Below, in pieces: positions 1 through 44,865 of a stretch of 44,865 nt of DNA (position 1 is its first letter; every line of letters starts with the position of its first letter). The notes beneath the pieces were generated by a model, which was given only the letters and a program-made list of their open reading frames with translations, was not told where the DNA came from and searched no databases. This stretch comes from a virus: positions 1-44,865 of IMG/VR virus record IMGVR_UViG_3300024259_000061. One strand, 5' to 3'. The position numbers were made by a program, and so were the translations under genes.

Positions 1-3000
1 ACGATTTGCAATTCTCTTGCAGTAATAGCACCAGTTAATCTATCTTGATCTGCTCCAGATGATCCTGCTCTGTTTGCAGAGTCTAGTCCAGCAAATCCTT
101 TATCTTCCTGGCCTATCTCATTTCTTCGACTTAGAAATCCTCCAATCAAAGGAATACCTACACCAAGAGCTAAAGCTCCCCAACCTATTCCTGGAATAGC
201 TCCTAAGAGTCCTCCAATACCTATCTTAGAATTTCCAGCAGAAGCATTTGCCATAGCCTTAGCAGCAGACTCAATAGCGTATTGTTGTAAAATTTTACCA
301 ACAGAGTCAGTAACAACTTTTACCATATTGAACCAAAATTTCTTTTCCATCTTAAGACGCTCATCACTAGCAGCCCTTTTGATAGCAGTCATTTGTTTTT
401 CTTTTTCTTCAAAAGTTATTACTTCATCTTTAAACATTTTATCAACTTCAGTCATTCTTTTTTGCATCTCTTTAGATACTCCAGCAGAATGATCAGCTAA
501 AAAAGCTCCTAATTGAGCAAACCCACCAACTAATTTTTCCATGTAACTAACCATAGTATTTAGTCGCTCTTCATAAAACTTTTTAGTTTCATTTATAATA
601 ATTTTATTATAAGCATCGTTTATTTCTTTTTCCCGTATTTTTGCTAATACAGAATACTCTTCATTATCTTTAGCCCATCTTTGCAAATTTGATATTAATT
701 GTCTTTTTGTATCTTTTGCTTTTTGAATTCTGTCACTAGAAGATGCAGAATCAGTACCAAATATCTTATCCCACATATTTCCAGCAGTTTCTGCCTGTGC
801 TTTTACTCCGCTTCTAACAAAAGTATCTATACTTTTACTCAAACGTGACCATACTTTATCTACATTTGTTTTTGCCATTTCGAGCATTAAATCTCGCCAT
901 TTTTTAGTTACATCCAATTGACGAACGGATTTTTGCAGCAAACCCTCTGCTTGTTCATTCGTAATTACACCTAAATTATGCATTTCTGCAACAACTCTCA
1001 TATTAGCTTGTAAAGCATCTGATTGTTCTTGATAAGTTCTTAGTATTCCTAATTCTTTTTTCTCTCTTCCTGCTTCTAGATTATTTATATCACCTAACAT
1101 TTTTGTTGCAATGGTTTCTCTTTTTTGTAATAAATTAGTGACTATAGCCTCTTGGACTGCTCTATTTTTGTTGTGATCCGCTATAGCTTTTCCTTTGGCT
1201 GCTAACTTATCCATATCTTTAGTTTGCTTAAAAACATTTTTAGCAACTGTATCAGACGCTTTAACTAAACTCTCGTAATCTTTTTGAATAGAAGATAACG
1301 CTTTAGTTAATTTTAGAGTTTCGGCATTAGTTAGTTTCATATTTTTATTTATAGGTACAAACAATGCCTCTAAATCTTTTCCTAATTTAGGGATATCTTC
1401 TTTACCTATAGCAGTTTTTAACTTACTTATGTTAGCTTGAAGTTCTTTCATATTACCTTCTGGAAGTTTAAAACTAGCACCAAATAATGCTGGTTTATCT
1501 CCAGTTTGTTTCATTATATCAGCAAAAACTTCGTTGACTTTATTTACATAATTTCTAACATCAGTTTTTATAGTCTCTCTTTGTCCTTCTTCTCCTATTT
1601 GAATATCTATTCTTGTTTTCCCTGAATATTTTGCTTCTTTTATAATTTCTTCAATATCAGAAATCATAGTATTTACAATATTCTTTGGTTTTATATTTTT
1701 TAAATCCTGCCATTTAGACTTCATATCATCTAAAGTTTTTGTAGAAGCTGTCCCTAAAGACCTATAAAGACTTTGAAGTGCTGATAACGCTATCTTATGA
1801 CCTTCTCGTTCCGTTGCAGCTATGTTTTCATTAGTTGATAAGTCTTGATATTTTATTATAAGACCTTCTATACTACTAATATAACCATTTATATTTTTAT
1901 CTGTTAAATCAAAACTTTTTATTAAATCTAAATTAACAGAGTCTACATTTAATATTTGTTTAACCAATTCACCATAAATACTTTTCAAATTATTAGCACC
2001 AAAAGAAGTAGCAGTTAATCCTTTCTTTATAAATTCATCAAACTTTTTATTCGCAGTATCTAACGCTGCTCCTACTTTAAATTCCTCCATAGATATGTTA
2101 AGAGATAACATTGCTAAATTCATGTTTTCTAATCTAGTATTTAACTCATGAATTTTAGGACTAGCTTTATCTATAGCTTCTCCTATCTTACCTATATTTT
2201 CTGCTGTATTTCCTATATTTAAATTTAATTCTGGTTGTAATTGATTTAACCTATCTTCTATTTTTTCTATTTCTTGTAATCCTTTTTTACTTAAATCAGT
2301 AGTAGTAATAAGTTCTTTGTATCTATTTCCTAACTTCTTTACTTCAGAATTATTATCCCTCAGTCTTTCCACTACATCTTGTGTTGCTTTTAATTCCTCT
2401 TTCTTTTTATTTATAATGTCCAAAGCAGTCTCTGCACTATTTTGTCTATATCTTTTCCACAAAGCTATACCAACAAGGATAGCAGCACTAAGAGCAATTA
2501 AATAAGGCATAGATGCTTTCATAGCTAATCCAACAGCTTTTATCCTACCCTCAGTAAGCAGTAGAATAGAATTAAATCGTAAAACTATCAAATATAACCC
2601 ATTAAATAATTTCCCTATAATAGGTAGTTTCATTCCAAGCATAGTTAAACTAGCTAAAGCTGAACCAATAGCTCCAGCAAACATTCCTGTCATAGTTACA
2701 GTATTTGCCATTACTGCTTTATTAAAAATAGCAGAACTTACAGCAGCAGTTTTATAAGCAGCCGTTAATAATGAAATCTTAGCGAGTAATGCAGAAAATA
2801 TCACAGTTAATTTACTTATAGCAAATAAAGAAAACCAAATTTTAACAAACATAGAAAACCCAGGAATTGCAGATATAATTTTTCCCATTCCCTTAACTAT
2901 CAATTGTATAGCATGGATAGTTGTTTTCATTACAGCATTAACTTTTCTTAGAAAATCTCCAATTTTTTGCTTTAATACATCTTCATTAGCTTTCACCCAA

Positions 3001-5192
3001 TTACTTATTGATTTTACCATATCTTGTATAGAATTAAGCATTAATTTATACCCACCAGAAATTAATCCTCCTATAGCTGCTCTAGTATTAAACATAGTAA
3101 CATTAAGTTTAGACTGAACTCCAGAAAGAGTCTCAGTAACAAGAGAAGCATTACCAGCAAAAATAGAAGCCTCTTTTAACATACCATTATAAATTGCTTG
3201 ATATTTTTGTGCCTCGGAAAGTTTTCCTGCCGTAGTTCCTATCTGAGCAGCATATTCTTCATACATGATTGATAAATTCTTAGTAATACCTGCATTATCA
3301 GTCATAATACTATTATGTGTAACAAAGCTTCCTGCTAAATAATTGTGATCGTCTGGAACAGTTAAATCAAAAGTAGGTTTTATACCTTGATATGAGATTG
3401 ATACAATCTTTATCAATGTGGGGGAAATCTTCAACTTTTTCAGTATTTTGTTTACTTTTTTTATGGATTTTTCTGTGGCAGTTCGGGCAGAGCGAGATAC
3501 CATTTGATATGACGAGCGATAATTTTGGGAATTCTGATCTACTGAATAAATGATGAGCCTCAATACTTCCTTCACCATCTCCACCGCATCGTGTACATCG
3601 AAAGGAATCCCTTGAAAGGACTGCTGCTCTCCAGTAGTGGTGATTTTCTGCATATTTTTTCCCTTTTGATGTTTCTCCAAAGGCAATAAAATATTTCTCT
3701 GTTGTCCATCCTTTTGCTTCTGATTTTTGCCACTCTGCTCTACACTTATTTGAACAGAATCTTCTTTTATTAATTCTGCTTGGGATGTCTTTGATCTCTT
3801 GTCCACACCAATTACAAGGTTTTTTAGCAATATCAATAATTTTCCTGACATTTTTGCAAGATTGTTTTTTCCCTGCACTTGATTTGACAATTGATCTGCA
3901 TTTATCAGAACAAATTCTTCCAAATCCTTTATTGACATAGACTCTAAGTGATCTAAAATCTTCTCCGCAAATTTTGCACTTAACCCAAACTTTTTCAATA
4001 TAGTCTCCCGATCTATAACTTGGAGATTTTTTTCCTTTTCTATTTTTACTGTTCCACTTTCCTTTACATCCTCTTGAACAGAACTTTGCTGTTGATAATC
4101 TTTTCCCAGATTTGATTGTAAATATTTTATTACACTCTTTACATCTGATTTGTAAGCATTTTTTACATACTTTTTGTGTTGAGTTTGTTGGGCCGAATAA
4201 TTGTTTACAACTTGTGCATTCTCTTTTTCGGTATTTAACAATTCGCATATTTTTTCCCTTAGTTTTGATTCATCAACCCAATAGACTTCCTCTCCCTCAT
4301 TTAATTCACTAAGAAACTTAAAACCACTCTTAGTAAGAAATCTATGGTTATCAGTTGATTCTACCTCACTGCCATTTTCTAATGTTATTTTAAATACATC
4401 TTTTTCTCCATTATAATGAATATAACTAGATTGTAAATTAACAATATTACCAGAATCTCTATCAACAGAGAATACCGCAGGAACTTTACCATCATCATGC
4501 AATTCTCCTATAGGAGAAGATACTAAATTTATATCATTATTACAAGAAGAATCATTTTCTTCTACATAAAGTATTGTATTATAATAACTTAGGCAGTTTT
4601 GATTTTTAATTCCTTGAGTAGCTCCAATAACAGCTTCTCCATAAGAAAGTGTTCCTTGTCTATTAAAAGCAGCAGCATCACCTAAAGCATGCATAATATC
4701 AACAGATTGTTGTAAAGTAAATTGACCAGTAGACAATAAATTTTTAAGTCCTGCGGAAGCTTCTTTAACCGAAATTAAACCTGTAGACGCTAATTTAGTT
4801 GCTTCTGCCATAGCTTTAAACTTACTGTTGCCAGTTTTCTCTGCAACAGCACCCAAACCAAGCAAAGCAGCCTCCAACTCCACAACAGCTTGTATAGATT
4901 TCCTAACAGCAGCCACTATTCCACCAAAAGCAAAAGCAAGAACTAATAATTCATTACGTAAAGCTCCTAATTTTTCTTTCATTCCAGAAGTAGTAACTCT
5001 AAACCTTATTCCAGCTTTTTCGGCCTTATTCATACTATTTTCTGCTTTATTGAAATTTTTACTAGTATCGCCTACATTTTTATTAAGCTTAGTTAATTCA
5101 GTCTTAGTTGATTTTATATTTTTATTTCCCTTTGCATTGAAGAAATTAAAATATATATCTAAATTCGAATTTAATGTTCCTGCACTAGCCAA
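1..5192 (-). CDS. Tail tape measure protein, intein-containing, 3' end outside window
   Basis: The reading frame is open from a TTG at 5192 to the left edge, about 1,730 codons, of which 428 are an intein, so at least 1,300 mature residues remain. The TTG follows an AGTAGGTG ribosome binding site, and the start overlaps the end of the chaperone region. The product sets tail length and is threaded through the tail tube. Features are an N-terminal Lys/Asn-rich segment, an alanine-rich helical region (EKLGALRNELLVLAFAF), hydrophobic stretches, long charged helical regions, and a Gly-rich hydrophobic segment near the left edge (GLLGAIPGIGWGALALG). Its place directly downstream of a frameshifted chaperone pair is the classic tape measure position. 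The exteins join as GIKNQN/SIMTDN. The gene is incomplete here, so total length is unknown. Confidence 0.92.
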   Translation of the reverse strand, partial: MASAGTLNSNLDIYFNFFNAKGNKNIKSTKTELTKLNKNVGDTSKNFNKAENSMNKAEKAGIRFRVTTSGMKEKLGALRNELLVLAFAFGGIVAAVRKSIQAVVELEAALLGLGAVAEKTGNSKFKAMAEATKLASTGLISVKEASAGLKNLLSTGQFTLQQSVDIMHALGDAAAFNRQGTLSYGEAVIGATQGIKNQNCLSYYNTILYVEENDSSCNNDINLVSSPIGELHDDGKVPAVFSVDRDSGNIVNLQSSYIHYNGEKDVFKITLENGSEVESTDNHRFLTKSGFKFLSELNEGEEVYWVDESKLREKICELLNTEKENAQVVNNYSAQQTQHKKYVKNAYKSDVKSVIKYLQSNLGKDYQQQSSVQEDVKESGTVKIEKEKNLQVIDRETILKKFGLSAKFAEKILDHLESMSIKDLEEFVLINADQLSNQVQGKNNLAKMSGKLLILLKNLVIGVDKRSKTSQAELIKEDSVQISVEQSGKNQKQKDGQQRNILLPLEKHQKGKNMQKITTTGEQQSFQGIPFDVHDAVEMVKEVLRLIIYSVDQNSQNYRSSYQMVSRSARTATEKSIKKVNKILKKLKISPTLIKIVSISYQGIKPTFDLTVPDDHNYLAGSFVTHNSIMTDNAGITKNLSIMYEEYAAQIGTTAGKLSEAQKYQAIYNGMLKEASIFAGNASLVTETLSGVQSKLNVTMFNTRAAIGGLISGGYKLMLNSIQDMVKSISNWVKANEDVLKQKIGDFLRKVNAVMKTTIHAIQLIVKGMGKIISAIPGFSMFVKIWFSLFAISKLTVIFSALLAKISLLTAAYKTAAVSSAIFNKAVMANTVTMTGMFAGAIGSALASLTMLGMKLPIIGKLFNGLYLIVLRFNSILLLTEGRIKAVGLAMKASMPYLIALSAAILVGIALWKRYRQNSAETALDIINKKKEELKATQDVVERLRDNNSEVKKLGNRYKELITTTDLSKKGLQEIEKIEDRLNQLQPELNLNIGNTAENIGKIGEAIDKASPKIHELNTRLENMNLAMLSLNISMEEFKVGAALDTANKKFDEFIKKGLTATSFGANNLKSIYGELVKQILNVDSVNLDLIKSFDLTDKNINGYISSIEGLIIKYQDLSTNENIAATEREGHKIALSALQSLYRSLGTASTKTLDDMKSKWQDLKNIKPKNIVNTMISDIEEIIKEAKYSGKTRIDIQIGEEGQRETIKTDVRNYVNKVNEVFADIMKQTGDKPALFGASFKLPEGNMKELQANISKLKTAIGKEDIPKLGKDLEALFVPINKNMKLTNAETLKLTKALSSIQKDYESLVKASDTVAKNVFKQTKDMDKLAAKGKAIADHNKNRAVQEAIVTNLLQKRETIATKMLGDINNLEAGREKKELGILRTYQEQSDALQANMRVVAEMHNLGVITNEQAEGLLQKSVRQLDVTKKWRDLMLEMAKTNVDKVWSRLSKSIDTFVRSGVKAQAETAGNMWDKIFGTDSASSSDRIQKAKDTKRQLISNLQRWAKDNEEYSVLAKIREKEINDAYNKIIINETKKFYEERLNTMVSYMEKLVGGFAQLGAFLADHSAGVSKEMQKRMTEVDKMFKDEVITFEEKEKQMTAIKRAASDERLKMEKKFWFNMVKVVTDSVGKILQQYAIESAAKAMANASAGNSKIGIGGLLGAIPGIGWGALALGVGIPLIGGFLSRRNEIGQEDKGFAGLDSANRAGSSGADQDRLTGAITARELQI
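3312..4595 (-). other. Intein in the tape measure protein (428 aa)
   Basis: The insert starts with Cys (CLSYYNTILYVE, block A; compare the CLSYDTEIL start of DnaE inteins). Block B holds the TxxH motif as TDNH, and the C-terminus has a textbook block F (TFDLTVPDDHNYLAG) and block G (FVTHN) followed by extein Ser. These are the residues needed for protein splicing. No LAGLIDADG or HNH motif occurs in the intein's own reading frame. The central part, about 4250 to 3370, encodes a Lys/Gln/Ser/Val-rich sequence without a recognisable domain because the same DNA encodes an HNH nuclease in another frame. I translated the intein frame codon by codon from 4319 to 3309 and found no stop. After splicing the exteins would read GIKNQN-SIMTDN. 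Confidence 0.9.
3367..4248 (-). CDS. HNH endonuclease nested in another frame inside the tape measure intein
   Basis: A 293-residue protein with its own ATG and a plausible ribosome binding site (AAGGG, 7 nt upstream). It opens with several CxxC zinc-ribbon pairs (residues about 11-14, 28-31, 36-39 and later ones) and ends with an HNH core: AHHLFSR, then SLCPNCHRKIHKK with its zinc cysteines. HNH proteins with zinc ribbons are common phage homing nucleases, and this one would cut intein-less alleles of the tape measure gene. It lies wholly within the intein but in a different frame, and both frames are open. It stops 55 bases before the intein end, so intein blocks F and G are untouched. HNH identity is secure from the motifs; independent expression is inferred. 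Confidence 0.88.
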   Translation of the reverse strand: MRIVKYRKRECTSCKQLFGPTNSTQKVCKKCLQIRCKECNKIFTIKSGKRLSTAKFCSRGCKGKWNSKNRKGKKSPSYRSGDYIEKVWVKCKICGEDFRSLRVYVNKGFGRICSDKCRSIVKSSAGKKQSCKNVRKIIDIAKKPCNWCGQEIKDIPSRINKRRFCSNKCRAEWQKSEAKGWTTEKYFIAFGETSKGKKYAENHHYWRAAVLSRDSFRCTRCGGDGEGSIEAHHLFSRSEFPKLSLVISNGISLCPNCHRKIHKKSKQNTEKVEDFPHIDKDCINLISRYKTYF

Positions 5193-5212
5193 TAACAACA
5201 CCTACTTTAGTT

Positions 5213-5761
5213 TTACATTCGTAATCCTCTAGTTCCTGCAACTTTTCTTTCCGAAGAAGCTTGGCTTCTATTGATATCTTTTCTTACTTTTTCTTCTCGT
5301 ATCTTTTCATACTCATTTCTTGTTGCAAGTATAGTAAGAAATGCTTCAACAATGATATTAGGTTGATCTAGCAACCCACCACTATTAGGAAATATCCCGT
5401 ATTCACTTGCATATGTTTCCCATAGCAACAAGAGATCAAAACTCTGATCCATCATTGATAGTGGGCATATGGCTTTATAATACAACTGCATAACCTCAAA
5501 AAGAGGTGGAGGATTTTTCATCTCCTGTTGTATATCTGACAATATATAAATAAAATCTTCTGGATTAACTCCAGATTTTTCTTCAAATCCTGTCATATTG
5601 CTCTGGTTGTCAAATGTTGGAATTCCAATATCTTTATCTCCATCTTGAAAACAAACTAAAACTTTATCTTCCTTCTCTTTACAACCAGAGCATTTGTATA
5701 AATTAGCTCTACCAATTTCTTCACTTTTCCACAAAGAAAAGTAAACTAGTATCTCTAACTT
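5213..5761 (-). CDS. Frameshift extension of the tail assembly chaperone (gpT-like part)
   Basis: This frame is entered by a -1 shift from the preceding gene at the A9 run. Translation would continue as K-L-E-I-L-V-Y-F and run 182 residues to the stop overlapping the tape measure start region, giving a fusion of about 329 residues. The only initiation codon near its 5' end is a TTG at 5734 without a good ribosome binding site, which favours frameshifting over independent initiation. It holds a zinc-knuckle-like CSGC near its start and a helical region with an Arg/Lys-rich tail. In lambda and many other phages the G/GT pair sits just upstream of the tape measure gene and chaperones it during tail assembly. 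The family is inferred from position and the frameshift, not from sequence similarity I recognise. Confidence 0.72.
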   Translation of the reverse strand, partial: KLEILVYFSLWKSEEIGRANLYKCSGCKEKEDKVLVCFQDGDKDIGIPTFDNQSNMTGFEEKSGVNPEDFIYILSDIQQEMKNPPPLFEVMQLYYKAICPLSMMDQSFDLLLLWETYASEYGIFPNSGGLLDQPNIIVEAFLTILATRNEYEKIREEKVRKDINRSQASSERKVAGTRGLRM

Positions 5762-5767
5762 TTTTTT
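5723..5767 (-). promoter_or_regulatory. Programmed -1 frameshift signal (slippery A run plus hairpin)
   Basis: In the upstream frame the codons GAA AAA AAA AGT TAG contain a consensus A AAA AAA heptamer at 5767-5761, just before the stop. The downstream frame is exactly -1 relative to it. A 7-bp hairpin (ACTTTTC / GAAAAGT, 6-nt loop) lies at 5742-5723, about 18 nt after the heptamer; that is longer than the usual spacer, so its role is uncertain. Confidence 0.7.
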
Positions 5768-6201
5768 TCTCCCTCTCGGAGTTTGCTATTATCAACAGCA
5801 ACATCCCAAATCTCGTTAACAGCTCCTGCTGGCATAAAATTGAGAGCCTCTTTAAGAATCCATTCCTGATCTAAGATTTTAACCATACTCTCATCAGTGT
5901 CTTTAATATCAGGTTTCGATTTCTCATTATCAGCGAAAAAAGAATTGGGAAACCAAAAATTTTCAATCTTAGTCACTGTATTCAGCCACTCAGCAGTATC
6001 AGCAGAATCTAATTTTCCTGAATGTAAATCTCTGTACCCTGATCGACCTTCTCTACCAGCAGCAGAATAACGTGATAACGTTTTATTTGCTTCGTGGTGA
6101 GTTTTAGGTTTAACCCAAAATACTGTTTGTTCGTTCTTGTCCTTTTTTCCCCTATCATCTTCTAAGATGTAGGGAACTGGCTCAAGTGTTATTCCTCGCA
6201 T
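5755..6201 (-). CDS. Tail assembly chaperone (gpG-like)
   Basis: A 148-residue protein between the tail tube region and the tape measure gene. A start at 6201 follows a good AAGGAG site. The sequence is charged, with a Trp-rich middle (EWLNTVTKIENFWFPNSFF) and a C-terminus ending in EGEKKS, encoded by the slippery A9 run. Position, size and the -1 slippery sequence at its 3' end match lambda gpG-type chaperones, which are made alone and, at low frequency, as a fusion with the next frame. No fold-level similarity could be tested. Confidence 0.72.
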   Translation of the reverse strand: MRGITLEPVPYILEDDRGKKDKNEQTVFWVKPKTHHEANKTLSRYSAAGREGRSGYRDLHSGKLDSADTAEWLNTVTKIENFWFPNSFFADNEKSKPDIKDTDESMVKILDQEWILKEALNFMPAGAVNEIWDVAVDNSKLREGEKKS

Positions 6202-6246
6202 ATCTGAATCTCCTTATTTCTATTACTATTCTGTAACATTATAATT

Positions 6247-6275
6247 GCACAGTAACACTTATAATGTTACTGTGC
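6247..6275. repeat. Perfect 11-bp inverted repeat
   Basis: GCACAGTAACA and its exact complement TGTTACTGTGC flank a 7-nt loop, between the 79-aa gene and the chaperone gene. There is no T run on either side, so it does not look like a Rho-independent terminator. GTAACA words also occur just outside the stem. It could be an RNA processing site or an operator. Confidence 0.6.
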
Positions 6276-6327
6276 ATGTTTTATGTTACTATCACTGTTT
6301 ATTCTAGATAGACAATCAAATTTCTAT

Positions 6328-6567
6328 CTACTTATCTAAGTTTTTCATATTCCAGGGAATATAATCAATTGTTTTTCCTTCGTTATTCATAATATAAATC
6401 CATCTTGGAGTTTCTCCATTAATTTCTAGATGTATATTATCTCTATCTAAATCACCTTCAAGATGAAATGTGATTCCTTTACTTGATTGAGTCTTATGAA
6501 ATCTTTTACACTCGAAATAAGACTCTCTTACTTCTCCATCATTTTTACTTATTGTTTTTACTATCAT
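6328..6567 (-). CDS. Hypothetical protein, 79 aa
   Basis: An ATG start follows an AGGTAGGAACAT site. The protein is hydrophilic with an aromatic beta-strand pattern (ITFHLEGDLDRD, PRWIYIMNNEGKTIDYIPW). It lies between the tail tube gene and the tail chaperones, so a tail-related or late accessory role is possible. I do not recognise a family. Confidence 0.65.
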   Translation of the reverse strand: MIVKTISKNDGEVRESYFECKRFHKTQSSKGITFHLEGDLDRDNIHLEINGETPRWIYIMNNEGKTIDYIPWNMKNLDK

Positions 6568-6610
6568 ATGTTCCTACCTTTCTGTTTTATCTGACTATCT
6601 ATCTAAATAA

Positions 6611-6778
6611 TTATAATAAAGTTACACAACATCTAAGACATAAATATTCAACAAAATTATCTAATGTTTTTTCTTTGGATTCGTCATTTAAAAAATCTTT
6701 ATAACAATATCTAACCCAATCTTGTTGATCTCCTACAGTCTCTATTTTGTGTTCATCAATTTTAAACTTTTCCTTCAT
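6611..6778 (-). CDS. Small hypothetical protein, 55 aa
   Basis: The 55-codon frame starts at ATG 6778 behind AGGAGATAGGAAG, a strong ribosome binding site. The product starts MKEKFKIDEHKIE and ends LCLRCCVTLL, with three cysteines near the C-terminus. It sits after the tail tube terminator hairpin and before the 79-aa gene. Function unknown. Confidence 0.6.
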   Translation of the reverse strand: MKEKFKIDEHKIETVGDQQDWVRYCYKDFLNDESKEKTLDNFVEYLCLRCCVTLL

Positions 6779-6804
6779 TTATCTTCCTATCTCCTACTTA
6801 TAAA

Positions 6805-6834
6805 TTAGAGATGCTATTTTATTAGCATCTCTAA
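6805..6834 (-). terminator. Terminator-like hairpin after the tail tube gene
   Basis: A 12-bp perfect stem (TTAGAGATGCTA / TAGCATCTCTAA, 6-nt loop) lies 20 bases past the tail tube stop. On the minus strand it is followed by a short TTTAT tract, so it may be a partial terminator or an mRNA 3' end that stabilises the abundant tail tube message. Confidence 0.6.
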
Positions 6835-6853
6835 ATTCTTTATTTACATATAC

Positions 6854-7879
6854 TTAGATCCCTCGATCTAAACCATCAAGTAAAACAACCTCGATAGCTG
6901 CATTAGTACCATCATATGCTCCGATAAATGGCAAGTCAAGAGCTACTTCATCATCATAACTCATATCTACACCAGTATATCTTGCATTAGTTTTAATGCT
7001 AATTTCACCAGAACTAGCAGGAGTTGCAGAAGCTCCCCAATAAAAATTAAGGGCAACATCAGTTCCGTTCATGAAATTATCTATTTGTTCTTTTCCACCT
7101 ACTGTAGCAGCACCCCAAGGAATCTTGACTGTTCCTTCAACAGTAAAATCCATAAGGATATGTTTCTGTACAGTATTACTTTCGTAATTTTTCTGAACCG
7201 CATTATTAGACACTGTAATAGACCAGCTATCAATATTAGTAGCTGTTCCTGCCACAGTAGCACCAGCAGTACTTGCTCCCCAAATAAGAGGATCATTAGT
7301 ATCAAACTGTAACGTGGTACTTCCAGCATTATAATCAGTTTCTAAATCAGCACCAACCCACTCGATAACAGCTTTAAGTGGAGTATTTGATTCAGCAGTT
7401 AATGTTATTGATCTTACAATAGCTCCTTTGATTCTCTGAGCAGTTGAAGAAGAACCACACTGCATACGTTTTAAAACGTTAGCAAATCTTTCTACTTCTA
7501 CTCCTTCAGTACATGTAGGAGAATTATAAGTTTTAGTGAATTCGTCTGTTCCTGTTCCTTCAGTTGTGCCTTTCTGAAAAAGCATCCACAAAGGAAACGC
7601 TAAATTGTAAGCATTAGCATCGAATTCCCAAGAAGTTGTAGGTTGCTTTACTCCTTGCTGGAATTCATATCCAGAACCAGTTCTACGAACAGCTAAACCA
7701 ATAGCTTTTCGTGCATCAATTATAGTTTGCCCTGGATCATAATGAGGTTGATTAGTTAAGGGCCAACAGTAATCATTACTAGCAACCCCTATAGCTCCAG
7801 TTCCAAATGCAAAAGTAGCTGTTATTGAAGCAGCAGGGCCAGCACCATAAAGTATCTGCCAGGGAACAATTGTCGACAT
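6854..7879 (-). CDS. Major tail (tube) protein
   Basis: A 341-residue protein rich in Gly, Ala, Thr and Ser, with the alternating beta-strand pattern of phage tail tube proteins. It starts MSTIVPWQILYGAGPAAS and ends DGTNAAIEVVLLDG. Middle segments such as SITLTAESNTPLKAVIEWVG and the late ALNFYWGASATPAS are typical of tube proteins, in which a beta-barrel forms stacked hexameric rings. It lies directly upstream of the chaperones and tape measure and has its own downstream hairpin, as expected for a highly expressed structural gene. Assignment rests on composition, length and order. Confidence 0.75.
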   Translation of the reverse strand: MSTIVPWQILYGAGPAASITATFAFGTGAIGVASNDYCWPLTNQPHYDPGQTIIDARKAIGLAVRRTGSGYEFQQGVKQPTTSWEFDANAYNLAFPLWMLFQKGTTEGTGTDEFTKTYNSPTCTEGVEVERFANVLKRMQCGSSSTAQRIKGAIVRSITLTAESNTPLKAVIEWVGADLETDYNAGSTTLQFDTNDPLIWGASTAGATVAGTATNIDSWSITVSNNAVQKNYESNTVQKHILMDFTVEGTVKIPWGAATVGGKEQIDNFMNGTDVALNFYWGASATPASSGEISIKTNARYTGVDMSYDDEVALDLPFIGAYDGTNAAIEVVLLDGLDRGI

Positions 7880-7913
7880 TGATTAGAACACTTCCTTTCT
7901 TATTGTTATTTTT

Positions 7914-8198
7914 TTAAATTTCATCCTTAAACTTACGTTTATAGGACTTTTTTTTAGGTTTTTCTTTCGTTTCTTTTACTATTGGATTATCAGGAAAAGA
8001 TTTTGACTCCTGCTCAAATTCTATTCCACAATTCCAATCATTAACTAACATATTTGCTACATCGTCTGGGACTTCTATAACATTCCCTTTCTTGAGGGAA
8101 AGATAAAGATGTCTATTCTCTGGAATATCGAGCCAACCTTCTCTACTTTTTAATCTAGCTCCATTACATCCCATAGCATACCAACAAACTTTTTTCAT
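7914..8198 (-). CDS. Hypothetical protein, 94 aa, with basic tail
   Basis: I chose the ATG at 8198 because GAGGTG lies 6 nt upstream; a GTG at 8207 would sit inside that site. The N-terminal half has hydrophobic/aromatic residues (KKVCWYAMGCNGARL) and a short VPDDVANMLVNDW segment. The last 25 residues are strongly Lys-rich. It lies between the exonuclease and the tail tube genes. The EVPDDVA pattern resembles small phage head-tail joining-region proteins of unknown role. Confidence 0.7.
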   Translation of the reverse strand: MKKVCWYAMGCNGARLKSREGWLDIPENRHLYLSLKKGNVIEVPDDVANMLVNDWNCGIEFEQESKSFPDNPIVKETKEKPKKKSYKRKFKDEI

Positions 8199-8218
8199 TC
8201 TAAACACCTCTTTTATAT

Positions 8219-9958
8219 TTATCTTGCTGAACTAACTGTTAATACTTTGCTAGTCACTTTATTTAATCTTGTTTTTCTAGCTCTGCCAATAGCTCCACAT
8301 ACTAAACATCTGTACGAAGAATATTTCCCCACATTTGTCATATAGTTCCCTTTCCAATCTAGATCAGTGGAACCACAAACAGCACAACCACTAGCATCTC
8401 CTTCTACGTAAATACCCATATTAGGATGAGACTTCATCCAAGGTCTTAATTCGTAATAAACTTCTTCCAATAATGCTACATCCTGAATATTATAAGTAAG
8501 CATATTATCTAATGCTTCTTGGTTTCCGTTATCGCAGTCTATCCATAGATCAAAATCAGTATCTATTTTATTTTTATTTCTTAAAAATTCTCCCAAATAA
8601 TCTAACTTATGACAAGTAAAACTAGCTATTTTTCTTGATTGTTTTAGTGTATCTATTGTAAGAAATGGTGTAGTAGGTTTCATTTTATAATAAATAAATC
8701 TAGCATTCAACATTCTATGATCAAAACGATCACAATTATGCATAGGATAACCATTAGCAAAATAAGTTTTTGTAGAAGTTCCCATAACTGCTACTTTTCT
8801 ATTCCCTACTTTTTCTATTTTTTCTATTATAACCGTCTTAGAATACTTACTTTTTAAACAACCAAAAGCATCCCAATTAATCTTATCAATTAATCTTTTT
8901 ATTTGTAATTTTCCCAGAATTTCTAACATACCCCATTTTCCTCCTAAAAATCCTGTATATAAGGTATCTTGCTTACCTAATCCTCCAGTTTTAGGGCTTC
9001 TTTCTTTAGAAATTTTTAAGTTTAGCTTCTCACAATATCTTATAGCCTGATCCCAAGCTATTCCAGGTCGCTGACAAAAATCAATACCAAAGCTTCTTCC
9101 AGAATGCTTTAAAGTTCCTTCACCTGTAATAAATCCAGACAGCCAACCAGATTCATAAGAAGTATCTTTTTCCCAAGTATTTATAAATTTCTCTACCCTC
9201 TGTCCTGGTTTAAGATTTTTTGTCTCACACCATCTATAATCTCTACCCTTAGCTGCTAATTTTAGCCAAGGATGCTCAGGAGTGGTTATAACAGAGTCCC
9301 CATTACTTAAAGTAACCTCTAAACACTCCCTCTCTTCTACAGAATGATGAGTAATTATAGACCTCTTCATTTTCCTTGGCCTATTCTTACCATTATTTTC
9401 CTCAAATCCTACTAACTCTTGCCCTTTTTGTAATTTACCAGCAGGTATCCATTCTAGATTAGTAGTTAACACTGGAGTAGATTCTTCAACACAATTATGA
9501 CCTATAACAATGTCAGCCTCCTCCAATAGTTCCCATATCCCACCTAAAATCGGCTTGTCGTTACGACATTTTACTTGTTCTGGTGTAAGAAGAGCATCAA
9601 AATACTCACTTCCATTTAGCCATTTAGCAGCCCAAGATAAGATACACCAATCTTTAATTATCTTATCATAAGATATCCTTTGTTCTCCTAGTCTCCAAGA
9701 GTACACATGCATAGGTAATGTTTCTATATCGAATAATAATACTTTTGGAGCTTTATCTGAATCTATATTTAACTGTTTCTTAAGTGCTCTCCAATGACCT
9801 CTTATTCCTTCTCCAGTAAAAGTATACATTGGAAAAGTAGAAGTCATCTCTAACGCAATAGTATCGTATGTTTTATCTAAGTGACCATAATGTTTCGATA
9901 AAACTAGAGCGTTAACTACAGACAACACTTTTTTATCCTCTCTCCACAGATTAATCAT
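8219..9958 (-). CDS. DEDDy 3'-5' exonuclease-like protein with intein and zinc ribbon
   Basis: A precursor of 579 residues. The mature protein of about 326 residues has an N-terminal helical region (1-65), then a DnaQ/PolB-type exonuclease fold: Exo I VLLFDIETLP (D77, E79), Exo II IGHN-CDRFD (D413, rejoined by splicing) and Exo III YNIQDV (Y489, D493). A C-terminal CxxC...CxxC zinc ribbon spans residues 525-554. It would digest or proofread DNA ends. Its place among tail and connector genes is odd for a replication enzyme and may mean a role in DNA packaging or repair late in infection, or simple insertion of the gene there. No polymerase domain is present. The ATG follows AGGAG 5 nt upstream. 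Confidence 0.85.
   Translation of the reverse strand: MINLWREDKKVLSVVNALVLSKHYGHLDKTYDTIALEMTSTFPMYTFTGEGIRGHWRALKKQLNIDSDKAPKVLLFDIETLPMHVYSWRLGEQRISYDKIIKDWCILSWAAKWLNGSEYFDALLTPEQVKCRNDKPILGGIWELLEEADIVIGHNCVEESTPVLTTNLEWIPAGKLQKGQELVGFEENNGKNRPRKMKRSIITHHSVEERECLEVTLSNGDSVITTPEHPWLKLAAKGRDYRWCETKNLKPGQRVEKFINTWEKDTSYESGWLSGFITGEGTLKHSGRSFGIDFCQRPGIAWDQAIRYCEKLNLKISKERSPKTGGLGKQDTLYTGFLGGKWGMLEILGKLQIKRLIDKINWDAFGCLKSKYSKTVIIEKIEKVGNRKVAVMGTSTKTYFANGYPMHNCDRFDHRMLNARFIYYKMKPTTPFLTIDTLKQSRKIASFTCHKLDYLGEFLRNKNKIDTDFDLWIDCDNGNQEALDNMLTYNIQDVALLEEVYYELRPWMKSHPNMGIYVEGDASGCAVCGSTDLDWKGNYMTNVGKYSSYRCLVCGAIGRARKTRLNKVTSKVLTVSSAR
8735..9493 (-). other. Intein in the exonuclease (253 aa, LAGLIDADG type)
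   Basis: Residues 156-408 begin CVEESTPVLT (block A), contain TPEH (block B TxxH), and end YFANGYPMHN before extein Cys (blocks F and G). WLSGFITGEGTL matches the LAGLIDADG block C, and the second motif region (YTGFLGGKWG) looks degenerate. The endonuclease part is short, so it may be decaying. The insertion falls inside the Exo II catalytic motif (IGHN/CDRFD), so the exonuclease can be active only after splicing. Confidence 0.92.
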
Positions 9959-9971
9959 AAAATCTCCTAAT

Positions 9972-11225
9972 TTATGTTGTTATTTCAGTATATCCACCCA
10001 TACTAGATGTCATTATTCCCCAGAATTTTACTGTAGAATTTATCGACTTAGTATAACTATCGTAAACATCTACATATCCTGAATTAATATTGGGGATAAT
10101 ATATACTAACATTGCTGTAGCATTTATACTAAAAGGCCAAGAAAGTTTTGCGTAGGATTTTATACCTTTAGTTCCTACACTAATACTTCTACTTGTGGAT
10201 TCTATATCCTTTGTAGTACTAGAAAAATATCTAACAGTAGATGGTACACTTTTAATTATTGATGATTGTAGTCTCGATGTTGAATTTATATTGGCTCCAT
10301 ATATTGGAACAACAAGTCTTTTCTTTGCTTCCGAAGTAAACGAAATAACAGCAGAATATAAATGAGAATTTTCATCAATATACATTCCATAAGTTATATC
10401 AGTTATTCTAGTCCAAACAGACTTACCATCCCATCTAGGATTAGTATGAATTATTGTTTTTAAATTCTCTACTTCATTAATTACTCTCGTCAATATTCCT
10501 TCTTTATCCAGCAATTTATGGTAGACAACTACTTCGAATTCTCTATCTAACCTATCTCTCCCTGCTTCGTAGTGGATATTAGTTTCTATATTCTCAGCTA
10601 CAACTATAGCAGGATATACTGGTATAGGTGGAGTTACTCCTTTCACTATAGTTTTAACTTTAGCTAAAGTAGTATTCTTATAAGAAGAAACCTTATCATA
10701 AACAGTTGATAAAAAGTCATCAGCAGATTCTTCTGTAGAAGTGTCTGCAAAATCTTGATCGGGTAATGCTTCCCAACTGTAGCAATTTATTGTCAAAGAA
10801 CATTTTTGAATATACCTATTTTTATACGGTATAGGTTCTCCTAATATTTCACTTTCCATTTCTGTATTATAGCATTGATCCGTCCCACCAGAATCAGGCC
10901 ATCTATAGAAAGATATAGCTAAATCTTTTAAAGATTTAATAAGTTCTATAGTATGAATATGGCAATTTTTAAGGTCATAACCTTTACCATAAACATCTAA
11001 ACGTATCTTTCTTACAACCTTATATGCCTTATTACTATAAAACTTAAAAGGAAATTCCCTCTCAGGAGTTATTGTAATAGCAGGAAATACAGGAATAGGA
11101 GGTAAAATACCTTTCTTGTAAGTCTTTACCGTAGAAAATGTCGTAGACTGACCTCTGAGAATGTTGTACTTAATCGCAGTAAGTAAGTCATTCATTGTTG
11201 TAGTAGGATTACCAGAATTTGGCAT
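9972..11225 (-). CDS. Tail completion/terminator-like protein with internal duplication
   Basis: 417 residues. Two copies of a roughly 140-residue domain occur in tandem (about 8-155 and 168-305). The copies share aligned segments, for example KGILPPIPVFPAITI against KGVTPPIPVYPAIVV, each followed by an RE/DRE-VxVY strand region. A Ser/Thr-rich C-terminal extension follows (about 306-417). Single-domain relatives in the tail completion/terminator region carry a similar PxPxFPAI-like strand. The position between the gpG-like tail completion gene and the tail tube gene agrees. Function by context only. Confidence 0.6.
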   Translation of the reverse strand: MPNSGNPTTTMNDLLTAIKYNILRGQSTTFSTVKTYKKGILPPIPVFPAITITPEREFPFKFYSNKAYKVVRKIRLDVYGKGYDLKNCHIHTIELIKSLKDLAISFYRWPDSGGTDQCYNTEMESEILGEPIPYKNRYIQKCSLTINCYSWEALPDQDFADTSTEESADDFLSTVYDKVSSYKNTTLAKVKTIVKGVTPPIPVYPAIVVAENIETNIHYEAGRDRLDREFEVVVYHKLLDKEGILTRVINEVENLKTIIHTNPRWDGKSVWTRITDITYGMYIDENSHLYSAVISFTSEAKKRLVVPIYGANINSTSRLQSSIIKSVPSTVRYFSSTTKDIESTSRSISVGTKGIKSYAKLSWPFSINATAMLVYIIPNINSGYVDVYDSYTKSINSTVKFWGIMTSSMGGYTEITT

Positions 11226-11241
11226 ATAATCACACCTTTCA

Positions 11242-11300
11242 CGAACACCCTATAGATGCTCAACAAATTAAGATTAACAGGCAGACACCCTAAAAGATGC
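11242..11300 (-). repeat. Two imperfect direct repeats forming small hairpins
   Basis: On the minus strand GCATCT(N3)GGGTGT occurs twice (11300-11281 and 11259-11242) in the 91-base gap between two structural genes. Each copy can fold with wobble pairs. The role is unknown; it could be a leader structure or a regulatory protein site. Confidence 0.4.
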
Positions 11301-11316
11301 CTAATATAATTTGGTG

Positions 11317-11856
11317 CTATTTTATAACTACTATCCTTTTTCTTTTTGCAGATTGTTTAATAATCCGCATTCCAACTCTAAACATTATTAGTTTTTCATC
11401 TCCAGCAAATAATCCTAAAAATGGTCTTGCAGGTATACCTTTTCCAGATTTTTCTTTCGAGATAGGCTGTCCTGGAGTCCATTTTTTACTAGTTGTTCCG
11501 TATTGTTGCCATTTAGCTATTTGCTTTCTTTTTCCAGTTAAACCAGGAGAATAAATTATACTATTCCCTACAGTCTTCATCACTGGATTTACAACTGATC
11601 CTATGTATAAATGAAAAAATTCTCTCAGCATAGAATTTTGTTTTCCATACCAAGTTCCTAAACTTTTTCTTTTCGCTATAGTCGCTGGAGCATGAGCAGC
11701 CCATTTTCCTCTAGGTAATACTTGAAAATTTTTCTTTATTATTGTTTGAGTTTCTTTTTTAATAATATCAACTACATCTATATTATTTCGTAAAGCTTCC
11801 TCAAGACCATCAAGTTTACCAAAATCTGTTCTAGCTTCCATTCTAAAATAAGCCAT
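11317..11856 (-). CDS. Tail completion protein, Mu gpG-like (phage virion morphogenesis family)
   Basis: 179 residues with a helical N-terminus (LDGLEEALRNNIDVVDIIKKE), a central WAAHAPATIAKRK segment, then QYGTTSK and IPARPFLGLF near the C-terminus. The (I/P)ARPFLG motif before a short helix is the hallmark of the phage virion morphogenesis family (Mu gpG and HK97 gp10-type tail completion proteins), which act at the head-tail joining end of the tail. The gene lies between a connector-like gene and the duplicated tail protein, as expected. Translation is probably coupled to the upstream gene, which stops 3 bases before the ATG. Confidence 0.8.
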   Translation of the reverse strand: MAYFRMEARTDFGKLDGLEEALRNNIDVVDIIKKETQTIIKKNFQVLPRGKWAAHAPATIAKRKSLGTWYGKQNSMLREFFHLYIGSVVNPVMKTVGNSIIYSPGLTGKRKQIAKWQQYGTTSKKWTPGQPISKEKSGKGIPARPFLGLFAGDEKLIMFRVGMRIIKQSAKRKRIVVIK

Positions 11857-11858
11857 AA

Positions 11859-12656
11859 CTAGGTTCCTTCATTGTCATCCTGTTCCCTATAATCTGGGTA
11901 ATATACACTTTGATCTATGCCATCAGAATCTATATAATATTCTACAGCTAATGGCTCTAAATCTAAAGAAGAAGCTTGTCCTCCTATAAACATTGCATCG
12001 GTTCTTTCAGGATCACCAGCACGTTTTAAATAGTTCAATGCTTGCATTTCATACTTTCTACTCAAACTCTGCTCATTAGGAACATCTTCCGTATAAATTT
12101 CCTGTAAACAATAAGCAGCAGCTAATTTAGCTGAAACATCTTTAACTTCAGGATAAACATCATAAACTGGGCAATAAAATGTATCCCCAGAAACATGTGT
12201 TCCTGTCCACATTCCAGACTCTAAAGCTAAATCACCATTAGTAGATGTAGCAGTAGCTCCTGTGCTTCCTGTTCCTTGACTCCCTGAAGAACTTCCTTCT
12301 ATAGTAAATGTAGTAGTTCCAGTAAATGCTAAAGTCCATAACTCTGTATAAGCTGTTGTACTCGCAGTAGCAGCCCAAAGTTTCCCTGTTCCTGAATTAG
12401 AATAATCCTTAGTTGGAATTCCAGCCCAAGGAGTAGTTCTAAGAGAAGACTCTGAATATATTTGCTGTAAATGTAAAAGAACTATACCTTTAGCTTCCAG
12501 TAATTTTGCCTCTACATCAACTATATCTACAGCTTCGGTATAATTAGTTCTATCATCATTGGTTATATTAACATCCTTAGTAATCCCAGGAGCAAGCCTG
12601 ATAACATCTAAAGTAGTTGTAAGTAACCTAGGTTTTAAAGATTTTATAGTTGCCAT
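11859..12656 (-). CDS. Head-tail connector-like protein with Gly/Ser/Thr-rich insertion
   Basis: 265 residues. The N-terminal part (about 1-75) and the part from about 170 are helical, for example DVEAKLLEAKGIVLLHLQQIY and SAKLAAAYCLQEIYTEDVPN, the pattern of gp36/DUF1320-type head-tail adaptors. Between them (about 95-160) lies a Gly/Ser/Thr-rich beta-like insertion (TIEGSSSGSQGTGSTG). Ser/Thr richness makes the insertion a candidate acceptor for the glycosylation genes nearby, which is inference only. Confidence 0.6.
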   Translation of the reverse strand: MATIKSLKPRLLTTTLDVIRLAPGITKDVNITNDDRTNYTEAVDIVDVEAKLLEAKGIVLLHLQQIYSESSLRTTPWAGIPTKDYSNSGTGKLWAATASTTAYTELWTLAFTGTTTFTIEGSSSGSQGTGSTGATATSTNGDLALESGMWTGTHVSGDTFYCPVYDVYPEVKDVSAKLAAAYCLQEIYTEDVPNEQSLSRKYEMQALNYLKRAGDPERTDAMFIGGQASSLDLEPLAVEYYIDSDGIDQSVYYPDYREQDDNEGT

Positions 12657-12671
12657 CTATATTCACTATCC

Positions 12672-13064
12672 TTAATTAATATCTGTATGCTCTTTAATAT
12701 GACAAGGAACACACAAAGTTACACCATTGTTAACGACATATCTTAATTCAATATCATCTATCCATCTAATAATATGATGAGCATTTAAATCTTTTCTTAA
12801 CTCTCCACATCCATTATAATATCCACATTCTCGACAAACAAACTTATCTCTTTTGAAAACATCTATTCGCCAATTTTTGTAATCCGAATTTCTTCTTTCT
12901 TTATCAGAATCGCCACCACACCACATAGGATTATCTTCACCAGATTTAAATCCTATATTTTCCATAGAAGGATGATCTCCTTTACGCAAACCCTTATTCC
13001 AAGCTCGTTGACCTTTATGGCTTTCACTTAATTTCTTTTTGTGCTCTTCTGTAAATACTCTCAT
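12672..13064 (-). CDS. Free-standing HNH homing endonuclease
   Basis: 130 residues: an N-terminal NUMOD3-type DNA-binding motif (FTEEHKKKLSESHKG), then an HNH core with VCREC, NAHHII and LCVPCHIKEH supplying catalytic His and zinc Cys residues. It sits directly between two structural genes, has no clear ribosome binding site, and is not inside an intein or a visible intron. Such genes spread by cutting sister phages that lack them. Confidence 0.88.
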   Translation of the reverse strand: MRVFTEEHKKKLSESHKGQRAWNKGLRKGDHPSMENIGFKSGEDNPMWCGGDSDKERRNSDYKNWRIDVFKRDKFVCRECGYYNGCGELRKDLNAHHIIRWIDDIELRYVVNNGVTLCVPCHIKEHTDIN

Positions 13065-13067
13065 AAT

Positions 13068-13667
13068 TTAGTTGTTGTCTTGATGTTCGTACCAACTCAT
13101 TGTTATAGCTCCAACTACATTATCTGCTAATCCCACTAATTTTGCTTCATATCTAGTATTTTGTTTCAAAATTATTTCTCCATCATCCCTAGATTCTCCA
13201 CTACCCTTATCTTTTCCAGTACCAATAGATTCGCTAACTAAAACAGTTCCTCCTCCTGTTGGAGTAGCATCAGTAGTTACATTAGCAACAGTACCACTAA
13301 GTTCTGCAAGTAAACCACTAGTATTATCTGAATTTCTATTTCTATTAATACAAGGTATATTAACTGATCCACTACCACCAAAAGCTCCACCTTCTGTAAG
13401 AGTAAATGTAGCTCCTCCAGTAGAAGAGGCAAAAAATAAAACATGAGGCCATTTAGCATTATTAGCAGTTGTAAAAGTTAATATCAATATTGTATCTCTA
13501 ATATCAATTCCGCTAGTAGTTACTTTATAAGCACTACCAGAATGAGCTTCGTGATGGGCATAATCTATTGTTTGAATACTAGAAGTAGAAGAATCTATTT
13601 TAATATCTTCCCAAGAATCACCAGCTTTTCCTAGTAATTTAACTTTCTTCCAAATATTATTACTCAC
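13068..13667 (-). CDS. Beta-rich structural protein (decoration or fibre-like)
   Basis: A GTG start follows AAGGAG with a 9-nt spacer. The 199-residue product is rich in Ser, Thr and Gly. It has an AHHEAHSGSAYKVT segment and strands such as DTILILTFTTANNAKWPHV, a pattern I associate with small virion proteins of unknown exact role. No transmembrane segment or signal peptide is seen. It lies between an HNH gene and the amidase gene, near the glycan cassette. Confidence 0.55.
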   Translation of the reverse strand: MSNNIWKKVKLLGKAGDSWEDIKIDSSTSSIQTIDYAHHEAHSGSAYKVTTSGIDIRDTILILTFTTANNAKWPHVLFFASSTGGATFTLTEGGAFGGSGSVNIPCINRNRNSDNTSGLLAELSGTVANVTTDATPTGGGTVLVSESIGTGKDKGSGESRDDGEIILKQNTRYEAKLVGLADNVVGAITMSWYEHQDNN

Positions 13668-13681
13668 TAATAATCACTCCT

Positions 13682-14239
13682 TTAACAATAAAATTCTTGT
13701 TCTCTAAAATAACTAACTATCCCTAACCCTATAGCTTCTGCCAATATTTTAGGTCTAATAAAATCAACATCAAACTGATTAGACATAAATAGAGGCTCTG
13801 GAATTATTGCAGGACAAAGTGTTTTTCTCAAAAAATATAGAACACTATTATTCTCATCCATTCTATAGTAACCTTTTTTAATCCCTCTATTCGGAATCTC
13901 TAAACAAGCCACAAGTTCTTTTTGAACTTTTTCCGCTAGACAAATAGATTTAAACGATCCTGAATGAAGTGTTTCAGTCCCTCTAACATATTTAGAAACA
14001 GAAGAGTTTAAATGAATATCTAAACATATATCTGGTTTTATTTTATTTATTTCTCTAACTTTAAATGGTAAAGTACCTTTCACTAAAGTAGCACCAAAAC
14101 AACTATAATCTCGTAAAAAATCTATCAGTTCATAAGATATTTTTAATACTTCCGTATACTCAACCAAATTCAATTCTTTATTTCGTGCTCCTTGTTTAAA
14201 TTTATTATGACCAGGACACACTACTATATTTTTTTTCAT
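13682..14239 (-). CDS. N-acetylmuramoyl-L-alanine amidase (Amidase_3 type)
   Basis: 185 residues from an ATG at 14239 with AGGG 8 nt upstream; a GTG at 14260 in the same frame overlaps the previous gene and is less likely. VVCPGHN, a Glu in LNLVEYTE, the DICLDIHLNSS motif and the C-terminal PAIIPEPLFMSN region match the zinc ligands and catalytic glutamates of the AmiA/C family, which cleaves the amide between MurNAc and the stem peptide. There is no signal peptide. It may be the endolysin or a virion-associated wall hydrolase; its position among structural genes leaves both open. No holin was recognised next to it. Confidence 0.82.
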   Translation of the reverse strand: MKKNIVVCPGHNKFKQGARNKELNLVEYTEVLKISYELIDFLRDYSCFGATLVKGTLPFKVREINKIKPDICLDIHLNSSVSKYVRGTETLHSGSFKSICLAEKVQKELVACLEIPNRGIKKGYYRMDENNSVLYFLRKTLCPAIIPEPLFMSNQFDVDFIRPKILAEAIGLGIVSYFREQEFYC

Positions 14240-14249
14240 AATAATTTCC

Positions 14250-14606
14250 CTATTTCCCACATAAAAATGCTTTTACAGTTGCACCACCAGCATTAGTATT
14301 CGGAAGTATTAATCTAATATACCCAACTGCTGTTTCAGCAAGAGGAACAACCTGTTGATTGTTATCCATAGCTGTTATAGTGGCTGCACCAGTAAACCAA
14401 GTACTACCATCAGGAGAAACTTCATAATATCCAGATACAGCAGTAGTAATATTTGTTGCTGTAAGATATAATTCTATATTTTCCTTATCTCCGATTTTGT
14501 ACTCTCGGCTAGTAAAGGTTGCTGATCCAACTAAACAAGATGCTGTTCCATCCATTGTATGAGTGGCATTAGCAAAATGGTAGTTTATAAAATATTTATC
14601 GCCCAT
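14250..14606 (-). CDS. Small beta-rich structural protein, 118 aa
   Basis: ATG with AAAAGGGTG upstream. The protein has a beta-sandwich-like pattern (ENIELYLTATNITTAVSGYYEV, VGYIRLILPNTN). It resembles small virion decoration or adaptor proteins by composition only. It overlaps the amidase start region and follows NeuB. It is Thr-rich, a conceivable glycan acceptor. Confidence 0.55.
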   Translation of the reverse strand: MGDKYFINYHFANATHTMDGTASCLVGSATFTSREYKIGDKENIELYLTATNITTAVSGYYEVSPDGSTWFTGAATITAMDNNQQVVPLAETAVGYIRLILPNTNAGGATVKAFLCGK

Positions 14607-14621
14607 TATTTATCACCCTTT

Positions 14622-15443
14622 TTATTTTTGACTAACTTGATCTCTCTTTTTCTTCTCTTCTGGAAGTATAACTTTATTAAATGACCCAAAAGATTTTTCT
14701 ACTGCTCTAATATGCCTGATCAATTGTTCCAATCCTATCGGTTCTAAACTAGCAGCATGATCAGAACCCTTCATAGTATGATCAAGAGTAAAATGTTTTT
14801 CTATAAATTTAGCTCCCATCCCCACTGCTGCAATACTGATTGGTAATCCAGCATCGTGAGAACTGTATCCTGTCGATAACTTATATTTTTTATGTAATGT
14901 CCTCATTACATTTAAATTTACACAATCTAAAGGAGTTGGATAAATTGATGTAGTGTGCATTAAACATAAGTGAGAATTCACCTTTAAAAATGTATTAACT
15001 GCTACATCCAACTCTTTCTCAGTACACATACCTGTAGACATTATAGTAGGTCTACCCATTGTACCAACTTCTTTAACAAAATCGTAATCTACTACCTTTG
15101 GGGATGGTATTTTATGATAAATAGGTTCATAACCATCTATAAAATATAAACTTTCTATATCAAAAGTACTAGACAACCAATTTATATCTAGATTTCTACA
15201 AAACTTATCTATCTCATCGTATTGAGTTTTATTAAACTCCAATCTACGTTTATGCTCTCTATAAGAAATCTTCCCAAATAAAGGACTATCATATTCTTTA
15301 TCTGGATAAGTATCAGGATTCCTTTTTTGAAATTTAACAAAATCAGCACCACATTTTCTAGCAATCCTTATCATCTTTTTTGCTATTTTAATGTCACCCT
15401 GATGGTTAATCCCTGCTTCCGCTATAACCGTTACACTACCCAT
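14622..15443 (-). CDS. neuB-like: Nonulosonic acid synthase (NeuB-like), lacking the C-terminal SAF domain
   Basis: 273 residues covering the NeuB TIM barrel: AEAGINHQGD near the N-terminus, GADFVKFQ, KIPSPK, MSTGMCT, MHTTSIYPTP, GYSSHDAGLP and FIEKHFTLD...GSDHAAS. The enzyme condenses an N-acetylhexosamine with phosphoenolpyruvate to give sialic, legionaminic or pseudaminic acid. Usual NeuB/PseI proteins of about 340-350 residues end with an antifreeze-like SAF domain; here the protein stops after the barrel and a short Lys-rich tail. Which nonulosonic acid is made cannot be decided. AGGAG lies 8 nt before the ATG, and the start overlaps the NeuA stop. Confidence 0.9.
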   Translation of the reverse strand: MGSVTVIAEAGINHQGDIKIAKKMIRIARKCGADFVKFQKRNPDTYPDKEYDSPLFGKISYREHKRRLEFNKTQYDEIDKFCRNLDINWLSSTFDIESLYFIDGYEPIYHKIPSPKVVDYDFVKEVGTMGRPTIMSTGMCTEKELDVAVNTFLKVNSHLCLMHTTSIYPTPLDCVNLNVMRTLHKKYKLSTGYSSHDAGLPISIAAVGMGAKFIEKHFTLDHTMKGSDHAASLEPIGLEQLIRHIRAVEKSFGSFNKVILPEEKKKRDQVSQK

Positions 15444-16110
15444 CTTTTATACTCCTATACATTTTCCTAGCTTCTAGCAAATCTTCTCTATAATCAATAT
15501 CTATGTAATCATTATCACACACATAAGGTATAACTTTCTTAAAATCATTAAGAGTTACAGCGTTCGATAAACTATCTCTACCAAAAACATAACAAGAACC
15601 ATTTTCTAAAAAAACCTTCTCCTCGAAATCAGAACCTTGAAGCCAAGGACTCTGCCAAGGAACTACATTAGACTTATCGCCATACCAGAAAAGCTTTCTA
15701 TCTTTTGCTGTAACTCTATTAACCGCCATTACCAAATCAACATCATTATTTTGAATTAAATCCACACAACCATCAATTATCTTATAATCCCAAGGAAAAT
15801 AAGTAACTTGCATCAAAGCGTAATAGTCTGCATAAACAATCTTAGAAAAATGTTGTAGCACTTCGATTGAGTTAGTTAAATCTTGTGCAAGATCATCTGG
15901 TCTAACAACAGTTTTGGCTTCATACCTCTCAGCTTCTTTTAAGAGTTCTGGAGCATTACTAGAAACATATACGTGATTATTAAGTTTGCTCTTTTTTACC
16001 TGAGCTAAAAGTAACTCTACCAGAGACTGGTTTCCTATCTTCTTCAGGTTTTTGTTCTTTAGCCTTTTGCTTCTTTTTATCGGAATTAGTCCCACTATCG
16101 ACTTTTTCAT
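15436..16110 (-). CDS. neuA-like: CMP-nonulosonate cytidylyltransferase (NeuA-like)
   Basis: 224 residues, the normal NeuA size. The N-terminal loop GLIPIKRSKRLKNKNLKKIG replaces the canonical ARxxSKRLxxKN nucleotide-binding loop; VYVSSNAPEL, VVRPDDLAQD and the C-terminal DNDYIDIDYREDLLEA follow family order. It would activate the NeuB product with CTP. The ATG is preceded by AGAGGA and lies 131 bases inside the end of the upstream Maf-like gene, yet the family match begins at the first residues, so the long overlap looks real. Confidence 0.87.
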   Translation of the reverse strand: MKKSIVGLIPIKRSKRLKNKNLKKIGNQSLVELLLAQVKKSKLNNHVYVSSNAPELLKEAERYEAKTVVRPDDLAQDLTNSIEVLQHFSKIVYADYYALMQVTYFPWDYKIIDGCVDLIQNNDVDLVMAVNRVTAKDRKLFWYGDKSNVVPWQSPWLQGSDFEEKVFLENGSCYVFGRDSLSNAVTLNDFKKVIPYVCDNDYIDIDYREDLLEARKMYRSIKDG

Positions 16111-17029
16111 TTTCTTCCTCTATAGATAATAGTTTTTTAAAATCATAAGTTTTTTGTAGATATCTATCAATAACTATCTTCAACGGAATTATATTCCAAC
16201 CTCTAGAAACAATACCACCTTCAGTTGCATTTATAAAAATTCCATTTGCCTGATTTCCTACAACCATATCTTCTAACCAATAAGCATAAGTTTGTAAAGA
16301 AGAATTTGTTATAATTGGATTACAATTTATATCTTCTTCTATTTTTTCCTGAAAAGGAAACTTTTCGGCTTTTTCCAATGTTCCAGAAGCATGATGCTGT
16401 GCTGGATTATAATAACCAGAATCTTTACCGATTAAAATTATTGGATCAGCTTTTAGTCCTCCAGTAGCAAACGCAAACGCTATGGAAGTAACACATCCAC
16501 CAGACCCTAAGAATCCTTTTGGGCCTGTAAATTGATCTGGGACTATCTGGCAAAACATGCTCTTCTCAGATGGAAAAACATTATACCAAAAAACATCCAG
16601 ACCTAACTCCTCTATCCGATCTATTGTTTTTGGATGGACATAAGAATCTACGAGAGTAATTACACCCTTCAATTTATCTTTTTCTATATTATCAAAGAAC
16701 CCAGAGACTCTTTCTTTACTGTCTGCTATAACAATAACATCGGGAATAACTCCAATATTTAGTATAGGAACAACCGCAGAATCAACTGCAATTATTAGTG
16801 CTTTATTTTTTACTTGTGTTAGTAAGCCTACATTTTTGTCAAGAGAAGGGCCAGCAGCCACAATAACTACTGGCAAACTCTTAGCTTTATCAAATAGTTT
16901 TACTACACCTTTTCCTGCTTTGATTCTATCTTCATTTGCTACGATATTTCTTGCCCATTCGCCCAAGCGAGATTTTAACGTATTTTCAGATATTTGACTA
17001 ATTAATTCTGTTCTGTCTTGTCGTGACAT
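15980..17029 (-). CDS. Maf/MptE-like (DUF115) nonulosonate transferase candidate
   Basis: 349 residues. The core (about 50-300) has a Rossmann-like start VVIVAAGPSLDKNV, DVIVIADSKE, GSGGCVTSIAFAFA and IILIGKDSGY, which fit the 6-HMPK MptE-like/Maf family. In flagellated bacteria Maf proteins transfer pseudaminic or legionaminic acid to flagellin Ser/Thr. Next to NeuA and NeuB genes, a transferase role is the natural reading; the acceptor is unknown. The last 60 residues are a charged, low-complexity Lys/Glu/Ser tail whose DNA overlaps the neuA-like gene. Confidence 0.8.
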   Translation of the reverse strand: MSRQDRTELISQISENTLKSRLGEWARNIVANEDRIKAGKGVVKLFDKAKSLPVVIVAAGPSLDKNVGLLTQVKNKALIIAVDSAVVPILNIGVIPDVIVIADSKERVSGFFDNIEKDKLKGVITLVDSYVHPKTIDRIEELGLDVFWYNVFPSEKSMFCQIVPDQFTGPKGFLGSGGCVTSIAFAFATGGLKADPIILIGKDSGYYNPAQHHASGTLEKAEKFPFQEKIEEDINCNPIITNSSLQTYAYWLEDMVVGNQANGIFINATEGGIVSRGWNIIPLKIVIDRYLQKTYDFKKLLSIEEENEKVDSGTNSDKKKQKAKEQKPEEDRKPVSGRVTFSSGKKEQT

Positions 17030-17046
17030 ATCCGTTTACCCTTTAT

Positions 17047-17442
17047 TTAAAATATTAACAATTTAGCAACAACTGTAGTAGTATCACAATCTACCCATAA
17101 ATGAGTACTTGTAGCCATAGTAGCTCTTGATTTATAAAAATTAGCTGCTTTATCTTGAGCAACAGCCAAAAATCCTATAGGAGTTCTGCCCAAGCCATGA
17201 GTAACTATAGTAGTAATATTTAAAGTAGCTGTAGTAACAGAAGCCATTATAGCGTCTAATTTACCAGTAACTACCCCATGAGTTCCACTACCCATACCAA
17301 CAGCACCACCAGCTAATTTTGAATTTGTTACAGCAGAATTTTGTATAGCTGCTGTAGTTACCTGAGAACCAGCTAAAGTTATAGAAGAATTGACTACTAA
17401 GGAATTAACGTCAATTTTAGATTTAAATCTTGTTTGTGCCAT
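17047..17442 (-). CDS. Fibre-like/structural protein, 131 aa
   Basis: The start at ATG 17442 has GGAGGTG upstream; upstream in-frame codons are not needed. The N-terminal half has repeats of the kind SAVTNSKLAGGAVG, common in trimeric fibre stalks and beta-helical virion parts. The C-terminus is compact and beta-rich (IVTHGLGRTPIGFLAVAQ). It lies just after the capsid gene and its terminator, in front of the glycan cassette. A capsid-associated fibre is a reasonable guess. Confidence 0.6.
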   Translation of the reverse strand: MAQTRFKSKIDVNSLVVNSSITLAGSQVTTAAIQNSAVTNSKLAGGAVGMGSGTHGVVTGKLDAIMASVTTATLNITTIVTHGLGRTPIGFLAVAQDKAANFYKSRATMATSTHLWVDCDTTTVVAKLLIF

Positions 17443-17534
17443 GCGTTTCACCTCCATTTCGTGTATGGTATTGCTGATACTGCATGGAAAAAATATCAAC
17501 ATTGCTAATAAGGAAGAGACTCCCTACAACATTA

Positions 17535-17590
17535 CCAAAAAAATAAATAAAAGAGGAGAAGAATATGATTCCTCAAAATTCTTCTCCTCT
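17535..17590 (-). terminator. Rho-independent terminator after the capsid gene
   Basis: A 13-bp perfect stem (AGAGGAGAAGAAT / ATTCTTCTCCTCT) is followed on the minus strand by TTTTATTTATTTTTTT. It would end or thin transcription past the highly expressed capsid gene and lower expression of the glycan cassette downstream. Confidence 0.85.
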
Positions 17591-17619
17591 ATCCAGGATA
17601 GGATATTAAGAATAAATCC

Positions 17620-18774
17620 TTATGCTACTTCTGATTTTAAGACATACTTATAATCAAAAGTATTACAGCCTCCATAATAGCTAACTTTATAACGACTAAC
17701 AATATCGTTTTCGAAAGCTTTTTCCGAAGTAGAAGTCTGTTCGGAAGTCTCAATAGGCCAAATCCATCCCCAATAAGTCTGACGAGCAAAGTTACCAAAA
17801 AACCAATCGTTGGTATCAGTATCAGATAAGAGTGGATGAGATAAGATTCTAAAAGAACCTCTATGAATGTTAGTGGAACGATCAGCAGTATCGGGATCGC
17901 CCTCAGATTCTAACAATTTTCGAGCAGTTTTTTCTAATTCAGGTGGAATCAATAATGTGATAGGAGTACCCAAATTCACATACTGACCTTGCTGATTTTT
18001 CATTTTTTTCAATTTATACATAGCTTCAGATATTCCATCAGTAGAAAGAGCAGTCGTGATAAGATTATCGTTAGCATAAGAAGAACTATCAAACGTATGA
18101 GTGTTTGCAAACATAGTTCGAGCAGTTCCATCCCAGAAAAGGGAGTTATTAGCAGATTCACCAGTAGCAGTACAAGCTACAGAAGTAGCTTTTTCTAAAA
18201 TATACTGAGCACGATGATAACCAGCCATCTCACCAATCTGTCTTGCACGTTGCAAAATTTGCCCTGTTTGATCGAATAAAATCATTTCTCTTGTTAAACT
18301 GATAATACGTCCAAATTTGCTTGATTTAAGCATGACATATTTTTCAGTTAAGACTGATTCTTCGTAAGGCATACCTTCTCCAACTTTCTCCAAACCTTCA
18401 GGAGCGTTGAATCCAGCAATTTTTTCTTCTGGACGAGATACTGGCAATTCTGTAACCAGAGTACTAATATCTCCCATTGCGAGTTCATAAGCTTCAATAA
18501 CTTTCGGGTGCAGTAACGCTTTTGTTACTGTAGGAAAGCCAGTTGAAGTAATAGCTTCAGCAATTCTCGCAGAACTTGCTGTAGCCATGTCTAGTTTACC
18601 TTCGGGATTACAAAAAACATCAAACATTTCTCTAATGGAGATTTCTTCAGGTTTTACCTTTCCCTCTTTAAGCAAAGACTGTAACTGTTTTGCAGTATTA
18701 GCCAAACTTTTGGGAACGTCACCGTTAGTAGTGTTTGAGTTAGCTTCGTATAATCGTTTAATTGACGTAGGCAT
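17620..18774 (-). CDS. Major capsid protein (Mu gpT-like)
   Basis: 384 residues behind GGAGGTG. An N-terminal arm (about 1-90) precedes a region with PEEKIAGFNAPEGLEKVGEG, ITLLIPPELEKTARKLLESEG, FRILSHPLLSDTDTNDWFF and a strand-rich C-terminus. The LIPPxLE..AR.LL pattern followed by a Trp/Phe-rich strand is typical of gpT-type heads, which share the HK97 fold. The gene follows the protease/scaffold and decoration genes and has its own terminator, as expected for the most abundant head protein. Confidence 0.85.
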   Translation of the reverse strand: MPTSIKRLYEANSNTTNGDVPKSLANTAKQLQSLLKEGKVKPEEISIREMFDVFCNPEGKLDMATASSARIAEAITSTGFPTVTKALLHPKVIEAYELAMGDISTLVTELPVSRPEEKIAGFNAPEGLEKVGEGMPYEESVLTEKYVMLKSSKFGRIISLTREMILFDQTGQILQRARQIGEMAGYHRAQYILEKATSVACTATGESANNSLFWDGTARTMFANTHTFDSSSYANDNLITTALSTDGISEAMYKLKKMKNQQGQYVNLGTPITLLIPPELEKTARKLLESEGDPDTADRSTNIHRGSFRILSHPLLSDTDTNDWFFGNFARQTYWGWIWPIETSEQTSTSEKAFENDIVSRYKVSYYGGCNTFDYKYVLKSEVA

Positions 18775-18792
18775 CTAATTTCACCTCCAATA

Positions 18793-19203
18793 TTAAGTTT
18801 TATCAAATAATTTACCTAATGCAACAGTGTCAAACAATACTCGAATTCGAGTTGTTGCTGTTCCACGTTCCAAAGCCCATGCTAACACTTGAGTACTATT
18901 AGCTTCAAGAGAATACTGTCCTGCATAGCCCAATGTATCACCAACATTATATGTTGACGAAGCAACACTGCAATCAATAACACCACGTAACAATACAGTG
19001 ATACTTGCAGTATCCCCACTAGCTGATGCTTCATAAGCCAACCCTAAAAAATTTGCATCCAGAGTTTCCTTATCCAGTACGTAAGCATATCCACCACTAG
19101 CGTATAAAAAATCACCAACAGCGATAACTGTAGTAGATTCTGCACGGGTTCTGCATCTATCAGTTCGCATATCCGCTTCATGAAGAATCGTTGGTTTAGC
19201 CAT
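18793..19203 (-). CDS. Head decoration protein (DUF2190-like)
   Basis: 136 residues, strong GGAGGTG site. Beta-rich with IAVGDFLYASGGYAYVLD, FLGLAYEASASGDTASITVLLRG and a C-terminal strand. This is the pattern of small capsid cement or decoration proteins that lie between scaffold and capsid genes. Assigned from pattern and order. Confidence 0.65.
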   Translation of the reverse strand: MAKPTILHEADMRTDRCRTRAESTTVIAVGDFLYASGGYAYVLDKETLDANFLGLAYEASASGDTASITVLLRGVIDCSVASSTYNVGDTLGYAGQYSLEANSTQVLAWALERGTATTRIRVLFDTVALGKLFDKT

Positions 19204-19221
19204 TTAATTTCACCTCCAAAT

Positions 19222-19710
19222 TTAATCGTTTGTTAAAATTTTTAATGCTTCATCTTCAGAGATTTCCTTGGATTCTTTTACACCTTCATCCTTTTTCTCA
19301 GTGTCTTCAACTTCTTCTTTTACTTCCCCGACACCTTCAACTTTTCCAGAAACAGAAAGAACAAGTTCTTCACGTTCTGTAATTCGTTTTTTAATCTCTT
19401 CATCAGATTCAAATTTCATAAGGTCAGATTTAAAAGTTTCAGTAATATGCCGTTCCTCTAATTTAGATTCTTTCAACATAACGTCTATCTCGGATTCTTT
19501 TTTAACCTCTGCCTCTTTTACTTTGTAGTCATCTACAACAGATTCCAATGATGTTTTTTCTTTCTCGACTTCTTGCAAACTAGTTTTGACCGTTTCCAAT
19601 TCCGTTTTAATAGATTTCAATTCACCATCTTTTTCTGATTCCTGAACAACTTCGTCTTTAATTAATTTCACTAGTTCAGGGTGTTTTTCTTTCAATTCAT
19701 TAACGTCCAT
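19222..19710 (-). CDS. Scaffold protein from internal start (162 aa)
   Basis: An in-frame ATG at 19710 (MDVNELKEKHPELVK) is preceded by GAGGTG with an 8-nt spacer inside the protease gene. The product would be the Glu/Lys-rich coiled-coil C-terminal third alone. Nested scaffold genes of this type are known from lambda and Mu. Expression here is inferred from the ribosome binding site. Confidence 0.65.
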   Translation of the reverse strand: MDVNELKEKHPELVKLIKDEVVQESEKDGELKSIKTELETVKTSLQEVEKEKTSLESVVDDYKVKEAEVKKESEIDVMLKESKLEERHITETFKSDLMKFESDEEIKKRITEREELVLSVSGKVEGVGEVKEEVEDTEKKDEGVKESKEISEDEALKILTND

Positions 19711-20610
19711 CTTATTTTCACCTCGCTTATAGTTAGTTTCTATAATACCTAATTCACCGTCTTCTGCAACATTTTCTCGAACAATATCAAGAATTTTATC
19801 TGATCCATGTTCTTGGATAGCCTCATATATAGCTACTTTTGTAAAATCAAGTTCTAGCATTGCTTTCTTAAAATCATCAAAACCTGTGGATAACACAGCA
19901 TTTAATTCTTCGGAAGAAATTTCTTCTCCATCATCAGGCCACTTATATTCACCCATAATATGCCACAAATAACTCTCAAAACCCTGAAACAATCTATAAA
20001 ATTGTTTATAATTAGAATTAACATAATCATCCATAGATTTAATTACTTCAAAAACCTGTAAAGGATCAAAACCATCAGGAACTCCAGCAACTAATCTCAT
20101 AACTTGCCCTCCAGCACTTGGATTCTGTACAAAATCAGCAGAATTAAATTTTATAATCTCTTCTACTACTCTACAATCCTGCCCCTCCATTTCCCCTTCT
20201 CTAACCTTAGCTCTAGCATCAATACTTATCCCAACTTCTTCAGGGTATTTCTTGATTCTCTCTAGTAACCAATCATCACTCTCAAAAACATGAATTTTTG
20301 CATATGCTCCTCCATCTTCATAGTACGCCTCTGTTATCTGAGCACTCCAATCCCTCATGTCCCTACCAATATATGATCCCTGATTCTGAGTAAGAAGATG
20401 ATTAATATACATTTTCTTCTTTTCCAGTAAATGAGGAACAAATGATTCTACTACATTAGCAGAGTAATAATTACCATTTTTACTAAGACCCTCTTGAATA
20501 ACTCGTATTAGTACATTCCTGCCAGATTCATCAACTACTGCCTCAGTAAGATTAGGAACATCTACTACTACATTGTAATTCTTAAGTTCTACTTCTTTCT
20601 TTTTACTCAT
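19222..20610 (-). CDS. Prohead protease-scaffold fusion
   Basis: 462 residues. The N-terminal ~180 residues look like an assemblin/gp21-type prohead protease: GLSKNGNYYS, INHLL (H71), EEVGISIDA (S129) and a later NSADFVQNPSAG segment. After a linker the C-terminal part (from about 300) is highly charged coiled coil typical of a scaffold core. The protease matures the prohead and removes the scaffold before packaging. An in-frame internal start with its own ribosome binding site gives a separate scaffold product, as in lambda C/Nu3 and Mu I/Z. Confidence 0.8.
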   Translation of the reverse strand: MSKKKEVELKNYNVVVDVPNLTEAVVDESGRNVLIRVIQEGLSKNGNYYSANVVESFVPHLLEKKKMYINHLLTQNQGSYIGRDMRDWSAQITEAYYEDGGAYAKIHVFESDDWLLERIKKYPEEVGISIDARAKVREGEMEGQDCRVVEEIIKFNSADFVQNPSAGGQVMRLVAGVPDGFDPLQVFEVIKSMDDYVNSNYKQFYRLFQGFESYLWHIMGEYKWPDDGEEISSEELNAVLSTGFDDFKKAMLELDFTKVAIYEAIQEHGSDKILDIVRENVAEDGELGIIETNYKRGENKMDVNELKEKHPELVKLIKDEVVQESEKDGELKSIKTELETVKTSLQEVEKEKTSLESVVDDYKVKEAEVKKESEIDVMLKESKLEERHITETFKSDLMKFESDEEIKKRITEREELVLSVSGKVEGVGEVKEEVEDTEKKDEGVKESKEISEDEALKILTND

Positions 20611-20639
20611 AACTATTTCACCTGTCTCTTCTATGAGTT

Positions 20640-21167
20640 TTAATTTATAGTATACTTACCTAAAGCTTCCCTCTTGTCCTCTGGAATCCAGAGATGACTA
20701 AAAGAAAGTGATTTGTATTCTACTTCAAAACTGTTGGTTAATGTTCTTTTTTGGAACTTTTCCCATACTTTATATTTAATGACAGAAATCGGATCACCTT
20801 CAGTATAATAGGAACTAAATCTATTGTATTTTTCCTTTTCCAACGGCTCTAGCCGTTCTGTCCATTTTATTCTATCTTGAGAAATAATAATATCCTTAGT
20901 ATCTCTCCTAGCAAATACAACTGCTAAATCATCCCCGAAACCTGCAAGTTCATGACATCTATGAGCAAGTCCAGGACACTGAATTACAAAATAACTTTTA
21001 CTCTCTATTAACTTAACTAAAAGACTGTAATCAGATATATTTACTGATTGTTCTTGAAAATATTCATAACCCAACTCGTCAGCTATTATTTTTGCACTTA
21101 TTTTTGTTCCTGCTCTTTGTGGGCCTGTTAATATTATCTTAGTAAACTTCTTTAATTCTTCAAACAA
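20640..21167 (-). CDS. P-loop protein, sulfotransferase-like
   Basis: 175 residues from a TTG start. ILTGPQRAGTKISAKIIADEL matches the 5'-phosphosulfate binding loop (PQRxGT) of the sulfotransferase family, and AVVFARRDTKDIIISQ resembles the 3'-phosphate binding strand-helix. Such enzymes move sulfate from PAPS to a hydroxyl or amine. A kinase-type P-loop function is an alternative because the lysine in GTK could serve as a Walker lysine. It is the first large gene after the attenuator region and precedes the protease gene. Confidence 0.6.
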   Translation of the reverse strand: MFEELKKFTKIILTGPQRAGTKISAKIIADELGYEYFQEQSVNISDYSLLVKLIESKSYFVIQCPGLAHRCHELAGFGDDLAVVFARRDTKDIIISQDRIKWTERLEPLEKEKYNRFSSYYTEGDPISVIKYKVWEKFQKRTLTNSFEVEYKSLSFSHLWIPEDKREALGKYTIN

Positions 21168-21173
21168 TTAACA

Positions 21174-21314
21174 CTAATTCCTATTAAATTTTTTCTGTTT
21201 TTGTGATTTTGGTTCTGAGGGTTTTTCTTTTGGTTTTGTAACTTTCTTTAAAAATGCTTCAATCTTTTCGATTTTATCTTCTAACTCTTTTAACCTTTTT
21301 CCGAATGTTGACAT
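21174..21314 (-). CDS. Small coiled-coil protein, 46 aa
   Basis: A very strong GGAGG site (spacer 6) lies right after the terminator hairpin. The product starts MSTFGKRLKELEDKIEKIEAF and becomes Lys/Pro-rich. It is too short for a family call. Its position as the first gene past the attenuator suggests a leader-controlled or regulatory role. Confidence 0.6.
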   Translation of the reverse strand: MSTFGKRLKELEDKIEKIEAFLKKVTKPKEKPSEPKSQKQKKFNRN

Positions 21315-21325
21315 ATTGTACCTCC

Positions 21326-21367
21326 AAATAAAAAAGCCAGCAATAGAATTAAATCTACTGCTGGCTT
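21326..21367 (-). terminator. Rho-independent terminator/attenuator upstream of the head operon
   Basis: The minus strand folds AAGCCAGCAGTAGA against TCTATTGCTGGCTT (one mismatch), followed by a TTTTTTATTT tract. It lies about 70 nt downstream of the promoter at 21442-21470 and touches the ribosome binding site of the next gene. Either it ends the upstream accessory operon or it attenuates the head operon. Confidence 0.82.
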
Positions 21368-21441
21368 AGTTTTATATCTTTACCAGAGTTTATTTTATAT
21401 AAAAAATAGTAACTATCTGTTCACTAATATAATGTGATACT

Positions 21442-21470
21442 AATATAGTGTTTTTTTTTGTTAATGTCAA
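21442..21470 (-). promoter_or_regulatory. Strong sigma70-type promoter for the head operon
   Basis: On the minus strand TTGACA (21470-21465), a 17-nt spacer containing an A9 run, and TATATT (21447-21442). The -35 is perfect and the -10 has 5 of 6 consensus bases. Expected start near 21435, transcribing leftward through the attenuator into the head genes. Confidence 0.8.
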
Positions 21471-21491
21471 GTACTTTTTTCACAAATCACC

Positions 21492-21779
21492 CTATTTTGT
21501 GAAAATTTTATCAAAAATCTCCTTATAAACAGTCTCTAATTTAAAAGTTTGTGAGTCTATCTTCATATTTTCCATACAGTTATCTGATATTCTTACTGCA
21601 AGTGTCCCATAAAAATTTCCTTCATTAAATTTATCTAAAAGGAGCATTATGTTAGCCCATATAGGTGTAGATGATGGAGTTATAGCCTCTCTATCCATAG
21701 CTATGACTAATTTTTTATTAACTTCATCTAGTATCCTGTCCATATCTTCATCAGTATAAAAATCTTCTCCGTTTATCAT
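21492..21779 (-). CDS. Hypothetical protein, 95 aa
   Basis: An acidic helical protein (FYTDEDMDRILDEVNKKLVIAMD) with good ribosome binding site GGAAGGA. Its start overlaps the NanE-like stop by a few bases, so the two are probably translationally coupled. No family recognised. Confidence 0.65.
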   Translation of the reverse strand: MINGEDFYTDEDMDRILDEVNKKLVIAMDREAITPSSTPIWANIMLLLDKFNEGNFYGTLAVRISDNCMENMKIDSQTFKLETVYKEIFDKIFTK

Positions 21780-22456
21780 ACAAGTCCTTCCTTCGTTAAT
21801 AAATTAATAATAGTATTTGGATCATGTATAGCCTTACCTATTGTAACGTATTTCGCCCTCTTTTTTAATTCTTTATAATTCTTAAGATTTACTCCACCTT
21901 CTATATTAAGATGCTTCAAGGCGAACTCTTTATCCACTTTATCTAAAACTTTCCAATGTAATCCCTCAGCAAATGTAGTACTTACTATAGGAAAATTAAA
22001 TTCAGTTTGAGTGTAATCATATTGTTCATATTTTAAATCTGCCCAACATCTTTTAAAATAATCAGTATACACAATAAATTTATTATCATTAAAAACTAAA
22101 ACTGAATGATAATCCTTCCAATTTAAAAGGTTGTCTTTATGTATTTCTTTACTGAGCCTCATATCCACTGCTACGAAATCTGCACCAGCCAAAAAACATC
22201 TCTTAGCATGATTATCTGTAGGAGTGATATAATTAGGATATGCAAAGTCCTTTATTAGACCAACTACACATTTCCCTGAATAATCCTTTGCAAATTTTAT
22301 ATTATCTTCCCCTTCCACTCTGAGAGCAACAACATTAGGATTGCCACTAACTATTTTAATAAATTCCTTCTCTCTAGATTTCCAATCACTAAGATAACAA
22401 GAAACAATTAATCCAGAATCTGGTAATGGAGAAGATGGTAGCTTAAAATCACTCAT
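21776..22456 (-). CDS. nanE-like: NanE-like N-acylglucosamine-6-phosphate 2-epimerase
   Basis: 226 residues, a TIM-barrel of normal NanE length. GLIVSCYLSD, VVALRVEGEDNIKF, VVGLIKD, YITPTDNH, AGADFVAVD and, near the end, IEGGVNLKNYKELK then YVTIGKAI follow the NanE family in order. The family interconverts ManNAc-6-phosphate and GlcNAc-6-phosphate. In this phage it could feed the NeuB-NeuA-Maf genes 6 kb downstream with a ManNAc-type precursor. The DFAYPN stretch and the region around 130-150 differ from typical NanE, so substrate may differ. Confidence 0.75.
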   Translation of the reverse strand: MSDFKLPSSPLPDSGLIVSCYLSDWKSREKEFIKIVSGNPNVVALRVEGEDNIKFAKDYSGKCVVGLIKDFAYPNYITPTDNHAKRCFLAGADFVAVDMRLSKEIHKDNLLNWKDYHSVLVFNDNKFIVYTDYFKRCWADLKYEQYDYTQTEFNFPIVSTTFAEGLHWKVLDKVDKEFALKHLNIEGGVNLKNYKELKKRAKYVTIGKAIHDPNTIINLLTKEGLV

Positions 22457-22770
22457 TCTATAACCTCGTCCAATTGTTTAATAATAGTAAGTAACCCATC
22501 TCCGTCTAATCCTTGCTCCATACTAGTTGTAGCCGTTGTATCCCAATACCCTTCTACACTTACTTCTGGATTAGCTATTTCAATAGTAACAGATATAGGG
22601 CAATCCTGCTCCATAGATATATTAACATTAGTACAAGGAATAAGTCTCCCTGCACTATCAGTTACTCTAATTTGGGAGAACCCCCCCTTACCACCGTAAT
22701 GTATCTTTAAATATCCTGTTTCTAATATATCGTTATCAAAAAGCCAAGGTTTTTTACTCTTTTTTGGCAT
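22453..22770 (-). CDS. Hypothetical beta-rich protein, 105 aa
   Basis: ATG at 22770 with AAGGAG 6 nt upstream is preferred to the TTG before it. The protein has a beta pattern (YLKIHYGGKGGFSQIRVTDSAG, CPISVTIEIANPEVSVEGYWD) and resembles small virion-associated proteins. It overlaps its neighbours by a few bases at both ends, as in an operon. Function unknown. Confidence 0.6.
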   Translation of the reverse strand: MPKKSKKPWLFDNDILETGYLKIHYGGKGGFSQIRVTDSAGRLIPCTNVNISMEQDCPISVTIEIANPEVSVEGYWDTTATTSMEQGLDGDGLLTIIKQLDEVIE

Positions 22771-23032
22771 CAATAGCTCCTTGGTTCATATCAAGATTAA
22801 ATCTAGTTAAATTAATCATATACTTAAGTTCATTCAACATAAAACTAATCTCAGATAATTTACCCTCATCCATCCTATATGTCATACCTTCAATATCAAC
22901 ATGATCACCAAAACCTACACTACCATCTTCAAACATAAAAGCAGTAAATGCAAATTTAGGTTTGGGGTCTTCTACTTCTTGTACTTCTTGATTAAACAAA
23001 ACATCACTATCTACAACTTTTTTATCTGACAT
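22754..23032 (-). CDS. Hypothetical protein, 92 aa
   Basis: Start chosen at ATG 23032 because GGAGG lies 5 nt upstream. An acidic N-terminus precedes FTAFMFEDGSVGFGDHVDIEG and an amphipathic helix (LSEISFMLNELKYMINLTRF). Unknown function. Confidence 0.6.
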   Translation of the reverse strand: MSDKKVVDSDVLFNQEVQEVEDPKPKFAFTAFMFEDGSVGFGDHVDIEGMTYRMDEGKLSEISFMLNELKYMINLTRFNLDMNQGAIDAKKE

Positions 23033-23043
23033 CAAAACCTCCA

Positions 23044-23130
23044 TTACTTTAAGATTAATTTAAATATACTTTCAGTAGGTTCTCCTTCATAATCAAAAAC
23101 AGTTATTACAAAATTCTGACCTTGGAACAT
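23044..23130 (-). CDS. Very small protein, 28 aa
   Basis: ATG at 23130 behind AAAGGAGAAG, stop overlapping the next gene's upstream region. The peptide begins MFQGQNFVITVFDYEGEPTE. Tight spacing and the ribosome binding site suggest it is real; function unknown. Confidence 0.5.
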   Translation of the reverse strand: MFQGQNFVITVFDYEGEPTESIFKLILK

Positions 23131-23131
23131 A

Positions 23132-23368
23132 TTATTCTTCTCCTTTTTTAAAATAATTCTCACACTCGTATACGGGAGTTACTAGAGGTCCACCTTTCAT
23201 ACGACATATTGTATATAACATATTTGCCCACAAACAATTTTCCTCATCTCCTGGAAAAAATCTTCCACAAGTCCAACATAAACAGTGATCCCTATGTTTC
23301 CCTTTAACTTTTTTAATTACATAAACTGATGTATCATGATGTAAATATCTCTCTACTTTATTTTTCAT
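23132..23368 (-). CDS. Cys-rich zinc-binding hypothetical, 78 aa
   Basis: ATG at 23368 with AGAGG upstream, overlapping the previous gene's stop. DHCLCWTCGRFFPGDEENC and a late ECENYF supply a cysteine cluster for one zinc. This is one of a run of small zinc proteins between 23 and 26 kb. Confidence 0.6.
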   Translation of the reverse strand: MKNKVERYLHHDTSVYVIKKVKGKHRDHCLCWTCGRFFPGDEENCLWANMLYTICRMKGGPLVTPVYECENYFKKGEE

Positions 23369-23369
23369 A

Positions 23370-23609
23370 TTAATACCTCTCTTCTGCATCTACTATTCTT
23401 ATAAAAGAACTAAAAATTTCCTTAGCACAATCTTCACATAAATCACAAAATGCATTCTTTAAATCTCCAGGATAACTGGAGTAATATCCCCCACTATGAG
23501 CAATCTCCCACCACTCTTCCCCATTTACTTCTATTCTTTTTTTGCACTTATCACAAGATACTGATACTAATTTAGAATCAATTTTTTGTATATTCTTATA
23601 ATATTTCAT
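23370..23609 (-). CDS. Small zinc-ribbon protein, 79 aa
   Basis: CDKCKKRIEV and a second FCDLCEDCAKE pair make a four-cysteine ribbon around a Trp/Tyr-rich middle (EEWWEIAHSGGYYSSYPG). Similar small ribbon proteins are common phage accessory proteins of unknown role. Confidence 0.65.
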   Translation of the reverse strand: MKYYKNIQKIDSKLVSVSCDKCKKRIEVNGEEWWEIAHSGGYYSSYPGDLKNAFCDLCEDCAKEIFSSFIRIVDAEERY

Positions 23610-23620
23610 ACTATTATCTC

Positions 23621-23860
23621 CTACAGATCAGGGGTTTTACTTCCATTACCTTGTTGCCATTTCTTAGTTAATTTAATATGATCAGCCACTGAAACAATCA
23701 TTGCAGTATCAACACCACAAAATATAGCAGCACTTAACCAAGCTTCCATAGCAGGAATCATGCACTTATCTTTAGCTCGAATAAGAAATACAGGTTCAGT
23801 TTCTCCAATTTTTTTCTCTGGGTCTTGGATACGATTATAATCTTTTCTTGCATGTTTCAT
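23621..23860 (-). CDS. Conserved phage hypothetical, 79 aa
   Basis: Begins MKHARKDYNRIQDPEKKIGETEPVFLI. The ARKDYNRIQDP...PVFL(I/L)RA(K/Q)DK pattern is seen in many phage and host small proteins I recall as uncharacterised. The ATG overlaps the preceding gene's stop region. Confidence 0.65.
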   Translation of the reverse strand: MKHARKDYNRIQDPEKKIGETEPVFLIRAKDKCMIPAMEAWLSAAIFCGVDTAMIVSVADHIKLTKKWQQGNGSKTPDL

Positions 23861-24075
23861 TCTTGAATCTCCTTAAGTTTAGTTTTACCATGTCCTTTAA
23901 TGCAATCTTCAGATACACACTTACCATCGTAATCTACCTGTATCCCTCCACAACCTTCACATAATACTACAGGATATTTACCAGCTTTATTTTGTTTTTT
24001 AGTACAAAATCCCTTTAAATCTTTGTAGTCTTTTCCAAATAATTCTATACTACATTGTTTACAAAAATCTGCCAT
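23857..24075 (-). CDS. Small zinc-ribbon protein, 72 aa
   Basis: FCKQCSIELFGKD then LCEGCGGIQVD and CVSEDC provide a zinc site. The protein resembles widespread phage ribbon proteins of about this length. GAGGGATGAGATT precedes the ATG. Confidence 0.65.
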   Translation of the reverse strand: MADFCKQCSIELFGKDYKDLKGFCTKKQNKAGKYPVVLCEGCGGIQVDYDGKCVSEDCIKGHGKTKLKEIQE

Positions 24076-24089
24076 AATCTCATCCCTCT

Positions 24090-25457
24090 CTAGGTATTAC
24101 GAAAGCCACGAAAATTTGCTCCTTCAAAATATAAATTGGATATTTGATCACATTGTTTATCTAACATTTTAACGTGATAATTCCTCAAAAGTTCACAATT
24201 TACCCCGAACAATTCAGCGTGAACTTCTTCATCTGTATAATCAGTAAAATTAACACTAATAAGATCACTATTTTTATGTTTATTCTCATAAAAATCCTCA
24301 ATACCATCCAATAAACCATCTTTTATTGCTTTATTATATAGTTCAGTACCAGGATAACTACAAACAGGTCTAATATTCCTCATTTGCCCTTGATCATCAT
24401 GCTTAAGGAGGAATTCCTTTCCTTTATGCAAAACATCAAAAGATTCTCCAGGTTGTCCATAAATTATATTCAACCCAGGAGATATTCCAACCTCTAAAGT
24501 TTTAGCAACTCCAAAATCTACCTGTTTTACAGTAAGTTTTTTATTCATTACTTTAAGAATTTCATCATCATAAGATTCTATCCCATAATTAATAAACACA
24601 CAACCAGATTTTTTCATGGATGTGAGAAGCTCTGTATCTACCCTATCTAACCTACCATTACACCAATATTTTATATTAAGATCAGCCTCAAGAAAAGCAT
24701 TAGATAATTCTAACCCACGTTTCTTTGATGCTATAAGTAACTCATCAGAAAAGAAAATATAATTAATACCATATTTCTTTTTTAAATATTTTATCTCTTC
24801 TACTACAGATTCTGATGATCTTAATCGAATTCCCTTATCTAGCCTAAAACAAAAATTACATTGAGCTACACAACCATATGAGGAAAGAACAGAAAAACAT
24901 CTTTCATGATCCTCTATATGTGGTTGTCTCATAAGTGCATAGTAATCCATAGGATAAAGATGCCAAGCAGGAAATGGGATAGTATCAACATCTTTTATAA
25001 GTTTTACTGGAGGAGTCTGATAATAATTATTATCTACTCCAATCCAAGCAACACCATTAGTTATTTCTCCATTTAAATAATCTTTTATAGTATTAATTCC
25101 TTCTCCTATAAATATAGCATCAATATTAAATTTTCTAAGAAAATATTCTGGTTCTGGAGCAAACATATGACCACCAGCTAACACAGTAGGTCTATCTTTT
25201 AAAGAATTAATAGCTTCCATAATACTTTTCATCTTATTATACTGTATATAACCACCACAAAAAGATATTCCAATATAATCAAAATGATTATTCTCTAAAT
25301 ACTTAACTAAATGAGATTCTGGATAATGAAATTGATCTTGAGGATAATTTTCAACATAATGACCTTCTTGTCCCACTACAGAAGCTATATGCATTAATCC
25401 AAAATTAGGCCAAGTTATAAAAGAACCATTGTCATAAGAAATAAATAGAAACCTCAT
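24090..25457 (-). CDS. B12-binding-domain radical SAM protein
   Basis: 455 residues. Residues about 1-130 form a cobalamin-binding-like Rossmann domain (YIGISFCGGY, TVLAGGHMFAPEPEYF, IDAIFIGEG), although the DxHxxG cobalamin ligand motif is absent. The radical SAM core follows with CVAQCNFC (C196, C200, C203) binding the 4Fe-4S cluster, then GIESYDDEIL and a P-G-L-N-IIYG strand. Family members methylate or rearrange unreactive carbons in lipids, antibiotics, tRNA and glycans. Close to the sulfotransferase-like and NanE-like genes, a glycan or peptide substrate is plausible but unproven. Confidence 0.85.
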   Translation of the reverse strand: MRFLFISYDNGSFITWPNFGLMHIASVVGQEGHYVENYPQDQFHYPESHLVKYLENNHFDYIGISFCGGYIQYNKMKSIMEAINSLKDRPTVLAGGHMFAPEPEYFLRKFNIDAIFIGEGINTIKDYLNGEITNGVAWIGVDNNYYQTPPVKLIKDVDTIPFPAWHLYPMDYYALMRQPHIEDHERCFSVLSSYGCVAQCNFCFRLDKGIRLRSSESVVEEIKYLKKKYGINYIFFSDELLIASKKRGLELSNAFLEADLNIKYWCNGRLDRVDTELLTSMKKSGCVFINYGIESYDDEILKVMNKKLTVKQVDFGVAKTLEVGISPGLNIIYGQPGESFDVLHKGKEFLLKHDDQGQMRNIRPVCSYPGTELYNKAIKDGLLDGIEDFYENKHKNSDLISVNFTDYTDEEVHAELFGVNCELLRNYHVKMLDKQCDQISNLYFEGANFRGFRNT

Positions 25458-25669
25458 TTATAATATTCCCTTACTTTTTTTCTCATTAATTTGTTTTCCT
25501 TTTTCTCTTCCCATCCCTTTCTTCTATCATTTTTTAGCTTCTTATGATATAAATTATATAAATATAATAAATTTTTATTCGCTTTGCCACACTTTATGCA
25601 ATTTCCTAGATAAATATCAGTTTGTTCTCCACAATTATCACATATAATCATATCAGTCTGTTTTGTCAT
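25454..25669 (-). CDS. Small zinc-ribbon protein, 71 aa
   Basis: MTKQTDMIICDNCGEQTDI at the start and CIKCGKAN give a CxxC...CxxC zinc ribbon; the C-terminal half is a Lys/Arg-rich helix that could bind nucleic acid. ATG at 25669 is preferred for its AAGGAAAA site. Confidence 0.6.
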   Translation of the reverse strand: MTKQTDMIICDNCGEQTDIYLGNCIKCGKANKNLLYLYNLYHKKLKNDRRKGWEEKKENKLMRKKVREYYK

Positions 25670-25786
25670 AAACAATTTTCCTTGTTTCTTTTTTATTTGG
25701 AGTAAATTCCACTACTTGAGGAGAATATTTTGTATAGCTTTTCCACTCACAAGACTACATTTACATTTTTTACATTTTATATCCAC
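25653..25786 (-). pseudogene. Possible frameshifted zinc-knuckle gene
   Basis: From GTG 25786 the frame reads a CKKCKC zinc-like start and stops at 25712 (24 codons). Reading one base back at the GGAAAAGC run continues the frame as KYSPQVVEFTPNKKETRKI to a stop at 25653, overlapping the next gene. The combined 43-residue protein looks coherent, so a deletion, a sequencing error or a -1 shift is possible. Low confidence. Confidence 0.35.
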
Positions 25787-26185
25787 TTAAATTGCACCAT
25801 CACTCAAATCTTCCTCTACTACTTTATCGGAGCAATCCTCACATAATACTTGTATCCAAGAGAGATTCCCCCTAAGTTTTCCTACTTTTCCACAACTCTC
25901 GCAAATAGTAAAAGAATCATTTTCAGCTTTATCTATCAATTTATAAATCTCATCACTACCTTCACTTATGTAAAAGCGGAGCGATCCATATTTTTCTTTT
26001 ATCTGAAGAATTTTCTTGTCCCATCCAACATCTATAAGATTTTTAATAAGATCACAAACTAACTCTAACCAATGATCACTTATAGCGAAGAAATAAGAAT
26101 CAGTTATTGGAGGTTTGTCTGTATACCACCCATTAACTAAACCTCCAATAGACTCTAAATATTTTGTAGCTTCATCTCTCGTCAT
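25787..26185 (-). CDS. Conserved hypothetical with zinc ribbon, 132 aa
   Basis: The centre has GWDKKILQIKEKYGSLRFYI, followed by ICESCGKVGKLRGN and VLCEDCSDKV, a CxxC-CxxC ribbon. I recall this combination in many phage and host hypotheticals where it has no assigned function. AGGAG precedes the ATG. Confidence 0.7.
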   Translation of the reverse strand: MTRDEATKYLESIGGLVNGWYTDKPPITDSYFFAISDHWLELVCDLIKNLIDVGWDKKILQIKEKYGSLRFYISEGSDEIYKLIDKAENDSFTICESCGKVGKLRGNLSWIQVLCEDCSDKVVEEDLSDGAI

Positions 26186-26210
26186 TTTTTATTCTCCTAT
26201 CTTTAGTAAT

Positions 26211-26912
26211 TTAAGCTCTAAATCTATGTGTTCCTACCTTATTTCTTGTATATAAAAGCTCCAATAACTCTATATCTTTTAGCACAAAATTTATCTCATA
26301 GTATTTTAGTATTTTATTAATAGTGTCTGTAGTATTATTTATTACAGAATTATAAGTTATCTTTAGACATTCACCATCATAATCACTCCAGTTATTATAA
26401 AATAACTTTAAATCATCTACTATACCTAATCTTTCGCTTTCCTCTAACCACTCACTTTCTGTCATATCTTTTCTAAAATTATCATAAACATTAAAAAAAT
26501 TTATCCTTGGGATTCCTCTTATAAAAGCTCTTCTGTACGCAAAAATAACATCATGATAATCTCTTAATAATATCACTTTTTTTACATCATTTAATAGAAT
26601 TAAATTATTTCTTGTTGGAAGAATATGATTTTTATACAATCTGTTTTTTCTACTAATTTCTATTATATCATTTTTATTTATCTCTACACAATCAGGATGC
26701 CATTTATGTATAAATTTATAATCATTAGAAGTAATTCTATCCCAATAAAAACCTTTTTGGTAATTATTTTTACTATCATCTACTATATGTAAATACCTCT
26801 TGCTTCTAAAGTCCAATACACCACTTTCTAATATACCATAATAAGATAAAAATCTACTTAGAGTGTAAAATAAAGAACTACTTGCTGATTTTGGAATTGG
26901 TATTATAATCAT
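26211..26912 (-). CDS. Sulfotransferase-like protein 1
   Basis: 233 residues. IIIPIPKSASSSLFYTL is a 5'-phosphosulfate loop (PKSxSSSL), and VILLRDYHDVIFAYRRAF is the 3'-phosphate binding motif. YLHIVDD and an AHK/HKWHP region lie between. PAPS-dependent sulfotransferases have this order. It is clearly paralogous to the next gene (same motifs, similar length), so a tandem duplication. The acceptor could be a glycan on the virion or host surface. Confidence 0.8.
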   Translation of the reverse strand: MIIIPIPKSASSSLFYTLSRFLSYYGILESGVLDFRSKRYLHIVDDSKNNYQKGFYWDRITSNDYKFIHKWHPDCVEINKNDIIEISRKNRLYKNHILPTRNNLILLNDVKKVILLRDYHDVIFAYRRAFIRGIPRINFFNVYDNFRKDMTESEWLEESERLGIVDDLKLFYNNWSDYDGECLKITYNSVINNTTDTINKILKYYEINFVLKDIELLELLYTRNKVGTHRFRA

Positions 26913-26924
26913 ACTTCTACTCTC

Positions 26925-27587
26925 CTACCTAGTATATAAAATTTTTGGTAACTCCGCTTCTTCTACAGTTAAATTTAAATTAAAAAATTTAGATACATCA
27001 TTTAAACAATCAATTATATTATTTACAATATCACTAAAATGAAATAATAATACATTATCACCCTTGAAATCTTTCCACCCATCATAAAATAACAATAAAT
27101 CATCCAATATTCCAAGCTCCTTCGATTTTTCTATCCAATCTTTATCATTATCTATCCCTATAAAATCTTTCATATAATGTTTATTTATTTTATCTAATAA
27201 AAAAGCTCTTCTATACGCTAATAATATATCCTCTGGATTTCTTAATAAAATTATATTTTTAACATTCTGTAATAATAATTTATTATTAACAGTAGGAGGA
27301 ATATGTTGTTTATATAAATTACTTTGTTTACTAACTTCGACAATATCTTCTTTTTTTAGTTCTCTTACATCATTGTGTAAATAATGAATATAACTATAAT
27401 CTTCTGGGATATTTCTTTTCCAGAAATAATCATCCTTATTTAAAATAGTATCATCAACTATGTGCAGAAATTGATCTTGAAGTCTTAGTCTACCACAAGC
27501 TCTATTTCTCCCAGTTTTAATCAATAATACTTTTACAATAGAAAAAAAAGATGTACTAGCACTTTTTGGTATAGCTGTTATAAGCAT
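26925..27587 (-). CDS. Sulfotransferase-like protein 2
   Basis: 220 residues, paralogue of its downstream neighbour. LITAIPKSASTSFFSIVKV binds 5'-phosphosulfate and IILLRNPEDILLAYRRAF binds the 3'-phosphate. FLHIVDDTIL and YIHYLHNDVREL match the paralogue at the same places. The ATG is preceded by AGGAG inside the end of the portal gene, so the gene is probably coupled to the portal. Confidence 0.82.
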   Translation of the reverse strand: MLITAIPKSASTSFFSIVKVLLIKTGRNRACGRLRLQDQFLHIVDDTILNKDDYFWKRNIPEDYSYIHYLHNDVRELKKEDIVEVSKQSNLYKQHIPPTVNNKLLLQNVKNIILLRNPEDILLAYRRAFLLDKINKHYMKDFIGIDNDKDWIEKSKELGILDDLLLFYDGWKDFKGDNVLLFHFSDIVNNIIDCLNDVSKFFNLNLTVEEAELPKILYTR

Positions 27588-27592
27588 ACTTA

Positions 27593-30529
27593 TTATTCTC
27601 CTATTTTCCCATCCCCATCACCATCTTTTTTACCTGCTGACGGATTTTTAGGTTCCTCAACTTTAGGAACAGTCTTTATTTCATTTTTTATTTTCAAAAG
27701 TTCCTCATACCAATTATAACCAGACCTCTCAGCCAAAGTTTGATGAGAAGCAATCCCAATCTCTTTATGAATCTGTAATACTTTAGCCTGATCTAAGAAA
27801 TCTTCTTTAACAACATCAGGAAATACAACCGAAACTGGAGTATCTTCAGTGTTTATAGTAATACTCTCATGCTTTCCTTCTAGTATAGGAGAAACTTCTT
27901 CTACTATTTCAGCATTAGTAGCTCCATCCATATACATAGTATTTATTTTACTCATTGCTTCGATAATAGTTTCCTTTCTAAACTTAGGAACTTTTACCAT
28001 CTTTTTAATTTTTCCAGCACTAACAGCAGCTCGAATAACAACTTGAAACATCTTCTTAAAATTAGCATTCCAGAAATCTTGATTATCTGTTATCATCTGA
28101 CTAAAACCAGTTTCACCCTTACGTATAGAATTTCCAGATATACAAATTTTATTATTAAATCTAGTAACAATAATACCATTAGGAACTGATACACACCAAA
28201 CTTTCCCTTTATAATGCTCCTTCGTAATATTATGTTTTTTCGTAAGTATTTCTCTTCTATAATTATTAGGAATAGACATTTGAACAAAATAACACCTTCT
28301 TCTGCTACTATCTTTATTAAATTGAGAACCAATATAAGATTTATATCCAAGCCTAATAGCAATTAAAAAAACATCTTCTGCTAATGATTCTGAAGTAGTT
28401 GTATATCTTCTACCAGTATTACCATCAATATTACCCCTAACATAATGACCATCACTTTCTAATAAAGACTTATAAAATAATGATAATTGATCTTTAGGTA
28501 AAATTTTAATAAACTCAGGTAATTTTTTATTATAACAATATAAACCAATATTTTCTTTAAGCCAATTAGCTAAATCTATATTTTTTAATGTCCAAATTAT
28601 ATCGCCATCAATTTTTGTGTATTTTAAAAACCCCATACTTTCTAATATAGGTGAAAAATAATCAATTTTTCTACTTTTCTTTACATGAAAACTTATGTAA
28701 TGCATATCATATACACTATCTTTATACCTCTTAGTATAAAAACAAACACAACCATCTCCAATGTATATACCAAGAAAATCTAAAAACAAATTACCATCAT
28801 AAAACTTATCGCCTATTTTTATTCCATTAAATTTTTTATAATCATCACAATCATCTGTCCATTCTACCGAATTCATGATATAAGGTCTACTAGAATAAAA
28901 ACTTTCTGCTAATTGATCCATCCTAGTTTTTTTCCACTTAGTTTCTATAGTGTTATCTTTTTTAGTAGTTTTTTTAGTAGAATCTGATATTAACATATCA
29001 TGATTAGGAGTAAATAATCCTTCTGCTGATCTTGATTTTAATCTATACATATCGCCATCATAATCATAAACAAACTTCTCATCTATTCCTTGCCACTCAA
29101 ACAAATTTGTATCAGGATTAATTGTACCAGCTTTATCTGATTTATTTATATTATAGTAGTTCTTCCAACCACTATCGGTTAATAATTCTGTATCACTAGA
29201 ATGGCATGAATAATTTTGCTCATCCAAACGTTGATCTAATAAATAAACAGGAATCCCTACTCCAGCACCTATTGAATAAAGAATACTTAATCCATCTTCT
29301 TTAACATCATCAGCTTGAATTTTTGCACTCTCTATGCGATACCTAACTCTATCTGTTTCAATTATTTGTTGCCCACCTTTAGGAACTCTGGTTCTTACTG
29401 TACCAGTTTCTTTCCCTCTACCTCTGATACTTTTGATCCAAACGACTTTAGAACGCTCATGATTAAGTCGGATACGATCTAATAACCAATCTTCGTAATA
29501 CTTGATATTCTTAAGAATAGAATCCATAGGAACACGACCACGAACTTCATCAGAGTCTCCATACTTTATAAACTGGACTAACTTATCTTCCTCTAAATTA
29601 CCATGAACCTTAGATGCCTTCCCGTCAATCTCATCATCTAACTGATGATAATAATCAATATCAGCATAATGTTGTTCTTTTACTCCATAATCCTCAGACC
29701 ATACTCTCTTATACGCAAAAATTGTTTCTACATCATCTGGATGGGTTTCGATTGAATGAACTTCTTTGGGCCTAATTCTACGAACTTTAACCCTACCAGT
29801 TTTTTTGTTAATAAAATAGAGAATAAAATATTCTCCTTCTATATAAGATTTTCTAACAAAATCTTTTTGCCTCAAATCCATCTTATTCAAATCCCAAAAA
29901 TCTATTAGTAATTTCTGGACTTCTTCATTAGCAGCAGAAAACTTAATTCCTCTACCTATAGTAAAATACTGGATATTATTGACAATAGACCTTGCATGGG
30001 GATTAGTTCTAGTTTTATTAAATGCTGCGTCTTGTTTGTCCCACAATTGTTCTAAAGATTGATAGCGATCTAAATCTTTTATGACTCCAAGACCTAGTTG
30101 CCTCCAACCTTGGTCATTACCTTCCTTTATTTCCTTAATATATCTATAAGCACGATCAAGTTCCTTTTTTCTACCTTTATATATTTCCCTAATTTCTGCA
30201 TCAGACATATCTAGAATCTTTGCCATAGAATTTTCTTCTGTCTCATAAAGATAACTATAGCCCTCTTCAGAATATTTAAATTCTGGATCATTACGAGAGG
30301 TGAGGGTATTACTTTTGTAAAATTCTCTTTCCTCAGCTAATATAGAACTAACAGTCTTTTGAACTTCAGTTTTAACACTGTTTTTAATATTTCTTACCTC
30401 GTCTTCATGCTCCTTCTTAATTCTATTGATAGTCTGGGTCTTCTTCTTATTCTCTAAGTTTCTTTGTCTCTTAAAATCCTTAGATACTTCTTCTTTTATT
30501 TTTTCCAACTTTTTCTTACTCATTAACAT
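27593..30529 (-). CDS. Portal protein, intein-containing
   Basis: 978-residue precursor from ATG 30529 (AAGGAG 11 nt upstream; a GTG at 30541 is too near that site). After removal of a 359-residue intein the portal is about 619 residues. The N-terminus is a Lys/Glu coiled coil. The core includes HARSIVNNIQYFTIGRGIKF, a strand-rich region and, after the splice site, SIRKGETGFSQMI and a helical clip/wing region. The exteins rejoin as DEQNYS-SIRKGE, the NYSS motif seen in lambda-type portals. A dodecamer would form the DNA entry vertex. The gene follows the terminase C-half directly. Confidence 0.88.
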   Translation of the reverse strand: MLMSKKKLEKIKEEVSKDFKRQRNLENKKKTQTINRIKKEHEDEVRNIKNSVKTEVQKTVSSILAEEREFYKSNTLTSRNDPEFKYSEEGYSYLYETEENSMAKILDMSDAEIREIYKGRKKELDRAYRYIKEIKEGNDQGWRQLGLGVIKDLDRYQSLEQLWDKQDAAFNKTRTNPHARSIVNNIQYFTIGRGIKFSAANEEVQKLLIDFWDLNKMDLRQKDFVRKSYIEGEYFILYFINKKTGRVKVRRIRPKEVHSIETHPDDVETIFAYKRVWSEDYGVKEQHYADIDYYHQLDDEIDGKASKVHGNLEEDKLVQFIKYGDSDEVRGRVPMDSILKNIKYYEDWLLDRIRLNHERSKVVWIKSIRGRGKETGTVRTRVPKGGQQIIETDRVRYRIESAKIQADDVKEDGLSILYSIGAGVGIPVYLLDQRLDEQNYSCHSSDTELLTDSGWKNYYNINKSDKAGTINPDTNLFEWQGIDEKFVYDYDGDMYRLKSRSAEGLFTPNHDMLISDSTKKTTKKDNTIETKWKKTRMDQLAESFYSSRPYIMNSVEWTDDCDDYKKFNGIKIGDKFYDGNLFLDFLGIYIGDGCVCFYTKRYKDSVYDMHYISFHVKKSRKIDYFSPILESMGFLKYTKIDGDIIWTLKNIDLANWLKENIGLYCYNKKLPEFIKILPKDQLSLFYKSLLESDGHYVRGNIDGNTGRRYTTTSESLAEDVFLIAIRLGYKSYIGSQFNKDSSRRRCYFVQMSIPNNYRREILTKKHNITKEHYKGKVWCVSVPNGIIVTRFNNKICISGNSIRKGETGFSQMITDNQDFWNANFKKMFQVVIRAAVSAGKIKKMVKVPKFRKETIIEAMSKINTMYMDGATNAEIVEEVSPILEGKHESITINTEDTPVSVVFPDVVKEDFLDQAKVLQIHKEIGIASHQTLAERSGYNWYEELLKIKNEIKTVPKVEEPKNPSAGKKDGDGDGKIGE
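28130..29206 (-). other. Intein in the portal protein (359 aa, LAGLIDADG type)
   Basis: Residues start CHSSDTELLTDSGWKNY (block A), with TPNH (block B), FLGIYIGDGC (first LAGLIDADG) and LLESDGHY (second), then WCVSVPNGIIVTRFNNKICISGN before Ser. Both LAGLIDADG motifs keep the acidic Asp, so the homing nuclease may still cut. The residue before the terminal Asn is Gly instead of the usual His, which may slow Asn cyclisation. Confidence 0.93.
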
Positions 30530-30544
30530 CTGAAACCACACTCC

Positions 30545-32038
30545 TTAATAATAATCTTCATCATAGAATGGATCACCGCCATCACCATACTTATCCGATG
30601 TTCTTACGTCTTTATCTAGGTCATCGTAAAATGTGTCCTCTTCATCAGTTGGTTCTGATTTATGTGATCTCTCATCAACATCTATGAATTCAATTTCATT
30701 ATTACATGCATTGAATACAGAACCAGCCAAAGACTGAACAACATCATCCGTTCCTCGTATGGGCTTACTCACCAATTCTATGTTATTTCTTCGAATTAAT
30801 TCTAACCTCAACATTTCTTTCAAAAGGTGCTTATGGTAAGGGATTGCTATCCTCTTCTCATACATTGCATCTTTCAAAGACTGCATAGCAGCAGTATATT
30901 GTCTACCAGTTGATTCCCTTCTTGTTCCTTCTCTTTGTCCTTTATCGCTTTTGATTTCATGATCTACCAATAACTTAAAAGAAGTCCTATCTATACTTAA
31001 TTGACCTACAGTAAAACCACTGTCTCTAAGTATCTGACTAATCATAGTTGATTGGAATTGATCAAAACTTATAAGATTTATAAAAAATCCCAAATCCTGC
31101 AAAGTAAAAATAATATCTTGAATATCAGAAAATAATATCTCCTCCCCTTGTTTGGAAGAAACCCTCCCAACAAAATCAACCTGAACAAATGGAACTCTAA
31201 CAGTCTCCTTCACTACATCTCCGCTTATTATACTAGTCTTATCTATATTAGTAAAATAAGGAACGTGACACATTGAAATTCCTACAGCATCCTTTTTAGC
31301 AGCTAAATCTATATGAATATATCTAGCAAAATCATCATTACACTTAAACTCTGGATTAAACTTTAGAGTTTTTTGATCAAAAGGATTTTTAAGGTCTTTC
31401 TTTAGGGCCTCATTTATCTTGCCCTTATCCCTAAAATACGGAGATAACGCCATCATAGAATGTCCAGCTAAATCTCTTAAAGCTCTTTCTGGATCATTCT
31501 GGAACCTATCAATCAACTCTATAGGTATATCTAAAGTATTATTCTCTTCTCCATTTGAATTCTTGGGAATCTCTTCCCCCTCAGGAATAACTCTAAGTTC
31601 ATCTATATCGAATATAAACTTATCACCTGTCCAAATAGTTTCTCCTTGCCAAATATTAGGTTTGGTTTCCCACAACCTTAACCTCTTCCAAAATATCTTA
31701 GAACCCTTACCTTGATCTATTGCTTCTTTTATCTTCTTCTCTAAAAAATCATCTGGATATCTAGGGGAAGAAATCATAACAATCATACCTGGAACTTTCC
31801 CTGCCCTCATAAACCTTGAATTCATACGAGTCCAGATAGCATTATACATTTCTTCTGCTGCATCATATGTATCTATAAAACCTGCACGTTTTGAGTCCTC
31901 AATAACTTCAAGGAAGTTAGCCTCATCTACAGAATTATGAACTACCATACCATTAGCTATATAGTTATTATTTGGAGTAACATTTATAATATCGTATGTT
32001 TCCTCTTCCCCAACATATTTTATATTTTCAATCCTCAC
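30545..32038 (-). CDS. Large terminase C-half, with N-terminal split-intein fragment
   Basis: 497 residues from a GTG at 32038. Residues 1-35 are an IntC ending NYIANGMVVHN, then Ser36 begins the C-extein SVDEANFLEV. The extein holds the end of Walker B (VDEANF) and the RNase H-type nuclease: IHIDLAAKKDAVG (D), ISFDQFQSTM (D) and GTDDVVQSLAG (DD). The C-terminus is acidic. Joined to the N-half it gives a terminase of about 660 residues. The GTG has a weak ribosome binding site and lies just after the methyltransferase gene. Confidence 0.9.
   Translation of the reverse strand: MRIENIKYVGEEETYDIINVTPNNNYIANGMVVHNSVDEANFLEVIEDSKRAGFIDTYDAAEEMYNAIWTRMNSRFMRAGKVPGMIVMISSPRYPDDFLEKKIKEAIDQGKGSKIFWKRLRLWETKPNIWQGETIWTGDKFIFDIDELRVIPEGEEIPKNSNGEENNTLDIPIELIDRFQNDPERALRDLAGHSMMALSPYFRDKGKINEALKKDLKNPFDQKTLKFNPEFKCNDDFARYIHIDLAAKKDAVGISMCHVPYFTNIDKTSIISGDVVKETVRVPFVQVDFVGRVSSKQGEEILFSDIQDIIFTLQDLGFFINLISFDQFQSTMISQILRDSGFTVGQLSIDRTSFKLLVDHEIKSDKGQREGTRRESTGRQYTAAMQSLKDAMYEKRIAIPYHKHLLKEMLRLELIRRNNIELVSKPIRGTDDVVQSLAGSVFNACNNEIEFIDVDERSHKSEPTDEEDTFYDDLDKDVRTSDKYGDGGDPFYDEDYY
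31934..32038 (-). other. Split intein C-fragment (IntC, 35 aa)
   Basis: MRIENIKYVGEEETYDIIN, then NNNYIANGMVVHN before Ser+1. YDI...V...N(N/H)NYIANGMVVHN is a standard block F/G, and length and start match IntC pieces of split inteins such as DnaE-type. It has its own start codon and no upstream intein sequence in its frame. Confidence 0.9.
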
Positions 32039-32040
32039 AA

Positions 32041-32778
32041 TTAATCGCCTAAATCCTTAATTCTTTTATTGGAAATATCTACATATTCTTCTGAAGTATC
32101 TATCCCAATAAAGTTTCTTTTAGTATTTATACAAGCTACAGCAGTAGTACCACTTCCTACTGCAAAATCCAAAACAGTTTCATCCTCATTTGTGTAGGTC
32201 TTAATTAGGTACTCCATCAATAATACTGGTTTTTGGGTTGGGTGTATTTGTATTGTTCCCCTATCAAATTTTAATAGATTTTTAGGGTACTTCATATTAC
32301 TACTTGGATTATTCATATAACTTTTTGTAGACGTAGGTAAATTACTTTCATTTTTTCTTCTTCTTATTCCTTTTCCCTGCCCATGATTTTTTTTGCCTCT
32401 TATCATTTGTGGATTATAGGTTGGCATCTTAGGATAAAATATGTGAATATACTCAATATAATTTAAAGGTCTTTTTTTAGCTAATGCAGGATTACTCGGT
32501 CTAGTTTTTTCAAACACCCAATCATATTTATATTCATCTATATTACTGATTCTTAAGTAACTACTAAATGGTTCAGAACCAAACAACACAATAGCACCAT
32601 TATCCTTAACAATTCGCTTTAACTGTTCCCACATCAAATCAAACGGTATAACACTATCCCATTTACAAGCTGTTGTTCCATAAGGAGGATCAGTTATTAT
32701 AGCGTCAATACTATTATCATCAATATCTTTCATTACTTCTAAACAATCACCACAATAAATTTCATTTAATTTAAGCAC
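32041..32778 (-). CDS. DNA adenine/cytosine-amino methyltransferase (beta class) between terminase halves
   Basis: 245 residues. DAIITDPPYGTT (motif IV, residues 25-36) comes before a basic target region (GKKNHGQGKGIRRRK) and the SAM site VLDFAVGSGTT (motif I, 203-212), preceded by IHPTQKPVLLMEYL. This order is that of beta-class N6-adenine or N4-cytosine methyltransferases. GTG start with GGAG upstream, inside the HNH stop (ATGAGTGCTTAA overlap), so it is coupled to the N-half. It may protect phage DNA from host restriction or from a nuclease linked to the intein. Confidence 0.9.
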   Translation of the reverse strand: MLKLNEIYCGDCLEVMKDIDDNSIDAIITDPPYGTTACKWDSVIPFDLMWEQLKRIVKDNGAIVLFGSEPFSSYLRISNIDEYKYDWVFEKTRPSNPALAKKRPLNYIEYIHIFYPKMPTYNPQMIRGKKNHGQGKGIRRRKNESNLPTSTKSYMNNPSSNMKYPKNLLKFDRGTIQIHPTQKPVLLMEYLIKTYTNEDETVLDFAVGSGTTAVACINTKRNFIGIDTSEEYVDISNKRIKDLGD

Positions 32779-34465
32779 TCATTTTCTCCTCTATTTTATT
32801 CATAAAATACTCTATATAATACAATCTCTTATCTTGATTCTTTACTTTAGAATGGCACTTTACACATAAACAAATAAGATTTTCAGGTTCATTATTTAAT
32901 TTATCAAAATCAATATGATGAACATCTATCCTATCATTTAATAAATCTTTATTACATAATTGACAAGTATAATCATCCCTATTTTTAATGTAATTTTTTA
33001 ATTCCTTAGTAAAACCACCACCATAGTCTTTATATAGCCAAGAAACTCCACCATTCCAATGAACATTTTTATCTCCACAAAATCTCTCAGACATCTCTTT
33101 TCTCAACTCATCAGCTTTTTCTTTTCCATACCTATCTTCCCAAGTTATTCCAATTCTTTTTTCATTAGCTTGATTTATAGATTCTACTGTATGTTTTCTG
33201 CCATAAAAACCATTCTTCCCCCCAGAAACAGCTTTAGAAATGTTTTCTTTCCATTCTTCTGTTAATCTTCTACCAGTTCTTACTATACTTTGTCGTTTAC
33301 AAGTTACTTTAGATAATATTTTACCTTTATTTAAATCAGACATTTTTTTCTTATATTCATCTGAATGAAATTTTATCTTATTCGGAACTTGCCCATCAGG
33401 ATTTCTCTCAAAGAATTTCTTCCTCATTATTTCCTTTTGATTATTACCAACAATAGGAATATAAAAATAATCCTCCTTGACCTTAAAATAATCAATACCA
33501 TGAGTTTTTACAAAATGACTACTATTTAACTGTAGAAATTCTTTCCCACAAATTGGACATATAGTATTATCACAAACTTCACAAAAAGTAACAAGATCGT
33601 CAAACTCTTTTAATTCCATAAGTTTTTTGTAAACAAAATTACCACCATCTCTAACCAAAAAATAATGATTTTCAGTTGCTTTTATTTTTTGTCCATTCTC
33701 TAATTCGATCTCAAAAACTTTCTGCTTTCCTTTCGATATACATGTTCCTGTAGATTTCTCCACACAATCTTTACTTTCAGAAAAAGAGTATAAATCTACT
33801 TTTTTATTAACTAAAGAATCAATTCTTTTACTTCCATCTACAGTCAATATTTCAGCATCCCTAGTTAAGCATCCTCCGTATAAATCGAAACCGAGTGCTG
33901 AAATCTCTGAACTAGTACCAGGAAAAATAGATATCTTAGCTTTAGGTATCCTTAGTTCTCTTTTTACTCTTGGATCAGGAGGAAAATAATCCATAAAAAA
34001 TGGTGATCCTGCTACTTTAGGGTATACCTTACCAAAAGTAATCTTTCTTGCCTGTACTGTCGTAACAGACATATTGATCAATGCAATATCTGAATCTGGA
34101 TTTAATCCATAAAATTTCTGTGGATTATATTTTGATAATAATTCTATTATCATCAAAAATTGAAGAACTGATGCAACTTCTGATTTTCCCGCACCAATAG
34201 AGGCTACAAGACATACTAAATTTATATCTCTCGTTTTCCTCTCTTCCCATAATTCATAAATAACATCCTTCCACTTAGGGAAAAGGATATCTTTCATATT
34301 CAAATAATACTTACTATCAATCAACTCTTCTATAGGAGTATCCGCTAATTCTCTCGCTCTTTCTGGAGTCCAAGGAAATTTAGACTGTACAGAAGATTTA
34401 TCTAAATATCCAGAAATCCAATTTTTTGAGTATTGCTGTAATAGCTCCCTTGCATCATTAGCTAT
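32771..34465 (-). CDS. Large terminase N-half fused to IntN and HNH endonuclease
   Basis: The frame is open from 34465; a TTG at 34324 is the only good start codon, but the upstream 47 codons (KFPWTPERARELADTPIEEL) look conserved, so the true start is likely upstream (see the finding at 34466-34492). Order: N-extein with Walker A ASIGAGKSE near 34,204-34,178, then a Walker B lead-in FDLYGG, then IntN from Cys at 33871, zinc fingers, NUMOD3-like repeats and an HNH core (CQLC, VHHIDF, LCVKCHSK) at the end. Together with the C-half it forms the packaging ATPase. The HNH part would drive homing. Confidence 0.88.
   Translation of the reverse strand: MANDARELLQQYSKNWISGYLDKSSVQSKFPWTPERARELADTPIEELIDSKYYLNMKDILFPKWKDVIYELWEERKTRDINLVCLVASIGAGKSEVASVLQFLMIIELLSKYNPQKFYGLNPDSDIALINMSVTTVQARKITFGKVYPKVAGSPFFMDYFPPDPRVKRELRIPKAKISIFPGTSSEISALGFDLYGGCLTRDAEILTVDGSKRIDSLVNKKVDLYSFSESKDCVEKSTGTCISKGKQKVFEIELENGQKIKATENHYFLVRDGGNFVYKKLMELKEFDDLVTFCEVCDNTICPICGKEFLQLNSSHFVKTHGIDYFKVKEDYFYIPIVGNNQKEIMRKKFFERNPDGQVPNKIKFHSDEYKKKMSDLNKGKILSKVTCKRQSIVRTGRRLTEEWKENISKAVSGGKNGFYGRKHTVESINQANEKRIGITWEDRYGKEKADELRKEMSERFCGDKNVHWNGGVSWLYKDYGGGFTKELKNYIKNRDDYTCQLCNKDLLNDRIDVHHIDFDKLNNEPENLICLCVKCHSKVKNQDKRLYYIEYFMNKIEEKMSA
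33584..33871 (-). other. Split intein N-fragment (IntN, about 96 aa)
   Basis: Starts CLTRDAEILTVDGSKRI (block A) and holds KIKATENHYFL (block B, TxxH). The end near 33584 is set where the splicing domain gives way to the zinc-finger/HNH extension (FCEVCDNTICPICG). The extein boundary is FDLYGG / Cys. Confidence 0.88.
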
Positions 34466-34484
34466 CTAAACCACCGCCACCTTT

Positions 34485-34850
34485 TTATTCATTATCTAAT
34501 TTATTTATTGCTGCCCTATAAGTAAGAACTTCTCTCTCCATGTCCTTAACCTGAGATTCTAGTTCTTCATTATTACTCCTAAAACTATCTACATTATCCT
34601 GAAGCTTGTCTCTATCTTCTTCTAATACCTCATAATCCGATACTGTAAACTCTAAATCTTTTATCTCTTCTTCTAGTTCTTCTAACCTAACTTCGTTTTT
34701 AACATCAAGAAGTTTTATTAGTTCTGCTATACTCTTATGAACTCTGATAAGGTAATCAGTATCTTCTTCCCCAATATCCAAAAACCCGTTATCCTTTAAC
34801 CATTGTAATACAGTGTCTTGCTCAAAACTAATTGAATTTACTGGAAACAT
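34485..34850 (-). CDS. Coiled-coil protein, 121 aa, upstream of terminase
   Basis: Strong AGGAGGTG site. An N-terminal DNA-binding-like helix region (VLQWLKDNGFLDIGEED) precedes a long acidic coiled coil (about 55-115). The position between the ClpP-like protease and the large terminase would suit a packaging accessory. Not recognised as a family. Confidence 0.6.
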   Translation of the reverse strand: MFPVNSISFEQDTVLQWLKDNGFLDIGEEDTDYLIRVHKSIAELIKLLDVKNEVRLEELEEEIKDLEFTVSDYEVLEEDRDKLQDNVDSFRSNNEELESQVKDMEREVLTYRAAINKLDNE

Positions 34851-34858
34851 TTCACCTC

Positions 34859-35425
34859 CTAATTATATTCTATTTTACTAATTATACCATCAATTATTCC
34901 ATATTCTAATGCTTCTTCTGCACTTAAAAATACATCTCTGTCGATATCTTCTCTTATTCTTTCTTCAGTTTTTTTAGTCTTCTCACTTATATATTTTACC
35001 CAGACACTCTGAACTTTTTCGTGCTCTATCATACCATTTTTCAAACTAGTATAATCACCATCATAACCACCAAACACTCCATGAAGAACTACTCTAGTTC
35101 TAGGGAAAATAAATCTTCCCCCAGTTCCAGACATCAATAACGCAGCAGCACCAGACGCTACTTTACCTAATCCTATGGTAACAACCTTTTTACTTATACT
35201 CTCTATAGTAGCTATTATGGCAAAAGTATCCCCTAAATTTCCTCCATAAGAATTTATATAAAATTTTACTATTTTATCATCTTCTAAATTTTGATCCATC
35301 CACAACAACTTCGTAATAATTTCCTTAGAAGAATATTTATCAATTTCATCGAATAAAAATAAACTATTCTGACTTGTTAATAATTCTTCCTCACAAAAAC
35401 AACCTTCCATTACATCATTTTCCAT
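34859..35425 (-). CDS. ClpP-like serine protease
   Basis: 188 residues. INSYGG, GLGKVASGAAALLMSG (nucleophile S91), FPRTRVVLHG (H115) and DIDRDVFLSAEEALEYGIID (D164) form the ClpP triad and fold. In phages ClpP-like proteins usually act as head maturation proteases. This phage also has a gp21-type protease at 19.2-20.6 kb, so the two would be separate activities. Placed beside the terminase genes, behind AAGGAG. Confidence 0.88.
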   Translation of the reverse strand: MENDVMEGCFCEEELLTSQNSLFLFDEIDKYSSKEIITKLLWMDQNLEDDKIVKFYINSYGGNLGDTFAIIATIESISKKVVTIGLGKVASGAAALLMSGTGGRFIFPRTRVVLHGVFGGYDGDYTSLKNGMIEHEKVQSVWVKYISEKTKKTEERIREDIDRDVFLSAEEALEYGIIDGIISKIEYN

Positions 35426-35428
35426 TCA

Positions 35429-36157
35429 CTACTCCTTATCTTCTTCAGTAAAATCACCATCTTCTATTTTATTACTCACAGCACCAATAATAGCATCCTG
35501 TCCTTCTTTATCTACATTATCCACCAGATACTTACCTTTTGATCCACTAGCTCTCCCTAGAGGAAGTATAACATCACTTTGTATATTCTCAATAACCTGC
35601 CTAACTAAAGCAGCATCTGGAACAGTTCTGGCTATTACGGTGAATATACCATTAACAAAAGCCATCAATTGCTTAATATCAATATTAGAATCTCTTTTTA
35701 TCTTATGCTGAGACTCTTTCATGTTTTTTATTTCTCTGAGGACATTTAAAATATTATGAATATCGGATTTATCAAATTCTTTATTTTCATCTGAATCTCC
35801 AACATACATCATCAACATAGCATACAAAAACTTAGCATCCTCCTGCATATCCTCCATATCAAGATCAATTTCTCCAGCAACTTCCATAGCTTTCTCAATA
35901 TCTACAAAAATCTTGATACCTTTATCTTCCAACTTCTTCATCATTTTTTGGTAACTCATATACAACCTACCTGCTCCCTTGTCTTCATGCAAACTACATC
36001 TTCCCCACCCAACATGTTGAGTTTTATGTCCAGAAGATTGCTTACATATTTTATCCTTGTGTTTCCTACCACAAATCTTCTTTATCCTATTTCCATCACC
36101 ATCAAGGAGATAAATCTCGAATTCATCTACAATTTCTATATCATTCATTAACTTCAT
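35429..36157 (-). CDS. Probable small terminase subunit
   Basis: 242 residues. An N-terminal Cys/His zinc cluster (CGRKHKDKICKQSSGHKTQ then GWGRCSLH) resembles the CxxK...C...GxGRCxLHGG motif I associate with proteins next to phage large terminases. The rest is helical with a Lys-rich part. Its place two genes before the large terminase agrees with a small-terminase role, though the helical coiled-coil gene at 34.5 kb is an alternative. Confidence 0.55.
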   Translation of the reverse strand: MKLMNDIEIVDEFEIYLLDGDGNRIKKICGRKHKDKICKQSSGHKTQHVGWGRCSLHEDKGAGRLYMSYQKMMKKLEDKGIKIFVDIEKAMEVAGEIDLDMEDMQEDAKFLYAMLMMYVGDSDENKEFDKSDIHNILNVLREIKNMKESQHKIKRDSNIDIKQLMAFVNGIFTVIARTVPDAALVRQVIENIQSDVILPLGRASGSKGKYLVDNVDKEGQDAIIGAVSNKIEDGDFTEEDKE

Positions 36158-36257
36158 TGAGAGTAAATTCTGCTAACTCCTTGAACTCATCAATCAAATG
36201 TTTTAATCCACGTTTTGAATTATAGCCATCATAATTTATAGCAAGATCATGGATCAT
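36141..36257 (-). CDS. Small protein, 38 aa
   Basis: ATG at 36257 behind AAGG. The product is MIHDLAINYDGYNSKRGLK, ending in an amphipathic helix (DEFKELAEFTL). The end overlaps the start of the probable TerS gene, so it may serve translational coupling. Confidence 0.5.
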   Translation of the reverse strand: MIHDLAINYDGYNSKRGLKHLIDEFKELAEFTLNEVNE

Positions 36258-36293
36258 ATTAAATAACCTTCTTTTGCAAGAAAAATTAATAAT

Positions 36294-36635
36294 TTATCTT
36301 TTCTTCTCATAATAAAAAACTCCATCAAATGGTTTTATCTGTATTACTCCGTAATCTATACCAACTTTATTAATATAAATAAGTTTTATTCTTTTATGGA
36401 TTGTCTTTAGATTCTTCCTAAATTGCTCCAGTGTATTCGATCTTTTATAATGATTACATCTTCTACAACTAGGCATTAAGTTATTAAAATCATTTATATT
36501 TGTAGTAATAAGGTGTGCTCTAGCTTTAGGGATAAGATGATCTACCTGCATATCTTTATACATAATAACTCTACCGCAATAAGCACAGTGGTTATTGTAT
36601 TTATTATAAACTCTAATTCTTATCTCTTTTTTCAT
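36294..36635 (-). CDS. HNH endonuclease, classic type
   Basis: 113 residues. CAYCGR, QVDHLIPKARAH, NLMPSCRRCN give zinc Cys pairs and the catalytic His. Small HNH proteins beside terminases are needed with the large subunit for DNA cutting in several phages (HK97 gp74 type), so it may be a packaging factor and not a homing enzyme. Overlaps the preceding gene by 4 bases (ATGA). Confidence 0.85.
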   Translation of the reverse strand: MKKEIRIRVYNKYNNHCAYCGRVIMYKDMQVDHLIPKARAHLITTNINDFNNLMPSCRRCNHYKRSNTLEQFRKNLKTIHKRIKLIYINKVGIDYGVIQIKPFDGVFYYEKKR

Positions 36636-36817
36636 ATTGCATCCAACAATTTTTTACAATCATCACAAACTAGTTGATCTTTATTTTTTATGTTATTATC
36701 GCAACAAAAATCGCAGACATCTTTTTCAAATAATCTCAAAGCTTCTTTTTGACGTTTTTCTAACTCATCAAGTTTATTAGCTATACGACCAAGAGAAAGT
36801 CTAAGTTCTTTTTTCAC
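36632..36817 (-). CDS. Small coiled-coil zinc protein, 61 aa
   Basis: GTG start with AAGGAG 10 nt upstream. A Leu/Lys helix (1-32) is followed by VCDFCCDN and VCDDCKK cysteines of a possible zinc knuckle. Sits between the HNH and primase genes. Confidence 0.6.
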   Translation of the reverse strand: MKKELRLSLGRIANKLDELEKRQKEALRLFEKDVCDFCCDNNIKNKDQLVCDDCKKLLDAI

Positions 36818-36819
36818 TA

Positions 36820-37782
36820 CTATAAATCTCCTTGTAACATTCTAGAAAAATCTAATTTAGTAAAATGATATTTTATAAATAAATCACTAACATCAGTTCC
36901 TCTAGGGAATCTTGAAGGTATATCTATTATTTTTATAAATTTAGTTACACTACTGAGAGCTTTTTTTATTTTCTCAGCACCCCTAATTCCTGCCTCGTCC
37001 AGATCAAATAAAATATAGACACTCTTACCTTCAAAGTGAGGCTTCCAATCACTCCTAAATGACCCTGCTCCTCCAGTTGCTGTTATTGAAGGGATACCGT
37101 TTTGCTCCAGAATAATTCTATCCCACTCTCCTTCGCAAAAAATTGCCCACTTACGATCCTTTAGTTCATCCCTGCCAAATAAATGCATCCCGACACCCTT
37201 CCTAAAAGGGATCATCTTAGCATCAGCATCAGGATTATATAATCTAAAATTAATTAATTTGTTATCATAGTATATTGGAATAGTGAAACGTTTTGTATTA
37301 TTTTTCCCTATACAAAACTTTGTTATAGTTTCTGAAGTTAATCCTTTTTTATTTTTAAGGTACAATCTATCGTCCTTAGATAAATTCTTAAAAAACACAC
37401 TAGGTAATAGGGGAGACAATTCCCTAAGATTATAAAATTGTTTCTTTTTGTCTCTAGTAAAGGGAAATATCTCGCCTTTTCTTTCTAATCTACCTCTATG
37501 CCTCTTTATCCACAAAATAGCATCCCTAAACGGAATCTCCTTCGCATCCATAACTAGATTAAAAATATTACCAGACTTTCCACAACCGAAACAATGAAAA
37601 GTATTAGTACCAGAATACAATACCATTGATGGATCAGAATCGTTGTGATAAAAACAAGGTATTTTATTATTCTCTGGCTCAAAACCTAGAGTATAAGCAA
37701 CCTCAACAATGTCAAAAAACTCTTTAATAAAATCTGTATCTTCTCTCAAAATCTTTCTGTGATCTATCCCAGAAATTATCAT
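36820..37782 (-). CDS. DNA primase (DnaG-like, CHC2 zinc finger plus TOPRIM)
   Basis: 320 residues. A CHC2-type zinc finger lies at C43, H46, C64, C67 (PCFYHNDSDPS then FHCFGCGKSG). TOPRIM motifs are AIFCEGEWDRI (E217) and YILFDLDEAG (D260, D262). No helicase domain follows, so this is a primase alone, shorter than bacterial DnaG. It starts replication primers. It is the only clear replication gene in the leftward block. The start overlaps the preceding stop. Confidence 0.9.
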   Translation of the reverse strand: MIISGIDHRKILREDTDFIKEFFDIVEVAYTLGFEPENNKIPCFYHNDSDPSMVLYSGTNTFHCFGCGKSGNIFNLVMDAKEIPFRDAILWIKRHRGRLERKGEIFPFTRDKKKQFYNLRELSPLLPSVFFKNLSKDDRLYLKNKKGLTSETITKFCIGKNNTKRFTIPIYYDNKLINFRLYNPDADAKMIPFRKGVGMHLFGRDELKDRKWAIFCEGEWDRIILEQNGIPSITATGGAGSFRSDWKPHFEGKSVYILFDLDEAGIRGAEKIKKALSSVTKFIKIIDIPSRFPRGTDVSDLFIKYHFTKLDFSRMLQGDL

Positions 37783-38084
37783 AAAATTCTATCCAATTCA
37801 CTAATAAGATTCTTAAGGTCTTTTGCTAATTGTTGTTCTGCTTTTTCTTTTATTCTCCAAAAATCATTCGCTGTAGAGAAACTAAATCCAGACGTATCAG
37901 AATAATAACCATAATCCACTCCCCAATCATACTCTGTAGCAGTAGCGGTATCACCAGCATAAGAATATCTGCTGCTATCCGAATTATAAGGAGAATAATA
38001 TCGACTAATAGCTTTATACTCAGGATAAATTTTAGGGAAACTTATAGTTTTTCTTTTATTGTTGTTGTATGTACCACTACCCAT
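37779..38084 (-). CDS. Hypothetical Tyr/Ser-rich protein, 101 aa
   Basis: Start at ATG 38084 is supported by AGGAGG 6 nt upstream; a longer frame from 38111 would overlap the preceding gene. Ser/Tyr-rich N-terminal half (ISRYYSPYNSDSSRYSYAGD) and a C-terminal helix. Overlaps the primase start. Function unknown. Confidence 0.6.
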   Translation of the reverse strand: MGSGTYNNNKRKTISFPKIYPEYKAISRYYSPYNSDSSRYSYAGDTATATEYDWGVDYGYYSDTSGFSFSTANDFWRIKEKAEQQLAKDLKNLISELDRIL

Positions 38085-38094
38085 CAAAAGCCTC

Positions 38095-38421
38095 CTAGAA
38101 TTTTTCGCCATCTTCTATTAATAAACAATACAAAATATCTAAATAATTTTTAGCATCAATAATTCTCCCCCTCAAACCTTCAGAATCATCTTTTGGTAAT
38201 TCAGGTGAATGTTTTATTGCATTACTTATTGAATCAACATGTTTACCGAAATAAACAGCCCAGACTTGATATTTAGTTAGCCCTAAATTTTCTGCATTTC
38301 TTTTAAAGTTGCTTAAAGCATCCCCAGATTTTCCAGCATAAGAATCGCCCTTTTCTTTTTGTGTCTCCATACTTGATGAGTGTAATTCTTCTGCAAGCTG
38401 ATTCCTAGTTTTAGCGTCCAA
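38095..38421 (-). CDS. DUF1599-like (nucleotide-associated) protein, 108 aa
   Basis: TTG start behind AAAGGG. KGDSYAGKSGDALSNFKRNA, AVYFGKHVDSIS and EGLRGRIIDAKNYLDIL follow the DUF1599 layout, a helical family that may be related to MazG-type nucleotide pyrophosphatases. A role in nucleotide metabolism is possible. Next to primase and HTH genes. Confidence 0.65.
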   Translation of the reverse strand: MDAKTRNQLAEELHSSSMETQKEKGDSYAGKSGDALSNFKRNAENLGLTKYQVWAVYFGKHVDSISNAIKHSPELPKDDSEGLRGRIIDAKNYLDILYCLLIEDGEKF

Positions 38422-38730
38422 TTATTCTACCCTTTCTTGTACTTGAATAACACTTTGTTCGTCACTAATTTTCCGTGTAACAACAACATATTTATCTAAT
38501 AACTTTTTCCTAATCAAGTATGCTCTAATCGCTATAACTATCTTCTTAGCAGTTTTAGTATTCCCTTTAACGTCTACTACTACTGGAAGTTCACCTTTTT
38601 CTATTTTCTCATATATTGGTTGATATTCTACTTTAACATGTCTACCTACTTGTCCTGGTTTTATGTATTCATTATCATTTATTAATTTTCTCACATCAAT
38701 GTTTAAGTCATAATTATTATTTTTACTCAT
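38422..38730 (-). CDS. Hypothetical protein, 102 aa
   Basis: Hydrophilic, with an EKGELPVVVDVKGNTKTAKK segment and an IVIAIRAYLIRKKL helix, suggesting a small alpha/beta or DNA-binding protein. GAGGG site. Follows the small HTH gene at the head of the leftward block. Confidence 0.6.
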   Translation of the reverse strand: MSKNNNYDLNIDVRKLINDNEYIKPGQVGRHVKVEYQPIYEKIEKGELPVVVDVKGNTKTAKKIVIAIRAYLIRKKLLDKYVVVTRKISDEQSVIQVQERVE

Positions 38731-38732
38731 TA

Positions 38733-38897
38733 TTATTTGCCCTCTTCATTTTTATCTTTAGTCTCCCTATAATACCTTACTGATATCCAAACATCATTCT
38801 CTGTAATTTTTAAAAGTTCTGCTAATTCTTTTGCTGTTGATCCTGTGTCACAAAAAATTTCTCCTATAGCATATTTATCTTCATCATTTAACTTCAT
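38733..38897 (-). CDS. Small helix-turn-helix protein, 54 aa
   Basis: ATG 38897, AAAGGA upstream. IGEIFCDTGSTAKELAELL then ITENDVWISVRYYRE reads as a short HTH (AKELAELLKITENDVWISV). It is the first gene after the divergent promoter region and so a candidate repressor or regulator of it. Confidence 0.65.
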   Translation of the reverse strand: MKLNDEDKYAIGEIFCDTGSTAKELAELLKITENDVWISVRYYRETKDKNEEGK

Positions 38898-38940
38898 TAT
38901 AATCAATCCTTTATTTTAACTAATTTTTCTAAGACGCTAT

Positions 38941-38969
38941 AAGATAATAATAATTTACCTTAAAGTCAA
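38941..38969 (-). promoter_or_regulatory. Leftward promoter of the HTH/primase block
   Basis: Minus strand TTGACT (38969-38964), 17-nt spacer, TATCTT (38946-38941). The -35 has 5 of 6 and the -10 has 4 of 6 consensus bases. The start would be near 38934, 37 bases before the HTH gene. Confidence 0.6.
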
Positions 38970-39019
38970 TAGTGTCTTTCACAAAAGATGAAAAAACTTA
39001 AAATAACTATTGACTTTAA
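38960..39019. repeat. 13-bp inverted repeat at divergent promoters
   Basis: TTAAAGTCAATAG (38960-38972) and its exact complement CTATTGACTTTAA (39007-39019) carry the -35 regions of both divergent promoters. The symmetric arrangement suits an operator bound by one dimeric regulator. Confidence 0.7.
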
Positions 39020-39038
39020 TATAAAAAAAGGTTATTTT
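39010..39038 (+). promoter_or_regulatory. Rightward promoter of the small plus-strand genes
   Basis: TTGACT (39010-39015), 17-nt spacer, TATTTT (39033-39038). Same -35 core as the leftward promoter, in opposite orientation. The start would be near 39045, 50 bases before the first gene. Confidence 0.55.
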
Positions 39039-39093
39039 ATCATCGTAATTGAGAAAAATGATAAGAAAAAGAACTAAAAAGGAGCAATTAACT

Positions 39094-39186
39094 ATGGAAA
39101 AATATGTAATATGGTTTGTTATTAACTGGAGATTAGTCTTAATTATCTCTATAATCGGATTACTAATTTACACCACAATCAAATAA
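39094..39186 (+). CDS. Small membrane peptide, 30 aa
   Basis: ATG behind AAAAAGGAG. MEKYVIWFVINWRLVLIISI... is a single hydrophobic transmembrane segment. First gene of the rightward unit. Function unknown. Confidence 0.6.
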   Translation: MEKYVIWFVINWRLVLIISIIGLLIYTTIK

Positions 39187-39198
39187 GGAGACTTAATT

Positions 39199-39435
39199 AT
39201 GGGATTATGTAAACTTCATGAGCCAGCAAGATCAACAAAAAAATTAATACTATCACCTCTCATGAAAAAAAGAATAAGAGAAACTATCGACAGAATAACC
39301 TATGAGCTTGATGGTTATCCAGAAAAAAAATTAAAAGTTATGAGAGAAACTCAGAAAACCTGTGGTAATTGTGAGCATGGAATGTTCTACAAAAAAGATT
39401 GTCCTTTAGTAGATACCAGATTAGTAAGAGATTGA
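39199..39435 (+). CDS. Hypothetical protein, 78 aa
   Basis: AAGGAG site. A basic helix region (MKKRIRETIDRITYELDGYP) and a C-terminal TCGNCEHGMFYKKDCPL cysteine group that may bind zinc. Twelve bases after the peptide gene, same operon. Confidence 0.65.
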   Translation: MGLCKLHEPARSTKKLILSPLMKKRIRETIDRITYELDGYPEKKLKVMRETQKTCGNCEHGMFYKKDCPLVDTRLVRD

Positions 39436-39476
39436 AGTTTCTTATAAGTAAAAATACAGTATTAATATTTATATAT

Positions 39477-39504
39477 AAGTGTGGATAAATTCTAATCCAC
39501 ACTT
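39477..39504 (+). repeat. 10-bp inverted repeat overlapping a gene start
   Basis: AAGTGTGGAT and ATCCACACTT with an 8-nt loop. It has no T run and contains the GTG that opens the downstream frame, so it may be a translation-control hairpin. Confidence 0.55.
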
Positions 39505-39958
39505 AGGAAAAGAACACAAGGAGGAAAATAAAGTTAAACATCCATGCAATAGCTCGATATGTTTAAATTTTAGCCATAATATAAAAATTATCTATGAAAA
39601 TTTACAAAAAATTTTTAATGAGCCTAACCTTATATTAACAAAAGTTGAAACTCAAGAACTTTTGTTAATAATAGACTCTATTCCCATAAAAGATAATAAT
39701 GAATATGTTAGGGAAAAAGGATCAAAAGTTTGCCACATAAGAATCTTCTCTAAGCATAGTTTCTTAATATATAAGTATATACTCAAATGCAGTTATCATA
39801 TTTATAAGGATAGTCACTCAGGATATAGAAACAACAGAAGCTGTGGATCAAAGTGGGAGACTGTGCCATCTATTCCAGAAGGATCACATGTCTGCCCAAA
39901 ATGCGAAGCAAAACTAAAAAAAGAACGCATAGAAAAATTGAAAGGACGATTATCATGA
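39479..39958 (+). CDS. Hypothetical protein up to 159 aa, start uncertain
   Basis: The frame opens at GTG 39479, inside a hairpin. A much better ribosome binding site (AAGGAGG at 39518) is followed in this frame by AAT AAA GTT, with no normal start codon. The C-terminus has VCPKCEAKLKKERIEKL, a zinc-like pair and a basic helix; the centre is helical (IIYENLQKIFNEPN). Function unknown. Confidence 0.5.
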   Translation: MWINSNPHLGKEHKEENKVKHPCNSSICLNFSHNIKIIYENLQKIFNEPNLILTKVETQELLLIIDSIPIKDNNEYVREKGSKVCHIRIFSKHSFLIYKYILKCSYHIYKDSHSGYRNNRSCGSKWETVPSIPEGSHVCPKCEAKLKKERIEKLKGRLS

Positions 39959-40077
39959 CAAACAAGGATGCAGCAAGACAGGTGACTAATGATGCTATTG
40001 GAAAAATAATAAAATCAGTATCTTTCTCACAACTTTATTATAAACCATGCACAGAATATAGGATTTTACCCTATTGA
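39955..40077 (+). CDS. Small protein, 40 aa
   Basis: ATG overlaps the preceding stop (ATGA); GAAAGGA lies upstream. Begins MTNKDAARQVTNDAIGKII, a short amphipathic helix. Function unknown. Confidence 0.5.
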   Translation: MTNKDAARQVTNDAIGKIIKSVSFSQLYYKPCTEYRILPY

Positions 40078-40434
40078 TTTCTTTATACTACTCGCCAAAA
40101 ACAGAATAATAGCAAAATGGCAAATGAATCAAAAGCATTCAAGAAAATACCACTCATACTTTATAGTATTTAAAAAATGTAACAAGAAAGTACGGTACCT
40201 AAAGTAATATATTATAATATATCCAATATCATCAAAACATCCTGTAGTTGATATAAACTAGACTCTATGTGGTGTAAAATTCTCGATTTTTCAGCGATTT
40301 ACTTAATAAATTACTTTAAGTAAAAATTATAAATAAAATTTATTATATGCCTATTATATTTATTTTATTTAAGTACTAAAGTTTTCTTTTATTGTGTCGA
40401 TATATAAGATAAAACTAAACTATCGGAGATTATA
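40078..40434. other. AT-rich gap without a gene
   Basis: No coding frame with a ribosome binding site was found on either strand. The stretch holds AT-rich near-palindromes (around TTACTTTAAGTAA near 40311 and AATAAAATTTATT further on) and a possible -10 just before the next gene. It could contain a promoter or an AT-rich unwinding region, but nothing firmer can be said. Confidence 0.5.
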
Positions 40435-40626
40435 ATGTCAAGGTACGCCATAAGCAATGAGGAAAATCTTATTGAATCAAGTATAATCGAACAGAATAAA
40501 ACGATTGAGGAAAGCTATAATCTATTGAATAAAGTATTTAAACCAGTGCTGAGATATAAAAGTACCAGTGAACTGGTTAAACTTGTTAATGATCTTGATA
40601 ATAGTAAGGCATATAAAAGAAAATAA
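40435..40626 (+). CDS. Hypothetical protein, 63 aa
   Basis: ATG behind ATCGGAG. Helical and charged (ENLIESSIIEQNKTIEESYNL), ending in STSELVKLVNDL. Last gene of the rightward unit, followed by a terminator. Unknown function. Confidence 0.65.
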   Translation: MSRYAISNEENLIESSIIEQNKTIEESYNLLNKVFKPVLRYKSTSELVKLVNDLDNSKAYKRK

Positions 40627-40661
40627 CTAGCTTATTTTGTTGCCCTGGGTGGATTATCTGT

Positions 40662-40694
40662 CCCTATCTTATGTATTATGGTAGGGATTTTTTA
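40662..40694 (+). terminator. Rho-independent terminator of the rightward genes
   Basis: CCCTATC pairs with GGTAGGG (one G-U pair) across an 11-nt loop and is followed by ATTTTTTATT. It closes the plus-strand unit. Confidence 0.82.
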
Positions 40695-40753
40695 TTGTTT
40701 GTTAGAATGCTTGTTTATGGTATGTTTTCACGGTGTAAAATGGTACAATAGTA

Positions 40754-40892
40754 GTTAAGTATATTATTTATAAGATGTTACTGTTTTTATAGTGGTTAAA
40801 ATATAGAAATTAGTCTCTTTTAGCGTTAAAAAGTATACCTTAATTAAAGGTTTAGGATAGTTAAGTATATGTGATATATAGAGTTAAGTATA
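40754..40892 (+). repeat. Three direct GTTAAGTATA repeats
   Basis: Exact 10-mers start at 40754, 40860 and 40883, with a degenerate copy (GTTAAAAAGTATA) near 40825. The first two starts are 106 bp apart and the last two 23 bp. Such clusters can be iterons or binding sites for a phage regulator. Confidence 0.55.
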
Positions 40893-40946
40893 CTTCTTAT
40901 GATGTTAGTATATATAAGTATATAAATAGAGTATAAATAAAATAAC

Positions 40947-40964
40947 CTCCCTAGTGATAGGGAG
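40947..40964 (-). terminator. Terminator of the small leftward operon
   Basis: CTCCCTA / TAGGGAG with a 4-nt loop; the minus strand continues GTTATTTTATTT. It lies 80 bases past the last gene of the 41.5-41.0 kb operon. Confidence 0.72.
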
Positions 40965-41043
40965 ATTATAGGGTGGGATAGCAATATAGTTATATATATT
41001 ATTTTGATCTAACTGTAAATAAATCAGAATTCTTAACAATGTA

Positions 41044-41196
41044 TCACAAATCAGATCTTAGGTGGTTAACTGATATATGGTATAACATAAAAAATTTTAT
41101 TCTGTCTTCACACACTATATGATAGTAACCACATATCATTATAATCAAGTACATTTTATTCATTTTATTAATTTGTTTCCAGGTTAAACTTTTCAT
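41044..41196 (-). CDS. Small protein, 50 aa
   Basis: Strong TTGGAGGTAAAAGT-ATG start. Begins MKSLTWKQINKMNKMYLIIM with a central hydrophobic stretch and three His residues later. Probably membrane-associated. Unknown function. Confidence 0.5.
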   Translation of the reverse strand: MKSLTWKQINKMNKMYLIIMICGYYHIVCEDRIKFFMLYHISVNHLRSDL

Positions 41197-41211
41197 TACT
41201 TTTACCTCCAA

Positions 41212-41334
41212 TTAAAATTTTAATAAGTGAATAGCATATACAACCACTATTCCAGCAATGCAAAGCATTAATAGACAAGTATTTATGACTTGTTGGTAGG
41301 GCATTAAGTCGATTACTTTAATTAGATTTTTCAT
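41212..41334 (-). CDS. Small membrane protein, 40 aa
   Basis: ATG behind AAGGAAAAAA. One transmembrane helix (VINTCLLMLCIAGIVVVYAI). Overlaps the end of the 67-aa gene upstream. A holin-like or membrane-interference role is conceivable but not supported. Confidence 0.55.
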   Translation of the reverse strand: MKNLIKVIDLMPYQQVINTCLLMLCIAGIVVVYAIHLLKF

Positions 41335-41521
41335 TGTTTTTTCCTTCCTTTAAACTTTTAAATTGATTATATATCTCAATAAGATGCTTTTTAGTATAGT
41401 AGGTATAAATTTCTTTTTTTCCTAAAATTGTATTTTTTGAACTAAAATCAAATAGTGGAGTTAAGCTTTCCAATTTTTTGGCAATTTCTTTTTTTTGAAG
41501 TTGCTCAATAGATTTTTTCAT
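41318..41521 (-). CDS. Hypothetical protein, 67 aa
   Basis: ATG 41521 with AAAGGAAAG upstream is preferred to an in-frame start 15 bases earlier. Lys/Glu-rich helical protein (SIEQLQKKEIAKKLESLTPL). First gene of the operon started by the promoter at 41562-41590. Confidence 0.6.
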   Translation of the reverse strand: MKKSIEQLQKKEIAKKLESLTPLFDFSSKNTILGKKEIYTYYTKKHLIEIYNQFKSLKEGKNNEKSN

Positions 41522-41561
41522 TTTCTTTCCTTTCAATTAAGGTTAATATTTTTATACCTTT

Positions 41562-41590
41562 ATTATCGGTGTATCTATAATAAAAAGCAA
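41562..41590 (-). promoter_or_regulatory. Leftward promoter of the small operon
   Basis: Minus strand TTGCTT (41590-41585), 17-nt spacer, GATAAT (41567-41562). The start would be near 41555, ahead of the 67-aa gene. Confidence 0.65.
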
Positions 41591-41634
41591 GTATTTTTTT
41601 AGTATAAGTAAAATAAATTAGATTTTGAGGCTAA

Positions 41635-41671
41635 AATAGCTTATCGTATAAGTACGATAAGCTATTTTTTT
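41635..41671 (+). terminator. Strong terminator hairpin, likely bidirectional
   Basis: A 14-bp perfect stem (AATAGCTTATCGTA / TACGATAAGCTATT, loop TAAG) followed by T7, with an A-rich left flank so that the minus strand also ends in TTTT. It insulates the small operon from sequence on both sides. Confidence 0.85.
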
Positions 41672-41964
41672 GGTTGTGGTTATATGAGGTTATCATAATA
41701 CTCTTGTTATAATACATATCAGTTTATTAGTCTATTATATGCCTTATATAAAGGACTATAAAGGACTATAAAGAGTTATAAACAGGAAATAAAATAACCT
41801 TACTGTAAAATAACCAAGGTTATTATAAAAACTGGTTTGAATTTCTTACTTAGTTGGAGGTTAAAACTTGTATAGTTAAAAGAAAAAATGTTTTTTGGTA
41901 GATTATATAGCTTTTATTGTTTGTTTGTTAGCATACTTGTTTGGTAGGTTAAAATTGATAGGAA
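41672..41964. other. Gap without a supported gene
   Basis: Contains 10-bp tandem repeats (41748-41787), an AATAACC/GGTTATT inverted repeat near 41810 and an isolated GGAGG near 41861 with no good frame behind it. A 19-codon ATG frame near 41888 is too short to call. Confidence 0.5.
41748..41787 (+). repeat. Short tandem repeat, 10-bp unit ATAAAGGACT
   Basis: Two exact copies at 41748 and 41758, then degenerate copies ATAAAGAGTT and ATAAACAGGA, all spaced one helical turn. It may be a binding array. Confidence 0.6.
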
Positions 41965-41992
41965 ATAAAAAAATCCCTCTATTAGAGGGATT
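41965..41992 (-). terminator. Rho-independent terminator of the AT-rich leftward operon
   Basis: AATCCCTC / GAGGGATT with a 5-nt loop; the minus strand continues as a T run (TTTTTTTATTT). It ends transcription of the 44.8-42.1 kb genes. Confidence 0.87.
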
Positions 41993-42106
41993 AATAAAAG
42001 TAAAATTTATTTTTACTTTTTATGTGTATTTTATTGTAAGTTTTTTAAATAACTTTTATAAATTGAATTATAAAATAGACTACAATAAAAAAAATTATTA
42101 TGTTTG

Positions 42107-42343
42107 TTATTTTAATATCTGTTTTTTAATCCTATCTTGATTAAATCTAATATTGCATTTTGTACCGAAATTAGATTTTTTATAGCATACTTTTATACTA
42201 TGATCTTTGATGGTTGTAAAATCATCAATTTTAACAATTTCCAGGAACTGATTTGCATACTTCTGAGCAGTTTTAATAACTTGTTTCCTTGTTGTATTGT
42301 GAATAAAAAAATTTGTGTTTTTTGATCTTAAATAATATGACAT
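42107..42343 (-). CDS. Hypothetical protein, 78 aa
   Basis: GAGGAAAAAATT precedes the ATG. Lys/Asn-rich, with a VIKTAQKYANQFLEIVKIDDF region and basic ends. Last gene of the AT-rich operon. No family recognised. Confidence 0.6.
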   Translation of the reverse strand: MSYYLRSKNTNFFIHNTTRKQVIKTAQKYANQFLEIVKIDDFTTIKDHSIKVCYKKSNFGTKCNIRFNQDRIKKQILK

Positions 42344-42368
42344 AATTTTTTCCTCAATAATTTAATTA

Positions 42369-42728
42369 TTATTTATGTGAATTGATTAGATAAAAATTAT
42401 TAAAAGCATAATCTAGAAGTTTTGAATTTACAAATTTTATTGACAAATCGACTAAATACGAATTACCTATCAATTTTTTGTTATAAATTTTTTGAATCTT
42501 GACTATCTTATCTTTTAAACTATTATCAATAACTTTGTACTTCCCAAAATCAATATTTTTGTTTGTTTTAATATCCTTTAAAGGTAGGAAAAATTTTTCT
42601 TGACTTAAATTGTAGTAATCAAGTATAAAATCATTTCCTGAAGTTGTTTTGATTGCATTCTGATTTAAATTTTGTTTTGTTGTTCTGATTATTTCATTAA
42701 TAACTAAATTTTCTTGTTTACTGTACAT
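42369..42728 (-). CDS. Hypothetical protein, 119 aa
   Basis: ATG 42728 has GGAGG 5 nt upstream. The sequence is Asn/Lys-rich; DFILDYYNLSQEKFFLPLKD and YLVDLSIKFVNSKLLDYAFN suggest an alpha/beta fold. Same operon as the glycosylase-like gene. Unknown function. Confidence 0.6.
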   Translation of the reverse strand: MYSKQENLVINEIIRTTKQNLNQNAIKTTSGNDFILDYYNLSQEKFFLPLKDIKTNKNIDFGKYKVIDNSLKDKIVKIQKIYNKKLIGNSYLVDLSIKFVNSKLLDYAFNNFYLINSHK

Positions 42729-42752
42729 TGTAACCTCCAAAATAAAATAAGA

Positions 42753-43400
42753 TTAATTAAATAATTTATTGTTTTGTGTTTCGAATAGATCAAGATTATC
42801 ATTTATTTTTTGTACTTGTTTTCTTCTGTACACATGCCAACTTATGGCTTGTAGTTGGTTGGGTAAAATATTATATTTTTCGGACTCTGTTTTATAAATT
42901 TCCTTTATAGAGTCGTAACCATTTTTTAATTGTAAATAACCACTTGCAATTTTTAAACTTTTTTCTGAATTATCTAAACCTAAAAATAATCTAGATATAT
43001 GTCTATCTATAGTTACGTGATCTGGATTTTTTGGAGTAAAAATATTATGATAAAAAGAAGTTACTTTTTTACCGCCTAAAATATCTAATGGATTTTTTCC
43101 AGCTAAAATTAAGAGTGCTTTTAGTTTGTTTTTATTGTAAGTACTGATAATAGCTTGACTTTTATAAATCAAAATTGACTTACAATCCAATTTATTTTGA
43201 TCCCATTTTACGGAGGGACTAATAGCGGCTATAATTCCACAAACTGTTTTTAATGGTTTGTTAAATTCAATAGATAAATTTCTGCAATAAATATTTGCCT
43301 GTTTATACCATTCCAGACCGTTTGAAATTTCATAATTTTTAGCTTGTTGTACGTAAATTTTTAATTGATTTGGTTTTAACTCAGGATATGTTTTTTTCAC
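42753..43400 (-). CDS. HhH-GPD DNA-glycosylase-like protein
   Basis: 215 residues, GTG start with GGAGG. The helix-hairpin-helix LDILGGKKVTSFYHNIF (about 106-121) followed by HVTIDRHISRLFLGL (128-142) matches the HhH-GPD layout L-x-G-h-G-x-K...hVDxHhxRh-x-RLG, with D132 as the likely catalytic Asp. The HhH Gly spacing is altered (GGKK). HhH-GPD proteins cut damaged or modified bases from DNA, and some phage relatives act in base hypermodification. No 4Fe-4S cluster motif is seen. In an operon with a radical SAM gene. Confidence 0.65.
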   Translation of the reverse strand: MKKTYPELKPNQLKIYVQQAKNYEISNGLEWYKQANIYCRNLSIEFNKPLKTVCGIIAAISPSVKWDQNKLDCKSILIYKSQAIISTYNKNKLKALLILAGKNPLDILGGKKVTSFYHNIFTPKNPDHVTIDRHISRLFLGLDNSEKSLKIASGYLQLKNGYDSIKEIYKTESEKYNILPNQLQAISWHVYRRKQVQKINDNLDLFETQNNKLFN

Positions 43401-43403
43401 TTT

Positions 43404-43592
43404 TTAAACCTCCGATTTTATTAAATTCCTAAAATCTTTTTTACTAATATAAATTAGCTGATATTCACTATTTTTTTCAGTCAATCCACTAATTAAAATA
43501 TAGTCTGGTTTCTCAGCATTTTTTATAATTATTTCTTTTATAAATTGGTTTCCAAAACAAGTTTTAATTTTGCATTTATTTTTTAACTTCAC
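43404..43592 (-). CDS. Small hypothetical protein, 62 aa
   Basis: GTG with GGAGG. KPDYILISGLTEKNSEYQLIYISKKDFRNL has a beta-beta-alpha pattern. Between the radical SAM and glycosylase-like genes, with tight overlaps on both sides, so probably co-translated. Unknown function. Confidence 0.6.
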   Translation of the reverse strand: MKLKNKCKIKTCFGNQFIKEIIIKNAEKPDYILISGLTEKNSEYQLIYISKKDFRNLIKSEV

Positions 43593-44803
43593 TTTTTAAC
43601 CTCCAATAATTTAAAAGCAAAATTATAAACTGATAAATTAAAACTTTGATTCTCTTTTAATTGCTTTGAACTGTAAAAACTTTTGTTTGTATTGTTTTCT
43701 ATTAAATCAGAATTTTTTATATTTTTTATTGTTTCTGAAATATTTGATTCTCTATATAAAGCTAGATTATAAAGATTCAAAGAAAATATATCTTTTTGAT
43801 TTTGTTTTAAAAAAGTTAATGTTTTTTTATAGCTTGTTTTGTCTTCACCTATCAATCCAATTATTAAGTTAGGTATAATTCCTAACTTTGATTTTTTCAA
43901 GTTGTGCATTGCTTTGTTAATAATTTTTTCGGTTTGTGGTTTGTTAAATTTTTTCAGAATATTATTATTATAAGATTCTAGACCGAATTCAACGTATTTT
44001 ACCTTTAAATTTTCAAGATTTTTTACAAAACGTTTTTTTGAAAGTAAGTTTGCGGTTGTTTGAACTATGAAACCTTGAAAATCAGGATTGAATCTTTTTA
44101 CGTGGTTATATATAGATTTTAATAACTTATAATTTGGATTTTGACCGAAAGTTTTATCATTTAAATAAATTAGTTTAAAATCTAGATTAATAAAACTTTT
44201 ATATTGTTTTATTATGTTTCTTATGGGAATTGATTCAATTTTATTTTGTATAGTGCAAAATTTACAATTATGAGTACACCCATTGCTTAGGGTTAACCTT
44301 GGTACAGTTTTATAATTTTGGAATAGTGAAAAATCAAGATCATAAACATAATTAATTTTTAAACTTTCAATAAAACTTTTTACAGTTTTAAAAATTTTAA
44401 TGTTTTGATTATTTTTAAAATAGGAAAAATCAATATAACCGCCCAAAACAAAATTTTGATCTAAATTAGATTCGACTATATTTTTAATGTATTGCTTGTT
44501 TACGTCTAAAGCGGAGAATAAAACCAAATCAAAATTATTTGATTTTATAAAATTTATTGTTTCTTCTATATCCTTTATAATATGTAAGGAAGAAACAAAA
44601 TTAGAATTTTTTAAACTTCCATTTATTTCTGAAATCCACAATGGCAACTCAAAAAAATCTTGATTCTTATAAAATCCAAGATTTTGATTTTGTTTATAAA
44701 ACTTTTCATAAAATCTTGAATCAATAAAATTTTTTTCTTGATTCAAAAAATTATTTGAAAATTGACAGAATAAAACTTGTTTTGTTGTTTCTTGATTTTT
44801 CAC
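43589..44803 (-). CDS. Radical SAM protein
   Basis: 404 residues, GTG start 7 nt after GGAGG. The core motif LSNGCTHNCKFCTIQ (C176, C180, C183) binds the 4Fe-4S cluster; VEFGLESYNNNIL and the IIPNLIIGLIGE strand are typical of B12-type radical SAM enzymes. The N-terminal region (1-160) has a Rossmann-like strand pattern (FDLVLFSALD, NFVLGGYIDF) of the kind seen in cobalamin-binding domains. The substrate is unknown; being in an operon with a glycosylase-like protein, nucleic acid or a modified base is a reasonable guess. Confidence 0.82.
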   Translation of the reverse strand: MKNQETTKQVLFCQFSNNFLNQEKNFIDSRFYEKFYKQNQNLGFYKNQDFFELPLWISEINGSLKNSNFVSSLHIIKDIEETINFIKSNNFDLVLFSALDVNKQYIKNIVESNLDQNFVLGGYIDFSYFKNNQNIKIFKTVKSFIESLKINYVYDLDFSLFQNYKTVPRLTLSNGCTHNCKFCTIQNKIESIPIRNIIKQYKSFINLDFKLIYLNDKTFGQNPNYKLLKSIYNHVKRFNPDFQGFIVQTTANLLSKKRFVKNLENLKVKYVEFGLESYNNNILKKFNKPQTEKIINKAMHNLKKSKLGIIPNLIIGLIGEDKTSYKKTLTFLKQNQKDIFSLNLYNLALYRESNISETIKNIKNSDLIENNTNKSFYSSKQLKENQSFNLSVYNFAFKLLEVKK

Positions 44804-44835
44804 TTTGTAGCCTCCGTTTTTTTGGTTTTTATCAT

Positions 44836-44853
44836 ATGTAAATTATATTACAT
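44836..44853 (-). promoter_or_regulatory. Short inverted repeat upstream of the AT-rich operon
   Basis: ATGTAA and TTACAT arms flank a 6-bp AT centre that includes a TATAAT on the minus strand. It may be part of the operon's promoter/operator, but the -35 lies at or beyond the window edge. Confidence 0.35.
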
Positions 44854-44865
44854 ATTTATATATAA

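What the first reader, a model, noticed from the sequence alone, without database searches (positions are those of the whole stretch)
30545..34465. Large terminase split by a trans-splicing intein, with an HNH nuclease and a DNA methyltransferase in the break
Seen directly: the N-half (Walker A, ending FDLYGG) continues into IntN and then a zinc-finger/NUMOD3/HNH nuclease; the C-half gene starts with a 35-residue IntC (VVHN) followed by SVDEANF, the terminase Walker B, and the nuclease domain. Joining gives an intact ATPase-nuclease. A beta-class methyltransferase gene (DPPY) sits between the halves, overlapping the HNH stop. Known: fractured genes with split inteins and endonuclease genes in the gap occur in phage-like metagenomic sequences. 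A methyltransferase in the gap next to an intein-linked HNH resembles a restriction-modification-like selfish unit, where the methyltransferase may protect the genome from the HNH.
Basis: partly seen in the sequence, partly recalled or inferred. Interest (0 to 1): 0.92.

Follow-up and report, generated by a model that had tools for sequence, protein, structure and literature searches.

The report
Trans-spliced phage terminase with methylase cargo
A virus of bacteria keeps its DNA-packaging motor gene in two pieces that should be rejoined at the protein level by a split intein carrying a homing nuclease, and a common phage DNA methylase gene has settled in the gap, probably as a passenger rather than as the nuclease's partner.

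Summary
On the minus strand, window 34465-30545 encodes a large terminase (TerL) in two genes. The N-half ends at FDLYGG, followed by IntN and a NUMOD3-HNH nuclease. The C-half opens with a 35-residue IntC (NGMVVHN) followed by S-VDEANF, the Walker B segment. All splicing residues are present, and relatives give the exact empty site one codon wide. An m6A-type beta-class methyltransferase (MTase) gene lies between the halves. Two viral contigs carry an uninterrupted mini-intein at the same site, so this is a mobile TerL intein that gained an HNH module and became split.

The restriction-modification reading is not supported. The 80 nearest MTase relatives (51-71% identity) show no relative of this HNH and no split intein. 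The 80 nearest HNH relatives show no intein and no such MTase. MTases of this family often sit beside terminase or portal genes without any intein. A homing site is already destroyed by the insertion, so methylation is not needed for self-protection. Sister phages also have TerL in two genes (without inteins) and carry unrelated genes in the gap, so passengers there are normal.

Verdict: a new variant of a known kind, with the MTase as cargo that homing would co-transmit. Interest is moderate.

The parts
33872..34465 (-). N-extein of TerL: ATPase half with Walker A (34181-34204), ending FDLYGG at 33872; start codon uncertain (ATA 34465 or TTG 34324)
   Evidence: homologous to the ATPase half of TerL in L008-L027
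33581..33871 (-). IntN splicing domain (97 aa), Cys1 at 33871, block B T..H (IKATENHYF) at 33659-33685
32771..33580 (-). Endonuclease module fused to IntN: weak zinc-finger-like CxxC, NUMOD3 repeats, HNH (CxxC..HHID..N..CxxCH), stop 32771-32773
32041..32778 (-). Beta-class DNA methyltransferase (DPPY, m6A-type), GTG start, overlaps the HNH gene by 8 bases; cargo in the gap
31934..32038 (-). IntC (35 aa): block F EETYDIINV, block G NGMVVHN
30545..31933 (-). C-extein of TerL: S+1, VDEANF (Walker B segment), rest of ATPase and nuclease domain

Best explanation
This is a class 1 intein at the Walker B site of a phage large terminase. It carries an HNH homing endonuclease and has become a natural split intein because its reading frame is interrupted right after the endonuclease by a separate methyltransferase gene. 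The genes overlap or nearly abut in one direction and are probably co-translated (inferred). IntN (still fused to the HNH protein) and IntC pair and splice the two TerL halves through Cys1, Ser+1 and the terminal His-Asn (motifs shown, reaction inferred). That yields a full TerL of about 613-660 aa and releases the IntN-HNH protein. The HNH protein would cut intein-less terL genes of co-infecting relatives at the Walker B codons; repair from this genome would copy everything between the two extein arms, including the methyltransferase (inferred). The methyltransferase is most likely an ordinary orphan phage adenine methylase that shields phage DNA from host restriction. It is hitchhiking in the gap and is not the antidote of the HNH.
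For: Complete splicing motifs and strong IntN and weaker IntC matches. Extein pieces are contiguous with exactly one codon between them in about 14 IMG/VR relatives, which define the empty site. Uninterrupted mini-inteins lie at the identical position in L092 and L093. Another phage with trans-split TerL at nearly the same place is GXN1. The HNH match is intact and its relatives are free-standing phage homing-type genes. MTase relatives: 51-71% identity, next to TerL, TerS or portal, no split intein. The IntN-HNH and IntC frames are in the same register across the insert, and a TGAG repeat flanks it. Sister phages carry unrelated genes between TerL halves. Natural split TerL inteins with measured trans-splicing are published (PMC11766414), as is a split intein with an HNH gene in the gap of phage PolB (PMC6892783).
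Against: No biochemical evidence of splicing, cleavage or methylation. The N-half lacks a normal start codon at a sensible place. Only one copy of the whole arrangement is known, so its stability and function cannot be judged from conservation. The TGAG repeat and register could be chance (about 1 in 3 for the register alone).
Confidence: 0.82

Rival explanations
1. Restriction-modification-like selfish unit: the MTase methylates the site cut by the HNH, protecting the carrier genome and penalising genomes that lose the element.
For: HNH stop and MTase start overlap and both enzymes keep their motifs.
Against: No co-occurrence in the 80 nearest MTase loci or the 80 nearest HNH loci. The MTase is a widespread orphan phage family found beside packaging genes. 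The intein already interrupts its own homing site. PMC11855218 states that HNH endonucleases are not known to associate strongly with methylases.
Confidence: 0.06
2. The split is non-functional decay: the MTase insertion has broken the intein, TerL is not made, and the phage is defective or relies on another terminase.
For: The N-half start codon is irregular. The record is a fragment, so a second terL outside it cannot be excluded.
Against: All splicing, ATPase, nuclease, HNH and MTase motifs are intact, with no internal stops in any of the three genes. No second TerL in 44.9 kb. TerL is essential, and GXN1 shows viable phages can use split TerL.
Confidence: 0.05
3. The HNH is a packaging cofactor like the HK97 gp74-type nuclease, kept for terminase function rather than for homing.
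For: HNH genes beside TerL aid packaging in other phages (PMC10448857, PMC12724721).
Against: This HNH carries NUMOD3 DNA-binding repeats and its nearest relatives are free-standing genes, for example beside a DnaK-like gene in a 636-kb phage. The window holds a separate small HNH gene at 36294-36635 upstream of the packaging genes.
Confidence: 0.07

Closest known systems
Natural split TerL inteins (GOS-TerL, AceL-TerL, Cat-TerL)
   Same: Split inteins that rejoin a phage large terminase in trans (PMC11766414)
   Different: Those have a very short IntN (25-37 aa) and a 104-115 aa IntC; here the break is at the usual endonuclease position (97 + 35 aa) with an HNH fused to IntN, and an MTase gene lies in the gap
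Fractured genes of Dassa et al. 2009 (gp41-1, NrdJ-1, IMPDH-1)
   Same: Essential gene broken by a split intein with endonuclease coding sequence in the break
   Different: As I recall, those carry EDxHD/Vsr-like endonuclease genes (paper not held); here HNH/NUMOD3 fused to IntN plus a methyltransferase
PolB split intein of Pseudomonas phage MIJ3
   Same: Split intein in a phage gene with an HNH nuclease in the gap (PMC6892783)
   Different: Different host gene; the HNH is a separate ORF; no methyltransferase reported there (the term 'methyl' does not occur in the paper)
Mycobacteriophage TerL inteins (Kelley et al. 2016)
   Same: TerL inteins cluster around ATPase motifs including Walker B, and some are active in splicing and homing (PMC5050341)
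   Different: Cis inteins in other terminase families; no split with an MTase
Orphan phage m6A methyltransferases (phrog_67), e.g. Lactococcus phage 66901, Vibrio phage 1.060.A
   Same: Same MTase family, 52-56% identity (71% in contig L107), placed beside TerS, TerL or portal
   Different: Not within a broken gene and not next to an intein
Streptococcus phage GXN1 TerL
   Same: TerL split by a split intein two residues upstream of this site
   Different: No HNH; halves about 60 kb apart; a second split intein with an EDxHD-like nuclease further on

Membership tests
Natural split intein (class 1) | N-terminal Cys/Ser and block B T-x-x-H in IntN | tested here: met
   C1 and IKATENHYF; TIGR01445 E=5e-11, PDB intein matches E=7e-7
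Natural split intein (class 1) | Block F, penultimate His, terminal Asn and Ser/Thr/Cys +1 in IntC on a separate polypeptide | tested here: met
   EETYDIINV..NGMVVHN|S on a separate GTG-started gene; Pfam Intein_splicing 1.8e-4, below the whole-model cut-off as expected for 35 aa
Natural split intein (class 1) | Trans-splicing activity | not testable with these tools
   Needs expression of both halves
Natural split intein (class 1) | Exteins rejoin to a known intact protein at a defined empty site | tested here: met
   Empty site one codon wide in about 14 relatives
HNH homing endonuclease | HNH catalytic core with modular DNA-binding repeats, inside an intein, intron or free-standing | tested here: met
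   NUMOD3 8e-11, phrog_8446 5.7e-13; the CxxC..HH..N..CxxCH pattern found in it is also found in 61 of the 80 relative loci
HNH homing endonuclease | Cuts the empty insertion site | not testable with these tools
   Needs a cleavage assay
Restriction-modification system | Nuclease and methyltransferase recognise the same sequence | not testable with these tools
   Neither specificity known
Restriction-modification system | Nuclease and methyltransferase recur together | tested here: not met
   0 of 80 MTase loci with this HNH type or a split intein, 0 of 80 HNH loci with this MTase; only the nearest relatives and this HNH/MTase type were screened
Beta-class N6/N4 DNA methyltransferase | Motif order IV (DPPY) .. 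I (FxGSGTT) and PF01555 | tested here: met
   PF01555 1.4e-32; DPPY near residue 31, FAVGSGTT near 205

The most novel reading that the evidence does not exclude
The methyltransferase modifies the HNH target, making the intein a homing element with its own addiction/protection module: a restriction-modification system distributed across a split intein in an essential gene.
Probability: 0.06. Interest if true: 0.88.

Novelty: new variant of a known kind. Interest (0 to 1): 0.5.

Why it matters
It shows a full-size HNH intein becoming a split intein by acquiring an intervening gene exactly between endonuclease and IntC, with cis and empty versions of the same site in relatives, so the path from cis to split can be reconstructed. 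It also suggests that split inteins can act as cargo carriers: anything inserted in the gap would be co-transmitted by homing. The related phages, with TerL as two intein-free genes and GXN1 with TerL in three pieces, make the fragmentation of a packaging motor testable.

Tried and rejected
Single-protein scans of viral contigs with the C-half found nothing, because it has only distant relatives. Degenerate junction patterns found just L092 and L093 in IMG/VR; the three matches in bacterial genomes were chance, not terminases. I first suspected that sister TerLs had another intein at the ATPase-nuclease linker; reading the ORFs showed two genes without an intein. Rfam found nothing in the window, so no known intron or ribozyme family explains the break. 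MTase base composition (30.4% GC) is like that of its neighbours, so it gives no sign of recent arrival. A plasmid search with the HNH found only one weak hit. The original fractured-genes paper is not held. Structure prediction was not used because the family assignments were already clear.

Full report
What is there. The window is a whole virus record of 44,865 bases with no other contigs. On the minus strand three genes follow each other. Gene 1 (32771-34324; frame open upstream to 34465) holds the ATPase half of a large terminase, an intein N-part, and a nuclease with NUMOD3 repeats and an HNH core. Gene 2 (32041-32778) is a beta-class DNA methyltransferase with DPPY (PF01555 1.4e-32, phrog_67 1.7e-74); its GTG lies inside the end of gene 1, overlapping it by 8 bases. 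Gene 3 (30545-32038) begins with a 35-residue intein C-part ending NGMVVHN, then SVDEANF (the Walker B segment) and the rest of the ATPase and the nuclease domain. The splicing residues Cys1, block B T..H, penultimate His, terminal Asn and Ser+1 are all present.

More than chance. The C-half matches 319 phage records by tblastn, mostly terminases. In about 14 IMG/VR relatives (34-37% identity in the N-part, 51-56% in the first segment of the C-part) the two extein pieces lie head to tail with exactly one codon between them, the codon of extein residue 1. That is the empty site. Two other viral contigs, L092 and L093, have an uninterrupted intein of 143 residues at the identical position (GG|C...HN|C-V/M-DEANF), without endonuclease or methyltransferase. 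So this position is a recurrent intein site, in line with published TerL inteins that gather near ATPase motifs (PMC5050341).

Split elsewhere too. Streptococcus phage GXN1, an isolated phage, has its TerL broken two residues upstream of this site: the N-half ends in an IntN at 61208-62146, and the C-half with its IntC is about 60 kb away. Its C-half carries a second IntN fused to an EDxHD-like nuclease, and a third small gene starts with the matching IntC and the last terminase segment (HN|SKDISDSLAG). Natural split TerL inteins with measured trans-splicing are known (AceL-TerL, GOS-TerL, Cat-TerL; PMC11766414). Trans-splicing here is therefore the expected behaviour, though untested.

The HNH. 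Its Pfam HNH score is below cut-off, but PHROGs (E=6e-13) and the CxxC..HHID..N..CxxCH pattern identify it. Its nearest relatives are free-standing phage genes, for example next to a DnaK-like gene in a 636-kb phage (39% identity over the module). Among the 80 nearest loci in IMG/VR none showed a credible intein signature in the HNH gene or this methyltransferase nearby. It was probably captured from a free-standing homing gene (inference).

The methyltransferase. It belongs to a common orphan family: 1,123 phage records match. Its best relative (71%, L107) lies directly downstream of a portal gene, L109 lies directly downstream of a terminase, Lactococcus phage 66901 has it between TerS and TerL, and Vibrio phage 1.060.A between TerL and portal. 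Of 99 neighbouring proteins, at least 14 match one TerL family. None of the 80 loci showed a split intein or a relative of this HNH; one (L115) has an unrelated cis intein in a nearby gene. No full-length relative was found in 26 TerL-relative records, only two weak C-terminal motif hits at E about 1e-6. The MTase is therefore a module that often sits at the packaging genes and has arrived in this lineage separately from the HNH.

Sister phages. The nearest TerL relatives (L008-L027, L038, L088) show another surprise: their TerL is two genes, an ATPase gene and a nuclease gene, separated by 0.9-2.6 kb of other genes (exonuclease, muramidase-like, glycosyltransferase-like, sulfotransferase-like) without any intein. 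Genes settle readily in a TerL break in this group, so a passenger needs no special explanation.

How the split probably arose. The frames of the IntN-HNH gene and of IntC are in the same register across the insert, and both junctions hold TGAG (32778-32781 and 32034-32037). This fits insertion of the methyltransferase between the endonuclease and IntC of a formerly continuous HNH intein. It is suggestive only; register alone has a one-in-three chance.

Why not restriction-modification. A homing endonuclease target is destroyed by the element itself, so the carrier needs no methylation (established knowledge of homing elements). The co-occurrence test failed in both directions. A recent paper on HNH elements in phage methylases also notes that HNH nucleases are not known to associate strongly with methylases (PMC11855218). 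The specificities are unknown, so I keep about 6% for this reading.

Weak points. The start of the N-half is unclear: homology runs upstream of the first TTG, the frame begins after a stop at an ATA (34465), and an ATG pair at 34458 is in another frame with an A6 run between. This could be a rare start codon or an assembly indel. The record is a fragment: the tape-measure gene runs off its left end.

Noticed in passing
window 28130-29206, 8735-9493, 3312-4595 (all minus): Three further cis inteins in the same genome: portal protein (LAGLIDADG type), a DNA polymerase exonuclease subunit, and the tape-measure protein; four intein-bearing genes in 45 kb.
   Followed up: partly
L008-L027, L038, L088: A group of phages has TerL as two separate intein-free genes (ATPase and nuclease) with 0.9-2.6 kb of unrelated genes between, so the packaging motor seems to work as a two-subunit enzyme.
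   Followed up: partly
L002, L100, L274 (Streptococcus phage GXN1, PQ819873.1): TerL in three pieces joined by two split inteins, the first two pieces about 60 kb apart; the second IntN is fused to an EDxHD-like nuclease.
   Followed up: partly
L092 (IMGVR_UViG_3300020171_000088) 3086-7758: TerL in two genes and carrying three inteins: at Walker A (LAGLIDADG-like), at Walker B, and in the nuclease gene (FDRFN|C..HN|SVDS).
   Followed up: no
window 34324-34465: N-half of TerL lacks a normal start codon where homology begins; ATG pair in another frame separated by an A6 run, possible indel or rare start.
   Followed up: partly
window 26211-27587 and 24090-25457, 43589-44803: A sulfotransferase-like gene (26925-27587; the preceding gene 26211-26912 is equally AT-rich, GC 0.24) and two genes that look like B12-binding/radical-SAM enzymes, unusual cargo.
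   Followed up: no
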